From positions 124,001-188,000 of the forward strand of contig NZ_JAFNMJ010000002.1 in assembly GCF_026537325.1 (NCBI RefSeq): DNA of 64,000 bases, read 5' to 3'. The stretch is from Bifidobacterium sp. B4142 (GTDB lineage Bacteria; Actinomycetota; Actinomycetes; Actinomycetales; Bifidobacteriaceae). The notes under the pieces are model-generated. The model was not told the DNA's origin and searched no databases. It saw nothing but the letters and a program-made list of their open reading frames with translations. Below, piece after piece: positions 1-64,000 of the stretch (its first letter is position 1; each line of letters opens with the position of its first letter). A program made the translations under genes and the position numbers.

Positions 1-215
1 TCGACGTGGCCCTGGGCGTCCACACCTTCATGAAACCTGTCGAAGTCATCGAATATGACCAGGAAGGGCTCAAGCCTATCGCAGCCAAGATCAATGATTT
101 CGCCGTATCCGAGGATCTGCCCGCCCATGGCGAGTGCGTCCTGAGCCGGTTCCTGGAGGATCCCTACGACAAGGCCGACCTGGAAGCCAACGAAGAGAAT
201 GCCGGTCTGCGGTGA
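1..215 (+). CDS. hisD: Histidinol dehydrogenase, C-terminal end (partial)
   Basis: Only the last ~70 residues are inside the window; the frame is open to base 1, so the gene begins upstream. The segment reads VALGVHTFMKPVEVIEYD and INDFAVSEDLPAHGE, the C-terminal signature of histidinol dehydrogenase, which makes the last two NAD-dependent oxidations from L-histidinol to L-histidine. The stop TGA at 213-215 overlaps the GTG start of hisC, so the two are translationally coupled as the head of the his operon seen here. Confidence 0.93.
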   Translation, partial: DVALGVHTFMKPVEVIEYDQEGLKPIAAKINDFAVSEDLPAHGECVLSRFLEDPYDKADLEANEENAGLR

Positions 216-1360
216 GTGCCATACCTGCCGATCTTCCCCTCCGTAGGGACTTGGTAGGGGAGGAGCCCTATGGCGCCCCCCAGCTGGATGTCCCGGTCTG
301 TCTGAATGTGAACGAGAACCCCTACCCCCTGGACCAGGAGGTGGTCGATGCCATCTGCCAGCGTGTGCGCCAGGCGGCCCCCGGTCTCAACCGCTATCCG
401 GACAGGGAGCATGAGGATCTGCGGCGGGCCTTGTCTGCCTATCTGAAGAAGGAGTCAGGGACCTCGCTCCAACCCGAGCAGATCTGGGCGGCCAACGGGT
501 CCAACGAGATCATGCTCCAGCTCTTCCAGGCCTTCGGTGGACCGGGCAGGATCGCCTTGGGCTGCGATCCGACCTACTCCATGTATCCCGAGTACGCCAG
601 AGACACCTTCACAGACTGGGAGCTGGCTCATCGGCAGCCTGATTTCAGCCTGGATATTGAAACGACCATCGAGCGCATCAAGACGCTAGGCCCCGCCATG
701 GTCCTGGTCACCAGCCCCAACAATCCCACGGGGACGCCCCTGCCCATGGATCAGCTGACCAGGCTCCTGGAGGCCTGCTCCAAGGTCCCTGTAGCGGGCG
801 CGGATAAGTCCGCCCAGCCCATCGTGGTCGTGGATGAGGCCTACATCGAGTTCCGAGACCCGGGCACGCCCTCGGCGGTCAGTCTGATCGGGCAGTACGA
901 CCATCTGGCAGTCACCCGGACCATGTCCAAGGCCTTCGCCTTCGCCGGCGCCAGGGTGGGCTACCTGGCAGCATCCAGGGGAATAGTTGACGCGGTCCGC
1001 ATCGTTCGTATGCCCTACCACCTGAGCGCCCTGACCCAGGCTGCGGCCCTGGCTGCCCTGGAGCACACCGACCTCCAGCTGGCTCGGGTGGATCAGCTTC
1101 GCCAGACCCGTCGGGAAACCGCTGAGTGGCTGGCCGGACAGAAGTTCCATGGTCGTCCCTTGACCGTGGTCCCCTCGGCCTCCAACTTTATCCTCTTCGG
1201 TACCTTCCCCGACCGCGATGCCATCTTCGAGGCCATGAAGGATGAAGGCGTGCTGATCCGGGCCGTCGGTCCTCAGGGCTACCTGAGGGTCTGCATGGGC
1301 ACGGACGCGGAGATGGAGCGATTCCGTCAAACCCTGGTCCATGTCCTCAAGCGGTTCTGA
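212..1360 (+). CDS. hisC: Histidinol-phosphate aminotransferase
   Basis: PLP-dependent class I/II aminotransferase that converts imidazole-acetol phosphate and glutamate to histidinol phosphate. The GTG at 212 is chosen as start because it overlaps the hisD stop (GTGA) and gives 382 aa, the family length; an open frame further upstream at 134 lies inside hisD and is not family-like. Visible motifs are LNVNENPYPLD near the N-terminus, SPNNPTGTP, VVDEAYIEF and the Schiff-base context TRTMSKAFAFAGARVGY with the PLP lysine at about residue 240. Cytoplasmic, histidine pathway. Next gene hisB follows after a 98-base gap. Confidence 0.95.
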   Translation: MSAIPADLPLRRDLVGEEPYGAPQLDVPVCLNVNENPYPLDQEVVDAICQRVRQAAPGLNRYPDREHEDLRRALSAYLKKESGTSLQPEQIWAANGSNEIMLQLFQAFGGPGRIALGCDPTYSMYPEYARDTFTDWELAHRQPDFSLDIETTIERIKTLGPAMVLVTSPNNPTGTPLPMDQLTRLLEACSKVPVAGADKSAQPIVVVDEAYIEFRDPGTPSAVSLIGQYDHLAVTRTMSKAFAFAGARVGYLAASRGIVDAVRIVRMPYHLSALTQAAALAALEHTDLQLARVDQLRQTRRETAEWLAGQKFHGRPLTVVPSASNFILFGTFPDRDAIFEAMKDEGVLIRAVGPQGYLRVCMGTDAEMERFRQTLVHVLKRF

Positions 1361-1375
1361 AGGATCAGACCAGCG

Positions 1376-1407
1376 GCACGGCTATGCTGGTGGTCTAGAT
1401 GCCGTGC
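1376..1407 (+). other. Inverted repeat in the hisC-hisB gap
   Basis: GCACGGC at 1376-1382 is repeated as its exact complement GCCGTGC at 1401-1407, with 18 bases between. It sits in the only sizeable gap between his genes in the window. It has no U-tract, so it is not a classical terminator; it could shape mRNA stability or do nothing. Confidence 0.3.
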
Positions 1408-1458
1408 AGGAGCCGCAGTGCGGACTGGAATGCGCGGCAAGAAAGCGGAGGAGCAGCA

Positions 1459-2061
1459 ATGGCAGGCAGAACAGCCACCATCACCCGCCAGACCAGTGAA
1501 TCCAAGGTGAGTCTGAGTCTGGACCTGGATGGCACCGGAGTGACCGACATCGACACCTCAGTTCCCTTCTATGACCATATGATGACGGCCTTGGGCAGGC
1601 ATTCCCTGATTGACCTGACCATCAAGGCCAGCGGGGACACACAGATCGACGTCCACCACACCGTCGAAGATGTGGCCATCGTCTTTGGCGAGGCCCTGGC
1701 CCAAGCTTTGGGGGACAAGCGGGGCATCAAGCGTTTCGCTGACGCCACTGTTCCCCTGGACGAGGCTCTGGCCCGAGCCGTGGTCGACATTTCCGGCAGG
1801 CCCTATGCGGTCTGCGCCGGCGAACCGGAAGGGTTCGAGTACGCCATGATCGGCGGGCACTTCACCGGCTCCCTGGTAAGGCACGTCATGGAGTCCATCG
1901 CCCTGCACGCCGGCATCTGCCTGCACCTGATCCTTTTGTCGGGCAGGGATCCGCACCACATTGCCGAGGCTGAGTTCAAGGCCCTGGCCAGGGCCTTGCG
2001 CTTTGCTGTGGAGCCTGATCCCAGGGTGAAGGGCATCCCCAGCACCAAGGGGTCGCTATGA
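1459..2061 (+). CDS. hisB: Imidazoleglycerol-phosphate dehydratase
   Basis: Manganese-dependent dehydratase converting imidazole glycerol phosphate to imidazole acetol phosphate. The ATG at 1459 follows AGCGGAGGAG and gives 200 aa, the usual monofunctional HisB length; the frame also runs upstream to 1399 but without a better start. The two metal-binding motifs typical of the family are present: [12 protein letters not shown] in the first half and [20 protein letters not shown] near the C-terminus. No phosphatase domain is fused, as expected for an actinobacterium. The last four bases overlap the next gene. Confidence 0.96.
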
Positions 2062-2810
2062 GCGCTGATGAACACGATAACAAGGACGGCAAGGATCAGG
2101 ACCTGCCGGATTCCGGCCATCATCTGAGCGAGGAGGAGGTCGAGCGGGCCCTGGCCAGCTTTGAGGCCGAGTTCAATGAGGGCCAGGATCAAGCGGATCA
2201 ACCTGTTGAACGGTCTGCATCAGGCGTGGATGACGAGGCTGGTTCGGATTCTGCGCCCACTGACGAATCGTCGGTGGAACCAGATGGGACTGATGGTGTT
2301 GCTGCCGATTTCGATCAGGAACTGGAAGGTCTGATCGGCAACCGGGCCAAGGCCGCCGTCATGGTGACCCGTCTGGCTTCGGCAGAGCTTCTGGCGGCCT
2401 TCTGCCAAATCTCCGATATCTCGGCCTGGTGCATTCAGGCCCGTGAGGGTGCCGTGGCCGTCCTGAGAAACCTGGACGGTGACGGACCCGAGGCAGCCAT
2501 CCGCGATCTGACTACCGTCGTATCCGGGCTCAGCGCCATCCTGGCGGTCAACAGGGCCGACAAGCTCGAAGTGACCCTCTGGATCAGCGGACAGTCGGGG
2601 CAGACGCTTGCGCCGCCCATTCTCTTTGCCGCCACCGCCGACTTCGTGGAGGACCTGATGATCGGGACCACTACGGTGGACAGGCTGCGCCAGGATGGGG
2701 CCACCATCTTCGACTCGGGGGAGTACAACCGCGAGAAGGCCATGGGCATCATCGCTTCGCACACCAGGTTCGGGGCCGGAGGATCGACCCGCCAGGGTCG
2801 CGTCGAGTAA
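2058..2810 (+). CDS. Acidic protein of unknown function inside the his operon
   Basis: A 250-aa protein I do not recognise by domain. Its ATG overlaps the hisB stop (ATGA), so it is translationally coupled in the operon, and hisH follows after 31 bases. Residues 1 to ~95 are strongly acidic and rich in D, E, S and Q, very likely disordered. From ~95 on there is a compact mixed helix/strand domain ([19 protein letters not shown], then [18 protein letters not shown]). There is no signal peptide or membrane segment, so it should be cytoplasmic. Conserved proteins of this kind occur at this place in bifidobacterial his operons as far as I recall; a role in histidine synthesis is only inferred from position. 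Confidence 0.75.
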
Positions 2811-2841
2811 TCGTTGAGACCAAAGACCTGCTAGGAGGAAC

Positions 2842-3600
2842 ATGACCAGGATACAGGTGCTTGACTATGGGTTCGGCAATGTCAGATCCATGGTGCATGC
2901 CCTCTCCCAGCTGGGGGTAGATGCCCAAATCAGCGCCGACCAAGACCTGGCCATGAAGGCCGACGGCCTGGTCATTCCCGGCGTGGGGGCTTACGGGGCC
3001 TGCATGGCGGGGTTACGCGCCGTCGGCGGCGATCGGATCATCCTGGACCGCCTGACCCAGGGTCTACCGGTTCTAGGGGTCTGCATAGGTCTTCAGATCA
3101 TGTTCCAGTTCGGGGACGAGGATGGCCGCAGCGAACCCGGAATGGGCCTGATCCCCGGTCGGGTGACCAAGCTGGATGCTGATGTCGTGCCCCATATGGG
3201 CTGGGATCATGTCCAGGCACCTCAGGGAACACAACTGCTGGCGGGGGTTCAGGATCAGCGTTTCTACTTCGTCCACTCCTATGCAGCTATGGCGGTGCAG
3301 GGGGATGACCGGGCCGGCGAGACACAGCACGACCTGGCCCTACGAGTTTCGGCGTTGAATGAACAAAGCGGCAGCCAGCCGGAGTCAGGCAAGACCTCAC
3401 AGGGCGTCACTTTTGGTGAACCGCTGGTTACCTGGGCCACCTATGGGCGCAGCAGGTTCGTGGCTGCCTATGAGTGCGGTCCCTTGAGCGCCACTCAGTT
3501 CCATCCGGAAAAGTCCGGTCAGGCCGGGGCACGGTTGCTGACCAATTGGGTGCGGACCCTTCCCGGGGCTTCCGGACTCCCCTCCGAGAAAGGTGAATGA
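2842..3600 (+). CDS. hisH: Imidazole glycerol phosphate synthase, glutamine amidotransferase subunit
   Basis: Class I glutamine amidotransferase that releases ammonia from glutamine and passes it to HisF to form IGP and AICAR. ATG at 2842 sits behind TAGGAGGAA. The nucleophile is Cys81 in GVCIGLQ, and the partner His221 and Glu223 lie in QFHPEKSG. It is longer (252 aa) than the usual ~200-215 because of a polar insertion around residues 155-190 ([18 protein letters not shown]) that has no motif I can name. HisF is not in the window. The stop overlaps priA by four bases. Confidence 0.94.
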
Positions 3601-4334
3601 AGATGCTGACGCTGCTACCCGCTGTCGATATCCGCGACGGAAAGGCGGTCCGTCTCAGGCAAGGGGTCTCCGGCTCCGAGAAGGTCTACGGCGAGCCTGC
3701 CGATGCAGCCAAGGCCTGGGTCGACCAGGGTGCCGAGTGGCTCCACCTGGTCGACCTGGATGCGGCTTTCGGTACCGGAGAAAACCGTGACAAGTTGGCC
3801 GCCCTGGTCAACCAGCTGGGCGATCGCGTCAAGGTGGAGCTCAGCGGCGGCATCCGCGACGACGCCAGCTTGAAGGCCGCCCTGGATGCCGGTGCCACCC
3901 GGGTCAACATCGGCACGGCGGCCCTGGAGGATCCGGAGTGGACCAGCCAGGTCCTGGCTCGCTACGGACAGAAAGTCTGCGTGGGTTTGGACGTGCGTGG
4001 ACACACCCTGGCCGCCCGGGGCTGGACCAGACAGGGCGGAGATCTCTTCGAGGCCATGGAACGATTGGACCGGGACGGGTGCAGCCGGTACGTGGTCACC
4101 GACGTGACCTGCGATGGGATGATGACCGGCCCCAACCTGGATCTGCTGGGCCAGGTGGCTGACCGGACTCCGGCCAAGGTGACCGCTTCCGGGGGCATCT
4201 CCAGTCTGGATGACCTGAGTCACATCCTGGACCTGGTCGATCGGGGCGTGGACAGCGCTATTCTGGGCAAGTCCCTTTATGAAGGGGCCTTCACCCTGGA
4301 GCAGGCGCTGGACCTGGTCTCGGGGCATTGTTAA
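3597..4334 (+). CDS. priA: Phosphoribosyl isomerase (HisA/PriA type)
   Basis: TIM-barrel isomerase acting on ProFAR in histidine synthesis. Visible landmarks are [15 protein letters not shown] with the catalytic Asp near residue 11, [16 protein letters not shown] and [20 protein letters not shown] with the second catalytic Asp, then [11 protein letters not shown] for the phosphate. In actinobacteria this protein is often bifunctional (HisA plus TrpF, called PriA), and this sequence is of that type, but the TrpF activity cannot be proven here. ATGA overlap with hisH; a second in-frame ATG lies at 3603. Confidence 0.9.
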
Positions 4335-4380
4335 CGCTATAAGCAAGTCTGCGAAATATAGGAATGGGAGCATAAGCTCT

Positions 4381-5718
4381 ATGGATAAACAAGAGGAGTT
4401 CGCGCTGCGCACTGTCGAGGAGCGCGATGTCCGGTTCATTCGCCTCTGGTTCACCGACGTCTTGGGAACCCTGAAGTCGGTGGCCATAGCGCCTACCGAG
4501 CTGGAGGTGGCCTTCGAGGAGGGACTGGGCTTTGACGGCTCGGCCATCGAGGGCATGACCAGGGTCTCCGAGGACGACATGATCGTCAAGCCCGACCCAT
4601 CCACCTTCCAGATACTTCCCTGGAGGGGAGGGCCGCAGGGCACAGCGCGAATCTTCTGCGACGTGCTCACCCCGGACGGCGAGCCCAGCAGCGGGGATCC
4701 CCGGCACGTGCTCAAGCGGGCCTTGGCCAAGGCCAAGGAGAAGGGCTTCATCTTCTACACGCATCCGGAGATTGAGTTCTACCTGTTTGAAAACCAGGAT
4801 GACTGGTCCCAGACCCCGACCCCTATCGACGAGGGCGGCTACTTCGACCACGTGCCCCGCAGCCCGGGGATGGACTTCCGCCGGGCCTGCGTCAACATGC
4901 TGGAGCAGATGGGCATCTCGGTGGAATACTCCCACCACGAAGCCGGACCGGGTCAGAATGAGATCGACCTGCGCTATGCTGACGCCCTGACCACCTCCGA
5001 CAACATCATGACCTTCAGGACCGTAGTCAAGGAGATCTCCCTGGAGCGGGGGATTTACGCCAGCTTCATGCCCAAGCCCTTCACCGACCAGCCGGGCTCG
5101 GGCATGCACACCCATCTGAGCCTGTTCGAGGGCGACGCCAACGCCTTCTACGAGGTGGGCCAGGAGTTCAACATGTCCCAGACGGCCCGGCAGTTTGCAG
5201 CCGGCATCCTGGCCCATGCGGCTGAGATCTGCGCGGTGACCGACCAGTACGTCAACTCATACAAGCGGCTCTGGGGCGGGGCCGAGGCGCCCAGCTACGT
5301 CTGCTGGGGGCACAACAACCGGTCCGCCCTCCTGCGCATACCCCAGTACAAGCCCGGTAAGGGCAACTCGGCCAGGATGGAGTTCCGCGGGCTGGATCCA
5401 GGGGCCAACCCCTACCTGGCATACTCGGTGCTGCTGGCTGCCGGCCTGGACGGGATCGAGCAGAAGATGACCCTGGGCGAGCCCACCAGCGACGACGTCT
5501 GGGAGCTGACCGACGCTGAGCGTCAGGCCTTGGGCATCGAACCCCTGCCTGACAGCCTGGACGCGGCGCTGAAGGTCATGGAGAAGTCGGACTTCGTGGC
5601 CCAGGTGCTGGGCGAGCAGACCTTCGAGTATTTCCTGCGCAACAAGCATCGGGAGTGGGCCGGGTACAGCCGGCAGGTCACCCCCTACGAGCTGGCCTAC
5701 TACCTGCCTAGGCTTTGA
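4381..5718 (+). CDS. glnA: Type I glutamine synthetase
   Basis: ATP-dependent glutamine synthetase, 445 aa from the ATG at 4381. Recognisable parts are FTDVLGTLKSVAI, the latch-like GLGFDGSAIEGM, the metal/ATP regions YTHPEIEFYLF and SGMHTHLSL, NSYKRLWGGAEAPSYV and RMEFRGLDPGANPYLAY. The segment after the last motif (ELTDAERQALGIEPLP) has no tyrosine at the place where adenylylated enzymes carry NLYDLP, so this copy resembles the short, non-adenylylated GSI-alpha/GlnA2 group. It lies 46 bases after priA in the same direction, linking nitrogen assimilation with histidine synthesis, possibly under its own promoter. Confidence 0.93.
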   Translation: MDKQEEFALRTVEERDVRFIRLWFTDVLGTLKSVAIAPTELEVAFEEGLGFDGSAIEGMTRVSEDDMIVKPDPSTFQILPWRGGPQGTARIFCDVLTPDGEPSSGDPRHVLKRALAKAKEKGFIFYTHPEIEFYLFENQDDWSQTPTPIDEGGYFDHVPRSPGMDFRRACVNMLEQMGISVEYSHHEAGPGQNEIDLRYADALTTSDNIMTFRTVVKEISLERGIYASFMPKPFTDQPGSGMHTHLSLFEGDANAFYEVGQEFNMSQTARQFAAGILAHAAEICAVTDQYVNSYKRLWGGAEAPSYVCWGHNNRSALLRIPQYKPGKGNSARMEFRGLDPGANPYLAYSVLLAAGLDGIEQKMTLGEPTSDDVWELTDAERQALGIEPLPDSLDAALKVMEKSDFVAQVLGEQTFEYFLRNKHREWAGYSRQVTPYELAYYLPRL

Positions 5719-5727
5719 AACCGGGGC

Positions 5728-6615
5728 TCACTGGTCCGATCGGCCGAACCAATTGTTGTAGATGATGACGAAGTTGCGGTTGCCGTAGCTGGAGCAGCGG
5801 TCGCCTTCGCCGTCGCCTGCCTGTAGCGCTGCCTCGTTGGGTTGGTAGGGCGTATAGATGTAGAGCAGGGCAGTGGCATCATTTTCGATGTAGACTTTGC
5901 CGCTGCCACAGGATACATCGGGGCTGAAGCGTACATCGTTCAGAGCCTTGGTCTGGTAGGCATACTGGTTCCGATGGGCCTGGTAGTAGCGGAATCGGTG
6001 GGCAGCCCCGTAGACCTGATTGAAGAATCCGGCATAGCGGGTGTCACAGTCTGCATCATCTGGGCAGGAAAGGCCCATGGCCGACCGAAGCTGGACCTGG
6101 GTGGGGGGATGATTGGTGGCCACTAGATGCTGCTCCTTTTCCAGCATGGTCAGGAGGACCTTCTGGCTGATTCCACAGGAGCGGGCGGCCCCGTCGATGA
6201 TCTGAGCCGCGCTCTGTTTCTTGCCGCCCTTGTAGGCATCACATAGACCGTCACCGGGACGGTCGGGAACATCCATCTGCAGGCTGCGCAGGCAGGTGGA
6301 TCCGTTGCATGAGGCCTCGTGTTTGTTTAAAAAGGCCTGGACGTCGTCGGCGTTCATGTCCACGGTGTCATGGAAACGGTGATCGGTGATGATTTTGCCT
6401 GGATTGAAAACGTATTCCTGGGACAGCTCCTCCTGGTGGCGGATGACGCGGCCTACCATCAGCCGGTAGGAGACGAAGCGGACAGCCAGGATGCATAGGG
6501 CGACCACCAGGACTACGGCCATCAGGGCGGCCCCCAAGGTCTGCGCGCGGCGGAGGCTCGTCCCTCCGCGTTTGGTGCCGCCCTTACGTGATCGTCCCGA
6601 TGGTCTTTTGCTCAT
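5728..6615 (-). CDS. Membrane-anchored cell-wall lytic-like protein
   Basis: The ATG at 6615 overlaps the hrpA stop by four bases (ATGA); that start gives 295 aa. The first ~30 residues are basic (SKRPSGRSRKGGTKRGG), followed by one hydrophobic helix (ALMAVVLVVALCILAVRFV), so it is probably anchored with the rest outside. The outer part has six or more cysteines, KVLLTMLEKEQHLV, AMGLSCPDDADC, FFNQVYGAAHRFRYY and a C-terminal YTPYQPNEAAL...CSSYGNRNF block. This pattern occurs in actinobacterial exported proteins that resemble lysozyme/transglycosylase folds, with the Glu of EKEQ as a candidate acid. Enzyme activity is not shown. Confidence 0.75.
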   Translation of the reverse strand: MSKRPSGRSRKGGTKRGGTSLRRAQTLGAALMAVVLVVALCILAVRFVSYRLMVGRVIRHQEELSQEYVFNPGKIITDHRFHDTVDMNADDVQAFLNKHEASCNGSTCLRSLQMDVPDRPGDGLCDAYKGGKKQSAAQIIDGAARSCGISQKVLLTMLEKEQHLVATNHPPTQVQLRSAMGLSCPDDADCDTRYAGFFNQVYGAAHRFRYYQAHRNQYAYQTKALNDVRFSPDVSCGSGKVYIENDATALLYIYTPYQPNEAALQAGDGEGDRCSSYGNRNFVIIYNNWFGRSDQ

Positions 6616-9600
6616 GGCTTTCCTTCCAGCACCTTCCTGATTCGTTGCAGACTGACAGGGATTGCTGTCCCCAACTCCTGGGCCCAGATGGAGACGAAGT
6701 ACTCCTCCATCATCCAACGTCCCCTTCGTGCACGGTCCATGGCCTGGTCTCTTCCGGGACCGGCGGGCAGAGCCTGGGCCGTCTTGGCCGCCTGGCCCAC
6801 CAGATCCTGGGCGGTCTGTGCCTGCCATGCCCATCGTACGTCACGGTCCTTGTCCCTACGGGCCTTGTCCAGGCGCATCAGGTCCGCCTTCAGGTATGTG
6901 CGCAGGCGGGGAAGGGCATAGGGCGGGTCGGCGCCGATGAAGCCCTTGGCCACCAGGCTGGCCGAGTGCTGGCGTATCCACTGCAGGACGGAGAGCAGGG
7001 GCAAATCGGCCGGGCCAGACACGGCCTTGTCCACCTGGGCCGAAGTCTCCAGAATGGCAACCACATCCTTGGCCACCTGATACACAGTGTCCTCGTAGAC
7101 CTGGCTGACGCCGGCCACAGCCTCCTGCAGGGTCTGATCGTCGGTGATGGTCTCGGTGTGGGGGATCAGTCGCTTGACAGCGGCCATCTGCAGGTCTTCG
7201 GCAAGGGCAGAGGTGTCCGGGTAGGGGGCCGAAGCCAATATCAGGGCTTCCCGGCTCAGCCAGCGTGAGGAGATCCGCTGGGCAGGCAGGTGGAGCTTGT
7301 CCAGGGCGACCTGCCAGATCAGTTCCTCGCGCGGTTTGGTGGTGGCGCCGGACTGGTGGAGGAGGTCGGCGCTCTTGACCACCTGGCCCTGTTGGGCGGC
7401 CTTGCTGGCCTGGGAGTCCACCCGTGACCGGGCCGACTGTCGGGCCTGTCCAGCCAGGTTTCGCTGCAGATCGGTCAAGGACTTGGACCGGCCCAGGACC
7501 TTGGGGTGGCCGTGGCGCCGTTTCTCCTCCACCTGGAAGGTGGGCCGCAGGTAGTCGGGCAGTCGTTCCAGCCTGGCCTGGGTGAAGACCTCCGGGTGTA
7601 GCTGGGCTCCGAGAGTATCAATGGCCGCCGCTGTGAAGACCTGCTCGAAGTCCGGCCAGCCCCCGGTGGGGATGGCTCCTGCACCATTTTCGTCTCCGTC
7701 CGCATGCTGGTCTGCCGACCCGTAGGTGGCCTGCTCTGCCGACGCAGGATCGGCACCGGGCAGCAGGGGATAGTGGCCGTCTATCCAGGAGCGGATGGTC
7801 CGGGCGGCGTCAGGGGCGGGAACGAACTGGACCCGGAGGGCCTTGGGCAGGGACTTGATGGTGGCTGTGATCAGGTCGTCCAGGAGGCCGGGCACAGTCC
7901 AGCTGAACTGTCCTGGCGTCAGCTGGTTCAGGCAGTGCAGGGGGATGTGGACTGTGATGCCGTCGTCAGGCTCTCCCGGCTGGTAGCGATAGGTCAGGGG
8001 CAGATCCATGGGCCGGCCGTCGGTGCCCAGGGTGTGCCAGTGGTCGGGGTAGTCTCCGGGTCGATAGGAGGCGGACTGGTCGTTCAGGCGCTCCACCTTG
8101 TCAGGGTCGAAGTCCAACAGGTGCGGGTCCGCATCGTGGTGCTTCCGCCACCAAGAGCCCAGTGCGGCCAGGGAGGTGGCCTCCTGGGGAATGCGTTCCT
8201 GGTAGAAATCGTAAAGGTCCTCTTCGGTGACGGTGCCGGTCACTTGGCGGGTTCGGCTGGTCCGCTCGCCAGCCTCGCTGAGCACCTGCCGGTTGGCCTG
8301 GATGAAGCCGTCATGGGGGAAGCGCTCGCGCACGTCGCCCTGCACTAGGCCCTGGCGTATCAGCATATCCCGAGCCTGGCCCGGGTTGATCCGTGCCCAT
8401 TGGACGGTCCGGTCGCGCACGATGGGCAGACCATAGAGCAGGACCTTGGAGGTCGCCACCGCGGCACCACGGGAGGCCGACCAGTGGGGTTCGGCGTAGG
8501 TGGTTCTGGTCAGGGACTTGGCCAGGGGCTCGGCCCAGGCCGGATCGATGGCCGCGCAGCAGCGAGCCCAGAGCCGGGAGGTCTCCACCAGCTCAGCAGC
8601 CATAATCCAGGGCGGATTGGCCTTGGAGAGTGCAGAACCTGGGAAGATGGCGAAATGTGTGCCGCGCGCACCCTGATAGTCGTTCTTGGCCTGCCGGCGT
8701 GCCCGCTTCATAGCCTTGGCCCGGGCCGCGCCATGCAGGCCGGCGAAATCGGAGGCCTTGGGTTCGTGAACCACCTGCATGCCCATGCTGGAGAGCAGGC
8801 CAGCCAGCATGGAACGGTGGATGCCCTGGTCGTCCCAGGAGCAGACCAGGGCGTGTGCTGCCTGCTGTCCAATAGGCAGGTCCAGCAGGGTCTGGTCCGG
8901 TCCCTTGACAGGTACTGGGGAACCCACTTTCATGTGCAGGCCTCGGCACATCTGGGCCAGCTGCCGGTAGAGGTCATGCCACTGCCGCATGCGCAGGAAG
9001 GCCATGTACTCCTGCTTGCAGGCCTTGCGCAGGGTCCCGTTGGAGGGCTCCTTGTCCTGCGGGAAAAATCGGTTCCAGATGTTCAGGGCCGTCAGGAAGT
9101 CGCTGGAGGGGTCCTCGTAGCGGGCGTGGATCCGGTCGGCCTCCTCGCGCTTCTCCTCCGGGCGCTCGCGAGGGTCCTGCAGGGAGAGGAAGGCCACGAC
9201 CACCAGAACAGCGGCCAGGGTGTCCGGGGTGGCGTCCTGACCGGCCTGCAGGATCATTCTGCCCAGGCGGATGTCGATGGGGATTCTGGCCAGCCGCCGT
9301 CCCAGATTGGTCAGACGGATGAGGCCCTGCTGCCGGGATATGGCCTGCAGCTCGGTCAGTTTGCGTAGACCGTCGCTGACCGCACGGGTGTCGGGCGGAT
9401 CGATGAAGCCGAAGTCGGTGACGTCCTCGGCCGTATGGGCCACACCTACCGAGAGCATGTGCAGGATGACCGACCCCAGGGATGTGCGCAGGATCTCCGG
9501 GTCGGTGAACTTGGGACGGGCGTCGTAGTCGTCCTTGGCATACAGGCGGATGGCGATGCCGTCGGCCACACGTCCGCAGCGGCCTGCACGCTGATCGGCC

Positions 9601-10679
9601 GAGGCCTGGGAGATGGGCTCGATGGGCAGCCGCTGGACCTTGGCCGACTTGGAATAGCGGCTGATTCTGGCCAGTCCGGGGTCCACCACGTATCGGATGC
9701 CCGGCACCGTCAGGGAGGTTTCGGCCACATTGGTGGCGATGACGATGCGCTGATGGCCGTGGTGTTCGAAGACCCGGTGCTGCTCCTTGGCGGACAGGCG
9801 GGCGAAGAGGGGGATGATCTCCAGGGCATCCGGGCGACGCATGTCGGAAGTCCGCGGGCCGAAGTAGCGCCGCATGGCAGTCTCGTACTCCCGGGTGTCG
9901 CGCTCGCCGGCGGCGAAGACCAGGATGTCCCTGGGGCCGTCGACATGGGTGGAGTGGATGACCAGTTCAGCGCAGGCCCGGGCCACCGCCTTGGGTATGT
10001 CCGGCTCCTCCCTGTCCTGGCCCTCCTCCTCGGAGTCGAACCCGGGGACATGCCGCATCAGGGCAGGGGCCGATCCGGCAGGCTCGTAGAGGGTCTGGAC
10101 CGGATAAGTGCGGCCGGAGACCTCCAGCACGGGCACCTGGGTGTGCAGGGCCTTGGCGAAGTGGTCCCGGAACTTGACCGAATCGATGGTGGCCGAGGTG
10201 ATGATCAGTTTAAGATCGGGCCGTTTGGGCAGCAGGGCGGTCAGATACCCCAGCAGAAAGTCGATGTTGAGGCTGCGCTCGTGGGCCTCGTCGATGATGA
10301 TGGTGTCGTAGGCCCGCAGTTGCGGATCGCCCTGGATCTGCGCCAGGAGGATGCCGTCGGTGACCACTCGCAGGCGGGTGCTTCGGCTGGACTTGTCGGT
10401 GAAACGTACCTGGTAGCCGATCTGGTCGCCCAGCCTGGTGCCCGTCTCCGAGGCGATACGCTCGGCCACGGTTCTGGCGGCGATCCTCCTGGGCTGGGTG
10501 TGCACAATCTGGCGGCCGTGGTCGCCACGGCCCATTTCCAGGAGGATCTTGGGGATCTGGGTCGTCTTGCCCGAGCCGGTCTGTCCCGAGACGATGACCA
10601 CCTGGGAGGACTGCACGGCATGGACGATGTCCTCCTTGGCCGCGCTGATGGGCAGCTCGGCTGGATACTCGAACCTCAT
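6612..10679 (-). CDS. hrpA: ATP-dependent RNA helicase HrpA
   Basis: A 1355-aa DEAH-box helicase. The N-terminus has the P-loop GQTGSGKTTQIPK, TQPRRIAA, the DEAH box IIIDEAHERS, SAT, and motif VI QRAGRCGRV. These are followed by the helicase-associated domain and the long C-terminal region (DUF3418-like, with repeated basic segments) that distinguishes full-length HrpA from shorter DEAH enzymes. HrpA homologues act on mRNA and on stalled or collided ribosomes. ATG at 10679 overlaps the upstream methyltransferase stop, and the hrpA stop overlaps the next start, so the three genes form a tightly coupled minus-strand operon with an RNA/ribosome theme in two of its members. Confidence 0.95.
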   Translation of the reverse strand: MRFEYPAELPISAAKEDIVHAVQSSQVVIVSGQTGSGKTTQIPKILLEMGRGDHGRQIVHTQPRRIAARTVAERIASETGTRLGDQIGYQVRFTDKSSRSTRLRVVTDGILLAQIQGDPQLRAYDTIIIDEAHERSLNIDFLLGYLTALLPKRPDLKLIITSATIDSVKFRDHFAKALHTQVPVLEVSGRTYPVQTLYEPAGSAPALMRHVPGFDSEEEGQDREEPDIPKAVARACAELVIHSTHVDGPRDILVFAAGERDTREYETAMRRYFGPRTSDMRRPDALEIIPLFARLSAKEQHRVFEHHGHQRIVIATNVAETSLTVPGIRYVVDPGLARISRYSKSAKVQRLPIEPISQASADQRAGRCGRVADGIAIRLYAKDDYDARPKFTDPEILRTSLGSVILHMLSVGVAHTAEDVTDFGFIDPPDTRAVSDGLRKLTELQAISRQQGLIRLTNLGRRLARIPIDIRLGRMILQAGQDATPDTLAAVLVVVAFLSLQDPRERPEEKREEADRIHARYEDPSSDFLTALNIWNRFFPQDKEPSNGTLRKACKQEYMAFLRMRQWHDLYRQLAQMCRGLHMKVGSPVPVKGPDQTLLDLPIGQQAAHALVCSWDDQGIHRSMLAGLLSSMGMQVVHEPKASDFAGLHGAARAKAMKRARRQAKNDYQGARGTHFAIFPGSALSKANPPWIMAAELVETSRLWARCCAAIDPAWAEPLAKSLTRTTYAEPHWSASRGAAVATSKVLLYGLPIVRDRTVQWARINPGQARDMLIRQGLVQGDVRERFPHDGFIQANRQVLSEAGERTSRTRQVTGTVTEEDLYDFYQERIPQEATSLAALGSWWRKHHDADPHLLDFDPDKVERLNDQSASYRPGDYPDHWHTLGTDGRPMDLPLTYRYQPGEPDDGITVHIPLHCLNQLTPGQFSWTVPGLLDDLITATIKSLPKALRVQFVPAPDAARTIRSWIDGHYPLLPGADPASAEQATYGSADQHADGDENGAGAIPTGGWPDFEQVFTAAAIDTLGAQLHPEVFTQARLERLPDYLRPTFQVEEKRRHGHPKVLGRSKSLTDLQRNLAGQARQSARSRVDSQASKAAQQGQVVKSADLLHQSGATTKPREELIWQVALDKLHLPAQRISSRWLSREALILASAPYPDTSALAEDLQMAAVKRLIPHTETITDDQTLQEAVAGVSQVYEDTVYQVAKDVVAILETSAQVDKAVSGPADLPLLSVLQWIRQHSASLVAKGFIGADPPYALPRLRTYLKADLMRLDKARRDKDRDVRWAWQAQTAQDLVGQAAKTAQALPAGPGRDQAMDRARRGRWMMEEYFVSIWAQELGTAIPVSLQRIRKVLEGKP

Positions 10680-11344
10680 GCCCGGCCCACCTCGATGACC
10701 CGGTAGCCCTTGGCTGAGGCGTATTTCTCCGCCGTCCAGCCGGAGCCCAGGGTGTCAGCCAGCCAGGGAATCAGGGAGTCGGCACCCAGGTTGCGCTGGA
10801 CCACCAGATAGGCACGGCCCTGGGGCTTTAGCCTGGGTAGGTAGGTCATCAGTATGTCGTGCAGGGCCGCCTTGCCCACCCGGATGGGCGGATTGGACCA
10901 GATCAGGTCGAAGTGCAGATCGTCCGGCACCTGTTCCGGGGTTAGGGTGCGCACCCTGTCAAGACCCTGGGTTTGTGCGTTGCGGGCGGTAAGGTCCAGG
11001 GCTCGCAGGTTGGTGTCCACAGCGTAGACGTCAGCCTTGGGCGACTGCATGGCCATGCTCAGGGCTATGGGCCCCCAGCCGCAGCCCAGATCCAGAAAAT
11101 CGCCCTCGGCCGGAGGCTGGGGGACGCGTTTGAGCAGGACCGAAGTCCCCAGGTCAAGCCTTCCTGACGAGAAGACCCCGTGGGAGACCTCCACCTGGCA
11201 GGTACGGCCGGCCAGCTCCACCTGGATGGTCCGCCGCTGGTCGGGGGAGGCCGGACGGGCCACGAAGTACTGTTCGCCTCCGTCCGTCCCGGTCCTGGAG
11301 GATTGTCCCCGGCTGCTGCCATGGTCCCTGTGCGTCATGTCCAT
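10676..11344 (-). CDS. RsmC-like class I SAM methyltransferase (rRNA guanine N2 type)
   Basis: A 222-aa protein with the methyltransferase-small domain: the SAM-binding DLGCGWGPIALSMA, the acidic loop AVDTNLRALDLTARN and the catalytic NPPI motif (LIWSNPPIRVG). NPPY/NPPI marks enzymes that methylate exocyclic amines, as in RsmC/RsmD on 16S rRNA. The C-terminus reads KYASAKGYRVIEVGR, also family-typical. It is shorter than E. coli RsmC because the N-terminal pseudo-domain is absent. Two starts are possible, 11344 and 11338; the second has the better distance to AGG. First gene of the operon with hrpA. Confidence 0.88.
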   Translation of the reverse strand: MDMTHRDHGSSRGQSSRTGTDGGEQYFVARPASPDQRRTIQVELAGRTCQVEVSHGVFSSGRLDLGTSVLLKRVPQPPAEGDFLDLGCGWGPIALSMAMQSPKADVYAVDTNLRALDLTARNAQTQGLDRVRTLTPEQVPDDLHFDLIWSNPPIRVGKAALHDILMTYLPRLKPQGRAYLVVQRNLGADSLIPWLADTLGSGWTAEKYASAKGYRVIEVGRA

Positions 11345-11473
11345 CCTGTCCGTCTTCGAATCCTGCCCGTCCCTCGGGCACTCACTGATGTCTGCTAAGA
11401 AGATGATAATAAAGACTGTGTCATGATTCCGCCTATACCGGATTCGTTCCCTAGTTCATAAACCAGTGCAGAG

Positions 11474-13027
11474 GTGCCTTTGACCCAAGAACAACCGACC
11501 CAAGAGCTTGGCCCAACAATTGTCGATGCCCACCAGGACCCGCTCGCCCACAAGTCCGAGGTGCTGACCGGCAGCGAGGGGCAGGTCGGGCAGGACCAGG
11601 ATCAGGAGTGGCAGGAGCGCAGCCGGCGCAACGCCTTCCGCCATGTCGAGGGGCTGGGCGAGCTCCAGGACGTGACCGAGGTGGAGTATCGGAAGGTTCG
11701 TCTGGAGCGGGTGGTCCTGGTCGGCGTCTGGTCGGGTTCGCGCACCACGGTCGGTCAGGCCGAGGAGTCCCTGCGCGAGCTGGCCGCCCTGGCACGGACT
11801 GCCGGGGCTCAGGTGCTTGATGGACTGCTCCAGCAGCGGGTCAAGCCCGATCCGGCCACCTACCTGGGTTCAGGCAAGGCGCGGGAGCTGGCGGATATCG
11901 TGGCCCGGCTGGGCGCCGACACCATCATCACCGATGACGACCTTCATCCCTCCCAGCGACGGGCCCTGGAGGATGTCACCAAGGTCAAGGTGGTCGACAG
12001 GACGGCCCTGATCCTGGACATCTTCGCCCAGCACGCCACCAGCCGCGAGGGCAAGGCCCAGGTGGAGCTGGCCCAGCTGGAGTACATGCTGCCTAGGCTG
12101 CGCGGCTGGGGCGGATCCCTCTCCCGGCAGGCTGGCGGCCAGGCTGCCGGGCAGGCCGGCGGCATAGGCTCCCGAGGCCCTGGTGAGACCAAGATCGAGA
12201 CCGACCGACGGGTCATCAGACGACGGATTTCCCGGTTGAAGCGTCAGATCGCCCAGATGGCCCCCTCGCGTCAGGTCAAGCGTGGATCCCGGCGGCGCTA
12301 CCAGCTGCCGGCAGTGGCCGTGGTGGGGTACACCAATGCCGGCAAGTCTTCGCTGACCAACCGGCTGACCGGGTCCGAGGAACTGGTGGAGAACGCCCTC
12401 TTCGCCACCCTGGATACGGCCGTCAGGCGCACCAAGGCGGCGGACGGTCGGCTCTACGTCTACGTGGACACGGTCGGGTTCGTCCGCCGTCTGCCTACTC
12501 AGCTGGTCGAAGCTTTCAAATCCACCCTGGAGGAAGTGGGTCAGTCCGACCTGATTCTGCACGTCGTGGACGGCTCCCACCCCGATCCTTTTGGGCAGAT
12601 CAGGGCTGTGGATGCCGTGCTGGCAGACATCCCCGGCGCTGAGTCCATCCCCCGTCTGCTGGTTTTCAACAAGGTGGATCTGATCGATCAGGATGCCCGG
12701 CAGCGGCTCGCCAACCTTGAGCCTGATGCCTTTTTGGTCTCGGCCAGGCAGGGTCAGGGCCTTGAGTCCCTGCGCAGACGAGTGGAGGAGCTGCTGCCCG
12801 CCCCCGCCGTGCATGTCGAGGCCATCCTGCCCTACACCAGTGGCTCCCTGCTGGAACAGGTGCGGCAGTTGGGACGGGTGAATTCGTTGGAATACCGGGC
12901 CGATGGGGTTGTGCTGAGCGCTGATGTGGACGACCGGCTGGCGGCTGCCGTGCTTGACCAGGCCATCGACGAGAAGCCCTTGCAGGCTTCAACGGGTGAC
13001 ACGCCAGCAACCGGGTTGGGCTCCTAA
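11474..13027 (+). CDS. hflX: Ribosome-associated GTPase HflX
   Basis: GTPase that binds the 50S subunit and splits stalled or dormant ribosomes. The N-terminal HflX domain (QAEESLRELAALARTAGAQV, YLGSGKARELAD) is followed by the helical linker (RGPGETKIETDRR) and the G domain: G1 GYTNAGKSS with Lys at about 291, G3 DTVGFVRRLP, G4 NKVD. An N-terminal extension of ~70 polar residues precedes the conserved part. The start is GTG 11474 or TTG 11480; AGAGG at 11470-11474 is better spaced for the TTG. It faces away from the rsmC-like/hrpA operon, so both sides of this intergenic region drive ribosome/RNA genes. Confidence 0.94.
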   Translation: MPLTQEQPTQELGPTIVDAHQDPLAHKSEVLTGSEGQVGQDQDQEWQERSRRNAFRHVEGLGELQDVTEVEYRKVRLERVVLVGVWSGSRTTVGQAEESLRELAALARTAGAQVLDGLLQQRVKPDPATYLGSGKARELADIVARLGADTIITDDDLHPSQRRALEDVTKVKVVDRTALILDIFAQHATSREGKAQVELAQLEYMLPRLRGWGGSLSRQAGGQAAGQAGGIGSRGPGETKIETDRRVIRRRISRLKRQIAQMAPSRQVKRGSRRRYQLPAVAVVGYTNAGKSSLTNRLTGSEELVENALFATLDTAVRRTKAADGRLYVYVDTVGFVRRLPTQLVEAFKSTLEEVGQSDLILHVVDGSHPDPFGQIRAVDAVLADIPGAESIPRLLVFNKVDLIDQDARQRLANLEPDAFLVSARQGQGLESLRRRVEELLPAPAVHVEAILPYTSGSLLEQVRQLGRVNSLEYRADGVVLSADVDDRLAAAVLDQAIDEKPLQASTGDTPATGLGS

Positions 13028-13063
13028 GGGGCAGGTGCACGCCAGGTCACCTATGCTGGGTAA

Positions 13064-14089
<1,026 letters not shown>

Positions 14090-14160
14090 GTATTTCTCAG
14101 AAGACTCTTGCCTTATGACCCCTGGTGACATACTTTGGTGACTGATGAATCGGGGTATGC

Positions 14161-15090
14161 ATGAGCGCTCATGAAGGTGATGTCCGGGGTGGCGGATCCG
14201 CCCATCGTCGACAGTTGCTGATGACCCTGGCGCTGACGGGATCGGTCTTCGTGGCTGAAGTTGTCGGCGCCGTGGTCACCCGTAGCCTGGCTCTGCTGGT
14301 AGATGCCGGGCACATGATGACCGACATGGCTGTGCTGATCGCCTCCACGGTCACTGCCGTGTTGATGGAGCGTCGCCCCACGAACCGACGTACCTGGGGC
14401 TGGTCCCGTCTGGAGGTCATCACGGCGGCTGGCGGTGCTCTGGTTCTGCTGGCTGTGGGCATCTACGCCATTGTGGAGGCCGTCTTGCGACTCTGGTCAC
14501 CTGGGCGGGATCAGGTCCATCAGCAGGGGCTGCTGCTCTTCTTCGGCATTTTGGGCCTGGCTGCCAACGTAGGGTCAATTTTTGTCCTGGCCTCAGGGCA
14601 TAAGGACAACCTGAACATGCGTGCCGCTTTTCTCGAAGTGGTCAACGACGCATTGGGCTCGGTGGCGGTTCTGATATCAGCTGTGGTTATGATGATCACC
14701 GGTTGGGCCGGGTTCGATGCCGTGGCGGGAGCCCTGATCGCCCTGCTGATGATTCCCCGCGCAATCAAGCTCCTGGCCTGCAGCGTCTCCGTGCTTCTTG
14801 AGGAAACCCCGCCGGAGCTCGACATGGCCAAGGTCAGGAAGCACCTGGAGGGAGTGCCTGGCGTACTTGAGGTTCATGATCTGCATGCCAGCAGCGTTTC
14901 CACTGGTCTGCCGCAGCTGACGGCACATGTGGTAGTGCGTCAGGGCACGACGGCTGTCGAAAACGAACGTATTCTGACCAGCATGCAACGCTGTCTGCGC
15001 GATCATTTCCCGGTCTCGGTCGAACACACGACCTTTCAGATAGAACCGCAGGGCCACCGGAACAGCAGCGGCGAGCATTTGGATATGTAA
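14161..15090 (+). CDS. czcD: Cation diffusion facilitator (Zn/Co/Cd efflux)
   Basis: A 309-aa CDF transporter that exports divalent metals in exchange for protons. Six membrane helices are visible, starting with LMTLALTGSVFVAEVVGAVVT. Helix II carries LVDAGHMMTDM and helix V carries FLEVVNDALGSVAVL, the paired H/D metal sites. A cytoplasmic C-terminal domain follows (VPGVLEVHDLHASSV...LTAHVVV). The histidine-rich loop of some members is missing. It sits alone between ldh and the convergent lexA; the stop lies only a few bases from the lexA stop. Confidence 0.9.
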   Translation: MSAHEGDVRGGGSAHRRQLLMTLALTGSVFVAEVVGAVVTRSLALLVDAGHMMTDMAVLIASTVTAVLMERRPTNRRTWGWSRLEVITAAGGALVLLAVGIYAIVEAVLRLWSPGRDQVHQQGLLLFFGILGLAANVGSIFVLASGHKDNLNMRAAFLEVVNDALGSVAVLISAVVMMITGWAGFDAVAGALIALLMIPRAIKLLACSVSVLLEETPPELDMAKVRKHLEGVPGVLEVHDLHASSVSTGLPQLTAHVVVRQGTTAVENERILTSMQRCLRDHFPVSVEHTTFQIEPQGHRNSSGEHLDM

Positions 15091-15093
15091 CCC

Positions 15094-15909
15094 TCAGACC
15101 TTGCGCAGAACGGTGACCACCTTGCCCATGATGACGGCGTGGGTGCCGTCAATGGGGGAGTAGGCCGGGTTGTGGGGAATCAACCAAACGTGGCCCTCCT
15201 CGCGGCGGAAGGTCTTAACTGTAGCACCATCGTCCAGCAGGGCTGCAACGATATCTCCGTTCTCGGCCTCCTGCTGGCGGCGGACGACCACGAAGTCCCC
15301 GTCGCAGATGGCGGCATCGACCATGGAATCCCCATGGACCTCAAGCATGAAGAGCTCGCCGGATCCGGTCAAACGTTCCGGCAGGCGCATGACATCGTCC
15401 ACATGCTGTTCGGCCAGAATGGGCTGGCCGGCGGCAATTCTGCCGACCAGGGGTACATCGCGTGACTGCATGATGGCCTCGTCGGCCTTTGCGTCAGGGA
15501 AAGGAACGATTCTGGCGGTTCCTGCGGTCGGCTCAGGATGGTTCTGGACCAGTTCTATGGCACGGCCCTTGTTTGCAGTCAGACGAATGTAGCCCAGATC
15601 CTGCAAGACCTGAAGTTGGTGCTTGACAGAAGAAGTACTGCGCAGTCCAGCGTCTCTGCCGATCTCCCTGTAGGAGGGCACGAATCCGCGCTCTGACAGG
15701 TGACGCTTGATGGCTTCCAACACCCTGGCCTGTCGATCGGTCAGCTCAGGCCTGGATCCTTGATTCGGGCTCTCAGTGGTGGCGGCGTTTTCTTTCGCTT
15801 CGTTTTTGGCTGAGGTCTCGGCCTTTTCCTGAGAGGTTGCGTTGTCAGTGGTGGTGGACTGGCTGGCGGAGCTCATGGTCGCAGACCCGGCAAAGGGGAT
15901 GGTGCTCAC
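15094..15909 (-). CDS. lexA: SOS repressor LexA
   Basis: Transcriptional repressor of the SOS regulon that cleaves itself when RecA filaments form. GTG at 15909 follows AAGGAG; an in-frame ATG is 11 codons later. An N-terminal polar extension (~55 residues, rich in S, T, A, E) precedes the winged helix (LTDRQARVLEAIKRHL...SYREIGRDAGLRSTSSVKHQL). The latent protease domain has the Ala160-Gly161 cleavage bond in GRIAAGQP, Ser195 in HGDSMVD and Lys232 in TVKTF. It is divergent from a LysM protein, and both promoters carry SOS boxes, so autoregulation is expected. Confidence 0.95.
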   Translation of the reverse strand: MSTIPFAGSATMSSASQSTTTDNATSQEKAETSAKNEAKENAATTESPNQGSRPELTDRQARVLEAIKRHLSERGFVPSYREIGRDAGLRSTSSVKHQLQVLQDLGYIRLTANKGRAIELVQNHPEPTAGTARIVPFPDAKADEAIMQSRDVPLVGRIAAGQPILAEQHVDDVMRLPERLTGSGELFMLEVHGDSMVDAAICDGDFVVVRRQQEAENGDIVAALLDDGATVKTFRREEGHVWLIPHNPAYSPIDGTHAVIMGKVVTVLRKV

Positions 15910-15964
15910 TGATGGCTCCTTTCCTTGGAAACTGAACCCAGCTTAACCTGCCTGAAGTGAAAAA

Positions 15965-15980
15965 TCAAACAAATGTTCGA
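15965..15980 (+). promoter_or_regulatory. SOS box, lexA-proximal
   Basis: The core AAACAAATGTTCGA differs by one base from the palindromic actinobacterial SOS consensus GAACnnnnGTTC. It lies ~56 bases upstream of the lexA start on the lexA side of the divergent region and shares the 14-base core AACAAATGTTCGAA with the second box, which suggests LexA binds both. Confidence 0.7.
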
Positions 15981-16026
15981 ATCGGTCTTGCCAAATGACG
16001 ACTGCAGTGCCACAATGAGAACATCT

Positions 16027-16048
16027 GTTCGATAGAACAAATGTTCGA
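16027..16048 (+). promoter_or_regulatory. SOS box, LysM-gene-proximal
   Basis: GAACAAATGTTC at 16035-16046 is a perfect GAACnnnnGTTC match. It overlaps a second palindrome GTTCGATAGAAC starting at 16027, so the site is effectively doubled. The end of the box is only ~14 bases before the LysM gene start and next to its ribosome binding site, so LexA bound here would block it directly. Confidence 0.8.
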
Positions 16049-16060
16049 AAGAGGTGTGCC

Positions 16061-16489
16061 ATGGTTGTTCGTTCCTGCGCCAGTTCCCGCATGTCCGCGC
16101 CTTCGAACCTGTTTTCGGACTGCCGGACGCGTATCAGTGCTGTGTTCTCATCCATCATGGCTCGTCTGCGTGGAGCTATAACAGCATGTTTGTCCGCGCA
16201 GGGTTTTGCGAGCGTCACCATACGCAGATCTGTGGTTTTCCTAGCAGTGAGCGCCTTGGCCCTGACTGGGGTCGGATTGATGGCTCGTCCGGCAAGCTCC
16301 GCTCCAGGACCACAGGAGGTCGTCACCCGTACAGTTCGTCCGGGCGATAATGTCTGGTCCTATGCGGCCTCAATCACGCCGCAAGGCGAGGACGTCACTA
16401 AAAACGTAGACCGCATCATGCAGATCAACAATATGTCCTCACCCAATCTGCGCGTTGGGGACCGAATTCTGATTCCCAGCGACGAGTGA
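16061..16489 (+). CDS. SOS-induced LysM cell-division suppressor (YneA/ChiZ/DivS-like)
   Basis: A 142-aa protein with a ~45-residue basic N-terminus, one hydrophobic helix (VVFLAVSALALTGVGLMA) and a C-terminal LysM domain (TRTVRPGDNVWSYAASI...NNMSSPNLRVGDRILIPSDE). A small single-pass protein with an outer LysM, divergent from lexA, is the arrangement of B. subtilis YneA, Mycobacterium ChiZ and Corynebacterium DivS, which delay septation after DNA damage. The ATG follows AAAGAGGTG and lies directly behind a perfect SOS box. Function is assigned by domain plus context; the particular target is unknown. Confidence 0.85.
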   Translation: MVVRSCASSRMSAPSNLFSDCRTRISAVFSSIMARLRGAITACLSAQGFASVTIRRSVVFLAVSALALTGVGLMARPASSAPGPQEVVTRTVRPGDNVWSYAASITPQGEDVTKNVDRIMQINNMSSPNLRVGDRILIPSDE

Positions 16490-16647
16490 GGCAGTGATCT
16501 TCGGTTCAGGAAATCACCAATGGGGCTTCAATAGCTTGTCGACTGGAAAAGGGTAACTAGCTGAGTTTGAGGAGTTTGTCCAGTGTTATACGCTGATAGG
16601 CCCGGTATACGTGGGTCTTGAGGTTCTTTGGCGCTATGATAGTGCAC

Positions 16648-17130
16648 ATGCACTGTCCTTTCTGCCAAAATCCCGATACCAAGGTTGTGGATACGCGAAT
16701 CAGCGACGACGGCCATGCCATCAGACGCCGCCGTGAGTGTCCGCAATGCTCGCGTCGGTTCACCACGGTGGAGACCTCAATCCTCCTGGTTATGAAGCGC
16801 TCAGGCAATGCCGAGCCCTTCAATCGGGACAAGGTCATTGCTGGCGTGAGGAAGGCCTGCCAAGGTAGGCCCATTGATGAAAATGACCTGAAACTTTTGG
16901 GCCAGCAGGTCGAAGAGGATCTGCGTTCGCGTGGCCTGGCACAGGTCGATTCGGAAGAGGTCGGCAGGGCTATCCTGAAGCCTCTCCGGGAGCTGGACGA
17001 GGTGGCCTATCTGCGCTTCGCCTCGGTCTACCGCAACTTCAGCAACCTGGAGGACTTCCAGCAGGCCATCGACACCCTGCGCGCCGAAGACCAGTCAGCT
17101 GAAGAGCAGTCTGCTACTGCACAGTCCTGA
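16648..17130 (+). CDS. nrdR: Transcriptional repressor NrdR
   Basis: Zinc-ribbon/ATP-cone repressor of ribonucleotide reductase genes. The start ATG 16648 gives the canonical MHCPFC N-terminus and 160 aa; the zinc ligands are Cys3, Cys6, Cys31 and Cys34. The ATP cone begins at [24 protein letters not shown] and ends with [11 protein letters not shown]. The last ~15 residues are a Q/E/S tail. Its neighbours lexA and the LysM suppressor make this a DNA-damage and dNTP-supply neighbourhood, as in many actinobacteria. Other in-frame starts (GTG 16642, ATG 16618-16639) would add a non-family leader. Confidence 0.95.
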
Positions 17131-17225
17131 ATTCGGCTATTCGGGCACCGGCCATTCTGCCTGCAGCAGGCGAGCAGCTTCCGTCATTGTGTGACGGGGC
17201 TGGCCTGTGACTGGAAGTGAACGCG

Positions 17226-17252
17226 GTGCCAGGCCTGATACTGGCCCGGCAC
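17226..17252. terminator. Bidirectional terminator-like hairpin between nrdR and helD
   Basis: GTGCCAGGCC (17226-17235) pairs with GGCCCGGCAC (17243-17252) around a 7-base loop, with one A-C mismatch. It lies in the 130-base gap between the convergent ends of nrdR and helD. A U-tract is weak on both sides. Confidence 0.55.
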
Positions 17253-17260
17253 TAGATACT

Positions 17261-19495
17261 TCATCCCAGGTTCAATAGTTTCTGATCCCCGGAAGTTTGG
17301 GCAATGACCAGCTCCTGAGTGGGGCGCGTCATGGCCACATAGAGGTCAGACGCTGCGCTCAGCCTGGAAGGAGCCTCATCCTGAATGGCACCAGGCTCCA
17401 CGAGAACCACGGCATCAAACTCCAGGCCCTTGGTGTGGCCGGTGGTCGTGACCGTGATCTGATGCTCCTGAGCCTTATCAATATGCAGGCGCGAGCTGAC
17501 TTCGGCTTGCAGGGCGCTGGGAACGATGATGGCCAGGCGTCCGGTGCCGTCCTTGCCCAGATGACGTTCCGCCAGTTCGCGCACCAGGTCAGGCAGCTGG
17601 TCCAACAGACTGACCCGATCCTCTGCCCGTAGGCGGCTTACCGATCCTTCCACCTCGCGCACAGCCTTGAGGGTCGAAACCTCAAGGCCCTCGGAGGCTG
17701 CGAAGGAGGAGGCCAGGTTGGATACCTGACGAGGGTTGCGATAGTCGATGGTCAGCTGCCGCAGATCCCATCCATCCGGTCCGAAAAGCGCGTCCATGGT
17801 GGAGGCCCAGGACCGGGTGCCACCCAGTGCGGCCGTCTGCGCCACGTCCCCGACGATGGTGAAGGATCGGGAGGGACAGCGCCGGACCAGCATCCTCCAG
17901 TCCATGGCTGTCAGCTCCTGGGCCTCGTCGACCACGATGTGCCCGTAGACCCATTCGCGGTCGGCGGCCGCCTGAGTGGCTGCCTGGTTCTCGTCCTGGC
18001 CGTTGATGGAATCAAGCAGCATCTGCGAGGTCACGATGCCCGTTCCGATGCCATTCTGGGCCAAGGTGTCGCTGGCAAACCGTCGTTCCTCATCGCGGCG
18101 GGCCTTTTCAGCCTGGTCGCGGTCCGCCTGACGGGGGTCAGGGCCCAACAGCTCCATGGCCTCATCCAGGATGGGAATGTCGGATACGGTCAGTTCGGCG
18201 CCGTCCTGGCGGGTCAGCAGATCAATCTGTTCAGGAGTCAGCCAAGGGGCGAACCGGCGCAGACGATCCGGCCTGGACCAGAGGTCATTGACCAGCCAGC
18301 GGGGGTTCATGGGCAGCCAGGCTAGATTGAGGGTCCGCCGCACCTGGTCGTTCAGTCTCAGCAGGGAGGTGAGCCGGGCGAGTTCCTCGGCTCCAGGCTG
18401 ATAGTCCACGCCCTCGGCATAGCGGGCGGTCATGGCGTTCAGGGCCGAACGCACGAAGGTATTCCTGGCTTTGTTGTGGGGCTGGTGGCTGCGTCGGGCA
18501 TCGACCAGGGCCTGTTCCAGGTCGACCGCCAGCATAGGGACGGCCACCCCATCCACCTTGACCGTGGGCAGGGAGGCAGGCACCCGCTCCCGGGAGGCGA
18601 CGGCATTGGCTACGGCCTCGGCCATGCGGATGTCTCCCTTGAGCCGGGCCACGTGCGGGTCCTCCTGGCGTTCGGTGCTGATGCCGGGGATGAGGTCGCC
18701 CATGGTGCGGCTGAGCACTCCGGTCTCGCCCAGGGAGGGCAGGACCTGATCAATATAGTGCAGGAAGGCGTTGCTGGGCCCGGCGATCAGCACGCCTGAA
18801 CTCTCCAGTCGACGCCTATGGGTGTAGAGCAGATAGGCCGCCCGGTGCAGGGCCACGGCCGTCTTGCCGGTGCCCGGCCCGCCCTGGACCACCAGTGGAC
18901 GGGTCATGGGGGAGCGGATGATCCGGTCCTGTTCAGCCTGGATGGTGGCCACGATGTCGGTCATCTGCCCGGTGCGCCGGCTGGACAGGGATGCCATGAG
19001 CGCGCCCTCGCCGGCCAGGGTGCCGCCCTGGGCCGCCTTGTCCACTTCTGGGGCCGACAGGTCCAGAACCTCATCCTCGATGCCGGTGACTTGGCGGAAG
19101 TTAAGGGTGATGTGCCTACGCATGACGATGTCGCCGTGGTCCGCTGGAGTGGCCTCGTAGAAGGGGCGTGCGGCCTCGGCACGCCAGTCGGTCAGGATGG
19201 GCTCATGGTTGCTGTCGAGCAGGCCCAGTCGTCCGATATATCGCCGACCGCCCTGGGCAGTATCCAGTCGGCCGAAGACCAGACGGTCCTCCATGGCTCG
19301 CAGTTGGGTGAGCCGGTCCTCGTACATGTTGGCAAAGGAATCCCGTTCGGTGCGCTGGGTGGGGGAACCGTGGGAGCCGGCGGCCCGAACCGCGTCCAGT
19401 CTGGTCCTGGCCTGCGTCCGCAGCTCGTCCAGACGGCCGTAGGCCCTGTCCACCGCCGTCTGCTCTTCATGCAGCTGTGAGGAATAGCTCGACAT
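17261..19495 (-). CDS. helD: HelD-like RNA polymerase-recycling helicase
   Basis: A 744-aa superfamily 1 helicase-like ATPase. An N-terminal coiled coil (SQLHEEQTAVDRAYGRLDELRTQARTRL, heptad-like) precedes the P-loop GGPGTGKT at residues 205-212, the IVDEAQELTAMDW Walker B, IVGDVAQTA, TIDYRNPRQV, and C-terminal TGHTKGLEFDAVVLVEP and YVAMTRP. The N-terminal coiled coil plus UvrD-like core defines HelD, which removes RNA polymerase from stalled complexes; a relative (HelR) protects actinobacteria against rifampicin. Which subtype this is cannot be decided here. Single gene, convergent with nrdR and divergent from mraZ. Confidence 0.88.
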   Translation of the reverse strand: MSSYSSQLHEEQTAVDRAYGRLDELRTQARTRLDAVRAAGSHGSPTQRTERDSFANMYEDRLTQLRAMEDRLVFGRLDTAQGGRRYIGRLGLLDSNHEPILTDWRAEAARPFYEATPADHGDIVMRRHITLNFRQVTGIEDEVLDLSAPEVDKAAQGGTLAGEGALMASLSSRRTGQMTDIVATIQAEQDRIIRSPMTRPLVVQGGPGTGKTAVALHRAAYLLYTHRRRLESSGVLIAGPSNAFLHYIDQVLPSLGETGVLSRTMGDLIPGISTERQEDPHVARLKGDIRMAEAVANAVASRERVPASLPTVKVDGVAVPMLAVDLEQALVDARRSHQPHNKARNTFVRSALNAMTARYAEGVDYQPGAEELARLTSLLRLNDQVRRTLNLAWLPMNPRWLVNDLWSRPDRLRRFAPWLTPEQIDLLTRQDGAELTVSDIPILDEAMELLGPDPRQADRDQAEKARRDEERRFASDTLAQNGIGTGIVTSQMLLDSINGQDENQAATQAAADREWVYGHIVVDEAQELTAMDWRMLVRRCPSRSFTIVGDVAQTAALGGTRSWASTMDALFGPDGWDLRQLTIDYRNPRQVSNLASSFAASEGLEVSTLKAVREVEGSVSRLRAEDRVSLLDQLPDLVRELAERHLGKDGTGRLAIIVPSALQAEVSSRLHIDKAQEHQITVTTTGHTKGLEFDAVVLVEPGAIQDEAPSRLSAASDLYVAMTRPTQELVIAQTSGDQKLLNLG

Positions 19496-19677
19496 GTGCG
19501 TCCGTTCTGTGGAATGTTCAAAATCGGATGATCCAATATACCGCCCGTCCTCTACTTTTTCGGTTCAACTGACCCTTGGCCGTGCCCTCTTTACCGGGTG
19601 GCGAAACGCCGAGGTGAACCCTTCGGCGGGGCGAATGGTTGGGTTTGGGCCTGAAGTGGTGTCAAGGTGGTGAGCAA

Positions 19678-19702
19678 TGGGGATAAGTGGGGTAAAATGG
19701 GG
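19678..19702 (+). promoter_or_regulatory. Three MraZ-box repeats upstream of mraZ
   Basis: TGGGG occurs at 19678-19682, 19688-19692 and 19698-19702, an exact 10-base period with AT-rich spacers (ATAAG, TAAAA). MraZ is known to bind direct TGGGN repeats spaced by about one DNA turn in front of its own operon. The array ends 70 bases before the mraZ start. Confidence 0.8.
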
Positions 19703-19771
19703 AGCACTGCGTAGGGGACGCTACCCGGTGGGGCCGTCCCATGGATACCAAACTGGCATTGGAGGTGGGGC

Positions 19772-20254
19772 ATGGCCGATACATACGACGCAGATGCCGC
19801 CTCGCCTTCCCTGCCGCCCATGCTTCTGGGCACCTACACCCCCAAGATGGATGCCAAGGGCCGCCTGGCTCTGCCCGCCAAGTTCCGCGCTCAGCTGGGT
19901 CAGGGCCTGGTCATGGCCCGTGGCCAGGAACGCTGCGTCAGCCTGCTGCCCACCGAGGAATTTCGGCGGATGGCCGTGCGCATCCAACACACCTCCATGG
20001 GTGACAAATCGGCCAGGGACTACCTGCGCGTATTTCTGTCAGGCGCCGTCGACCAGGTCCCGGACAAGCAGGGCCGCATTCTGGTCCCGCCCATGCTGCG
20101 CTCCTATGCACGGCTGACCGGCCGCGTCGTGGTCATCGGCGTGGGCACCCGTGCTGAAATCTGGGATCAGGATTCCTGGACTGCCTACCTGGAGAGCAAG
20201 GAGCAGGGCTATGCCGACATTGCCGATGATGTTCTTCCGGCGGTGGATTGCTGA
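19772..20254 (+). CDS. mraZ: Transcriptional regulator MraZ
   Basis: First gene of the division and cell wall (dcw) cluster. It is a DNA-binding protein with two AbrB-like swapped-hairpin repeats: LLGTYTPKMDAKGRLALPAKFR and its second copy LSGAVDQVPDKQGRILVPPMLR. It autoregulates the operon through direct repeats upstream. ATG 19772 is chosen for its GGAGGTGGGG site; it adds a 16-residue acidic leader (ADTYDADAASPSLPP) before the MLLGTY where most homologues begin. The stop overlaps the rsmH region. Confidence 0.94.
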   Translation: MADTYDADAASPSLPPMLLGTYTPKMDAKGRLALPAKFRAQLGQGLVMARGQERCVSLLPTEEFRRMAVRIQHTSMGDKSARDYLRVFLSGAVDQVPDKQGRILVPPMLRSYARLTGRVVVIGVGTRAEIWDQDSWTAYLESKEQGYADIADDVLPAVDC

Positions 20255-20265
20255 TGGAGGCCCTG

Positions 20266-21357
20266 ATGTCAGAACGCAATCCTCTCGACCAGGAGGCCGT
20301 GGACAGCGGCAAGGTCCACCGTCCCGTCCTACTGGAACGCTGCCTTGCGCTGGCTCGGCCCGCCTTGGAGCACCCTGGGGCCGTGGCTGTGGATTGCACG
20401 CTGGGCCTGGCTGGTCACGCCACCGCCTTTCTCAAGTCCTGCCCTGAGGCCCGTCTTATTGGCATAGACAGGGATAGCCAGGCCCTGGATCTGGCCACTG
20501 GCCGGATGCGCGACGAGGGCCTGGCCGACCGTTTCACGCCGGTTCACGCCCCCTTTGATCAGCTGGACCAGCAGCTGGATGCCCTGGATGTAGGCCAGGT
20601 GGACCTGGTCTTCATGGATTTGGGATTGTCTTCTCTGCAGATCGACCAGCGCGACAGGGGATTCACCTACCGTCAGGATGCTCCGCTGGACATGCGCATG
20701 GACACCAGCCAGGAGCTGACGGCTGCGAAGGTCCTGGCCGAGTACGACCAGGACCAGCTGGCTTACATCTTCTCCCGGTATGGGGAGGAGCGCTATGCAG
20801 GACGCATCGCACGAGCCATCGTTGAAGCCAGGCAGGAGCAACCGCTGACCACCTCGGCCCAGCTGGACCGTCTGGTCGATAGGGCAGTGCCGCGTGGCCA
20901 CCGTCCTCCTGGCAATCCGGCCAAGAGGGTCTTTCAGGCCCTGCGCATCGAGGTCAATGGAGAGTTGGATCGTTTGAGGCGCACCCTGCCCCAGGCCATT
21001 CTGCGGCTGGCCAAGGGCGGTCGTCTGGTCGTGGAGTCCTATCACTCCCTGGAGGACCGCATGGTCAAGCGCTTCATGGCGCCAGGGCTGCATGTGGATC
21101 TTCCTGCAGGCATGCCGGTGGTGCCCGATCAGGCCCGACCCTACCTGTCGGACCTGACTCATGGTGCTGTTAAGGCCGATGCGGCCGAGCGGGAACGCAA
21201 CCCCAGGTCTGCTTCAGTGCGCCTGCGGGCTGTTGAGAAGATCGGAGCCATCCCCGAGGAGCGTCGTCGTCGGCTTCAGGCCGAGGCCCGTGGGCAGGGC
21301 TCAGCCGGTCACCATCGTCATGTCGGCCACGGTTCGGAATCGAGGCGCCGGTCATGA
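20266..21357 (+). CDS. rsmH: 16S rRNA (cytosine1402-N4)-methyltransferase
   Basis: SAM-dependent methyltransferase that methylates C1402 in the ribosomal P site. ATG 20266 follows GGAGG at 20256-20260; earlier in-frame starts (20248, 20254) overlap mraZ. Family motifs: CTLGLAGHATAFL for SAM, GIDRDSQAL, FMDLGLSSLQID, GFTYRQDAPLDMRMD, KRVFQALRIEVNGEL and VESYHSLEDRMVK. The C-terminus has a basic tail. It is coupled to ftsL by ATGA at 21354. Confidence 0.95.
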   Translation: MSERNPLDQEAVDSGKVHRPVLLERCLALARPALEHPGAVAVDCTLGLAGHATAFLKSCPEARLIGIDRDSQALDLATGRMRDEGLADRFTPVHAPFDQLDQQLDALDVGQVDLVFMDLGLSSLQIDQRDRGFTYRQDAPLDMRMDTSQELTAAKVLAEYDQDQLAYIFSRYGEERYAGRIARAIVEARQEQPLTTSAQLDRLVDRAVPRGHRPPGNPAKRVFQALRIEVNGELDRLRRTLPQAILRLAKGGRLVVESYHSLEDRMVKRFMAPGLHVDLPAGMPVVPDQARPYLSDLTHGAVKADAAERERNPRSASVRLRAVEKIGAIPEERRRRLQAEARGQGSAGHHRHVGHGSESRRRS

Positions 21358-21836
21358 CCATGCCAGCACGTTCGGTCCGTTCCAAGACATCTGCGGACAA
21401 GGGTCATCCTCGCATCCAGGAGATGCCCACCAGGCCTGAGCTCAGTCTGATCAAGGGCACAGGCAAGGCCCGCCGTCCCGAACGAGGTCCATTTGCTGAG
21501 GGGGCTCGGCGTCTGATCGGCTGGACGCGGACCCGCGGCAATCCTCTCTTGCGCATCATGACCTCCGTGATCTTTTTGGCCGCCTGCATGTTCGGATCCC
21601 TGATGCTGCGTACCCAGATGGTCCAGGACTCCTTCGAGGCCACCAGGGTCCAGCATGAAATCAGCAATCTGACCCAGGACGTCCAGGATGACCAGAACAA
21701 GCTCGACCAACTCCAAGCCTCCCTGCCGGACAAGGCCCAGCAGTTGGGCATGCAGCCCCAGCAGGGCCTGAACTCCATCGATCTGCAGGGCTACAAGCCC
21801 CCTCAGGATGCCCAGAGCAAGGCGGGGCATCCATGA
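21354..21836 (+). CDS. ftsL: FtsL-like division protein
   Basis: A 160-aa bitopic membrane protein between rsmH and ftsI, the standard position of ftsL. A basic cytoplasmic N-terminus (~70 residues) leads into one hydrophobic helix (IMTSVIFLAACMFGSLML) and a short outer coiled coil (ATRVQHEISNLTQDVQDDQNKLDQLQASL). Sequence conservation in FtsL is weak, so topology and position carry the call. FtsL works with FtsQ and FtsB to switch on FtsW/FtsI at the septum. Both ends overlap neighbours by four bases. Confidence 0.82.
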   Translation: MTMPARSVRSKTSADKGHPRIQEMPTRPELSLIKGTGKARRPERGPFAEGARRLIGWTRTRGNPLLRIMTSVIFLAACMFGSLMLRTQMVQDSFEATRVQHEISNLTQDVQDDQNKLDQLQASLPDKAQQLGMQPQQGLNSIDLQGYKPPQDAQSKAGHP

Positions 21837-23614
21837 GCGGCAACGGAACCAAACGCTCCTGGCACCTGTCTTTCTGCAAACGTTCCTTGTCTGTGGGTCT
21901 GATTCTGGTCCTGGTGGCCGCCTTGGCCCTGGGTAAGCTGGCCTATATCCAGCTCTTCGACGGAAGGTCCATGGCGCAAGCGGCTGCGGCGGGCCGCACT
22001 GTGCCGCACACCATCAAGGCCCAGCGTGGCCGCATCCTGGATGTCAATGGCCGGGTGCTTGCCCAGAGCCTGGAGCGGTACAACATCATCGGCGACCCCG
22101 AGGCGGCCGCCTCCTTCATACCTATCAACTGCACCAAGCGCACAGGCAGTGACTGCCATAGCATCAAAGGCCATCCGGTGGGCGCTGACGGTGCTGCCGG
22201 CGTGGCCCGCCTCCTGGCGCCGGCCCTGGGCATGAACGCCATGGAGCTGGGCGGCAAGCTCAGCGTCCCTGGACGGTACGTGGTTCTGGCCAAGCGGGTG
22301 ACTCCCGAGGTCAAGCGCTCCATCGACAAGCTGGGGCTGCAGGGGATCATCACGGCAGAACTGAGCAGTGAGCGCACCTATCCGCATGCGGATCTGATGG
22401 GAGCCCTGATCGGGGGCATCGACGACAGCGGCAAGGGCGTGGCCGGGATCGAGCAGATGGAGAATCGGCAGCTGACCGGTACTGACGGTTACACGGTCTA
22501 CCAGCAGGGAATGCTTGGTCAGGAGATCCCCGGAACCGTGACCCGTCAGCGCAATCCGATCAACGGCAAGGATGTCACCCTGACCGTTGATCAAGACGTT
22601 CAGTGGTACGTCCGTCAAGCCCTCAAGTCAGGCTGTCAGCGATTTCATGCCGACTGGGCCCTGGCTGTCGTCCAGGACACCCGCACCAACGAGATCCTGG
22701 CCCTGGCCGACACCGATGACTACCAGGCGGGCAGCGACCAGGCCAAGGTCAACTCCTCGCGGGCGGTGGCGGAGACCTTCGAACCCGGTTCCATCGGCAA
22801 GACCATCTCGATCTCCGGCATGCTCCAGGAGCAGGTGCACTCCATGAGCGACCGCTTCACCGTGCCCGACCACATCACCGTGGACAACCAGCAGTACAAG
22901 GACGCCTTCGACCATCCAGCCGAGCACTGGACCCTTGCCGGCATTCTGCAGAATTCCTCCAACGTGGGCATGGTCATGGCCGGCGAACACTACCCGGACC
23001 AGAAGCGCTACGACTATCTGACCCGTTTTGGCATCGGCCAGGCTTCGGCACTAGGTCTGCCGGGGGAGTCCAAGGGCCTGCTGACTTCGCCTCAGACCTG
23101 GGATCGGCGCACCCGCAATACGGTATTGTTCGGCCAGGGCTATGCCACCAACGCCATCCAGCTGACCAACGTCATCGCCACCCTGGCCAACAAGGGGGTC
23201 CGCGCTGATCAGACCATCATCCACGGCCAGGGTGCCGTCAATGCCAACCGGGTGAGGGTAGTGGACGAGAAGGTGGCGGCTACCGTTATGAATGGCATGG
23301 AGTCAGTGGCTGAAAAGTACCAGAATACGGCCAAGGTAGAGGGCTATCGGGTGGCCTCCAAGACGGGCACTGCCGAGGTGGCCGACAGCTCGGGCGGCCT
23401 GGGTGGCATCATCAGCGACTGGGTGGGCATCCTGCCTGCTGACGACCCTCATTTTGTGGTCACCGTGGTGCTGAAGAATCCCCACAGCAGCGATGGCGTT
23501 TTCGGCAGCATCACCGCCGGTCCCATCTTCGCCCAGATCGGTGAATTCCTTATGCAGAAATACCAGGTCCCCACGTCCCCGCCCAGAACCGATGCTATCC
23601 CGGTAACATGGTGA
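21833..23614 (+). CDS. ftsI: Septal peptidoglycan transpeptidase (PBP3/FtsI)
   Basis: Class B penicillin-binding protein, 593 aa. One N-terminal helix (LSVGLILVLVAALALGKLAYIQLF) anchors it. The pedestal domain starts with RGRILDVNGRVLAQS and the transpeptidase domain holds all three active-site motifs: Ser320-Ile-Gly-Lys323 in FEPGSIGKT, Ser375-Ser-Asn377 and Lys510-Thr-Gly. Two cysteines in the pedestal (NCTKRTGSDC, ~20 residues after ERYNIIGDPEAA) could form a disulphide. ATGA overlap with ftsL; partner FtsW is encoded further down the cluster. Confidence 0.95.
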   Translation: MSGNGTKRSWHLSFCKRSLSVGLILVLVAALALGKLAYIQLFDGRSMAQAAAAGRTVPHTIKAQRGRILDVNGRVLAQSLERYNIIGDPEAAASFIPINCTKRTGSDCHSIKGHPVGADGAAGVARLLAPALGMNAMELGGKLSVPGRYVVLAKRVTPEVKRSIDKLGLQGIITAELSSERTYPHADLMGALIGGIDDSGKGVAGIEQMENRQLTGTDGYTVYQQGMLGQEIPGTVTRQRNPINGKDVTLTVDQDVQWYVRQALKSGCQRFHADWALAVVQDTRTNEILALADTDDYQAGSDQAKVNSSRAVAETFEPGSIGKTISISGMLQEQVHSMSDRFTVPDHITVDNQQYKDAFDHPAEHWTLAGILQNSSNVGMVMAGEHYPDQKRYDYLTRFGIGQASALGLPGESKGLLTSPQTWDRRTRNTVLFGQGYATNAIQLTNVIATLANKGVRADQTIIHGQGAVNANRVRVVDEKVAATVMNGMESVAEKYQNTAKVEGYRVASKTGTAEVADSSGGLGGIISDWVGILPADDPHFVVTVVLKNPHSSDGVFGSITAGPIFAQIGEFLMQKYQVPTSPPRTDAIPVTW

Positions 23615-23660
23615 TACCGGCAGGCATCATGGCGTTCCCGGACGAAGGAGAGATTGCAGC

Positions 23661-24542
23661 ATGAGTGCGCTGAGTGAATCAATCTCCCGACGACTGACCC
23701 TGGGTCAGCTCAAGGGGCGCTACGGGCTGACCTTGGTCCCTGATTTCGCTGAACCAGTTACGGTGACTTCACTGGTGGACGACCTGCCCTCAGTGCGGCC
23801 CGGTAGCCTTTACGTGCCTGCAGACCGGCAGGTGGACCAGGGCATGATTGAGGAGGCTGAGCTTCGCGGCGCCTATGCGGCCCTGTTGCCGACCTCGGCC
23901 CGTCAAGAGGTGGGCCGAGCCCGTATACCCCTGCTCTTCGGTACCATGCATGCCTGGCAGATGGGCCAATTGCTGGCCAATGCCGCCGGTGATCCTTCAG
24001 GAGCCTTGGCTGTCTTCGCTTTGGTCGGTTCCCAGGTGCAGGACCAGGTGGATCTTTTGGCTGACTTCCTGCATGTGCTGGGCAATCCTGTCGGCATTCT
24101 CAGCGCCAAGGGCTCATACTCGCTGGACAGGCGACTGGATCTGGAATATCCCTTGAGCATGTTCGATGTGCAGCGCAGTCTGTCCATCGCCCTGGAGGAT
24201 GGAGCGGCCGCCGTGGTCATATCCGTGGACGATCAGACCCTGGCCAGGGACGCTTTGCAGGCAGTGGATCTGGATGTGGTGGCCTTGGGCGCCCAGGAGG
24301 GCTCCACCCGCGATATGCGGCACGTTCGGCTGATTTCCAGGGCCCGTCGATACGGGTTCAACCTGGGCGGGCATACCATCGTGGCCAAGCGTAACGAGGA
24401 ATCCGATGGGCTGGCCCGCCAATCCCTGCCCGCCGATGCGAATAGTGACGATCTGTCCCTGTGCATCGCCATGACCATGGCCGCCGGCGTCAAACGCAAC
24501 AACATCAGGAGCGCCCTGCGCGTCTCCCGCGAGATGTCCTGA
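23661..24542 (+). CDS. Degenerate MurE-like protein without P-loop
   Basis: A 293-aa protein sitting exactly where murE is expected. Its first ~90 residues resemble the MurE N-terminal domain (VTSLVDDLPSVRPGSLYVPADR, then ELRGAYAALLP). The middle follows the Mur-ligase central domain, but where a P-loop GTNGKTTT should be it reads ALVGSQVQDQVDLLADFL, and AAVVISVDDQTLA stands where MurE has its VMEVSSHAL. The C-terminal ligase domain is absent. It therefore should not bind ATP in the usual way. The frame is intact, with a start at 23661 behind AAGGAGAG. I infer a structural or regulatory role, or an early relict under purifying selection. Confidence 0.7.
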   Translation: MSALSESISRRLTLGQLKGRYGLTLVPDFAEPVTVTSLVDDLPSVRPGSLYVPADRQVDQGMIEEAELRGAYAALLPTSARQEVGRARIPLLFGTMHAWQMGQLLANAAGDPSGALAVFALVGSQVQDQVDLLADFLHVLGNPVGILSAKGSYSLDRRLDLEYPLSMFDVQRSLSIALEDGAAAVVISVDDQTLARDALQAVDLDVVALGAQEGSTRDMRHVRLISRARRYGFNLGGHTIVAKRNEESDGLARQSLPADANSDDLSLCIAMTMAAGVKRNNIRSALRVSREMS

Positions 24543-24551
24543 GAGGTGAGG

Positions 24552-26078
24552 ATGAGTCAGTCTGTAAGGGCCGGGTCCATGCCCATGACCCTGGATGAGG
24601 TCGTCGAATATGTGCACGGTCGGCTGGTTGAAGTCGGTTCTGGTCGTGAACCTGACCGGCGGTCCGTGCGCATGCGGGTGGTGACCGACTCCCGGCAGGC
24701 GGGGGCTGATGGCCTCTTCGTAGCCATCAAGGGCGAGCATGTGGATGGCCATGACTATGTTCCCGGCCTGGGAGCCAAGGGCTGCCGCGCGGCCCTGGTC
24801 GATCATCTCGTTCCGGGCGCTGACCTGTCCCAGATTCTCGTGGACGATACGGTTGCTGCCCTGGGGCTGCTGGCCCGGGCCAATATGGACCGTCGGCGTG
24901 CAGCGGCAGAACCCTTTACTGTGATCGGCATCACCGGATCCGTCGGCAAGACCACCACCAAGGATCTGCTGTCCTCTCTGCTGGCACTCCTTGGTCCGGT
25001 GGTGGCCCCTGTCGGGTCTTTCAACAACGAGATCGGCCTTCCTCTGACCGCCTTGGAAGTGGGGCCCGACACCCGATATCTGGTGGCCGAGATGGGCGCT
25101 AACCACGTGGGTGAGATCGCCCGGCTGACCAAAATGGTTCCCCCGGACATGGCTCTGGTCCTCAAGGTGGGAGTAGCACACCTGGGTGAATTCGGCTCCG
25201 TAGAGCGCATCGCCCAGGCCAAGAGCGAGATCGTGCAAGGCCTGGTGCCGGGCGGGGCCGCCGTGCTCAATGCCGACGATTCCCGGGTGGCCGCCATGGC
25301 TGATCTGGCCTCTGGGTCTGTTCTGCGATTTGGCATGGCCGCTGATGATGGCGGGCAGGACCGCGACCTGGATGGCTCGGCTCGCTACCTGGACAGCGAC
25401 AGTCTGGACAGGCCGGCCTTCGAGCTGCGTCTGCGTGGCCAGCAACCAGTGCGGCTGCGTCTGGGCATTCCGGGACGGCACAATGTCATGAATGCTCTGG
25501 CTGCCGCCACGGTAGCCCACGCCTTGGGTCTGGACGCAGAACGCATCGCCGATGAGCTGGGTCGGCAGCGGCAAATAAGTCCGCATCGGATGGCTTTGTC
25601 TTCGGTCCGGTTGCCGGATGCCTCCTTCACCCTGATCGATGATTCCTTCAACGCCAATCCCGATTCCGTGCGGGCTGGTCTGGACGCCTTGGCTACCTGG
25701 AGGGGATCCGATGGCCCGGTCTATCGGATAGCCGTCCTGGGGGTCATGCTTGAGCTGGGCGATCGAGGCGAGCAGCTGCACCAGGAGATCGGCGCCTACT
25801 GCCGTCGGTTGGGCATCGATGCATTGGTTGCGGTGGGCTGCAGGGATCAGCAGATGGACAGGTTGGTTCATGCCCTTGTCCGTGGTGCTGGTGGCCTATC
25901 TGATCCCAGCGAGGAACAGTCTGGGGCCATGTGCGTTCTCTTCGCCCAGGATGCTGACCAGGCCGATCAGATGGTCCGTCGCCTGTGCGCCAGGCATCCG
26001 GACCGGCAAAATCTTGTCCTGCTCAAGGGTTCGCACATGTCCGGCCTGTCCGGTCTGGCCGACCGCTGGCAGGGCTGA
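24552..26078 (+). CDS. murF: UDP-N-acetylmuramoyl-tripeptide-D-alanyl-D-alanine ligase
   Basis: ATP-dependent ligase adding D-Ala-D-Ala to complete the UDP-MurNAc-pentapeptide. Start ATG 24552 follows GAGAGGTGAG. Domain 1 has TDSRQAGADGLFVAIKGEHVDGHDYV; domain 2 has the P-loop GITGSVGKTTTKD and AEMGANHVGEIARL; domain 3 has DDSFNANPDSVRAGL. Length 508 aa. Ten bases separate it from the MurE-like gene, so the two are co-translated or nearly so. Confidence 0.95.
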   Translation: MSQSVRAGSMPMTLDEVVEYVHGRLVEVGSGREPDRRSVRMRVVTDSRQAGADGLFVAIKGEHVDGHDYVPGLGAKGCRAALVDHLVPGADLSQILVDDTVAALGLLARANMDRRRAAAEPFTVIGITGSVGKTTTKDLLSSLLALLGPVVAPVGSFNNEIGLPLTALEVGPDTRYLVAEMGANHVGEIARLTKMVPPDMALVLKVGVAHLGEFGSVERIAQAKSEIVQGLVPGGAAVLNADDSRVAAMADLASGSVLRFGMAADDGGQDRDLDGSARYLDSDSLDRPAFELRLRGQQPVRLRLGIPGRHNVMNALAAATVAHALGLDAERIADELGRQRQISPHRMALSSVRLPDASFTLIDDSFNANPDSVRAGLDALATWRGSDGPVYRIAVLGVMLELGDRGEQLHQEIGAYCRRLGIDALVAVGCRDQQMDRLVHALVRGAGGLSDPSEEQSGAMCVLFAQDADQADQMVRRLCARHPDRQNLVLLKGSHMSGLSGLADRWQG

Positions 26079-26152
26079 GCCATGAGTGCACTGGTATACC
26101 CGCAGCGGGTTCGAACGTTCAAGGACAGAATTCAAGAGTTGGAGTACACACT

Positions 26153-27256
26153 GTGATTGCCCTCATCATCGGAATCCTGGTCGCCCTGGTGGTGACGCTG
26201 GCAGGGACCCCCCTGCTGATACGGCTGGTCCACCGATTGCATTACGGCCAGTACATCCGCCAGGATGGGCCCAAGTCCCATCTGGTCAAGCGTGGCACCC
26301 CGACCATGGGCGGGTTGGTCATCAACCTGGCCATCCTGCTGGGCTGGGCAGCCTCGGCGCTCTACCGCTACCTGTCCCGGGGGGAGTCCGTGTCCCTGTC
26401 GGCCATGCTGGTTCTGTTTGCCATGCTCTCCATGGGCTTCCTGGGCTTTATCGACGACTTTGCCAAGGTGCGTAAGAAGCAGAATCTGGGCCTGTCGGTC
26501 AGGGCCAAGTTCATCGGCCAGTTCATTCTGGCCACCATATACGCGGTGCTGGCCCTCAAGCTGCCCACCAAGAACGGCTATCCCAGCGCTCAGGCAGGCA
26601 TATCCTTCGTTGAGCACCCTATTATCGACTTCCGAATGGCGGGCAGCGTCCTGTCCGTGGTGCTGTTCATTATCTGGGTCAATCTGTTGATGACGGCCTG
26701 GAGCAATGCGTTCAACCTGACCGATGGCCTGGACGGTCTGGCCTCGGGTTCCTCCATGATTGCCTTCGTGGGCTATACGGTCATTGCAATCTGGGAGAGC
26801 TACCACTTGAAGGGTGGCGGCCATCCCGGCCATGCCTATGCGGTCTCCGACCCCTTGGACCTGGCCATCATCGCCTGCTGCGCCGCCGTGGCCTGCTTCG
26901 GCTTCCTCTGGTACAACACCAATCCGGCCTCCATCTTCATGGGGGACACCGGATCCCTGGCTCTGGGCGGGCTTTTTGCAGCCCTGTCCATCGCCACCCA
27001 TACCGAGCTTCTGGCGGTCATCCTGGGCGGACTCTTCGTGGGCGAGGCCGCCTCCGACGTCATCCAGGTGGGTTACTTCAAGCTCACTCACAAGCGTGTC
27101 TTCAAGATGGCGCCCATCCACCACCACTTCGAGCTGATGGGTTGGCAGGAGTCCAAGGTGGTTGTCCGGTTCTGGATGGTGGACCTGATCTTCGTCCTGC
27201 TGGCCCTGGTCTGCTTCTATGCAGACTGGGTGGTCCGTTCCGGGTTGCCTATCTGA
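26153..27256 (+). CDS. mraY: Phospho-N-acetylmuramoyl-pentapeptide transferase
   Basis: Polytopic membrane enzyme that makes lipid I from UDP-MurNAc-pentapeptide and undecaprenyl phosphate. GTG 26153 is preceded by GGAG at the right distance; the long frame upstream lies inside murF. About ten membrane helices are visible. Active-site blocks: LVKRGTPTMGG, GFIDDFAKVR, NAFNLTDGLDGLA, FMGDTGSLALGG, and the histidine triad MAPIHHHFELMG. 367 aa. Confidence 0.95.
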   Translation: MIALIIGILVALVVTLAGTPLLIRLVHRLHYGQYIRQDGPKSHLVKRGTPTMGGLVINLAILLGWAASALYRYLSRGESVSLSAMLVLFAMLSMGFLGFIDDFAKVRKKQNLGLSVRAKFIGQFILATIYAVLALKLPTKNGYPSAQAGISFVEHPIIDFRMAGSVLSVVLFIIWVNLLMTAWSNAFNLTDGLDGLASGSSMIAFVGYTVIAIWESYHLKGGGHPGHAYAVSDPLDLAIIACCAAVACFGFLWYNTNPASIFMGDTGSLALGGLFAALSIATHTELLAVILGGLFVGEAASDVIQVGYFKLTHKRVFKMAPIHHHFELMGWQESKVVVRFWMVDLIFVLLALVCFYADWVVRSGLPI

Positions 27257-27335
27257 GTGCGTCCATTCACGGTACCGGACTTCGGCAGCCGGTATCATGC
27301 CAAGCAGATGCCGGAGCTAGCGGAATGAGGTGTTC

Positions 27336-28775
27336 ATGGATATGGACTTGAGCCAGAAGCGTGTACTGGTTGCCGGGTTGGGCATTTCCGGACGGAGCGT
27401 GGCCGCAGCCCTGCGAGGCCGGGCGGCCGGAGTGACTACTGTGGATCAACGCGCCCCCCAGGCCGATCTTCATGACTTCGACCAGGTGGACTGGAGCCAG
27501 GTGGACCTGGTCATGGCCTCGCCCGTCTTCAATCCGCGCACCCCATTTATCCTTGAGGCGCAGCGTCGTGGCATCCCTGTGGTCAGCGAGGTGGAGATGG
27601 CTTGGATGCTGCGGGTGCCCGCAGCGCGGACCGGCCGGCCAGCCCCCTGGATCGGAATCACCGGCACCAATGGCAAGACCTCCACCACCAGGATGGTCGC
27701 CGCCATGATGCAGGCCAGTGGGTTCACGGCCCCTGCGGTGGGCAACATCGGCAAGGCCGTCTCCACAGCCGTCCTGGACCCCGACAATGACATGCTCTGC
27801 GTGGAGCTGAGCTCCTTCCAGCTGCACTTCACCTTCTCGCCGGCCCTGGAGTGCGCGGCCATCACCAATCTGGCCGACGACCACCTGGACTGGCACGGGG
27901 GCTTCGAGGCCTATGCGGCCGACAAGGCGCGCATCTACCAGGGCGTGCGCAAGGCCTTGGTCTACAACGCTGATGACTCCCGGGTCTCCGATCTGGCCAG
28001 ACAGGCACAGCCGGCTCCCGGCTGCCGACGGGTGGGCTTCACTCTGGGTCGGCCCGAGCCTGGGCAACTGGGCGTGGAGGACGGCTGGGTCATAGACCGC
28101 AGCGGATTGACTGGTCAGAACCCTGAGGAGGGCGTCCGGCTAGTCCGGGTTGCCGACCTGGCGGATCTATGCGAGCCTGACGGCACGGTCTACCCCCATC
28201 TGTTGGCTGATGCCCTCTGTGCCCTGGCCTTGGCACTAGGAGCTGGGGCCAAGGTCGACGTGGCCATCGAGGCCATGCGTACTTTCACACCCGGCGACCA
28301 TAGGATCAGCACCGTGGCGACCCTGGGCCAGGGTTCGCAGGCCATCCGTTTTGTAGACGACTCCAAGGCCACCAACGCCCATGCCGCCGAGGCTTCTCTG
28401 GCCAGCTACCATGACGGCCAGGTGGTCTGGCTGGCAGGCGGGTTGGCCAAGGGTGCCCGCTTTGACGATTTGGTTCGGTCCCGCAGGTCCAAGCTGGCTG
28501 CAGCCGTGGTCATCGGCCAGGATCAGCAGCCCATGGCCCAGGCCATCAAGGACCAGGCGCCCGATCTGCCGGTGACTTTCATCGATCCTGGTGCCGGCGA
28601 TCAGGTTATGGCCCGGGCCGTCCGTGCGGCTGGCTCCTATGCACAGCCTGGCCAAGTGGTTCTGCTGGCCCCCGCCTGCGCCTCAATGGACCAGTTCGCC
28701 TCCTATGCCGACCGGGGTGACCAGTTTGCCCGGCAGGCCGAACAGTGGGTCCACGAGCATGAAGCGCGACACTGA
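27336..28775 (+). CDS. murD: UDP-N-acetylmuramoylalanine-D-glutamate ligase
   Basis: Adds D-glutamate to UDP-MurNAc-L-Ala. Start ATG 27336 is behind AATGAGG; ATG 27342 and GTG 27330 are alternatives. The N-terminal Rossmann-like domain ([18 protein letters not shown]) precedes the P-loop [32 protein letters not shown] and the C-terminal [13 protein letters not shown] and [11 protein letters not shown]. 479 aa. Its last 17 bases overlap ftsW. Confidence 0.94.
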
Positions 28776-29982
28776 TCCGCACAAGGATCCCTCCCGGGGG
28801 TCTGGCGGCAAGGGGAACTACCGGGGCTGGCGGGCCATTCTCAACCCGCTTTGGTGCTACTACGGCTTTTTGGCCACGGTCGTCGCCACTACGGTTTTCG
28901 GCCTGATGATGGTCTTTTCCTCCTCGGCTGTGGATCTGGTGGCCCAGGGCAGCTCTCCCTGGAGCCAGGTTATTCGTCAGAGCATATACGCCGTGGTGGG
29001 GCTGTTGCTGGCCCTTCTGGCTGTGCGGATCAGCATCGACCGCTACCGGAGCTGGAGTACGGGGTTTCTGATTGTCAGCCAGGGTATTCAGCTGCTGACG
29101 CGTACTCCGCTGGGGCGGTCCGCCAACGGCAATGAGGGATGGATCTCGGTGGGGGGCATCTCCATGCAGCCGGCCGAGCTGCTCAAGCTGGCCCTGTGTC
29201 TATGGCTGCCCCAGGCCCTGATCGAAGCCCAGCGGCAGGCTGGCAAGGATTCCGACCTGAAGAGCCTGGCCAAGGCCTATGCCAAGCCTGCCGCCGGTTT
29301 TATCGTCAGTTTCCTGCTGATCATGCTGGGCAAGGACCTGGGAACGGCCATGATCATCGTCATTATCGGCTTCGTGGCCTTCCTGGTTTCGGGCTTCCCC
29401 CTGCGCTGGCTGCTCAGCCTGGCAGTTCTGGGGATGGCCGCGGTCATCGGCTTTTCGGTCTACGGCAACAGCAACCGGACCCAGCGGATCATGGCCGCCT
29501 ACGGCAAGTGCTCGGCGGATGACATTCAGGGTGTCTGCTACCAGTCCATACACGGGCTGTATGCTATGGCCTCGGGGGGTCTGACCGGGGTCGGGCTGGG
29601 CAACTCCAGGGAGAAGTGGAACTACCTGCCCGAGGCGCATAATGACTTCATCTTCGCTGTCATCGGCGAGGAGCTGGGCTTTGTAGGGGCGGCCATGCTT
29701 ATTCTGGTCTTCGTGGTCATGGGCTGGTGCATGCTGAGGATCGCCCTGACCACCAGGAACCGGTATGCGGGCATGGTGCTGATCTGCCTGGATGTGTGGC
29801 TGGTGGGTCAAGCCCTGGTCAACATCTGCGTGGTTCTTGGCCTGTTGCCGGTCATCGGCCTGCCCCTGCCCTTTGTTTCGGCTGGAGGGACCGCCCTGAT
29901 CTCCTGCCTGGCTTCGGCCGGAGTGGCCCTGCAGATGATTCGGACTCAACCGGACGTGAAGGCGGCCACGGACGGGTCCTGA
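28759..29982 (+). CDS. ftsW: Septal SEDS glycosyltransferase FtsW
   Basis: Polytopic SEDS-family peptidoglycan polymerase paired with FtsI. ATG 28759 lies inside the end of murD and gives 407 aa with a ~30-residue basic cytoplasmic leader. Ten hydrophobic segments are visible. Family motifs: [28 protein letters not shown] near the middle, [11 protein letters not shown], and the C-terminal [19 protein letters not shown] and [14 protein letters not shown]. The Asp in GKDLGTA corresponds to the catalytic residue of SEDS proteins. Confidence 0.94.
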
Positions 29983-30022
29983 GATAGGGAATGGATATGG
30001 CAGAAAGGAAGCGGATTCGCGG

Positions 30023-31285
30023 ATGACGACAGCGACGAGGACTGAGAACGGGATGCCTGGGGACGGCCAGGAGCATCCCGGAAAAGGTGCTGGTCCCCAT
30101 CTGGTGCTGGCCGGAGGGGGGACGGCAGGGCATGTCAACCCTCTGCTCAGTGTGGCTGCGGCCATTCGGGAGCGCTGCCCCCAGGCTGCTGTCAGCGTGA
30201 TCGGTACCGCTGTCGGGTTGGAGCACGACCTGGTGCCGGCCGCCGGACTGCCCCTGGACCTGATTGAGAAGGTGCCCTTCCCTCGTCGTCCCAGTAAGGC
30301 CGCTCTGGGCTTCCCTCGGCGTTGGCGGCATGAGGTGCAGCGGGTTCGAGGCTATCTGCAGGATCGGTCGGCCGACCTGGTTGTCGGCTTTGGCGGCTAT
30401 GCCTCGGCGCCGGCCTACAGGGCTGCACGGAACCTGGGTCTGCCCATCGTCGTCCACGAGCAGAACGCCCGGGCAGGCATGGCCAACAAACTGGGCGCTC
30501 GCTGGGCTGATTTTGTAGGTACGGCCTATGAGGATACCGGCATCCGAGCCCGGGCCGGAGTGCCCGTGCGCCGCGTGGGTCTTCCCCTGCGGCCGGCCAT
30601 CGCCCGACTGGCCAAGCAGATGGAGACCGATCCCATGGGCGCTCGCAGGAAGTCTGCACAGTCCTTGGGTTTGGATCCCGATAGGCCCATCCTCCTGGTC
30701 ACCGGGGGATCCCTGGGTGCGCTCAGTCTCAATACGGCGGTGGCTGGCGCGGCACGGCAGCTACTGGATCAAACCCAGGTCATCCATTTGACGGGCCGTG
30801 GCAAGGCCGACCAAGTCAGAGAGCAGGTGGCGGCTGATCTGGGCGATGGGGTCATCAACGATTTGGACCCGGCTCACCAGGGCCAGGGAGATTACCATAT
30901 GGCCGAATACTTGGAGCGGATCGATCTGGCCTTCGCCTGCGCCGACTTGGTGGTCTGCAGGGCTGGTGCCGGTTCTGTCAGTGAGCTGGCTGCCCTGGGT
31001 GTACCTGCCGTCTATGTGCCCCTGCCCATTGGCAACGGTGAACAGCGATTCAACGCCCAGCCAGTCGTTCAGGCCGGGGGAGGCCTTATGGTCGATGATG
31101 CGTCACTGGATGCCAAATGGGTGGCCGAGCACGTCCCTGCTCTTATGGCTGATAAGGATAGGCTGGCTGACATGCGCCGCCGGGCCTGGGGGTACGGGAT
31201 TCGCGACGCTGCTCAGGTAATGGCCGAGCAGATTCTGACCATGGCCGGCCAACACATTGCCCGCAAGGACTCAGGGAGGGCCTAA
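30023..31285 (+). CDS. murG: UDP-GlcNAc:lipid I GlcNAc transferase
   Basis: GT28 transferase that makes lipid II at the inner membrane face. The 420-aa protein begins with a ~25-residue polar leader before the [19 protein letters not shown] loop. Further marks: [40 protein letters not shown] and the C-terminal nucleotide-binding [25 protein letters not shown]. The gap after ftsW is 40 bases. The next gene murC follows after 75 bases. Confidence 0.94.
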
Positions 31286-31360
31286 TCGGGCATAATGGAG
31301 GCAGGCGACGGGCGACCCCGTCCTGGATGGTCCTGAACTGTTGGAGGAGATGCAACTACT

Positions 31361-32995
31361 GTGCCCAAGCATGAATTGAATACCGTGTCCGGTCGGCAGG
31401 ACGGCGGCGACCGGTCCCTGCCGGTTCTGGACCCCTGCCTGCCTGCCTTGGCCCAGGCCGGAGTGCGCGACCCCAAGGATCTGGGGCCTACACACTTCAT
31501 TGGCATCGGTGGGGCTGGGATGAGCGTGCTGGCCGAGATGCTCCACCAGGAGGGGGTGCAGGTCTCGGGCTCCGACCGCGCCGAGGGGGGCAAGGCCCGC
31601 CGTCTGCGTCAGCTGGGAATACCGGTCACCATCGGTCAGGACGCCAGCAACGTGGCCGGGGCCCGCACAGTGGTTTGGTCCAGTGCCATCAAGCCCGACA
31701 ATCCAGAGATTCTGGCTGCTCGTGACGCTGGTGCCCGACTGGTTCATCGCAGTGACATTCTGGCCTTGCTCATGGCCTCCAGGATTTCGGTCACCGTGGC
31801 TGGTGCCCATGGCAAGACCACCACCAGTGCACTCTTGGCCCACCTGCTGACCAAGGGCGGCCAAGGGGATCTGGCCGATCCCAGCTACGCCATCGGGGGC
31901 AGCCTTCAGAGCGACCAGGGGCCTATGGACGGAGGGCATGTGGGAGCCGGACGGGTCCTGGTGGCCGAGGCGGACGAGTCCGACGGCAGCTTTGGCAAGT
32001 ACACTCCCGACATCGCCATCATCACCAACGTGGAGCCCGACCATCTAGACCACTACGGTACGGCTGATGCCTTCCATCAGGCCTTTGTGGAACATGCCCG
32101 GCATGGCCGCCGCTTCCTAGTGGTCTGCGGGGACGATCAGGGCGCCCTGGAGGTGCTGCGGCGGCTGCACGGGGACTGCCGGGCCAAGATCATCGTCTAT
32201 GCCTCGGATCCTCAGCTGAATACTGACTCCCTGCCCGGGGTTCTGGGCCTGGTCCGCATCGAATCCGAGTCCGAAAGCAGTGGCAGCGGTCGTGAGCATT
32301 GCCGTCTGGCTCTCCCGGCGCAGGTGCTCCAGGCTGCAGGGTTGGATGCCGGCAAGCCGCTTGATTTGCAGGTGGACTTGGCGATTCCCGGCATCCACAA
32401 CGCCCGCAATGCCGCCGCGGCCATCATCGCCGCCATCCTGTTGGGAATGGATCCCGATACGGCCGCCGCTTCTGCCGCCGACTTCCGCGGGGCCTCTCGA
32501 CGCTTCGAGGTCCGCGGAATCCAGCATGGGGTCACCGTAGTGGATGATTACGCCCATCATCCTACGGAAATCGCTGCTCTGTTGACCGCCGCCAGACGGC
32601 GTTATCCGGGGCAGACCATCAGGGTGCTCTTCCAGCCCCACCTGTATTCGCGCACAGCCATCTTCGCTGACCGGTTCGCAGATGCTTTGTCTCTGGCGGA
32701 CGACGTGACCGTCACTGACATCTTCCCTGCCCGTGAACTGGCCAGTGATTTTCCGGGCGTGGATGCCGGGACCATTCCCGCGGCTGCCCGCAAGGCATCG
32801 AACCAGGAGTCCCGAGATTCCGGGAAGAGGTCGACCGGAGCTGTCTTCCGGGCCTGCCCGGACATGCATCAGGCCGCTCTGGATCTGGCCGAGCGGGCGG
32901 AGCCTGGGGATGTGATCCTGACCGTAGGCGCTGGCGATGTCACAGCCATGGGACCGGTCATTCTCGACAAGCTGGCTGAACGGGACGAACAGTGA
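31361..32995 (+). CDS. murC: UDP-N-acetylmuramate-L-alanine ligase
   Basis: First amino-acid-adding Mur ligase. GTG 31361 is the only plausible in-frame start; GGAGGAG at 31343-31349 is rather far from it, and an out-of-frame ATG at 31350 would make a nine-residue peptide overlapping the start. Motifs: THFIGIGGAGMSVLAEML, GAHGKTTTSALLAHLL, EADESDGSF, NVEPDHLDHYG, DDYAHHPTEIAALL, LFQPHLYSRT. It is longer (544 aa) than usual (~470-490) through an N-terminal leader and a Ser-rich insertion around residue 305. GTGA overlap with ftsQ. Confidence 0.94.
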   Translation: MPKHELNTVSGRQDGGDRSLPVLDPCLPALAQAGVRDPKDLGPTHFIGIGGAGMSVLAEMLHQEGVQVSGSDRAEGGKARRLRQLGIPVTIGQDASNVAGARTVVWSSAIKPDNPEILAARDAGARLVHRSDILALLMASRISVTVAGAHGKTTTSALLAHLLTKGGQGDLADPSYAIGGSLQSDQGPMDGGHVGAGRVLVAEADESDGSFGKYTPDIAIITNVEPDHLDHYGTADAFHQAFVEHARHGRRFLVVCGDDQGALEVLRRLHGDCRAKIIVYASDPQLNTDSLPGVLGLVRIESESESSGSGREHCRLALPAQVLQAAGLDAGKPLDLQVDLAIPGIHNARNAAAAIIAAILLGMDPDTAAASAADFRGASRRFEVRGIQHGVTVVDDYAHHPTEIAALLTAARRRYPGQTIRVLFQPHLYSRTAIFADRFADALSLADDVTVTDIFPARELASDFPGVDAGTIPAAARKASNQESRDSGKRSTGAVFRACPDMHQAALDLAERAEPGDVILTVGAGDVTAMGPVILDKLAERDEQ

Positions 32996-34254
32996 AGACC
33001 GGTAAGGGTCGCAGCGCCTCAGGTGGAGCCTCTTCCAGGACCAGGGCTGTCCGGGCTGCCAAGGCCGCACGGACAGCCCGGTCTGGGCGCACCAAGTCTT
33101 CGAAAGAGGAACCGCGGACCGGTAGAACCGCCAGATCAGGCAGGTCGACCGTTTCCGATGCTGCTGAACTGGCAGGTCACCGGTCTAAGGCTGAAAGGAC
33201 AGGCGGCCGGGGCAGGCGTCTTAAGCGGTCTAAGCGCTTCAAGGGTCGTCCGAATCGTGCCAAGAATGCAGGGGGATCCCGGACACGTAGTCCAAGGTCG
33301 GCCTCCTCATCATCCCGCTCGCTGGTCAAAGGCAGCAGTGCCTCAGCCTCCAAGTCTGTGACATCCAAGTCTGCAGAATCTCGTTCGACGAGTTCGGCCG
33401 GCGGATTCGTCGATGCCCGGACCATACCGCCGGATCGACCCGTCTCAGGCAGGATAGGCAGCGACCAGGAGGATCAGGGGCTGGGGATCTTTGTTCGGCC
33501 CAAGGTTCTGGACTTTCAGGCCCGGGTGCGCGAGAAGAAGAAGGTCAGCCGCAGGCTGGTTCTGATCCGAACAGCTGTCGTCGTCCTGGTCATGGCTCTT
33601 ATTGCAGGACTGTCATGGTTGCTCTTTCTCTCGCCGGTCTTCCGCCTACAGATTGACAAGATCGGTGTCAGCGGCGGCAATGCCTGGGTGTCCAACGATC
33701 GGGTGGCTTCAATCGTGGCCCATCAGGGGGATCGCTCACTGTTGCTGATTTCCACCAATGGCGTCGAGGAGGAGATCAGTGGCATGGCCGGGGTGACCGA
33801 TGCCAAGGTCCGCAAGAGTTTTCCTCACGGTCTGCAGGTGACCTTCGATGCCCAGGAGCCCACTGCGGTCTTCAAGGATGCGCAGGACAAACTGACGGCC
33901 GTCGACAGACAGGGGAGGGTGCTCAATACTGTGTCCAAGCCGGTGAAGGGAGTGCCGGTCATCCAGGTGTCCACCGTCAATCGTGCCCAGCAGGATCAGG
34001 CGGTCAGGCAGACCCTGCGGATTCTGTCGACCATGCCCGAGGCCATGCGTCATTCGGTGACTAAGGTGACTGCGGAAACCCAGGACTCTATCACCACTGA
34101 GCTGGACCAGGGCAAGCATGTCATCGTCTGGGGCGACGGCTCCGACCTGAAGCTCAAACAGGCCGTGGTCGACAAGATCATCAACGATCCGTCCAAAATC
34201 GGCGACAAACATCAGCTGGATGTGTCGGCGCCCCTGCGGCCCATCGTCAAATAA
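32992..34254 (+). CDS. ftsQ: Division protein FtsQ with long basic N-terminal region
   Basis: A 420-aa bitopic divisome protein. Residues 1 to ~140 are extremely rich in Arg, Lys and Ser with short repeats (AARTARSGRT, TGRTARSGRST) and should be disordered in the cytoplasm. One helix (TAVVVLVMALIAGLSWLLFL) crosses the membrane near residue 200. The outer POTRA (FRLQIDKIGVSGGNAWVSNDRV) and beta domain (AVFKDAQDKLTAVDRQGRVLN) follow. GTG start overlaps murC (GTGA). It ends the dcw cluster here; ftsA, ftsZ and ddl are not adjacent. Confidence 0.88.
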   Translation: MKTGKGRSASGGASSRTRAVRAAKAARTARSGRTKSSKEEPRTGRTARSGRSTVSDAAELAGHRSKAERTGGRGRRLKRSKRFKGRPNRAKNAGGSRTRSPRSASSSSRSLVKGSSASASKSVTSKSAESRSTSSAGGFVDARTIPPDRPVSGRIGSDQEDQGLGIFVRPKVLDFQARVREKKKVSRRLVLIRTAVVVLVMALIAGLSWLLFLSPVFRLQIDKIGVSGGNAWVSNDRVASIVAHQGDRSLLLISTNGVEEEISGMAGVTDAKVRKSFPHGLQVTFDAQEPTAVFKDAQDKLTAVDRQGRVLNTVSKPVKGVPVIQVSTVNRAQQDQAVRQTLRILSTMPEAMRHSVTKVTAETQDSITTELDQGKHVIVWGDGSDLKLKQAVVDKIINDPSKIGDKHQLDVSAPLRPIVK

Positions 34255-34747
34255 CCGCTGAAGAGGTCGCCGTCTTCATCAGTTTGTCGGTGTCCAGCAG
34301 GATGGTCACAGGGCCGTCGTTGACCGAATTCACTCGCATGTGGGCACCGAAGCGTCCGACGACAACAGGGACACCGGTCGCGGCCAGGGCCCGGTTCAGG
34401 TCCTGCCAGACGCTTTGGGCGTGTCGGGGCTCTCCGGCTGCCATGAAACTGGGACGGTTGCCGCGACGCAGATCCGCATAGAGGGTGAACTGGGAGATGG
34501 AGAGGATGGAGCCGCCGCAGTCCAGGACCGACCGGTTCATTCGGCCCTCCTCGTCGGAGAAGATGCGCATCCGGGTCAGCTTGCGGACGGCATAGTCCAC
34601 CTGGTCAATCCCGTCTTCATCCTGGATGGCCACCAGAAGCAAGAGGCCCGTGCCAATGCTCTGGGGTTTGAAATCGGGATCCGGCTGCCCCTGTTCGTCG
34701 ACAACATCGACTCGGGCGCGGCTGACCCGCTGTATGACGATTCTCAT
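34247..34747 (-). CDS. dtd: D-aminoacyl-tRNA deacylase
   Basis: Removes D-amino acids wrongly loaded on tRNA. The N-terminus MRIVIQRVSRARVDV is characteristic; SQFTLYADLRRGNRPSF is the catalytic Gln/Thr segment and the NDGPVTILLDT is the Gly-cisPro-containing C-terminal block. 166 aa, slightly longer than E. coli Dtd because of a DEQGQPDPDFKPQSIG insertion. Convergent with ftsQ, overlapping it by eight bases at the stops. Confidence 0.95.
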   Translation of the reverse strand: MRIVIQRVSRARVDVVDEQGQPDPDFKPQSIGTGLLLLVAIQDEDGIDQVDYAVRKLTRMRIFSDEEGRMNRSVLDCGGSILSISQFTLYADLRRGNRPSFMAAGEPRHAQSVWQDLNRALAATGVPVVVGRFGAHMRVNSVNDGPVTILLDTDKLMKTATSSAVI

Positions 34748-34765
34748 GCTTCCAGTCTAAAGACT

Positions 34766-35644
34766 TTAGGCGTTGTTGTAGTGACGCAGAGAAAAGCTGG
34801 ACCGGTACCTGGTTGGGGTCAGGCCGGAGAACCGTTTGAAGACCCGCATGAAGTACTTGGGGTCGTCATACCCGCAGGCCTCGGCTATCTGTCTGACGCC
34901 CATGGAGGTCGACAGGAGCAGCTCCTGCGCCCGTTCGATGCGCACCCGCCTGATCTGTCCAGTGATGCCCATGCCGAACCGTCGCTTGTATATGGTCGAC
35001 AGGTAGGAGGGCGAGTAGTTGAAGTTCTCTGCCACGCTGCCCACACTGATCCGGTCGCAGGCGTTGATGCGGATCCAATCCTGGATCTTCTGGAGGGTGC
35101 TGTCCTCGTCGTCCGCTTTTTGAGGGTCCTTTGGTGCAGGCCTTCCCATGGAGATCTCAATGAGCAGACAGGTCATGAAATAGCTGCAGTAGGGGCTGGG
35201 ATCCGGGTAGGTGCGCTGATAGATGTCGAGCAGCTGGTTGAACATGACGGTCACCCGGTTGTTGTCTGCCAGACGAAAATCCAGGGGCAGCACCACGCGT
35301 GCCGCGCCCTGGTCCTTTCCGTCACTCTGTTCGTCGGGCAGGCCCTGGGCCCGTTGCCAGTCGGGCAAGGTGAAGTGGGCCCAGTAGAAGGTCAGCGGCT
35401 CCTGTCCCAGCCGTCGACTGCCCTCATGAGGGATGCTGGGAGGGATCAGCAGCAGGCCGCCTGCCTTCAGATCATGATGCCGCCCGGCTACGGTCAGCGG
35501 GAGGACGCCCTCTTCAACCAGAATCAGCTCAAAGCTGTCAACGGTGCGGCGCTCGTGGATCCATCCGGGGGTGCCGATGAAGCGTCCGGCGGATTTGAAG
35601 ACCGCCGCATCGTTGGGGAAACTTGTGATGATTGCCTGATCCGT
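34766..35644 (-). CDS. AraC-family regulator with no standard start codon
   Basis: The C-terminal third is a clear AraC double HTH (ISVGSVAENFNYSPSYLSTIYKRRF and GVRQIAEACGYDDPKYFMRVFKRFSGLTPTRYR). Reading back, the frame stays open to a stop at 35690-35692 and encodes an AraC-type cupin domain (SFELILVEEGVLPLTVAG, GGLLLIPPSIPHEG). No ATG, GTG or TTG occurs in that upper part. The only normal start, TTG at 35366-35368, would remove the cupin. An ACG at 35642-35644 stands behind GGAAGG and is one base from ATG; I use it as the likely original start. It follows the GH127 gene in the same direction and probably senses its sugar. Confidence 0.7.
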   Translation of the reverse strand, partial: TDQAIITSFPNDAAVFKSAGRFIGTPGWIHERRTVDSFELILVEEGVLPLTVAGRHHDLKAGGLLLIPPSIPHEGSRRLGQEPLTFYWAHFTLPDWQRAQGLPDEQSDGKDQGAARVVLPLDFRLADNNRVTVMFNQLLDIYQRTYPDPSPYCSYFMTCLLIEISMGRPAPKDPQKADDEDSTLQKIQDWIRINACDRISVGSVAENFNYSPSYLSTIYKRRFGMGITGQIRRVRIERAQELLLSTSMGVRQIAEACGYDDPKYFMRVFKRFSGLTPTRYRSSFSLRHYNNA

Positions 35645-35689
35645 GCTGACCGTCCTTCCTGTCGCTGAAACCTTGGCCTTAGAACGCGG

Positions 35690-38008
35690 TCAGTGGCTGG
35701 CCACTTCGACGTAGGCATGATAGGGCTGGTTTTCGTCAATGATCCAGAGGGGGACAAATTCCAGGCCGCTGTCCCGGTGACGGAAGACCAGCTTCTCGCC
35801 CTGGCGCTCGAAGGCGGACCCGGGATCCTTCCGATTGATGTCCAGACTCTGCATATCGGTGCTGGGACTCAAGGCGGCAAGCACGTAAGGGCCCCAGGCC
35901 ACGGCGGCCAGGGAGGGTCTGTCAGGGGTGCCGATCAGCCGGATAGTCGGGTCGAACGTCAGCGTAACGGTGGCCCCTGACCAGGAATCCAGCCCGCAAG
36001 CGCTCGCCTCCAAGATCGCTACAGCCGGGTCGGTGCCCATGAGAGCCTGGGATGCCGGGGCTCCGTCGATGTCGATGTGGACTCTGCCACGGGTCCAGGC
36101 TGGAACTCGCAGAGCCAGGTGCGGTCTGTCCAGGGCTTCTATGGTGATGGTCACCTTCTCGGGGTGGCGGTCGTTCACCTTCATGCTCAGCGCCATCTTC
36201 TGGTCGATGTCGTTCAGGCTGCAGGGCAGATACTGCTCGATCCACAGGGTCGTTTCATCCGTGTAGAAGGCTCCATCGGCGTAGTAGAAGTGCGATTCCA
36301 GGCCAGTGCCGTGACAGCAGCTGTTCTCCTCGTCGAACTTCTTGCGGCCGCCCGGCTGGGTGGGGAAGAAGTAGAGGCTGCCGCCTTGGGGCACATGGTC
36401 GGTGCCGGCAGCGATGTGGTTGAGTGTGGTCAGCTCAGTGTAGTCTGCATAGGTCTGGTCGGGATCGAAGGAGAACAGGAGCGCCGACAGTTTGAGCAGA
36501 TTGTAGGAGGCACAGGATTCGGCTGTGTTGTCCTTGAGCAGGGCACCGATCACATCGGGCTGCTGGAACATCTCCCCCTGACCGGTGCCGCCCATGGCGT
36601 AGATGTGATGGCCCATGACCGACTTGAGGAAGAATTCGGCTTGATGCAGGTAGTAGGGCAGGCCGGTATGGCGGAAGAGCTCCACCGAGCCGATGACCTG
36701 GGGGATGTGTTGGTTGCCATGCAGCCCGCCTAAGGCATCTACTTTCTGACGCATGGGGACCATGAGGCGGTCGTTGTCGAAGAGGCGGGCGGCCTCCAGG
36801 TGCTCACGGCGTCCGGTGATGGCATACAGATGGGCCAGGGATTCGTTCATGCCGCCGAACTCACCGGCGATGTACATGCTCCACATGTTCTGCAACTGCT
36901 CATGGGGAAGCCGGTGGACGCGGTCATAGACCCAGTCGCCCAGATCCGAGGCCACTCGCAGAGCCGTTTCATTGCCTGCGAAGTGGTAGGCGTCGATCAG
37001 GCCCGCCAGAATCTTGTGCAGAGTGTAGTAGGGCGCCCAGATAGTGGGGTAGGGCGCGTACTGTTCCAGCTTGTCGAACTGGCTCTCGTCGTAGGCAGAC
37101 AGGAAGCCCGGCTTGGTGGTCCCGCCCTTTGCGAAGGCGGCCTGGACCTCGGCCAGTCCGTCGACCAGATAGGTCAGCTTGGCCTGGATGTCCTTGTCGC
37201 CGGTAGCGGCATACCCCAAAGCGTATGCGGACAGGACATGCCCTGTGGTGTGGCCGCGCAGGTTGGAGTCCGGAGCGTCCCAGCCGATCATGGGCTTGGC
37301 TCCCTTGGTGTCCAGGTGGGAGGCTCGGCGGAACTCAACCAGGAGCTGATCGTCGTCCAGGGTCTTCAGAAAGGCTATCCGTCGGCGCTGGTTGTCTGCC
37401 AGCATTCCATCGCCGGTCAGCCGAACCCGGCTGATAGGCACGCGGCGGACCTTAGGGCTGGAATCCACTGGCTGTTCGGGGTCTTCGTCAATCACCTGAA
37501 CCTTGCATTGCACACGGATGCCGCTGCCGTCGATGGATCCTTGGAAGTCGTGTTCACCGGTCTGCCCGTCCCGCTGCTGAACGCCTTCGTCCCAGTTGAC
37601 CCGCTGGGAGACTTTCTGTCCGTCCTTGGTCAGTACGGCCGTGAACATGGGCAGATAGTAGGTAGCGCCCTTGCGAGCCTTGATCTCGATGGGGTAGACC
37701 TTGCGCACTTCGATCCTGTTGGGCATCTGCAGCACGGTCACATCAAAGCTGCGCTGGGCCCTGGCCTCGCCCTTGGTGACGGTCGCGGTCAGGGTCACGT
37801 TACGGTCGCCTCGACCGTATTCGGGCTGATTGACCTTGCCCTGAGGATTCACCCATCGATCGTCGCTGCTGGCCCATTCGATGGTGGCTTCCTCCACCCC
37901 TTTGGTCGGCAGCGTCAGGTCAAAGTCCACGGTGCCTGTGTTGCCGATATATATCCGACGGGCTGTCTCGTCGACGCAGTCCTGATCAGTGTGCATGGGT
38001 GATGTCAT
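35690..38008 (-). CDS. GH127/GH146-type beta-L-arabinofuranosidase with N-terminal Ig-like domain
   Basis: A 772-aa protein. Residues ~15-170 form a beta-rich Ig-like module (TGTVDFDLTLPTKGVEEATI...FDVTVL). From ~190 the GH127 (DUF1680) catalytic barrel follows: GWDAPDSNLRGHTTGHVLSA, YAPYPTIWAPYYTLHKI, MYIAGEFGGMNESLAHL, LGGLHGNQHIP. The zinc/cysteine active site seen in B. longum HypBA1 is present as Glu497, Cys499 (ESCASYN) and Cys564-Cys565 (NSCCHGTGLE). No signal peptide is visible, so it works on imported substrate. Known members release beta-L-arabinofuranose from hydroxyproline-linked chains or arabinan. It is upstream of an AraC gene and divergent from a POT transporter. Confidence 0.88.
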   Translation of the reverse strand: MTSPMHTDQDCVDETARRIYIGNTGTVDFDLTLPTKGVEEATIEWASSDDRWVNPQGKVNQPEYGRGDRNVTLTATVTKGEARAQRSFDVTVLQMPNRIEVRKVYPIEIKARKGATYYLPMFTAVLTKDGQKVSQRVNWDEGVQQRDGQTGEHDFQGSIDGSGIRVQCKVQVIDEDPEQPVDSSPKVRRVPISRVRLTGDGMLADNQRRRIAFLKTLDDDQLLVEFRRASHLDTKGAKPMIGWDAPDSNLRGHTTGHVLSAYALGYAATGDKDIQAKLTYLVDGLAEVQAAFAKGGTTKPGFLSAYDESQFDKLEQYAPYPTIWAPYYTLHKILAGLIDAYHFAGNETALRVASDLGDWVYDRVHRLPHEQLQNMWSMYIAGEFGGMNESLAHLYAITGRREHLEAARLFDNDRLMVPMRQKVDALGGLHGNQHIPQVIGSVELFRHTGLPYYLHQAEFFLKSVMGHHIYAMGGTGQGEMFQQPDVIGALLKDNTAESCASYNLLKLSALLFSFDPDQTYADYTELTTLNHIAAGTDHVPQGGSLYFFPTQPGGRKKFDEENSCCHGTGLESHFYYADGAFYTDETTLWIEQYLPCSLNDIDQKMALSMKVNDRHPEKVTITIEALDRPHLALRVPAWTRGRVHIDIDGAPASQALMGTDPAVAILEASACGLDSWSGATVTLTFDPTIRLIGTPDRPSLAAVAWGPYVLAALSPSTDMQSLDINRKDPGSAFERQGEKLVFRHRDSGLEFVPLWIIDENQPYHAYVEVASH

Positions 38009-38465
38009 GATGAATTACCTACTCCCTCCGCTGACGGGCGGATTCTGGCCGGTCATGCTCTCCATCGGGTCGTCTCCGATCCGTCGGCGCCGCTCTGCCC
38101 TGATGCCTTTGCGCGCCTTACCTCATCAGTTTATGGACGGCTGCCCTATCGAGAAGGTGGGGGATATCGTCGAATGGGTGGACAATCTTGTGTCTTTGGT
38201 TTGGAGTCGTTCTGGTTAGCGTCTCTTTCTTCGTAATCCTTTGCCATGGCGCGGTTTCCGAGCAAGCTACAACTTGTCGGGGGGCCTTGTCGAGTAGCGT
38301 TCAGACAGCATTACCAAGAAATATCCACCTTTTTCCCTTCGGTTTGCACCTAGGCCAGAAAGGCTGAGGATTTACCGTTCCAAGTGGAACAGCTTGTGGT
38401 TCCACGCAGAGCAAAAGGGTGCCGGACAACGAGGGTTGGCACCATTGAGAAGCGAGGAGAAGCGT
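38009..38465. other. Divergent intergenic region, GH127 gene / POT transporter
   Basis: 457 bases without a convincing gene. It must hold both promoters. The only structure I can point to is the GTTCCA operator-like cluster at 38377-38404; an A/T-rich stretch around 38310-38340 may include promoter elements. No tRNA or repeat is seen. Confidence 0.5.
38377..38404 (+). promoter_or_regulatory. Operator-like GTTCCA/TGGAAC cluster before the POT gene
   Basis: GTTCCA at 38377-38382 faces TGGAAC at 38385-38390 across two bases, and a further GTTCCA begins at 38399, exactly 22 bases (two turns) after the first. Such inverted plus direct half-sites are typical for a dimeric regulator. It lies 62-89 bases before the transporter start. 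Confidence 0.45.
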
Positions 38466-40031
38466 ATGGCTACACCAGCGGAAAACGGTGACGAGCAACC
38501 GGATATTGTGGTCGATGAATCCGGTCTCAAGGTTGACCGACAACAGGAGGAGGAGCTGAACCGGCTGAGGGCGGACCGCTCCTTTTTCGGCTATCCCAAG
38601 GGCATCGGCGCCCTGGCAGCCGGCAATTTCTTCAATTCGATCTGTTGGGCCTCCTACGGGGCCGTGACGATCTACTACCTCTATAAGCCTTGGACCCAAG
38701 GTCTGGGATTCAGCCAGGGGGAGGCAGCCCAGCTTATCGCTATCGTGGCGGCCATCAATTCCATGTTCGGCATTGTGGGCAGCTGGCTGGCGGACCGGGT
38801 GTTCGGGGCGCGCAAGGCCCTGGTCATCGGCAACATCGTCAAGGGGCTGTCCTGCGGGCTCTTGGCTATTCCGGCTTTCTCCGTCAGCCAAGGTCGAGCT
38901 ATGGCCATCGTGGGCATGATCCTCATGAACCTGCCCATTATGGGAGCTTCGAACGCCTCGCTGACCGGCATGCTGTTCCACCGCAAGGACAACCGTCGTG
39001 ATGGTGCTTTTGCTATTCACGCCATCGCCAACAACATCGCTGGGTTCATTACCCCGATCATCTCCGCGCAGCTGGGACTGATCAACTACCATTATGGATT
39101 CGCGATAGGAGCGGTAGCTGCGCTGATCTACGCCGCCATCATCGGTGTGCCGGGCAATCGTTTCTTTGGATCCCTGGGTTCCAAGCCTACGCGTCCGCTC
39201 AACAGCCAGGAGCGTAAGCGCTATGGCTTTGGCGCCCTGGGTGTGCTAGTGGCGATCGGCCTGGTCATCGCCGTCCTGCTGATCACCCACAAGGTCAGCG
39301 TTAATGCGCTGGCCAGCACAGTAAGCTCCTGCACCTTTGTAGTGGCTATAGCTTTCTTTGCCGTCATCTGGCGGTCCAAGAGGATTGTCGGAGTGGAGCG
39401 TCGGCGGCTCAAGGCCTTCGTGCCCATCGTGATCATGCAGATTGTTGCCGGAGTGGATTACGCCATTCAGGGCACCACCCTGCTCATGTTCCTGGACCAG
39501 CGGATCAACAGAAAGTTCGGCGGCATTGAAATCGCTCCGGGATCCTTCAACACTCTCGTGGGCATCATCGCCATGCTGGCCGGCATCTTCTTCAGCTGGT
39601 TCTGGCTGACCGACACGGGCAAGCGGTGGAAGTCAACCAACCGTCTCTGGTTCGGATTCGCCTTCTTCGGCATTTCCAACCTGCTTCTGATCGTCCCCAC
39701 TGTGGTGCTCAATCCTCATACGGCAAAGTATTCCGTGCTCTGGCTGCTGCTCTACTATGTGGTCTCCAACTTCGGCGGCTTCCCCTATGGCGTTGCGGCC
39801 AACTCGACCGTGGCGGCCATCGCGCCCAAGTCCTACGAGACTCAGATGCAGACCGCTTTCAGCTTGTCGGCTGCCATCGGCACAGCTATTATGCTGCTGA
39901 TTTATGGGAAGCTGACCACCCTGGACCAGCAGCTGCCGCTGATGCTGATCATCGGCATCGCTGAACTTTTCGTGGCCGTGGCGGTCATGCTCTTCCGCGG
40001 CAAGATAGACGCTACCGTCATGTCGGATTGA
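38466..40031 (+). CDS. POT-family (PTR2) proton-coupled transporter
   Basis: A 521-aa MFS carrier of the POT class. ATG 38466 follows GAGGAGAAGCG. A ~45-residue acidic leader precedes 12-14 helices. POT features are SYGAVTIYYLY in helix 1, GSWLADRVFGARKALVIG between helices 2 and 3, and RKDNRRDGAFAIHAIANNIAGFITPI in helix 5. Characterised POT carriers import di- and tripeptides with protons; a few take other solutes. It is divergent from the GH127 gene, so the cargo could be a sugar-peptide conjugate, which is inference. The E-x-x-E-R motif of helix 1 in classical POTs is not evident, which may mean altered coupling. Confidence 0.83.
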   Translation: MATPAENGDEQPDIVVDESGLKVDRQQEEELNRLRADRSFFGYPKGIGALAAGNFFNSICWASYGAVTIYYLYKPWTQGLGFSQGEAAQLIAIVAAINSMFGIVGSWLADRVFGARKALVIGNIVKGLSCGLLAIPAFSVSQGRAMAIVGMILMNLPIMGASNASLTGMLFHRKDNRRDGAFAIHAIANNIAGFITPIISAQLGLINYHYGFAIGAVAALIYAAIIGVPGNRFFGSLGSKPTRPLNSQERKRYGFGALGVLVAIGLVIAVLLITHKVSVNALASTVSSCTFVVAIAFFAVIWRSKRIVGVERRRLKAFVPIVIMQIVAGVDYAIQGTTLLMFLDQRINRKFGGIEIAPGSFNTLVGIIAMLAGIFFSWFWLTDTGKRWKSTNRLWFGFAFFGISNLLLIVPTVVLNPHTAKYSVLWLLLYYVVSNFGGFPYGVAANSTVAAIAPKSYETQMQTAFSLSAAIGTAIMLLIYGKLTTLDQQLPLMLIIGIAELFVAVAVMLFRGKIDATVMSD

Positions 40032-40067
40032 GCAACTTGATCCCTGCCGGAGGATGGGTCTTCTGCC

Positions 40068-40313
40068 GGGGATCGTCCCAACAGGCTTCGACCCCCTAGC
40101 TATGGCGTACAGGACTGTCAAGGCAGCCCCAATGCCGACCCAGACAGCGTAGGCCATGCTGGAAGGGATGCTGAGAATCAATCCCACAATAAAAACAATG
40201 TAAGGAACGATTTCGGTAAAGCCCTGAGATTTTCCCAGGGCGGTGGCCCAGACCGATTCACGGATGCCGGCGAGTATGAGTACGATCCACGAGGAGATGG
40301 TTCCCCTCGGCAT
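40068..40313 (-). pseudogene. SMR (EmrE/QacE-like) transporter remnant
   Basis: The minus strand encodes MPRGTISSWIVLILAGIRES followed by VWATALGKSQGFTEIVP and VFIVGLILS, a clean SMR N-terminus that includes the conserved membrane Glu. Then it jumps to IPSSMAYAVWVGIGAALTVLYA, which loses ~10-12 residues of helix 3, and after ARGSKP the similarity stops. Helix 4 is missing and the frame runs on into antisense of the POT gene. A working SMR protein is ~105-110 aa, so this is a relict. Confidence 0.7.
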
Positions 40314-40518
40314 GTCTTGTCGCTGTCCGGGTGCTTGACCATCGTCCGGGAACCTGAATCTAATCCTGAGTGATGGTGGCCCAAGCAGGGGAGTGGCCGA
40401 TGGCCTCATGTAAGAGGAATCAGGGTTGATTCAGGGTCGAATAAGGGGTTTGCCGGATACTGTCTTCCGCGTCGATCGACTATACATGTAATAGAGGGAT
40501 TTGGCAGGTGAATGAATC

Positions 40519-41958
40519 ATGACTTGGGCCTTGCGTGATCTGAAAGCCAATAATGGCATCTGGGCTGGTGTCTTTATCGTTCTTGTGGTCGCCCAAATCC
40601 TGCTCTGTGCCATGAGCGTGAGCATGGGCGTCAACAGCTATTACCAAGGTCTATCGGTCAAGACCAGGGATCCTGCCAAGAGTCTGGCTTCGGCCCTGAG
40701 TTTGGTCTTCTTCACGGTCATTGTGCTCGGCTGCCTGGTGATCAAGCACACCCTGCAAGCATCAATTCGCCAACGTCGCCAGGGGCTGGCCCTTCTCTCG
40801 CTGCTGGGAGCTACGCCTAAGCAGATCCTGGTGCTTACGCTACTGCAGGTAATGATTTTGGCCCTGCTGGCCTCTCTTGTTGCTGCGGCTCTTTCGCCTG
40901 TACTGGCTGGAAGGATCCTCGATTGGTATTCCGCCGGGATGCGGAGGCCAGTGCATTTCGCTTTTACCTGGCACGGTTTTCCCAGGTCTGCTTTGACCGG
41001 CCTTGCTGTGGGCTTTGCCACGGCCATCTTGGCGACCAGCCTGACTTTGCAAGATTTGGCGAAGATGACACCCGTCCGGGTGGTGCGCCGTGCCGAGGAG
41101 AGCGAATCTGTCGAACGGCTCCGACATGGACGCGGTCTTGTGCCGCTTTTCCTTGGGCTGGCCTTGCTGCTATTGCCGTTGCCTGTTTTTGCCTATCTTT
41201 CGAGCAGCGGCCCTGGGTCATTGGATCCTAAGCAGGTCTCGGCGGTCCTTAATGCTGTTGGAAGTGGACCGCTGTTCGCCATTCTCTTGCTGCTGATTGC
41301 CCTGGCTCGCGCGGGCGAGCCAGTTATTGGCAGGGTCACTCAACTCTGGACCGCTCTGGTGCCGTCATCGTCTGCCGTCTGGCGAATAGCGCGTTCGCAG
41401 GCGGAGGCCAGAAGTCGAGACACGACATTTGGCTCTACGGTCATAGCGTTGACCGCCTGCATGTTTCTGGTCGGCGGTCTGTTGACTGCCGGAGGCACCA
41501 GTACCGTCGCTATGAACAAAGTACCGGGAATAGAGAACGTCACATCAGGCGGAACCCTGGAGTTGCTCTATGGCTTCTGGGCAGCGCTGCTGATCGCCCT
41601 AGTCGGCGTGATCGCGGGGTTCACCATTGCTGCCCGGGATCGTGACCTGGATCTGGCGCTCCTGTCAATTGCTGGTGCAAACCCGCAGCAGCTGACTGCT
41701 ATATCCATATTGGACGGCACTATCGTGACGACCACAGGCATTATCATCGCAGCTGTCGGTACCGGACTGGTCGGACTGAGTACGGCCCTGGTCTATTGCC
41801 CGCTTGTCCACAGTCTGTCCATAGTTTTTCCTTGGCGGTTCTTCCTTATATGCGGGTTGCCGATTATCGTCGTCGGCTCGCTGGCGACCATGCTGACGGC
41901 TCGGCCTGCATTGAGGCGCTCGCCCATAGCAATTCTGCAAGGCGCCATAGGCGAATGA
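40519..41958 (+). CDS. Orphan FtsX-like ABC permease
   Basis: A 479-aa membrane protein with two FtsX-type modules. The first has an N-terminal helix (GIWAGVFIVLVVAQILLCAMSV), then KHTLQASIRQRRQGLALLSLLGATPKQI, the typical cytoplasmic coupling segment. The second repeats it as TIAARDRDLDLALLSIAGANPQQLTAISILDGTIV. C-terminal ALRRSPIAILQGAIGE is also family-like. Such permeases normally need a MacB/LolD-type ATPase encoded next door; none lies within several kb, so the partner must be elsewhere or the protein works without it. Likely roles in the family are peptide/bacteriocin export or envelope stress, not decided here. Confidence 0.83.
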   Translation: MTWALRDLKANNGIWAGVFIVLVVAQILLCAMSVSMGVNSYYQGLSVKTRDPAKSLASALSLVFFTVIVLGCLVIKHTLQASIRQRRQGLALLSLLGATPKQILVLTLLQVMILALLASLVAAALSPVLAGRILDWYSAGMRRPVHFAFTWHGFPRSALTGLAVGFATAILATSLTLQDLAKMTPVRVVRRAEESESVERLRHGRGLVPLFLGLALLLLPLPVFAYLSSSGPGSLDPKQVSAVLNAVGSGPLFAILLLLIALARAGEPVIGRVTQLWTALVPSSSAVWRIARSQAEARSRDTTFGSTVIALTACMFLVGGLLTAGGTSTVAMNKVPGIENVTSGGTLELLYGFWAALLIALVGVIAGFTIAARDRDLDLALLSIAGANPQQLTAISILDGTIVTTTGIIIAAVGTGLVGLSTALVYCPLVHSLSIVFPWRFFLICGLPIIVVGSLATMLTARPALRRSPIAILQGAIGE

Positions 41959-42065
41959 TCGACAGTGAGCTTTAATTGCTGAGCCCGATCTGTAATTGAG
42001 CGGTTTCGCCAAGCATCGATTCCGGCCATGGCTGTGTGTGACCAATTGATCAAGGGGACAGTTCC

Positions 42066-42096
42066 TTGTCGTATTGACAACTGGTCAATACGACAA
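42066..42096. repeat. Perfect 13-bp inverted repeat
   Basis: TTGTCGTATTGAC at 42066-42078 and its exact complement GTCAATACGACAA at 42084-42096 flank the loop AACTG. No U-tract follows on either strand. It is preceded by GGGGACAGTTCC, a motif resembling some insertion-sequence ends, but no transposase is near. It may be an operator, an RNA hairpin ending the permease transcript, or a mobile-element scar. Confidence 0.75.
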
Positions 42097-42218
42097 ATAC
42101 ATGCTGGATGCTCAGAGACGGGTATCCCATTATGACAGGTCAATCTCTAGGTAGTTTAGTGCACGATCATCTATGAAGTGGATAAAAGTGCAAGCAAACT
42201 AGCGCCTTGATCGCAGTG

Positions 42219-42261
42219 ATCGAGTATATCGGAACCAGTCTCAATCGCCGAGATACTCGAT
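42219..42261. repeat. 14-bp imperfect inverted repeat behind the dead toxin gene
   Basis: ATCGAGTATATCGG at 42219-42232 pairs with CCGAGATACTCGAT at 42248-42261 at 13 of 14 positions across a 15-base spacer. It begins directly after the end of the YafQ-like reading frame on the minus strand, so a factor-assisted terminator is plausible. Confidence 0.6.
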
Positions 42262-42265
42262 TGCA

Positions 42266-42538
42266 TCATAGTGTTCGGTCATGGCTGCCAGTGGTCATCA
42301 AGGTAAGAATCATTCAGTTCTTGACACGTTTGTACACCAGGGGCCAGTCTGCGACGACATGAAGCTCCTCGTATTTAGACCAGCGACCTTTCAACCGTTG
42401 GTTTCGATATTTGCGCTTAAGCAGTGCTGAATTGCAGCCAGCCAAATCGTTGAGCTCTTGATCGAGCCTGCTTAAGTCGAAATGCTTCCTCTTGATTTTC
42501 TTGACATCGCGCAGGTTTTTGCGTATATCCAGACTCAT
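42266..42538 (-). pseudogene. YafQ/RelE-type toxin, interrupted by a stop
   Basis: The frame gives 74 aa (KDVKKIKRKHFDLSRLDQEL, LKGRWSKYEELHVVADWPLVYKRVKN), then TGA at 42314-42316, then continues in the same frame with MILTLMTTGSHDRTL and TGA at 42266-42268. YafQ toxins end with this kind of LVLTGSH strand, so the internal TGA cuts off the last strand of the mRNA-interferase fold. The ATG overlaps the stop of the antitoxin frame (ATGTATGA region), the normal coupling. The protein is therefore probably inactive. Confidence 0.78.
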
Positions 42539-42789
42539 ACATGATGGATGATGCCTTTCATGTTCTTTGCATCACCCGCGTGAGTGATCGGTGAAGCCCC
42601 AGCTTTCTCCATTTCTCTGTCAAATTTTGAAATTCGAGAGCGAAACGGAAGTCCTTCTTCGCACAGCGACTGAAAGTGGAACACATTAATCGCCGTGTCG
42701 AGATCTAGGCCCGGATCTTCGAAAAGCTGCGATGCCCGACGCTTTATATCCTTACCAGTGCAAATTTGAATTCTTGCTGTCTCTTTTAT
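42535..42789 (-). pseudogene. RelB/DinJ-type antitoxin frame without start codon
   Basis: Reading the minus strand from 42789 gives an unbroken 84-codon frame: IKETARIQICTGKDIKRRA, SQLFEDPGLDLDTAINVF, HFQSLCEEGLPFRSRISKFD. This is the ribbon-helix-helix N-terminus of RelB/DinJ antitoxins followed by a toxin-wrapping tail. The first codon is ATA where ATG is expected, behind a purine-rich AGAAGAAAG, and an in-frame TAG lies three codons before it. No ATG, GTG or TTG gives the full domain. It sits directly upstream of the broken toxin. Confidence 0.75.
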
Positions 42790-42995
42790 TGCTTTCTTCT
42801 ACTCTAATTGCTCTATTAGTCGTCTTTAGCTCTAAAGATATATCAATTGTGTTCCGACCGGAGTTGTTTTGGAGTCATTCTGAATCTGTGAGCAAAGAAA
42901 CGAGAATGAGCTGATGTTCATGAATAAGGTTGTTGAAAATGTGATTCACTAAGCAATCAAGAAAGATGATTTTTTGAAGCGTAAAACGGTATAGA

Positions 42996-43027
42996 AAGGG
43001 CCAGCCAAGTTGCCTCGGCTGGCCCTT
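42996..43027 (-). terminator. Terminator of tmRNA
   Basis: An 11-bp perfect stem, AAGGGCCAGCC (42996-43006) with GGCTGGCCCTT (43017-43027), loop of ten bases. Read on the minus strand it begins five bases after the CCA end of tmRNA and is followed by TTTCTAT, a short U-rich tail. Confidence 0.85.
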
Positions 43028-43031
43028 GTTT

Positions 43032-43430
43032 TGGTGGAGCTGCGGGGAATTGAACCCCGGTCCGGTGACCGCACCCTCAGTCTTCTACGTGCGTAGTCTG
43101 CTGGCCTTTGTGGCTATCTGTCTGCCCCCACCTATGTCGCAGACAACTGGTGGCGGGCATAGCCGCAGAAAAAGTCCCCGAACCGCCCTGTGACGCAGCA
43201 GTTCAGGCAAGTCTTCTTAATGACGCTCAGCATCCCCCCGAAGGCGAAGGGGAGTGAACGGAGCAGCTGCTCACTGGTTAATCCTGGCGCGAAGCTCAGG
43301 CAGCGAGAGCGAACTCAGTGCGGTTAGATTTAGCACTTGTTGTTTGCGGGAGGACATTAACGAGCGGACCCCCGCGTTCTCGGCACGCTTCCCTGCGACG
43401 AACAGGTCACCGTCGAAACCGATCAGCCCC
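43032..43430 (-). ncRNA. ssrA: tmRNA (tag AKSNRTEFALAA)
   Basis: The 5' end GGGGCTGATCGGTTTCGACG (43430 downwards) and the 3' end GCAGCTCCACCA with the T-arm GGTTCAATTCCCC form the tRNA-like domain. The total is 399 bases. The resume codon GCT is at 43334 and the open reading frame GCT AAA TCT AAC ... GCC TGA (43296-43334) encodes AKSNRTEFALAA, a bifidobacterial-type degradation tag ending in LAA for ClpXP. tmRNA with SmpB frees ribosomes stalled on broken mRNA. A GATAAT -10 box lies eight bases before the 5' end. Confidence 0.97.
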
Positions 43431-43438
43431 AATCTTGA

Positions 43439-43444
43439 ATTATC
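43439..43444 (-). promoter_or_regulatory. -10 box of ssrA
   Basis: GATAAT on the minus strand, extended by TT, ends eight bases before the mature tmRNA 5' end. No good -35 hexamer is visible 17 bases upstream. Confidence 0.5.
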
Positions 43445-43542
43445 AAGCCCCGCTGGTGCCATTACGGACCAGCCTCGTCAGTATACAACAGATGGACGTT
43501 GCGGATATTCCGCTTCTCTCTCGGCATTGACCGCGATCCTGG

Positions 43543-44487
43543 TCAAGCCACAGAGCCCAGTCGACTGGTGGCATAGTCGCTGAAGGCATGCACCTCATCC
43601 ACATCTTCGTAGAAGGCCTCCCGCTTGGTGTCGTTGAAGAGGAAGATGTTGAAACGGGGCATGTCATCCCCGGCAAAGGGGATGAAGCGCAGGCCATCGC
43701 CAGGGTGCACGCCGGCCGAGGTGATCAGACTGCAGACCAGACCGGATGTGGTCACCATCTTCAGGGTTTCTACGTCGGAGACCTCAACCAGATGACTGAC
43801 TGGTTCAGACAGGTGAATCAGCCGTTCGGCAGCCTGGGCATGGACGAAATCGCGGTTGAGGGTCGTGAAAGGAACGTCCCCGGGAAGCATGGACAGATCC
43901 TCGGGGTGCAGACTGGTCATTCCTGCCGTGCCCAACCGTTCGACCATGGACTGGGTGCAGACCATGCCGAAGGGGAAGGATGTCAGCTTGGTCGTTTCAA
44001 CGCCATCCACACTCAAAGACTCGTCGACACTGGCCACCGCCCCGTAGTCCACACGGTGGGCCTCTATCTGACTCAGCAACTTTTGAGACCCTATGGTTTC
44101 TACGGTCGCGTTCTTGTCTGGTTCGCACTGCTCTTGCCGCCCTTGCCCGGAGCTCAGCAGCGATGAGATGATGGGCGGCAGGCCGATGATGCGCCGTCGG
44201 ATCCCATTCCTCGCAGCCAGGGCCTCGGGCAGGGTGTTGATCAGGTCCAGGGCCTGGCCGACGTGGTCCACCACTGTTCTTCCGGATTGGGTGAGCTGTG
44301 TGCCGTCGCCAGCGCCGAAGCGCTTCCTCTGGACCAGCTTGGTTCCCAGACGCATTTCCAGCCTTCTGATGGCCTGCGAGACCGCAGGCTGTGAGATGCC
44401 TGCCTCCAATGCGACATCGGTGAAACTGCCGTACCGGGCCAGCATGGTAAGCAGCTCGAGGTCGCGGACATTATCCATATAGGTCAT
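43543..44487 (-). CDS. LysR-family regulator of the malolactic locus
   Basis: A 314-aa LTTR. The N-terminal winged HTH reads LELLTMLARYGSFTDVALEAGISQPAVSQAIRRLEMRLG; a linker helix and a type 2 periplasmic-binding-like effector domain follow (IIGLPPIISSL, CSLITSAGVHPGDGLRFIPF). MleR-type LysR proteins activate malolactic genes in lactic acid bacteria in response to malate. It is downstream of the malolactic enzyme gene in the same direction with a strong hairpin between, so it probably has its own promoter. ATG 44487 or 44478 could be the start. Confidence 0.88.
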   Translation of the reverse strand: MTYMDNVRDLELLTMLARYGSFTDVALEAGISQPAVSQAIRRLEMRLGTKLVQRKRFGAGDGTQLTQSGRTVVDHVGQALDLINTLPEALAARNGIRRRIIGLPPIISSLLSSGQGRQEQCEPDKNATVETIGSQKLLSQIEAHRVDYGAVASVDESLSVDGVETTKLTSFPFGMVCTQSMVERLGTAGMTSLHPEDLSMLPGDVPFTTLNRDFVHAQAAERLIHLSEPVSHLVEVSDVETLKMVTTSGLVCSLITSAGVHPGDGLRFIPFAGDDMPRFNIFLFNDTKREAFYEDVDEVHAFSDYATSRLGSVA

Positions 44488-44628
44488 GAGCCGCTTCCCT
44501 TGATTGGTGCTCGGACTATTGCTTATCCGTCAACTTTGGCGAAAAACTATTCACAACCACACTATCATCGTCATTTGGACTTGAGAAGATCGACACTTGA
44601 AAATATAGCCAGGGCCCGACTCATGACT

Positions 44629-44677
44629 GGGGTCCGGCCGCCACGATATCGGTTATCAATCGTGCCGGCCGGACCCC
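44629..44677. terminator. Long hairpin after the malolactic gene
   Basis: GGGGTCCGGC (44629-44638) pairs with GCCGGACCCC (44668-44677), and the stem continues inward through CG and CACGAT/ATCGTG with a single C-C mismatch, about 18 pairs in all around an 11-base loop. It lies 39 bases after the malolactic stop on the minus strand and separates it from the lysR start. Confidence 0.75.
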
Positions 44678-44715
44678 AACCTCAATGTCGCAATATGCGA
44701 AGAAGCTGGTTTCGC

Positions 44716-46338
44716 TCAGGCATCGTAGTGCCACTGGGCCTTGGCCACGGCGGCGTCCACATCTTCAATCGGCTCCCGGTTCAGACCCTCTTGGACCGCC
44801 TGTGCAGCCACAGCAGCGGCGACCCGATGCGAGATCTCTTTGAGATCGGCCACCGGCGGCAACACGGCGGTGCCAGGCTTGTCCACGTCAATCATGTCGG
44901 AGATGGCGTAGGCTGCGGCCAACAGCATTCCCTTGCTGACCAGCCGAGCCTTGGCGACGATGGCTCCGAAGCAGATGCCGGGATACATAAGTGCGTTGTT
45001 GCCTTGTCCGATGGAATAGGTGACCCCCTGGTAGTCAACCGGCTTTGAGGGGGTTCCGGTGATGACGAAGCCACGGCCGCGGGTCCAGGCAATCACATCC
45101 GCAGCCTTGGCCTCTGCCAGTTCAGTGGGGTTGGAGATGGGACAGATCAGCGGCCGCTCCACGTGCCTGGCCATGGCCTCAACAACATCCCGGTCGAAGG
45201 CTCCGGGCCTGGTCGAGGTGCCGATGAGCACCGTGGGTTGGAAGGCGTCGACAACCTGTGCCAGCGAGGTCTTGTCAGTGACTGATGCGAACTCATCCGG
45301 CTTGCGGGCATATCGTGTTTGCCCCTCAGTCAGATCATCCTGATCCTGCTCAATCAAACCCTGACGGTCGAAGAGCAGGACCCTGCTCCGCGCGGTCTCG
45401 GGATCCATGCCCTGGCGGATGGTCAGGTCATCCACGATCTGATCAGCGATGCCCACGCCGGCGGTCCCTGCACCGAAGACCATGATCCTGGTGTCCTTGG
45501 GGTCGGTTCCGGCGATTTTTCTGGCGGCAATCAGTGCGGCCAGGACGGTCACGCCAGTGCCCTGGATGTCGTCGTTTAGAGTCAGGATCCGGTCCTGATA
45601 GCGTTTGAGGACGGGCGCCGCCTCGGGCCTGCCGAAGTCCTCCCAGTGAATCAGGGCCTGCGGGTAGCGTTGCAGGACCTGCTGAACGAAGTCATCGATA
45701 AAGTCGTCGTAGCGCTGTCCTCTGACCCTGGCGAAGTGGTTGCCCACATAATCGGGATTGTCCAGGAGGGCCTGACGGTTGGTGCCGACATCCACCATGA
45801 CCGGAAGAACCCGGGATGGGTCAATGTTGGCGGCGGCGGTGTAGACCGCCAGCTTGCCCGTCAGAATCTCAGCGCCCTGGGCGCCCCAGTCGCCGATGCC
45901 AAGAATGCCTTCCGCGTCGGTGCAGACCACCAGGTCGACAGGTCGGTCGCCTGCATATTGGTCCAGGGCGTCGCCGATCCCCTCGGGATGATCAATGGAA
46001 ATGTAAGCCACGTCGCTGCCCGAATAGAACTCGTCATAGCGTTGGATGGATTGTGCCACGGTGGGGGCGTAGACGATGGGCATGTACTCAGTCAGGTGCT
46101 TATCCATGCTCCTGTAGAAGAGCCGGCGGTCGGTGCGGCAGACGCTCATCAGATAGAGCCGCTTGTCCAAGTCGGTGGGTTGGGCCAGGAAGCGGCCGTA
46201 AACGATGCGCTCGCGCTGTTCGTCATCTTGCACGGCAGCAGGCAGCAGGCCGTCCAGCTTTAGCTCGCGCCGTTGTTCATAGTCGAATCCTAGTCCCCGG
46301 TTGGCATAGGAATCGTTGATGGTGTCGAATCCTGTCAT
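44716..46338 (-). CDS. mleA: Malolactic enzyme
   Basis: NAD- and Mn-dependent decarboxylase turning L-malate directly into L-lactate and CO2. The 540-aa length is that of malolactic enzymes of lactic acid bacteria and close to NAD malic enzymes. Motifs: RLYLMSVCRTDRRLFYRS, VCTDAEGILGIGDWGAQG, the metal site IHWEDFGRPEAAPVL, LNDDIQGTGVTVLAAL, the NAD-binding VFGAGTAGVGIA, PISNPTELAEA and GQGNNALMYPGICFGA. Malic and malolactic enzymes cannot be told apart with certainty by sequence; length, LysR neighbour and divergent anion carrier favour malolactic. Confidence 0.88.
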   Translation of the reverse strand: MTGFDTINDSYANRGLGFDYEQRRELKLDGLLPAAVQDDEQRERIVYGRFLAQPTDLDKRLYLMSVCRTDRRLFYRSMDKHLTEYMPIVYAPTVAQSIQRYDEFYSGSDVAYISIDHPEGIGDALDQYAGDRPVDLVVCTDAEGILGIGDWGAQGAEILTGKLAVYTAAANIDPSRVLPVMVDVGTNRQALLDNPDYVGNHFARVRGQRYDDFIDDFVQQVLQRYPQALIHWEDFGRPEAAPVLKRYQDRILTLNDDIQGTGVTVLAALIAARKIAGTDPKDTRIMVFGAGTAGVGIADQIVDDLTIRQGMDPETARSRVLLFDRQGLIEQDQDDLTEGQTRYARKPDEFASVTDKTSLAQVVDAFQPTVLIGTSTRPGAFDRDVVEAMARHVERPLICPISNPTELAEAKAADVIAWTRGRGFVITGTPSKPVDYQGVTYSIGQGNNALMYPGICFGAIVAKARLVSKGMLLAAAYAISDMIDVDKPGTAVLPPVADLKEISHRVAAAVAAQAVQEGLNREPIEDVDAAVAKAQWHYDA

Positions 46339-46640
46339 GGTCTCACTTGTCCTTCACGATTGGGGCCGGCCGCGTTGCCAGACCTCTGCAAACAGCCTAG
46401 AAAAACCTCTTGCCGACCGCCAAATAAGCATCGTCTATATGCTGTCAAGGGCCTATTTACCCTTGTTTGACGGGTCTGGGGGCCCTAGACAGCCGCCAGC
46501 TATGGCCCACCCTCATATATGCGGCGCTTATTTGTAGCCTCTGTCGCCTGCCGCATAGCATAAGTCCACATGAGCATGCCGACGAGGAGGCCGGCGGTTT
46601 CCGGACAGATATACGCCGGATCATGAGCGAAGGAGCAATG
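46339..46640. other. Divergent promoter region of the malolactic locus
   Basis: 302 bases between the malolactic enzyme start and the carrier start. No gene is supported. It is expected to contain the LysR binding site; I could not pick out a clear T-N11-A element. Confidence 0.45.
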
Positions 46641-48116
46641 ATGGGTGAAACAGTAAGAACGGGTGAGGGCAGGGGAGACCTCCAGGCAGGGGCTAGCCAG
46701 CCTTTCAATACGGGCCAACTGGTCAAGGCTCTCATCTGCGTGGCGGTAGGGCTGGTCATCTTCCTCATACCGCCTCCCAAGGGACTGACTCCCCAGGGCA
46801 TGCATATGCTAGGAGTCTTTGTGGGCACCATCCTAGGGCTGATTCTGCAGCCTCTGCCCACATCAGCGGTGGCTATCATTGGCATGACCGTGGGGATGCT
46901 GACTGGGGCCCTGGACCCCAAGAAGGCAGCTTTCAACGGACTAGGCAGTGCCTCCATCTGGCTGATAGTGGCGGCCTTCTTCATTGCCCAGGGATTTGTC
47001 TCCACCGGACTGGGCCGGAGGATCGCTTTGGTCTTTCTTTCCCGATTGGGCAAGTCCAGTCTGGGCATAGCCTACGGGCTCTCGGCCGCCGACCTGGTCC
47101 TGGCTCCGGCCACTCCTTCAAACACGGCTCGTCTGGGCGGCATTCTTTTCCCGATCATCACCTCCATCAGCGACGTGCAGGATTCAAAACCGGACACGGA
47201 CGAGTCCCGGCGACGCATCGGCGCTTACTTGGCGATCACGGCCAACAATGTCAACGCCATTACATCGGCCATGTTCCTGACGGCTATGGCGGCAGGCCCT
47301 GTCGTAGGACAGCTGGCCCAGAAATTCCATGTGGACATCGGGTGGGGCACCTGGGCCCTGGCCGGTATCGTGCCCGGCCTGATCTGCCTGATCATCATCC
47401 CCGCCTTGATCTATCGCATCTTTCCGCCCACCCTGCGGAACGTTCCTCAGGCTCAGGAGGATGCCAAGGATGAACTCAAGGGACTTGGCCCGCTGAGCAT
47501 GCACGAGTGGATCATGGCTGTGACCTTCCTGGTCATGCTGGTCCTCTGGGCGACCGGCTCGGTGATCCATATCAATTCCACCACCGTGGCCTTCCTGGGC
47601 GTGGCTGTGCTGCTGTGCACCAAGATCATCACCTGGCAGGACATGGTCGCCAACAAGTCCGCCTGGTCCACGCTGATTTTCTTCGGTGTTCTGGTAGGCA
47701 TGGCTGAACCCCTGAATACCCTGGGCGTCACCACCTGGGCAGGGGAGATCATCGCCGGGCTGGTCAAGGGCATGCCTTGGGTATTGGTCTTGGTTATTTT
47801 GACGGTCTTCTACTTCTTCATCCACTACATGTTCGCTTCTGAGCTGGCCCAGGTGGCGGCCATCTACACGCTCTTCGTCAGCGTGGCCGTGGCTGCCGGG
47901 GTACCCGCCATGCCTGCAGCGCTGATGCTGGGATGCGCCAGCGGTCTAATCGGTGCCATGACCCATTACGCCTCCGGACCGGCGGCCTTGATTTACGGTG
48001 CCGGATACGTCAAGACCTCTGAGTTCCTGCGTATTGGCCTGATCTGCGGATTGGTGACTGTGGCTATCTTCCTGACCGTGGGCCTGGGCTGGTGGCGGCT
48101 CATCGGCATCTGGTAA
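46641..48116 (+). CDS. DASS-family dicarboxylate carrier (malate/2-oxoglutarate type)
   Basis: A 491-aa divalent anion:Na+ symporter-family protein with ~12 helices. ATG 46641 has AGGAG five bases before it; 46638 and 46623 are alternatives and the longer frame upstream is poor. Family signatures: SNTARLGGILFPIITSIS, the ITANNVNAITSAMFLTAMAAGP helix, NKSAWSTLIFFGVLVGMAEPL, and the C-terminal GLIGAMTHYASGPAALIYGAGY anion site. Divergent from the malolactic gene across ~300 bases, so it most likely brings in malate or swaps it for lactate. Confidence 0.9.
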   Translation: MGETVRTGEGRGDLQAGASQPFNTGQLVKALICVAVGLVIFLIPPPKGLTPQGMHMLGVFVGTILGLILQPLPTSAVAIIGMTVGMLTGALDPKKAAFNGLGSASIWLIVAAFFIAQGFVSTGLGRRIALVFLSRLGKSSLGIAYGLSAADLVLAPATPSNTARLGGILFPIITSISDVQDSKPDTDESRRRIGAYLAITANNVNAITSAMFLTAMAAGPVVGQLAQKFHVDIGWGTWALAGIVPGLICLIIIPALIYRIFPPTLRNVPQAQEDAKDELKGLGPLSMHEWIMAVTFLVMLVLWATGSVIHINSTTVAFLGVAVLLCTKIITWQDMVANKSAWSTLIFFGVLVGMAEPLNTLGVTTWAGEIIAGLVKGMPWVLVLVILTVFYFFIHYMFASELAQVAAIYTLFVSVAVAAGVPAMPAALMLGCASGLIGAMTHYASGPAALIYGAGYVKTSEFLRIGLICGLVTVAIFLTVGLGWWRLIGIW

Positions 48117-48140
48117 ATCGTGATTCCGCAGATATAAATC

Positions 48141-48178
48141 TGGTCCCGTCCAGTCGACAGTTCGACAGGGCGGGACCA
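48141..48178. terminator. Hairpin between convergent DASS carrier and fructokinase
   Basis: TGGTCCCGTCC (48141-48151) pairs with GGGCGGGACCA (48168-48178) with one G-U pair and a 16-base loop. It is placed between the stop of the carrier and the stop of the kinase and can serve both. Confidence 0.7.
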
Positions 48179-48206
48179 AATCATGCTCCGAGAGAGGGGT
48201 AGGGGA

Positions 48207-49106
48207 TCATTGGCCCTGCTGACCCAGATAGTCGGGGATATGTTCGGGATATTCGGGCCAGGCGCCCTGCTGGGTGCAGACAAAGGCTGCAGTGTTGACG
48301 GCAGCCCGGTGAGCCTGAGTCAGGGAGGCCCCCAACAGGCGGTTGATGGCGAAGGTGCCGGAGAAGGCGTCGCCGGCCCCGACCGTGTCAGCCACAGTGA
48401 TTTCAGGCGTGGGCAGGTGGGAGGACTGGCCGTCCGCCAGATAGATCGTGCTGTAATCGCTGCCGGCGGTCAGCACGATGGTGTCTAGGTGCCACTGATC
48501 CATGAACCAGTGGCAGAGCTCATCATCGGTGGCTCCGGGCACGTGGAACATGTCACGCAGGGTGACCAGTTCTTCGTTGTTGAGCTTGAAGACCGTGGCC
48601 ATGTCCAGCAGCTCCTGAATCAGATCCTTGCTGTAGAAGGTGCCGCGCAGGTTGATGTCGAAGAAGCGCATGGCATGGCTCTTGGTGTGGCGCAGCACCT
48701 GCAAACAGGTTTCGCGAGACTGTCTGCTGCGCATGCTCAGCGTGCCGTAGCAGACGGCGTCGGCCTTGCTGGCCAGACCGGCCAGGTCATCCGTGTATTC
48801 CAGATGGTCCCAGGCCACATCGGGCTTGAAGACGTACTGGGGGATGCCCTCAGTCAGCTGGACCTCAACAGTGCTGGTGGGATGGTCGTTGTGCTGCAAG
48901 ACGGCATCGACGCCGGCCTTCTGGACCGCATCCTCGAGCTCCCGGCCCAGGTCGTCGCGTCCCACGGCGCTGATGGCGTAGCCTTCCGCCCCGTTCTTTG
49001 CGGCGTGATAGCTGAAGTTGACCGGTGCGCCACCGGCCCGCTTGCCTGTTGGCAGGACGTCCCAAAGGATTTCGCCGATGCTGAGGACCACGGGTTTACT
49101 GGTCAT
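48207..49106 (-). CDS. PfkB-family sugar kinase, probable fructokinase
   Basis: A 299-aa ribokinase-fold kinase. SIGEILWDVLPTGKRAGGAPVNFSYHAAKNGA is the substrate-lid and G-G motif region. The second signature DTVGAGDAFSGTFAINRLLG has the catalytic Asp. The close match of the N-terminus to fructokinases (GEILWD, GGAPVNF) supports fructose as substrate, but this rests on family resemblance. Start ATG 49106 overlaps the end of the ROK gene by 11 bases, so the two form one operon. Confidence 0.87.
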   Translation of the reverse strand: MTSKPVVLSIGEILWDVLPTGKRAGGAPVNFSYHAAKNGAEGYAISAVGRDDLGRELEDAVQKAGVDAVLQHNDHPTSTVEVQLTEGIPQYVFKPDVAWDHLEYTDDLAGLASKADAVCYGTLSMRSRQSRETCLQVLRHTKSHAMRFFDINLRGTFYSKDLIQELLDMATVFKLNNEELVTLRDMFHVPGATDDELCHWFMDQWHLDTIVLTAGSDYSTIYLADGQSSHLPTPEITVADTVGAGDAFSGTFAINRLLGASLTQAHRAAVNTAAFVCTQQGAWPEYPEHIPDYLGQQGQ

Positions 49107-50373
49107 GGTGTTCCTTTCCTGATGACGGGTGATACGCCCGCCTTGTGCTTGTTGATTTCACAGCTGTACGGCCCATACTGGCCGGGTGCTCCAAAAACTG
49201 GCTGGCAGCTACAGCCGCAGCGCCGGTCAGCGTAGCATCGGCTGGAAGGCGGGAGAGCAGGATCTGCGTGTGCTCTCGCAGGCCAGGCAGGGAGCGCTGG
49301 GACACTATGGATCGGACACGTTCCAACAGGCGTGTACCGGCTCCGGCCACCATGTCTCCAATGACGATCTGGGCGGGGTTGTAGGCGTTGACGATGGTTA
49401 CGCAGCCATAGCCCACATAGCCGGCTATCTGATCCACCAGGGTCTGGGCGGCCTGCTGGCCCGTGCGGGCTTTGTCGAACAGGCCAGCGCAGGCCTTGGC
49501 GTGGGTCATGGCCTCGACTCCAGGGAAGTGATCCCGCATATCCGGCTGGCACATGCGGCGGTGGATGGCTACCGCCGAGCAGTAGCATTCCAGGCAGCCG
49601 CGATTGCCGCACTCGCAGGGCAGTCCGTTCAGATCGATGCTGACGTGGCCGATCTCGGTGGCCGCTCCCTGGCTTCCGTCCACCAGGGCGCCCCTGTCGA
49701 TGACTCCAAGCCCAACGCCTTCGCCCACCAGAAAGTAGGCCATGCTGGATGCGCTCACCCGTGGGTCGAACAGACTCTGAGCCAGTGCGCCGGCGCGGGC
49801 GTCCTGCTCGATGAAGGTGGGTACACGGAAGGCTTGGCCGAATTCGTGGATAAAGTCCACGCCACGCCAGCCAGGCATGCTGGTGACCAAGGCGATGTGG
49901 CCGGTCTCGCGCAGATAGGGGCCCGGTATGGCCATGCCTACGGCGACGATGGCGGGGTTGGTCTCCAGTCGTCTTCCCACCCGGGTTCTGACCTCGGCTA
50001 CGGCGCCGGGGATGTCATCGGGGTCGACGGGAGGCAGATCCTCCGAGTCCAGCAGACGGCCGCTGATGTCGAACAGTCCGATGCTGACCAGGCTGCGGGC
50101 GAACTTGACTCCGATAACCTGATAGCGGTCGGCGTTCAGGGCCAGGCCGATGGATCGACGGCCGCCCTCTGAGTCCATGCTGCCGGTCTCGCTGATCAGG
50201 CCCAGGTCAATCAGACGGCCTGCCAGCTTGCCCACGGCTGCCGGCGTCAGATTGAGGTCTCGGGCCATCTGGGCTCGCGAACTGGTACCGTGCTGGTGCA
50301 GATATTGGACTATACGTGACTGGTTGAGCTCGGAGAGGGCCTGTGGCGTGCTGGCGTATGGGCTGCCGCGCAT
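49096..50373 (-). CDS. ROK-family transcriptional repressor
   Basis: A 425-aa NagC/XylR-like regulator. ATG 50373 follows AAGGAGGAGG; the frame extends 15 codons upstream with no better site. The N-terminal winged HTH (NQSRIVQYLHQHGTSSRAQMARDLNLTPAAVGKLAGRL) is joined to a sugar-kinase-like domain with GVGLGVIDRGAL, GATEIGHVSID, the ROK zinc site CECGNRGCLECYCS and the C-terminal NPAQIVIGD. It co-transcribes the sugar kinase and is divergent from GH20; a 17-bp palindrome upstream is a candidate operator. Confidence 0.92.
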   Translation of the reverse strand: MRGSPYASTPQALSELNQSRIVQYLHQHGTSSRAQMARDLNLTPAAVGKLAGRLIDLGLISETGSMDSEGGRRSIGLALNADRYQVIGVKFARSLVSIGLFDISGRLLDSEDLPPVDPDDIPGAVAEVRTRVGRRLETNPAIVAVGMAIPGPYLRETGHIALVTSMPGWRGVDFIHEFGQAFRVPTFIEQDARAGALAQSLFDPRVSASSMAYFLVGEGVGLGVIDRGALVDGSQGAATEIGHVSIDLNGLPCECGNRGCLECYCSAVAIHRRMCQPDMRDHFPGVEAMTHAKACAGLFDKARTGQQAAQTLVDQIAGYVGYGCVTIVNAYNPAQIVIGDMVAGAGTRLLERVRSIVSQRSLPGLREHTQILLSRLPADATLTGAAAVAASQFLEHPASMGRTAVKSTSTRRAYHPSSGKEHHDQ

Positions 50374-50759
50374 GTCAACCTCCTCCTTGAGCAGTACGGT
50401 CACGCGATCTTCGTGCACTTTATGAACGACGTTTATATATTAACACTGTTTATTATCCCTGCGCAAACTGTTCCGAACAGTTCACGCTATCCAGACAGGG
50501 GCAACTGCATGGTTGGCTGTGTCGTCATCAACCAGGAAGTTGGCCAGCCTCTGTCTCTGCACCAATGCGATGAATTGCAGATTCTTGCCTTTGCTGCTGT
50601 CATTGTGTGCTACCGATGGCCGCTCGCCCTGGGTGCCGGCATCATTCTCTGTCCCCGGCGTATGGGTAGATTGAGGAGGTGGCCATGATGGCCATAGCCG
50701 GGGCATGCCGGTGATGCAGTCGTCGGCGGCATCAGCCTATTTCGGGAAAGGCATGGAGC
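50374..50759. other. Divergent region ROK / GH20
   Basis: 386 bases without a supportable gene. The first ~100 bases are A/T-rich (TTTATATATTAA) and contain the palindrome at 50466-50482. A short open frame on the plus strand (50413-50688) has no family-like sequence or ribosome binding site. Confidence 0.5.
50466..50482. promoter_or_regulatory. Palindrome, candidate ROK operator
   Basis: AACTGTTC and CGAACAGTT flank a single central C, giving an 8-bp perfect inverted repeat. It is 93 bases upstream of the ROK start, next to the A/T-rich promoter-like block. ROK repressors bind palindromes of this size; the link is inferred from place. Confidence 0.5.
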
Positions 50760-52772
50760 ATGAGTCTTGATAATGGCATCGACACCGTTGCCGATCCTTC
50801 GCGAGAGCGTCCGTTGGCCCTGATTCCCCAGCCGCTCCATGTGCAAAGGGGCCGGGGCCAGTTGCTGTTGCCGGTGGCGGGCAGAATTGTATGCGGTTCA
50901 GCAGTTGACCAGGAGCTGGGTTCCGTCCTGAGCGACCAATTGACAGATACCATCAGGCGGGCTGCAGGAATGGTCTGGGACCATTCGCGGGGACAGGCTT
51001 GGACTGGGGCGATCAGTCTGGATCTGGACCAGAGGCTTGGCCCCCAGGAGTATCTTCTGCGCATCGCCGATCCCGGGGAGCGCCGTCCAATTGTGAATAT
51101 CCGCGGCGGTGACTGTCAGGGGCTGCGCTGGGGGGTGCAGACCCTCCGGCAGATCATCATGCAATGCGGTCCTGTGCTTCCGGCCCTGCACATCCAGGAC
51201 CGGCCCGCCTATCCAACGCGCATCTACAGCCTGGATGTGACCCGCGGTCGGGTGCCCACCATGGACTGGCTGCGGCACTGGGCGGATATATTGGCCTTGT
51301 ATAAGTTCAATCAGCTGCAGCTCTACATCGAGCACACCATGGCTTTCCCGGGCATGAGCGAGGCCTGGAGGGGCACAAGCCCCCTGGAGCCCGGGCAGAT
51401 CACCGATTTCGACGGCTACTGCGCCCGTCTGGGCATCGAGTTGGTGCCTTCGATCTCCACCTTCGGCCACCATTACGCTAACCTTCGCACTCGCGGATTC
51501 AGGGATCTAGGCGAGTTTCCTGAGCAGGCGGACCGGCCTTACTCTTTCATAGAGCGCCAGGAGCACCACACCATCAATGTCAACCACCCGCAGGCCCTGG
51601 CATTCTCGACCGGACTGATTGACGCCTACGCGCCGCTTATGCGCACACGTAATTTCAATATCGGCGGTGACGAGACCTTCGATCTGGGCAAGGGGCGTTC
51701 GCGGCAGAATGGTTCCAGCAAGGATCCTGCTGATATGTATGCCGATTATCTGATCAGCCTGTGCAATCACCTGCATGCACGGGGCCGCCATCCCATGTTC
51801 TGGGGCGATGTCGCTGTGTCCATGCCCAGAGTCTTGGACAGGCTGCCCAAGGACTGCACATTGCTCAATTGGCTCTACGACCCGCAGGTAGGGCCGGAAA
51901 AGGTTGCCCTTGTGGCCTCTACAGGGGCCCGGCAGGTAGTCTGCTCGGCCGTTCACGCCTGGAATCTTCTCCTGCCGGGAATCGACGATGCATGGAACAA
52001 CATCAGCCGTCTGAGCCGATACGGAATCCAGTACGGTGCCGTTGGGGCCATGGTTACCGACTGGGGCGATTACGGGCACATCAACGATCCGCGCATGAGC
52101 CTGCCTGGCATGGCCTACGCCGCCCAGTGCTTCTGGAACCCGAACGACGATGATAGAGTCCGGGTGGACAGGGATCTGGGCTTGCTGATCTATGGGGATG
52201 CGACAGGGGACTATCTGCCGGCACTGATCCAGGCAGGCTCCAGTGAGGTCTTCGGTTGGGAGGACATGGTTCGTTACTGGGAGCTGGATGACGGCCATGG
52301 CGGATTGAACCAGGATGTGGCCCACTTCCTTGCCGGTGCATTGCCCGTCTTGCCCGGATTTGATTCGTCCGCCGATGCCGACGAAGCTCGCCGGGGTCTG
52401 CTCATGGCTTTGCGCAGTCGTCTCGGGCAGGTGGATCAGCTTGACGATCGGCTGGTCGACGCGGCTGCGCGCATGGGCAGGGCCGCCGCCGGATGCGGGG
52501 CCGACGCGGGCAGGGCCTTGCAGGCCCAGCTGATGGCTGTCCATGGCCAACGCCTCTTCAACGCGCTGGGTCGCAGTCTGGCTGTCCGCCATGATGTTCT
52601 GCCTGGAGCTCCGGATGCCAGAGCCGACCGGGACCTGGCGGATGCTTTGGAGATCTGGTTCGAGTCTTACGCCACCCTCTGGCGTCAGGTAAGCCGTGAA
52701 TCGGAGCTGGGGCGGATCGCCCATGTAGTCTGGGGCTTTGCCGATATTCTGCGACGGGGGACGAACCAATGA
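50760..52772 (+). CDS. GH20 beta-N-acetylhexosaminidase
   Basis: A 670-aa glycosidase. The first ~140 residues form the GH20b beta-sheet domain (RPLALIPQPLHVQRGRGQLLLP, LRWGVQTLRQII). The barrel starts at YPTRIYSLDVTRGRVPTMDWL and holds LYIEHTMAFPG, SISTFGHHYANLR and the catalytic pair Asp304-Glu305 in IGGDETF. There is no signal peptide, so it acts inside on imported GlcNAc/GalNAc-containing sugars by substrate-assisted catalysis. The start ATG 50760 has GGGAAAGG nine bases before it. Divergent from the ROK-kinase operon. Confidence 0.88.
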   Translation: MSLDNGIDTVADPSRERPLALIPQPLHVQRGRGQLLLPVAGRIVCGSAVDQELGSVLSDQLTDTIRRAAGMVWDHSRGQAWTGAISLDLDQRLGPQEYLLRIADPGERRPIVNIRGGDCQGLRWGVQTLRQIIMQCGPVLPALHIQDRPAYPTRIYSLDVTRGRVPTMDWLRHWADILALYKFNQLQLYIEHTMAFPGMSEAWRGTSPLEPGQITDFDGYCARLGIELVPSISTFGHHYANLRTRGFRDLGEFPEQADRPYSFIERQEHHTINVNHPQALAFSTGLIDAYAPLMRTRNFNIGGDETFDLGKGRSRQNGSSKDPADMYADYLISLCNHLHARGRHPMFWGDVAVSMPRVLDRLPKDCTLLNWLYDPQVGPEKVALVASTGARQVVCSAVHAWNLLLPGIDDAWNNISRLSRYGIQYGAVGAMVTDWGDYGHINDPRMSLPGMAYAAQCFWNPNDDDRVRVDRDLGLLIYGDATGDYLPALIQAGSSEVFGWEDMVRYWELDDGHGGLNQDVAHFLAGALPVLPGFDSSADADEARRGLLMALRSRLGQVDQLDDRLVDAAARMGRAAAGCGADAGRALQAQLMAVHGQRLFNALGRSLAVRHDVLPGAPDARADRDLADALEIWFESYATLWRQVSRESELGRIAHVVWGFADILRRGTNQ

Positions 52773-53225
52773 TCGGATCGGTTGCGGAATCATATCGAAA
52801 GGCGGCAAGAAGGCGAGATTACCATCAACGAGTATCGCACCGCTCTACGGCATTTTAAGCTTTCCTGGCATGGAGTCTCAGGATTGCATAAATGCCGAGC
52901 CAGGCAAATTACCCAGCCCCGCTTGACTGTCATTGCCTCGGATGATTGCTTATGCCAACGCTTGAAGCCGACAGGACAAGCCATCATGCCAAAAGGAGTT
53001 CGGCTTTCGTTGTTGGGTGTTAGTCGGGCACTGGGCCCTATACAGTGAAAGAGCTTCTTGAAATCAACTGAGTGAGACTGAGGGTGGCGATAACGCCTCT
53101 ATATAATTCAACGAATTGACAAAATCGATCCATCACTCTATGCTTGATGCTCAGGCGGCAGGGACTGGCTTCCTCCCCTGTGAACGCTGTCAAAGGCAAA
53201 TGCAATACGCAAAGGAGCATTTCGG
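52773..53225. other. Intergenic region GH20 / xylA
   Basis: 453 bases. The right end contains the xylA promoter and ribosome binding site. Short open frames on both strands (52782-53048 plus, 52790-52987 minus) look like chance; I see no family signature in them. Confidence 0.5.
53116..53144 (+). promoter_or_regulatory. Sigma-70-type promoter of xylA
   Basis: TTGACA at 53116-53121 and TATGCT at 53139-53144 are separated by exactly 17 bases. This lies 82 bases before the xylA start and is the best-formed promoter in the window. Confidence 0.75.
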
Positions 53226-54569
53226 ATGGGTCTGTGGGACGTTGACAAGATCGAATACGTGGGTCGCCAGGGCATCAAGGAAGGCCTAGGCTTCCGCTAC
53301 TACGACAAGAACAAGGTGGTGGCCGGCAAGCCCATGAAGGACTGGCTGCGCTTCGCCGTGGCCTGGTGGCACACCTTCAACCAGGGCCTGGTGGATCCCT
53401 TCGGTGATCCCACCGCGCAGAGGCCCTACTACCGCTACACCGATCCCATGGATCAGGCGCTGGCCAAGGTGGACTACGCCTTTGAGCTTTTCACCAAGCT
53501 GGGGGTCGAATTCTTCTGCTTCCACGACCGTGACCTGGCTCCCGAAGGCGACACTCTGCGAGAAACCGACGCCAACCTGGACAAGGTGATCGACCGCATC
53601 GAGGCCGCCATGAAGGACACGGGCGTCAAGCTGCTCTGGAACACCTCGTCGCTCTTCACCAATCCCCGTTTCGAGGCCGGTGCCGGCACATCGCCCTTCG
53701 CTGACATCTACGCATACTCGGCGGGTCAGCTCAAGCACAGCCTGGAGATCGGCAAGCGTCTGGGCGCCGAGAACTACGTTTTCTGGGGTGGCCGTGAAGG
53801 GTATGAATCCCTCTGGAACACCGAAATGAAGCGTGAGCAGGACCACATGGCCAAACTCTTCCACATGTGCGTGGACTACGCCAAGGAGATCGGTTTCGAT
53901 GCACAGTTCCTGATCGAACCCAAGCCCAAGGAGCCCACACTCCACCAGTATGACTACGATGCAGCCACCACCATCAACTTCCTGCGCACCTACGACCTTC
54001 AGGACAACTTCAAGCTCAACATTGAAGGCAACCACGCCAACCTGGCCATGCATACCTATCAGCATGAAGTTCGCGTGGCCCGCGAGGCCGGATTCCTGGG
54101 ATCCTTGGATGCCAACCAGGGCGACAAGCTGATCGGCTGGGACATGGACGAGTTCCCCTCGGACCTCTACGATGCCACCGCCGTCATGTGGGAGGTGCTG
54201 GCCAACGGGAGCATCGGGCCCCACGGAGGCCTGAACTTCGACGCCAAGCCGCGCCGTTCCTCCTTCCTGCCCGAGGACCTCTTCAGGACCCACATCGTGG
54301 GCATGGACACCTATGCCGCCGGTCTGCTGGTCGCGGCAAAGATGCATGAGGACGGTTACATTGAGCAGCTGCAGCAGGAGCGCTACTCCTCCTTCGATTC
54401 CGGCATCGGCGCCACGGTTGAGGACGGCACGGCCACGCTGGCCTCCCTGGAGGAGTACAGCCTTGACAAGCCGCAGGCCGAACTGATCGCCGCCGACAAG
54501 TCCGACCATCTTGAAGTGGTCAAGGCCACCATCAACAACTACATTGTGGAGGCTCTGGCTCAGGCCTGA
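53226..54569 (+). CDS. xylA: D-xylose isomerase
   Basis: A 447-aa metal-dependent isomerase converting D-xylose to D-xylulose (and glucose to fructose in some). ATG 53226 follows AAGGAG. It belongs to the longer class II form. Typical segments: [28 protein letters not shown], the metal ligand-bearing [72 protein letters not shown]. Bifidobacteria feed xylulose into the phosphoketolase shunt. It stands alone with its own promoter and terminator; xylulokinase is not in the window. Confidence 0.96.
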
Positions 54570-54589
54570 GGATAAGAAATTCTGTTTCC

Positions 54590-54632
54590 GGCCCCATGCG
54601 ATGCTGTTGGCACCGCATGGGGCCATCATTTA
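54590..54632 (+). terminator. Rho-independent terminator of xylA
   Basis: GGCCCCATGCG (54590-54600) pairs perfectly with CGCATGGGGCC (54614-54624) over a 13-base loop and is followed by ATCATTTATTT. It lies 21 bases behind the xylA stop and overlaps the end of the convergent kinase pseudogene. Confidence 0.88.
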
Positions 54633-55589
54633 TTTAGATCATGCGCCTGCAGGTTGTTGATGAGCCAGGACCAGTCGTATGGGCCTTCATATCGTTGGAT
54701 AAATTCGAGAATAGTCGGAATGTCAGATGCGCTAAGGGCACTTCCGGGGGTCTGCACTGAGCAGGAGGATGCCGCGGTTGCCAACTTAATGCAATGGCGC
54801 AATGGCTATGACCATGTAAAGGCTGTCATTAAAGCGGCTGCAAAATGTCGCCGGCGCCAGTGGGGTCCTTTGCTTCCACGGGAGGGGCCGGAACTTCGAT
54901 GAAGCCGGTCCGGTCAGGGGCAAAAGATCCCAGACCGCCGCGTGTGATGATAACCGTTGATACACGCTCACGAAGCATTTTCAGAGCACTTGCTGTTATC
55001 TTCAGACCAGTGAAGTGTCTTGCTTCGGTCTCGTTCATCAGCAGGACATGGACTATTCTGGCGGATTCGAGAATCTGTCTAGGCCAGCGGCCGGAGCGAT
55101 CCCAGCCGACGCCGCCAAATATGATTGTGCCTTGGTCTTGCAGGGGCTGTGACCAGGCGGGCAACTCTTCAGTGAGGTTGATGAAGAGCGTTTTGGTCAG
55201 TTTACCGGCAGGCCAATCCAAAGCAAGCGCTGAATGGTCATAGGTGACAATGCGCGATCATTGCTAGTGCTGATAGACACTGAGACCGGATTGCGGTATG
55301 TCGTGTCGGTCGTGCACAGATCAAGATTGAGATGGTCAACCTTTTGCAGAGTTTTGAACAGTAAAGTCGATAATTGATCGTGTCCTTGGTTGGTGAGCAG
55401 ACAGGATTCGGCTCCAAGTCTTGCGGCGGCCACTGCCCTGTTGGCTGCGCCTCCCAGAGAAAAGGAGAGGTTGCCGGCCAGCACTTCGGTTCCTGGCCGT
55501 GGGAAATCGACATCCGAAAAAAACAGGTCTAGGTAAGTATTCTCGGCAATCACTACGTCAAAGATTTTCTGACCGGCTTCATCGTTCAT
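54626..55589 (-). pseudogene. PfkB-family sugar kinase, broken
   Basis: Kinase similarity is continuous but in three frames. The N-terminus (MNDEAGQKIFDVVIAENTYLDL, then SFSLGGAANRAVAAARLGAES) runs to a shift near 55245, where the expected IVTYDHSALALDWPAGKL continues in another frame. The middle (HVLLMNETEARHFTG, DPTGAGDI with the catalytic Asp) shifts again at ~54840, then AAALMTAFTWS is followed by a TAG and PLRHCIKLATAASSC. At least two frameshifts and one stop. It faces the DeoR-GH4 genes, as a kinase of the same pathway would. Confidence 0.85.
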
Positions 55590-55679
55590 CGTCTTATTGT
55601 TGATTCTGCTCATTTTAGATAAAAACACTCATAATGAGCAAGCTTTTTCAAATCCTGTCATTTCATATATCGTGGAGTC

Positions 55680-56453
55680 ATGCTTTTGGATGAACGTCGT
55701 CAGCGGATTCTCGATCAGCTGGCCAAACATGGACAGTCAGTCAAGGACTTGTCACATGGTCTTGGGGTCAGTGAATCCACTATCAGAAGGGACCTCACAT
55801 TTCTGGAACAGGATGGTCGCCTTAAGCGAAAATATGGTGGTGCAATGCTGACCCAGGGCAACAGGGCCGATATCACTGACTCAGGCAAGTAGGATCGCGT
55901 TGCTGAGGTAACTGATGTGCAGATGCAACTTCGGGAACGCATGGCTAAGGCTGCTGCTGACATGGTTCAGGACGGCTCGGTCGTCATTTTGGATGTGGCC
56001 CCTGAAGCAGCTTTGATCGCGCGCAATCTGCGCGGACACAAAGTTACTATCCTAACATCGAATCTGGCCGTGCTTGATCAAGTTCGTGATGATGACGCAG
56101 TTGACCTGGTGCTCATAGGCGGAGCGGTGCGGCATCATCACGACAGTCTGGTTGGCCCGTTGGCTGAACGGATGATTACCGATGTTGCAGCTGACTTGAT
56201 GTTTCTTTGTTGCACTGGCGTGCGGGGGAATGCCGTGGTGGACGATATGGCCGTCGAGGCCCCGGTACGCCAGGGTTTTATAAAGGCGTCCCAGCAAATA
56301 GTCCTGCTGGCGGATGAATCCAAATTCCCCGGAACTGGAAGTTTCAGACTGTGCTCATTGACTGATTTGAATGCTCTCGTCACGACTTCGGGGTCCAGGA
56401 AAGGAATCCAAGACAGTTTTGCCAAGGATGGCAAGAAGGTGGTGGTCGTATGA
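55680..56453 (+). pseudogene. DeoR-family sugar regulator, single nonsense codon
   Basis: One frame covers the whole protein (~257 codons): the DeoR HTH (RRQRILDQLAKHGQSVKDLSHGLGVSESTIRRDL) and the phospho-sugar sensing domain (SVVILDVAPEAALIARNL, VLIGGAVRHHHDSLVGPLAE, ILLADESKF-like). TAG at 55890-55892 splits it at residue 71, just after the HTH, in DSGK-stop-DRVAEV where Gln is likely. No frameshift is seen, so the lesion looks recent. A restart at ATG 55917 or later would give only the sensor domain. ATGA links it to the GH4 frame. Confidence 0.85.
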
Positions 56454-57808
56454 AATTAACGATTCTTGGTGGCGGAGGCTTGCGTACGCCGTTCATCTGG
56501 TAGGCGTTGATCAGAGATCGAGGCGACCCGCGCGTAAATGAGCTGGCTCTGTATGACACAAGCCAGTCGCGTATGGATACGGTGATGAACATCATGCGCG
56601 TCCAGGGCAAAGGCTTTGACCACAAGCCGCGAATCTGCAAATACACGGAGCTTGAGCCGGCCCTGAGCGGTGCCGATTTTTTGCTGCAATTCGTGAGGGA
56701 GGTCTCCAGGCTAGATGCTGCGATGAACATGTGGTTTTGGATCTGGGCCTGGTGGGGCAGGAAACCACTGGACCCGGCGGGCTTGTATACGCCATGCGCA
56801 ATGTACCGGTATGCTGCGGATGGCCCGTGTGGCTGCCAGGGTCTGTCCTGAAGCATACTTTTTGAACTTCACCAACCCAGCTGGCATCATTACCGAGGCA
56901 TTGCAAAGCGTATTGGGTAAACACGTGGTTGGCATATGTGACACGTCATCTGGATTGGGCAGAAGAATAGCTGCGGCTGTGGGTCATAATCCCGAGGATG
57001 TCAGCATGGATTATGTTGGCCTCAACCATCTGGGTTGGATGCGAAGAGTGCTGATCGGCGATCATGATCTGTTGTCGGACTTCTTGGCTGATGCGGAAAA
57101 GCTGTCGGGACTGGAGGAGGCCAAGGTCTTCGATCCGGATTGGTTGCGGTAGCTACGGATGATTCCCAATGAGTATCTCTTCTACTACTAATGCGATAGA
57201 GATGCTGTCCGTCGTGTCTTGGAGTCTCCCATGACTCGCGTGGACTTTCTGCTCAAGACTCAGACCCGCTTCTATGAACAAGCAGCCAAAGCTGGAAATG
57301 AAGCTGATTGTGTCTGGACAGATGCCTTGCAGGAACGTGGAGCTAGTTATATGGCTGAGGCGCTGGGAGGTGTCCAAGGTGCTCCTACTGGCAACCGCAA
57401 GGAGGAGTTTGATCCTGCTCATTTGGGTTATGCAGGAGTGGCTCTGGGTGTTATGAATGCAATCGGTCGCCATAAGCGTCGCGTCATGATTCTCAATGTG
57501 TGCAATAACGGAACAATAACAGGTCTATCCGATGATGCCGTTGTCGAGGTTCCCTCGCTTGTGGACTCTCACGGAATCCATCCTCTGAATGTGGGAGAGC
57601 AGCCTACGATGGACCAGATCGGCCTTATGCAACAGGTGCGTCAGTCGGAAAGGCATGCGGTTCGGGCTGGGATTGAGGGATCTTCCCAGGAGGCTTTGCT
57701 GGCTTTCGCCTTGCGCCCTCTCGTGCAGTCCATTCCGTTGGCTAGAAAGAGCTGCTGGCTGGATATCGTTATGAAATTCCTGAGATTAATGCCCTTTTTG
57801 AAAAATGA
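56450..57808 (+). pseudogene. GH4 6-phospho-glycosidase, multiply broken
   Basis: Starts ATG 56450 overlapping deoR. MKLTILGGGGLRTPFIW is the NAD-binding N-terminus of family 4 and is cut by TAG 56501-56503 (CAG expected). A frameshift follows near 56680. The next piece has YFLNFTNPAGIITEAL and GLNHLGWMRR, the manganese-site region, then TAG at 57150-57152 and TAA at 57189-57191 around LRMIPNEYLFYY. The C-terminal part has VEVPSLVDSHGIHPL. A last shift restores YRYEIPEINALFEK before the true TGA at 57806-57808. GH4 enzymes hydrolyse 6-phosphorylated glycosides with NAD and Mn. Confidence 0.85.
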
Positions 57809-57963
57809 GGATAAAAATGACCACTAGTTTTCGGCCCGAGGTTGAGCAGGTCGGTACGCAGAAGGGGATTCTTTGCGTTTCTCATGTGACGTATTGCAAG
57901 AGTTTACAGTGCCAGGTAAAGCGCTCAAAGCGGATTGTTTTGTAAAGGAGAGGTGCTCGGTTT
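57809..57963. other. Short gap between GH4 and GH38 pseudogenes
   Basis: 155 bases. A frame from ATG 57817 codes 42 residues (MTTSFRPEVEQVGTQKG...) with no recognisable family; it may be a gene scrap or noise. The ribosome binding site of the GH38 frame is at its right end. Confidence 0.35.
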
Positions 57964-60900
57964 ATGCAAATCAAGGTTGATCGAGAGCTGAACAAGTGTT
58001 AGCGCTTCCTCAGAGATCGCATACGTCTTTTTATCAAAGAGGAACTTGAATCATGCACTGTCACCGCATATGTCAACGCAGGAGAGTCTGAACCTCACAA
58101 GGACTTTATTCGCCGTGCTGGGGCCGGTTTGATTCGATTTCACCCTGATGATCGTGGAGATGCATGGGAAACGAACTGGGGAACGACTTGGTTTCGCGTT
58201 GATGGCAGGCTTCCTATGTCGGAGTCTGGTCATGAGACGGAGATTGATTTGATTGTTGACCTGGGCTGGAATACCAGCGTTTCCGGGGGACAGTGCGAGG
58301 GATTGGTTTTTGCCAAGGATGGAAGAGCGATCAAGGGCGTTCAGCCAATGAATGCTTGGGTCTGTTTGCAAGGCAAGGGTGCTATGGCGGGTCTGTGTGA
58401 CGGCAAGGGGACTTTCCGCCTCTATGTTGAGGCCGGGTGCAATCCCATGCTGTTCAATATTCCACAGCGCTCCACGGATTTAGGTGAGTAGGCCGATGGG
58501 CGTGTGTGTACGAAGTATGCCTTCCATGGCATTTAGTCTGTGCCGATTTGATCGTGAACTCTGGAAGTATGCCAGCGATCTGGAGGTGGCTACAGGTCTG
58601 CTTGACGTCATTGACAAGAACTCGGTGCGATATTGGCAGGTGATGAAGGCCCTGCAGGCCTCGCTTAGTCATTATGATGATGATCACCGTGCTGAAACAC
58701 TCGGTCAGGCTCGTCTGCATTGGCTGGGGTGTTGAGCAAAACCAACGGTCCAACGGTTTTCCATGATCATGCGGTCGGTCACGCACATATAGACACTGTT
58801 TACCTGTGGCCGAAGCGCGAGACAAGACGAAAGATCGGCAGAACTGTTGCCAATGTCCTTGCCTTGATGGATCAGGACGACGAATTTGTTTTTGCAATGA
58901 GCTCAGCTCAGCAGTTTGCATGGCTGGAAGAGGATTATCCTGATCTCTTCCGACGCGTAAAGGAACGGATAGGCGAGGGTCGATTCATTTTTGTGGGCGG
59001 AATGTGGGTAAAAGCAGACGCCATGATGCCCTCAGGCGAGTCTCTTGTCAGGCAAATCACCTACGGCCGTCGGAATTGTAAAGACCATCTCGGCGTTAGT
59101 CCAAAAGGCGTCTGGCTGCCCGATAGCTTTGTGGGTATACAGGAGCTTTCCCGCAGATTGCTAGAAGGGCTGGATACACCTGGTTCCTCTCGCAGAAATT
59201 GTCCTGGAATGACACAACCAAATTTCCCCATCATTCTTTCATTTGGGAGGGAATCGACGGCAGCCCGATACTGACTCTTTTCGTCTACTGATACTTATGC
59301 CGCTTAAATCACTCCCGGTGAATTGCGTTACTCGGAGATAAATGCAGCCGACAAGGAATGGATCGACCAGGGTTTGTTTATGGATACGGTGACGGTGGCG
59401 GTCCCACCAGGGAGATGCTAGGTAGGCTCTCTAGGCTACGCGATCTTGAGGGCGTGCCCACCTTTACCCCCGCTTCGCCTGACGATTTCTTCCAGACGCT
59501 GGCAGATCAGATGAATCGTTGTGATGGCTTTGAGAGGCCGCGTTGGCATGGTGAGCTATATCTGCAGCTGCATCGAGCCACGCTCACGGCGCAGCAAGAC
59601 ATGAAGGCTGACTGCCGTTGTGAGGAAGGGATGCTTAGAACCATGGAATATTTGAGTTGTGTAGCCAGCTTGTGCCATGCGGAATATCGTTATCCCGGCA
59701 ATTGGCTTCAATCCATCTGGCACCGTCTTCTATTCAACCAGTTTCAAGATATTCTCCCAGGTTCTTCGATCTCTTGGGTGCACCGTGAAGCTCGCCAGGA
59801 GTATGAGCAGAATATGTCTGAGCTCAGCGGGTTGATTCAGTCGGCTGCTGATACTGTGGCAGAGGCTGATCCTGATCTTCCCGTGCTTCAAAAGGGGTAT
59901 GTTGCGCAAAAGGATTGGCTGATGCATCCAAGTCTCTCAGACAACTGTGCTGTGGATGACAGTTGTCTTTCCTGCAATGATTCCGCTCCTCGAGTGCATG
60001 CTGGAAAAGATGGGTTCGTCATGGAGAATGCTTCGATAAGAGTTGTCATCAATAACGAAGGTCTGATTGTATCTTTACGCGACCTTAAAACAGGATGCGA
60101 ACTGGTGGCGTCAAATCACGCTCTAGGCTCCTATCGCCTGTTGATCGACAAGCCATGCGAACGTGATGCATGGGAATTGGACCGAGTTGCCTTCATGGGT
60201 CTTATTGATGAAGGCAGGGTCGTCAAGGTTGAGCCTATTTGCTCATTCGTTTCGTCTGGCGTGGAGATCACCACGGCTATAGGCGCCGGAACAACTATCA
60301 GGACTCAGGTTCTTCTGGATAGCCAAAACCAGGAGTCTTAGGTTCCATGCCTACGTTGACTGGCGGGAGCGGGATCGCTTTCTCAAGGTGGATTTCCCTT
60401 TGAATGTCCAGACATCCATGGCTACTTACGAGTGTCAATACGGTACTGTCGATCGTCCCGTCCTTAGGGATGATGCAGACACGGAGGCTGCTTTTGAGTG
60501 TTGCACCCATAGATTCTCGTACACCTTCGTGAGGGTGGATATGGAGTTGGGCTGGTCAACGAATCAACATATGGCTCCAGTGTCTTCCCCCTGGAGTCCG
60601 ATTGGCAGAACGGTGGCAGAACAGGACTCTTTTGGAGTTGTCGCTGCTTTCTGCACCTACATTTCCTGATCCCAATACAGATGTCGGTCGGAGTCACGAG
60701 TTCACCTGGGAGGTCCTTCCGGGTGCCGATATGGCGGATACCGTCAAGGAGGCGGGTGTTGTCAACGCACCGACAATTGCTCATTTGCCGCAGGTCAGGC
60801 GCTGATCCGATTGGGTCAGAGGAAAGCCATGGTGATTCTGGTCTGGGTCAAGCCAGCAGATGACGGCTCGAAAAACATCATTGTTCGTTTGTATGAACCT

Positions 60901-61098
60901 GTAGGGGAATCTGCAACTGCGGACATCCTGGCGGATTATCTGATCGCCGAGGCAACCGTATGCGAAACGGATTTGCTGGAAGTAGCTGGGGCGACCCACG
61001 ACACGCCTTCCGCCCTGGAAGGCGCTTGGATTCCTCTGCAAAGTGCGCACCTTAACCTACGCCCATACCAATTAACGACGTTACGGATTCGACCATGA
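57964..61098 (+). pseudogene. GH38 alpha-mannosidase, multiply broken
   Basis: The frame from ATG 57964 (AAGGAGAGG upstream) reads MQIKVDRELNKC then TAG, RFLRDRIRLF. The N-terminal domain (ETNWGTTWFRVDGRLP) shifts near 58490. The catalytic part contains GHAHIDTVYLWPKRETRRK, FAMSSAQQFAWLEEDYPDLF, GRFIFVGGMWVKADAMMPSGESL and GVWLPDSF, then stops and shifts around 59170-59360, resumes at GFVYGYGDGGG and HRLLFNQFQDILPGSSI, and breaks again near 60340 and 60670. The end LRPYQLTTLRIRP is the family C-terminus. At least six lesions. Alpha-mannosidases of this kind trim imported mannosides or N-glycan fragments. Confidence 0.88.
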
Positions 61099-61184
61099 TG
61101 GGCTCGGCGCCCAGGCCATGGACAATGAGGACTGTGCCGGGGCGCTTATGCATACAAACAATATCAAAAAGAAAGTAGGGAGAT

Positions 61185-62181
61185 ATGACTATGATGTCAG
61201 AATCTTACACATCCCTGTCATCGCCAAAATCCGGGGGTGTAAATCTATCCGATCGATGGAAAAAAGGAATACGAAGCAAGGGCAGATGGGCCGGCTTGGG
61301 ATTTGTCCTGCCCTTCTTGCTGGTCTTTTTTGTTGCTACCATACTGCCCATTATTTATGCTCTGTACTTGAGTCTCTTCCGTGATCAGCTTATAGGCGGC
61401 AGCTGTTTCGTTGGATTGGCAAGTACATGTCGCTGCTCGGAAGCGGTACTTTTTGGGACGGGGTATGGCGCGTGATTCGGGTGTTCCTGATCCAGGTTTC
61501 AATCATGTTGGGCCTGGCCCTCCTGGCGGCCCTATACATAGACTCCGGGCGACTCAGAGGGCATGGGTTTTTCCGAATCATTCTTTTCCTGCCGTATGCA
61601 GTTCCAGGCGTTGTCACAGTGCTGATATGGGAGTTCCTCTATGGGATCAATTCTGGTTGACAGCCAGTATTAACGGCTGGTTCAACCTCGCCATGCATCC
61701 TTTGTCCAAGAACGTCATCCTTTGGTCCATTGGCAACATCATGATCTGGTCGTTCTTGGGATACAACATGTTGATCCTGTACTCCGGGCTGAGAACAATT
61801 CCTACCGAGCTGTACGAAGCTGCCCGTTTGGATGGTGCTGGTGAATGGGAAATCGCTCATTGCATCAAGGTGCCGGCAATAAAGAAGCAGCTGCTGATCA
61901 CATGGATGTTTTCTATTATCGGTACCTTCCAGCTTTTCAGTGAGCCGCAGTTGCTGAAGACTCCCGCACCCAACGCCATATCAAGCAACTACACGCCCAA
62001 CCTTTGGGCATACAACCTGTCGCTTAACGGAAGCCGGCACAACAATGCAGCTGCTCTGGCCATTCTTATGGGGCTAATCACAGAGGTGATCACCTATATC
62101 ACCCAGGAGCGGGGATCGCGAAGCGGCGATGAGAAGCAATCCAAGGCATCCCGAGTCGCACAAAGGAGGGCTGATCGATGA
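61185..62181 (+). pseudogene. ABC sugar permease (MalF/UgpA type), frameshifted
   Basis: First helix WAGLGFVLPFLLVFFVATIL in frame one, then a shift near 61420 to SLLGSGTFWDGVWRVIRVFL and FFRIILFLPYAVPGVVTVLIWEFLYGINSG, then a single-base loss at ~61657 to LTASINGWFNLAMHPLSKN. The rest is intact, with the ATPase-coupling EAA loop YEAARLDGAGEWEIAHCIKVPAI. Two shifts. Stop overlaps the next permease start (ATGA). Confidence 0.85.
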
Positions 62182-63074
62182 GTATCGTCAAACGATTCGG
62201 GTCAAACAGATCTACTGGCACCCACAGTCTGGTTCGACGCTCGCCGGCCATGCTCATTTTTATGATGCTCTTGGCGTCGTATTCCTTGGTTCCATTGTTG
62301 TGGCTGCTTATCAATGCCGCTAAGACCCAGGCTGACGTTATGTCCACGTTCGGTCTGTGGTTCGGACACGGCTTCAACCTGATAAACAACGTCAAGGAGA
62401 CCTTTGCTTATAAGGATGGGATTTTCGCCACATGGCTTCTCAATACTTTCTTATACGTACTGATCGGAGCCGGCGGCGCAGCTTTTTTGGCGACCATGGC
62501 GGGATATGCGCTGGCTATCTTTGACTTTCCGGGCAAGAAAGGCATCCTCGCCACGGTAATCGGAGGCATAGCAATCCCGGGAACAGCGCTGGTCATTCCT
62601 ACATTCCTGCTTTTTGCCAAGCTAGGCTTGACCAATACGCCGTGGGCTGTCATTCTTCCGTCACTGGTGAGCCCCTTCGGCCTTTATCTCGTCATGAGTT
62701 ATTCGAGGACCGGCCTACCGGTCAGCGTCATTGAGTTGGCATGCATGGATGGTGCTGGGGAATTCCGAATCTTCGCGCATATTGTGGTGCCTTTTCTGTC
62801 GCCCAGCATCATTACGCTGCTTTTGTTCGCTATCGTACAGACCTGGAATAACTATTTCCTGCCGTTGATCATGCTCAACGATCCCCGGTGATATCCGCTG
62901 ACCGTAGGTCTTAATGAATGGAATGACCAAGCTACGGGTTCGTCGATGCCAGAGCCCATCTACAATCTGGTGATCACTGGTTCCTTGCTTACGGTCATAC
63001 CGATTATTGTCATTTTCCTAATGCTGCAATGTTACTGGGAATCCGGCCTGACGGCGGGAAGTGTCAAGCAGTAA
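62178..63074 (+). pseudogene. ABC sugar permease (MalG/UgpE type), one nonsense codon
   Basis: A single frame covers a full inner-membrane permease of 298 codons: helix 1 SPAMLIFMMLLASYSLVPLLW, the MalG-like GYALAIFDFPGKKG, and the EAA loop IELACMDGAGEFRIFAHIVVPFL. TGA at 62889-62891 occurs in MLNDPR-stop-YPLTVGLNEW, exactly where a Trp (TGG) is conserved. After it the frame continues through the last helix to TAA 63072-63074. It is the least damaged gene of the cluster. Confidence 0.87.
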
Positions 63075-63191
63075 TACGTCGATGTGACTAGGAGGTCATA
63101 GAGAAAGTCCCTCGTCTTGGCGGTTGCAGAAGAGACAGGGTTCAATAGGCATCGTCGATTCGTCGGCATGCCACATCAAAGGAGATTGGTG

Positions 63192-64000
63192 ATGGAACAT
63201 AGCATAATGAAGAAATTCGTCACAGTTGCCACGGCGGCAGCTTTGCGACATCTTTGTTGAGCGTTTGTGGAGGTGGCTCTTCAACAAATCAAAGCGGCCA
63301 AGCCAATAACATAGAAAGGCGCTTGCGAAAGGAGGCGATCTGGTCTACTGGACTTGGACCACGTCCGCCGATACGCAGGTCAAGGCTTTCGAGAAGCATT
63401 GCCCGGGGTTGATGTCAAGGTCGTCAACCTTGGTAGCGGGGCAGCAGCATATACCAAGATGATGAATGCCATAAAGTCAGGGTCCAATGTACCCGACATC
63501 ATGCAGATCGAATATCAGGCCTTGTCGCAGTTCTACACGCCTGGCAACCTGTTGGATCTAGTGCCTTATGGCTTTGCCTCGCTCAAGAGTCAATACGCAG
63601 CATCGGCATGGAATTCAGTGAGCGTTGGAGGCAAGGTCTATGGGCTTCCTCAGGATACCGAACCGATGGTCCTCTATTACAACAAGAAAGTCTTTGACTC
63701 GTTCGGCATAAGCGAAGCGCCAAAGACCTGGGATGAATTCGTAACGGATGGCGAGATCATGCAGCAGCACGATCCAAGCGTCCATATCACGAGCGACTCG
63801 GGTCAGGGCAATTTGGTGGTCTCTCTGCACTGGCAGGCTGGCAGCCATGCCTTCAAGGTCTCTGGATCAAGTGTAACCATCAATTTGAGTGAAAAAGGCG
63901 CCCAGCGGTGGGCTGCCGTCTGGGACAAGCTGATCGGAGAGCACCTGAATACCACAGTGGCCAATCAGGGCACGGAATGGTATCAGGCTGCCGACAAGGG
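63192..64000 (+). pseudogene. Sugar ABC transporter binding lipoprotein, frameshifted (runs off the window)
   Basis: AAAGGAG precedes ATG 63192. MEHSIMKKFVTVATAAAL begins a signal peptide; the expected ATSLLSVCGGGSST lipobox (LSVC) is in the next frame. Another shift comes near 63320 before GGDLVYWTWTTSADTQVKAF, and a third near 63402 before PGVDVKVVNLGSGAAAYTKM. From there the frame is open to the edge and shows an extracellular solute-binding protein type 1 (DIMQIEYQALSQF, GGKVYGLPQDTEPMVLYYNK, APKTWDEF). It would serve the two permeases upstream. Confidence 0.85.

Follow-up and report, generated by a model that had tools for sequence, protein, structure and literature searches.

Pseudogenisation of a seven-gene ABC-type oligosaccharide locus with a predicted GH38 alpha-mannosidase in Bifidobacterium sp. 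B4142

Among the closest described systems is the high-mannose N-glycan operon of Bifidobacterium longum, in which three GH38 enzymes and one GH125 enzyme are encoded together (PMC10154615). In contrast, the locus described here contains one GH38 gene accompanied by a GH4 gene and a sugar kinase gene, has no GH125 gene among its seven genes and, judging from its reading frames, appears to be dead. The locus lies in the window, a stretch of 64,000 nucleotides from Bifidobacterium sp. B4142, where it occupies positions 54626-64000 (C8:178626-188000 of the genome, hereafter G000), and was compared with a sister genome (G001) and with an outgroup used for branch polarisation (G018). G000 is a draft assembly of 19 contigs and the only genome of its species that the analysis covered. 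In G001, orthologs of all seven genes are present in the same order and orientation (L019:3309-13235) with every frame open, whereas none is open in G000, and the DNA identity between the two genomes is 90.2% over the 11.5-kb block that holds the seven genes. Homologous clusters occur in G018 and in Bifidobacterium sp. ESL0784 and ESL0682 (L020, L025, and L026). That of G018 shares the GH38 gene, both permeases, and the binding protein at 57-82% amino acid identity, with GH4 and a PfkB-like gene (43%) located more than 20 kb away from it. Those of ESL0784 and ESL0682 also share the GH38 gene, both permeases, and the binding protein (52-74%); no ORF in these 21-kb loci matched GH4 or PfkB, and the GH38 gene of ESL0682 is itself split into two frames. 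In the rpoB region, the DNA of G000 is 81.6-81.8% identical to that of these two strains. A search judged by titles and the start of abstracts found no literature on this locus, which does not prove its absence.

Table 1. Features of the decayed locus and its intact left neighbour (window coordinates).
Feature	Position	Strand	Basis
Xylose isomerase-like ORF, 447 aa, intact left neighbour	53226..54569	+	Name from sequence, without family call
PfkB-family sugar kinase, pseudogene	54626..55606	-	Alignment to G001 gene; PF00294 on G001 protein
DeoR-family regulator, pseudogene	55665..56453	+	G001 alignment; PF08220 and PF00455 on G001 protein
GH4 glycosidase, pseudogene	56450..57808	+	G001 alignment; PF02056 and PF11975 on G001 protein
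GH38 alpha-mannosidase, pseudogene	57964..61098	+	G001 alignment; PF01074, PF09261, and PF07748 on G001 protein
ABC sugar permease 1 (MalF type), pseudogene	61118..62181	+	G001 alignment; PF00528 on G001 protein
ABC sugar permease 2 (MalG type), pseudogene	62178..63074	+	G001 alignment; PF00528 on G001 protein
Sugar-binding lipoprotein, pseudogene	63084..64000, runs past window to 64530	+	G001 alignment; PF01547 on G001 protein

The ancestral functions were deduced from the open G001 proteins, namely PfkB (329 aa), DeoR (262 aa), GH4 (453 aa), GH38 (1046 aa), the two permeases (353 and 298 aa), and the binding protein (482 aa), each of which was assigned to its family by Pfam profiles (Table 1). 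The longest gene is predicted by homology to have encoded a GH38 alpha-mannosidase, since the N-terminal, middle, and C-terminal GH38 domains of the G001 ortholog all score over the cut-off, and this protein aligns nearly full length to the PDB entries 7ufr, 7ufs, 7uft, and 7ufu (1050-1083 bits), which we take to be the GH38 enzymes of the B. longum operon. Among solved structures, the G001 GH4 protein is most similar to the 6-phospho-beta-glucosidases 5c3m (E 7e-61) and 1s6y (5e-59); a phosphorylated substrate in an ABC locus would, we infer, need the kinase. The nearest solved relatives of the binding protein are listed simply as sugar-binding proteins. Because the GH4 protein is close to 6-phospho-beta-glucosidases and the relatives of the binding protein are unspecific, the original prediction that the genes would import and split mannosides was too specific, the GH38 step being the only part of it that points to mannosides.

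Alignment to the open and collinear G001 frames, a comparison that had been proposed together with the prediction, confirmed that all seven neighbouring genes are broken, with 35 lesions comprising 11 nonsense codons and 24 frameshifting indels (one 3-bp indel was excluded). The PfkB gene contains one nonsense codon, two internal frameshifts, and a 7-bp indel at its 5′ end, where the start is uncertain, and tblastn recovers it as three pieces in three frames. The DeoR gene and permease 2 carry one nonsense codon each, as predicted, at window positions 55890 and 62889, respectively; the latter leaves 237 of 298 residues, and in the former the first codon of G001 is no longer ATG, with an alternative ATG 15 bp on (55680). 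Three nonsense codons and three frameshifts were found in the GH4 pseudogene, the sole GH4 gene found in the G000 genome, and the GH38 pseudogene, for which at least six lesions had been claimed, contains 12 (three nonsense codons and nine frameshifts). Permease 1 has two internal frameshifts and another three indels and one nonsense codon in a probably non-coding 5′ stretch, and the binding lipoprotein has four frameshifts and one nonsense codon upstream of its probable start. Thus, six of the 35 lesions may lie 5′ of the true starts (permease 1 accounts for four, the binding protein and PfkB for one each), as judged from N-terminal comparison or, for PfkB, from the position at the first codon; the strict count is then 29, with at least one lesion in every gene. 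The indels are small (7 bp or less), with no large deletion so far.

These numbers exceed those of the control genes, in which 17 collinear ORFs (25,605 bp) show three frameshifting gaps and two stops, confined to two ORFs. The control gaps, at nt 15 of one ORF and nt 73-140 of the other, probably sit in over-long ORF starts because they are near the 5′ ends. With all 24 indels counted and the locus entered as 9,800 bp, the Fisher test for indels in the locus versus the controls gave p values of 4e-14 with no control frameshifts and 5e-11 with three. The statement that the previous 54 kb reads cleanly was checked on the 13 left-side ORFs of at least 150 aa inside window positions 24921-34852, 40080-50476, and 53098-54620. 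The xylose isomerase-like ORF, with a dN/dS of 0.042 versus G001, marks the left edge of the decay.

Selection is relaxed on the affected branch for the five genes common to G018 when pooled (PfkB and GH4 were left out). Polarised with G018, these genes show 106 amino-acid changes (at most seven of them nonsense codons) and 157 synonymous changes on the G000 branch, versus 19 and 101, respectively, on that of G001 (Fisher p 1e-6). In 12 control genes, the ratios of amino-acid to synonymous changes are 48:398 on the G000 branch and 59:365 on the G001 branch (p 0.18), and on the G000 branch the locus differs from the control genes with p 1e-19. For these controls, 13 of the 17 ORFs and rpoB were entered and 12 were used; four lacked the G018 stretch, and the xylose isomerase-like ORF was entered with 160 of its 447 codons only. 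Taken by itself, the DeoR gene has changed about equally on the two branches (6 versus 5). The per-gene dN/dS values, also proposed with the prediction, range from 0.11 to 0.34 and mostly overlap the control range of 0.04-0.19, which is surpassed individually only by GH4 and by PfkB, the highest.

On the basis of this decay, the open sister copy, and the excess of change on the G000 branch in the five pooled genes, we propose, at a probability of roughly 0.9, that a once-working ABC-type oligosaccharide locus, with a GH38 alpha-mannosidase as its clearest enzyme, was released from selection after the split from the sister species and is now drifting neutrally. The whole locus may have been released in one step, after which its seven genes would have accumulated stops, small indels, and amino-acid changes at a similar rate. 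The end of selection appears to fall between roughly one tenth and one quarter of the distance back to the species split, relative to which the predicted recency of the decay is upheld. The release time was 0.12-0.16 of the branch from the polarised excess and 0.16-0.19 from the nonsense codons (Poisson range 0.07-0.31), two estimates that are not fully independent because they use the same dS scale and have some codons in common. A pairwise timing leans strongly on the functional dN/dS chosen, giving 0.23 at 0.06, 0.15 at 0.10, and 0.04, with an interval that includes zero, at 0.15. The case is one of ordinary pseudogenisation that can be dated, a clean and young example of an entire catabolic locus that has been inactivated but not yet deleted. 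Because the sister copy is open and an outgroup and intact neighbours are available, the release time of the locus could be estimated in two partly independent, agreeing ways.

The even spread of the lesions bears on the claim that function was lost first in one part, for example the transporter, with relaxed selection on the others following. Some lesion necessarily came first, the numbers are unequal (one each in DeoR and permease 2, twelve in GH38), and PfkB has the highest dN/dS (0.34). However, the first point is trivially true of any decay, and lesions per gene fit a uniform per-base rate (simulated p 0.56 for 35 lesions and 0.65 for 29), DeoR and permease 2 together having two lesions versus 5.0 expected (P 0.12). 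Because lesion number goes with gene length, no gene need have failed first; the data are compatible with an order of failure but do not call for one, and a visible interval between a first failure and the rest is doubtful. The claim that the locus decayed as a unit is supported.

Directly downstream of the decayed locus are two intact GH38 genes, a binding protein, and permease-like proteins, and the same cluster further holds a GH5_18-like enzyme, GH31, LacI, and GH2, all with open frames. A tentative alternative for the cause of the release is that recombination swapped in this divergent GH38-GH38-transporter cluster, whereby the old locus became redundant and was released at once. From the window-equivalent position 64602 rightward, G000 and G001 are no longer sister-like: one GH38 gene (GH38b) has a dS of 1.38 versus a pooled 0.32 in the control ORFs, and the downstream binding and permease-like proteins share 46-58% amino acid identity between G000 and G001 versus 82-83% between G000 and G018. 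On the other hand, G018 retains both clusters, which are therefore not plainly redundant there, and either sister may be the one that changed its cluster.

Under the proposed release of the locus after the sister split, its loss could have been tolerated because intact GH38 and transporter clusters, one of them directly downstream, remain and may still serve alpha-mannosides, so that only the sugar imported by the decayed locus would be left unused. Open GH38 frames in G000 are found at C8:189750, C8:192925, and C1:65902, compared with two in G001; Pfam domains were confirmed for the last of the three, and the two downstream genes have no internal stops, with a dN/dS of 0.12 for the one whose ratio could be estimated. 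That the host lost the whole alpha-mannoside niche, as originally predicted, is consistent with the decay of the locus as a unit along with the only GH4 of the genome, yet it is very unlikely, since intact GH38 and transporter genes adjoin the locus and a third GH38 lies elsewhere, where host-wide loss would leave no intact alpha-mannosidase. What is gone from G000, as read from its frames, is this transporter and the sole GH4; the genome as a whole needs to be surveyed before a broken locus is taken to mean that a diet was lost.

The least probable reading, that the locus still works and its lesions arose in sequencing or assembly, finds some room in the draft state of the genome, which was judged from the assembly alone, and in the 16 single-base indels among the 24, eight of which fall within homopolymers of 3-5 bases, but it is very unlikely, since 11 nonsense substitutions are not indel errors, eight indels are multi-base and three single-base ones lie outside any run, frameshifting gaps affect just two of the 17 control ORFs on the same contig and lie near their 5′ ends, and amino-acid replacements are raised as well, on the G000 branch only.

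Two compositional marks of decay were also considered and dropped. Mutation is generally AT-biased (Hershberg and Petrov 2010, PMC2936535), and GC-to-AT versus AT-to-GC changes in the locus number 216:77 on the G000 branch and 71:61 on the G001 branch; this bias is not locus-specific because the G000 control genes show 309:124. Low GC content was rejected as a sign of decay, and most of the dip predates the decay because the intact G001 copy is low as well (0.545 versus 0.519).

In Bifidobacterium sp. B4142 (G000; 2.22 Mb in 19 contigs), the genes for a PfkB kinase, DeoR, GH4, GH38, ABC permeases 1 (MalF type) and 2 (MalG type) and a binding protein lie together on contig C8 (390,684 bp), of which the window takes up 124001-188000, and the last gene overruns the window end by 530 bp. 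Among the 39 genomes searched, G000 included, a full-length match to the locus DNA (9,375 bases, 90%) was found, besides G000 itself, in G001 alone. The match spans 11.5 kb at 90.2% identity and takes in an intact xylose isomerase-like ORF, the neighbour on the left; because their rpoB regions are 94.7% identical, G000 and G001 are regarded as sister-like species. In G001, the genes are full reading frames with the order and orientation seen in G000, and Pfam assigns their products to PfkB, DeoR, GH4, GH38, BPD_transp_1 (both permeases) and SBP_bac_1. With these frames as the reference, the G000 locus contains 11 nonsense codons, 24 frameshifting indels and one 3-bp indel. N-terminal comparison with the outgroup genome G018 and the relative ESL0784 showed a conserved GH38 start and suggests that the G001 ORFs of permease 1 and the binding protein begin upstream of the true starts. 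Removal of uncertain 5' ends took out four permease 1 lesions, a single one from the binding protein and a 7-bp indel at the PfkB start, leaving 29 strict lesions (PfkB 3, DeoR 1, GH4 6, GH38 12, permease 1 2, permease 2 1, binding protein 4). By tblastn with G001 protein queries, PfkB, GH4, GH38 and the binding protein were recovered in 3, 4, 5 and 2 pieces, respectively. DeoR and permease 2 each came back in one piece with a single stop, and permease 1, with the identity cut set at 60%, was represented by its C-terminal half alone. The original prediction that a complete locus had decayed as a unit was borne out, with seven of seven genes broken in G000 and open in G001. The whole-locus pseudogenisation is real and recent. 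Such decay is ordinary in kind and is of use as a dated example.

Coordinates of the decayed locus and of other features
Feature	Coordinates	Numbering
Decayed seven-gene locus, part inside the window	178626-188000	C8
Downstream region divergent between G000 and G001	64602-78398 (13601 onward in stretch L002)	window-equivalent (continued past 64000)
G000 block lacking a match in collinear G001 region	34853-40079	window
G000 block lacking a match in collinear G001 region, with 670-aa ORF	50477-53097	window
AT-rich stretch with short ORFs only	42000-43540	window
GH38 ortholog of ESL0682	14671-17821	stretch L026

The same comparison was applied to 17 control ORFs (25,605 bp; four outside the window) from collinear G000/G001 DNA. 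Three frameshifting gaps and two stops were flagged, confined to two ORFs; the gaps all fall in the first 140 nt and probably sit in over-long 5' ends. Pooled dS, dN and dN/dS were 0.324, 0.033 and 0.102 for the controls and 0.293, 0.049 and 0.168 for the locus (3,197 codons). Pairwise dN/dS alone is weak evidence, because most single-gene values (0.11 to 0.34) overlap the control range (0.04 to 0.19). When changes in the five locus genes present in G018 were pooled and polarised with that outgroup, 106 amino-acid changes (including at most 7 nonsense codons) fell on the G000 branch versus 19 on the G001 branch, and 157 versus 101 synonymous changes (p 1e-6 for the asymmetry), with 89 amino-acid differences that could not be polarised. 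Fourteen ORFs (13 of the 17 controls plus rpoB) served as branch controls, of which 12 were usable and two had no good G018 match; these gave 48 versus 59 amino-acid and 398 versus 365 synonymous changes (p 0.18). On the G000 branch, locus and controls differ at p 1e-19. DeoR by itself showed no branch asymmetry with this outgroup (6 versus 5).

The polarised excess places the neutral phase at 0.12-0.16 of the G000 branch, and the nonsense count gives 0.19 if 11 codons are taken and 0.16 if 9 are (Poisson range 0.07-0.31). The pairwise estimate varies with the functional dN/dS that is assumed, between 0.04 at a ratio of 0.15 and 0.23 at a ratio of 0.06. These methods have the dS scale in common and are not fully independent; together they suggest that the neutral phase fills about the final 10-25% of the branch. 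Lesion number tracks gene length across the seven genes (p 0.56 for all 35 lesions, p 0.65 for the strict set), which fits a single release followed by a uniform neutral rate over the locus. That one part failed first and the rest relaxed later, as proposed from the single-nonsense genes, is the less likely reading; the deficit in DeoR and permease 2 (2 lesions observed, 5.0 expected) has P 0.12.

Probable loss of the mannoside niche had also been proposed, and the remaining genes argue against it. Open GH38 genes number three in G000, two in G001 and three in G018, so the alpha-mannosidase gene set of G000 exceeds that of G001 by gene count. Directly after the decayed binding protein stand GH38 genes of 1058 and 1050 aa and a further binding protein, in a cluster that also holds GH31, LacI, GH2, two permease-like proteins (26-32% aa identity to the permease type of the decayed locus; one was scanned and fell below the Pfam cut-off) and a 456-aa protein with no Pfam hit, whose matches among solved structures include BlMan5B and further GH5_18 entries (E 2e-163). 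A review (PMC10154615) describes high-mannose N-glycans as substrates of GH38 enzymes and the core Man-GlcNAc link as cleavable by GH5 subfamily 18. An intact GH4 was not found in G000; GH4 and the locus transporter, with its kinase and regulator, are lost outright.

Right of window-equivalent 64601, identity between G000 and G001 drops sharply. GH38b, one of the two intact downstream GH38 genes, shows 78% aa identity and dS 1.38 between them, and the downstream transporter proteins of G000 share 46-58% aa with G001 versus 82-83% with G018. We infer from these sequence comparisons that one of the two sisters exchanged the downstream mannoside cluster by recombination. That this exchange caused the decay of the seven-gene locus is a less likely reading, and G018, which keeps both clusters, speaks against simple redundancy between them.

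Two overlapping ORFs replace the single frame of the orthologous GH38 in Bifidobacterium sp. ESL0682, another relative, and the gene differs internally by one base in length from that of ESL0784 (96% identical); it may be failing in this further species too, or be misassembled. Among the 38 binding-protein matches listed in the genus, the locus's own aside, six (G006:C23, G023:C1, G020:C5, G039:C10, G004:C1 and G012:C9) have one stop within the matched stretch and are perhaps further decaying transporters, or merely carry terminal stops. The 670-aa ORF in one of the two unmatched G000 blocks would, judged by its sequence, encode a GH20 hexosaminidase-like protein. The stretch rich in AT falls in the 42-44 kb bin, whose GC is 0.515, and is flanked by ABC permease-like and LysR-like ORFs, both named from sequence.
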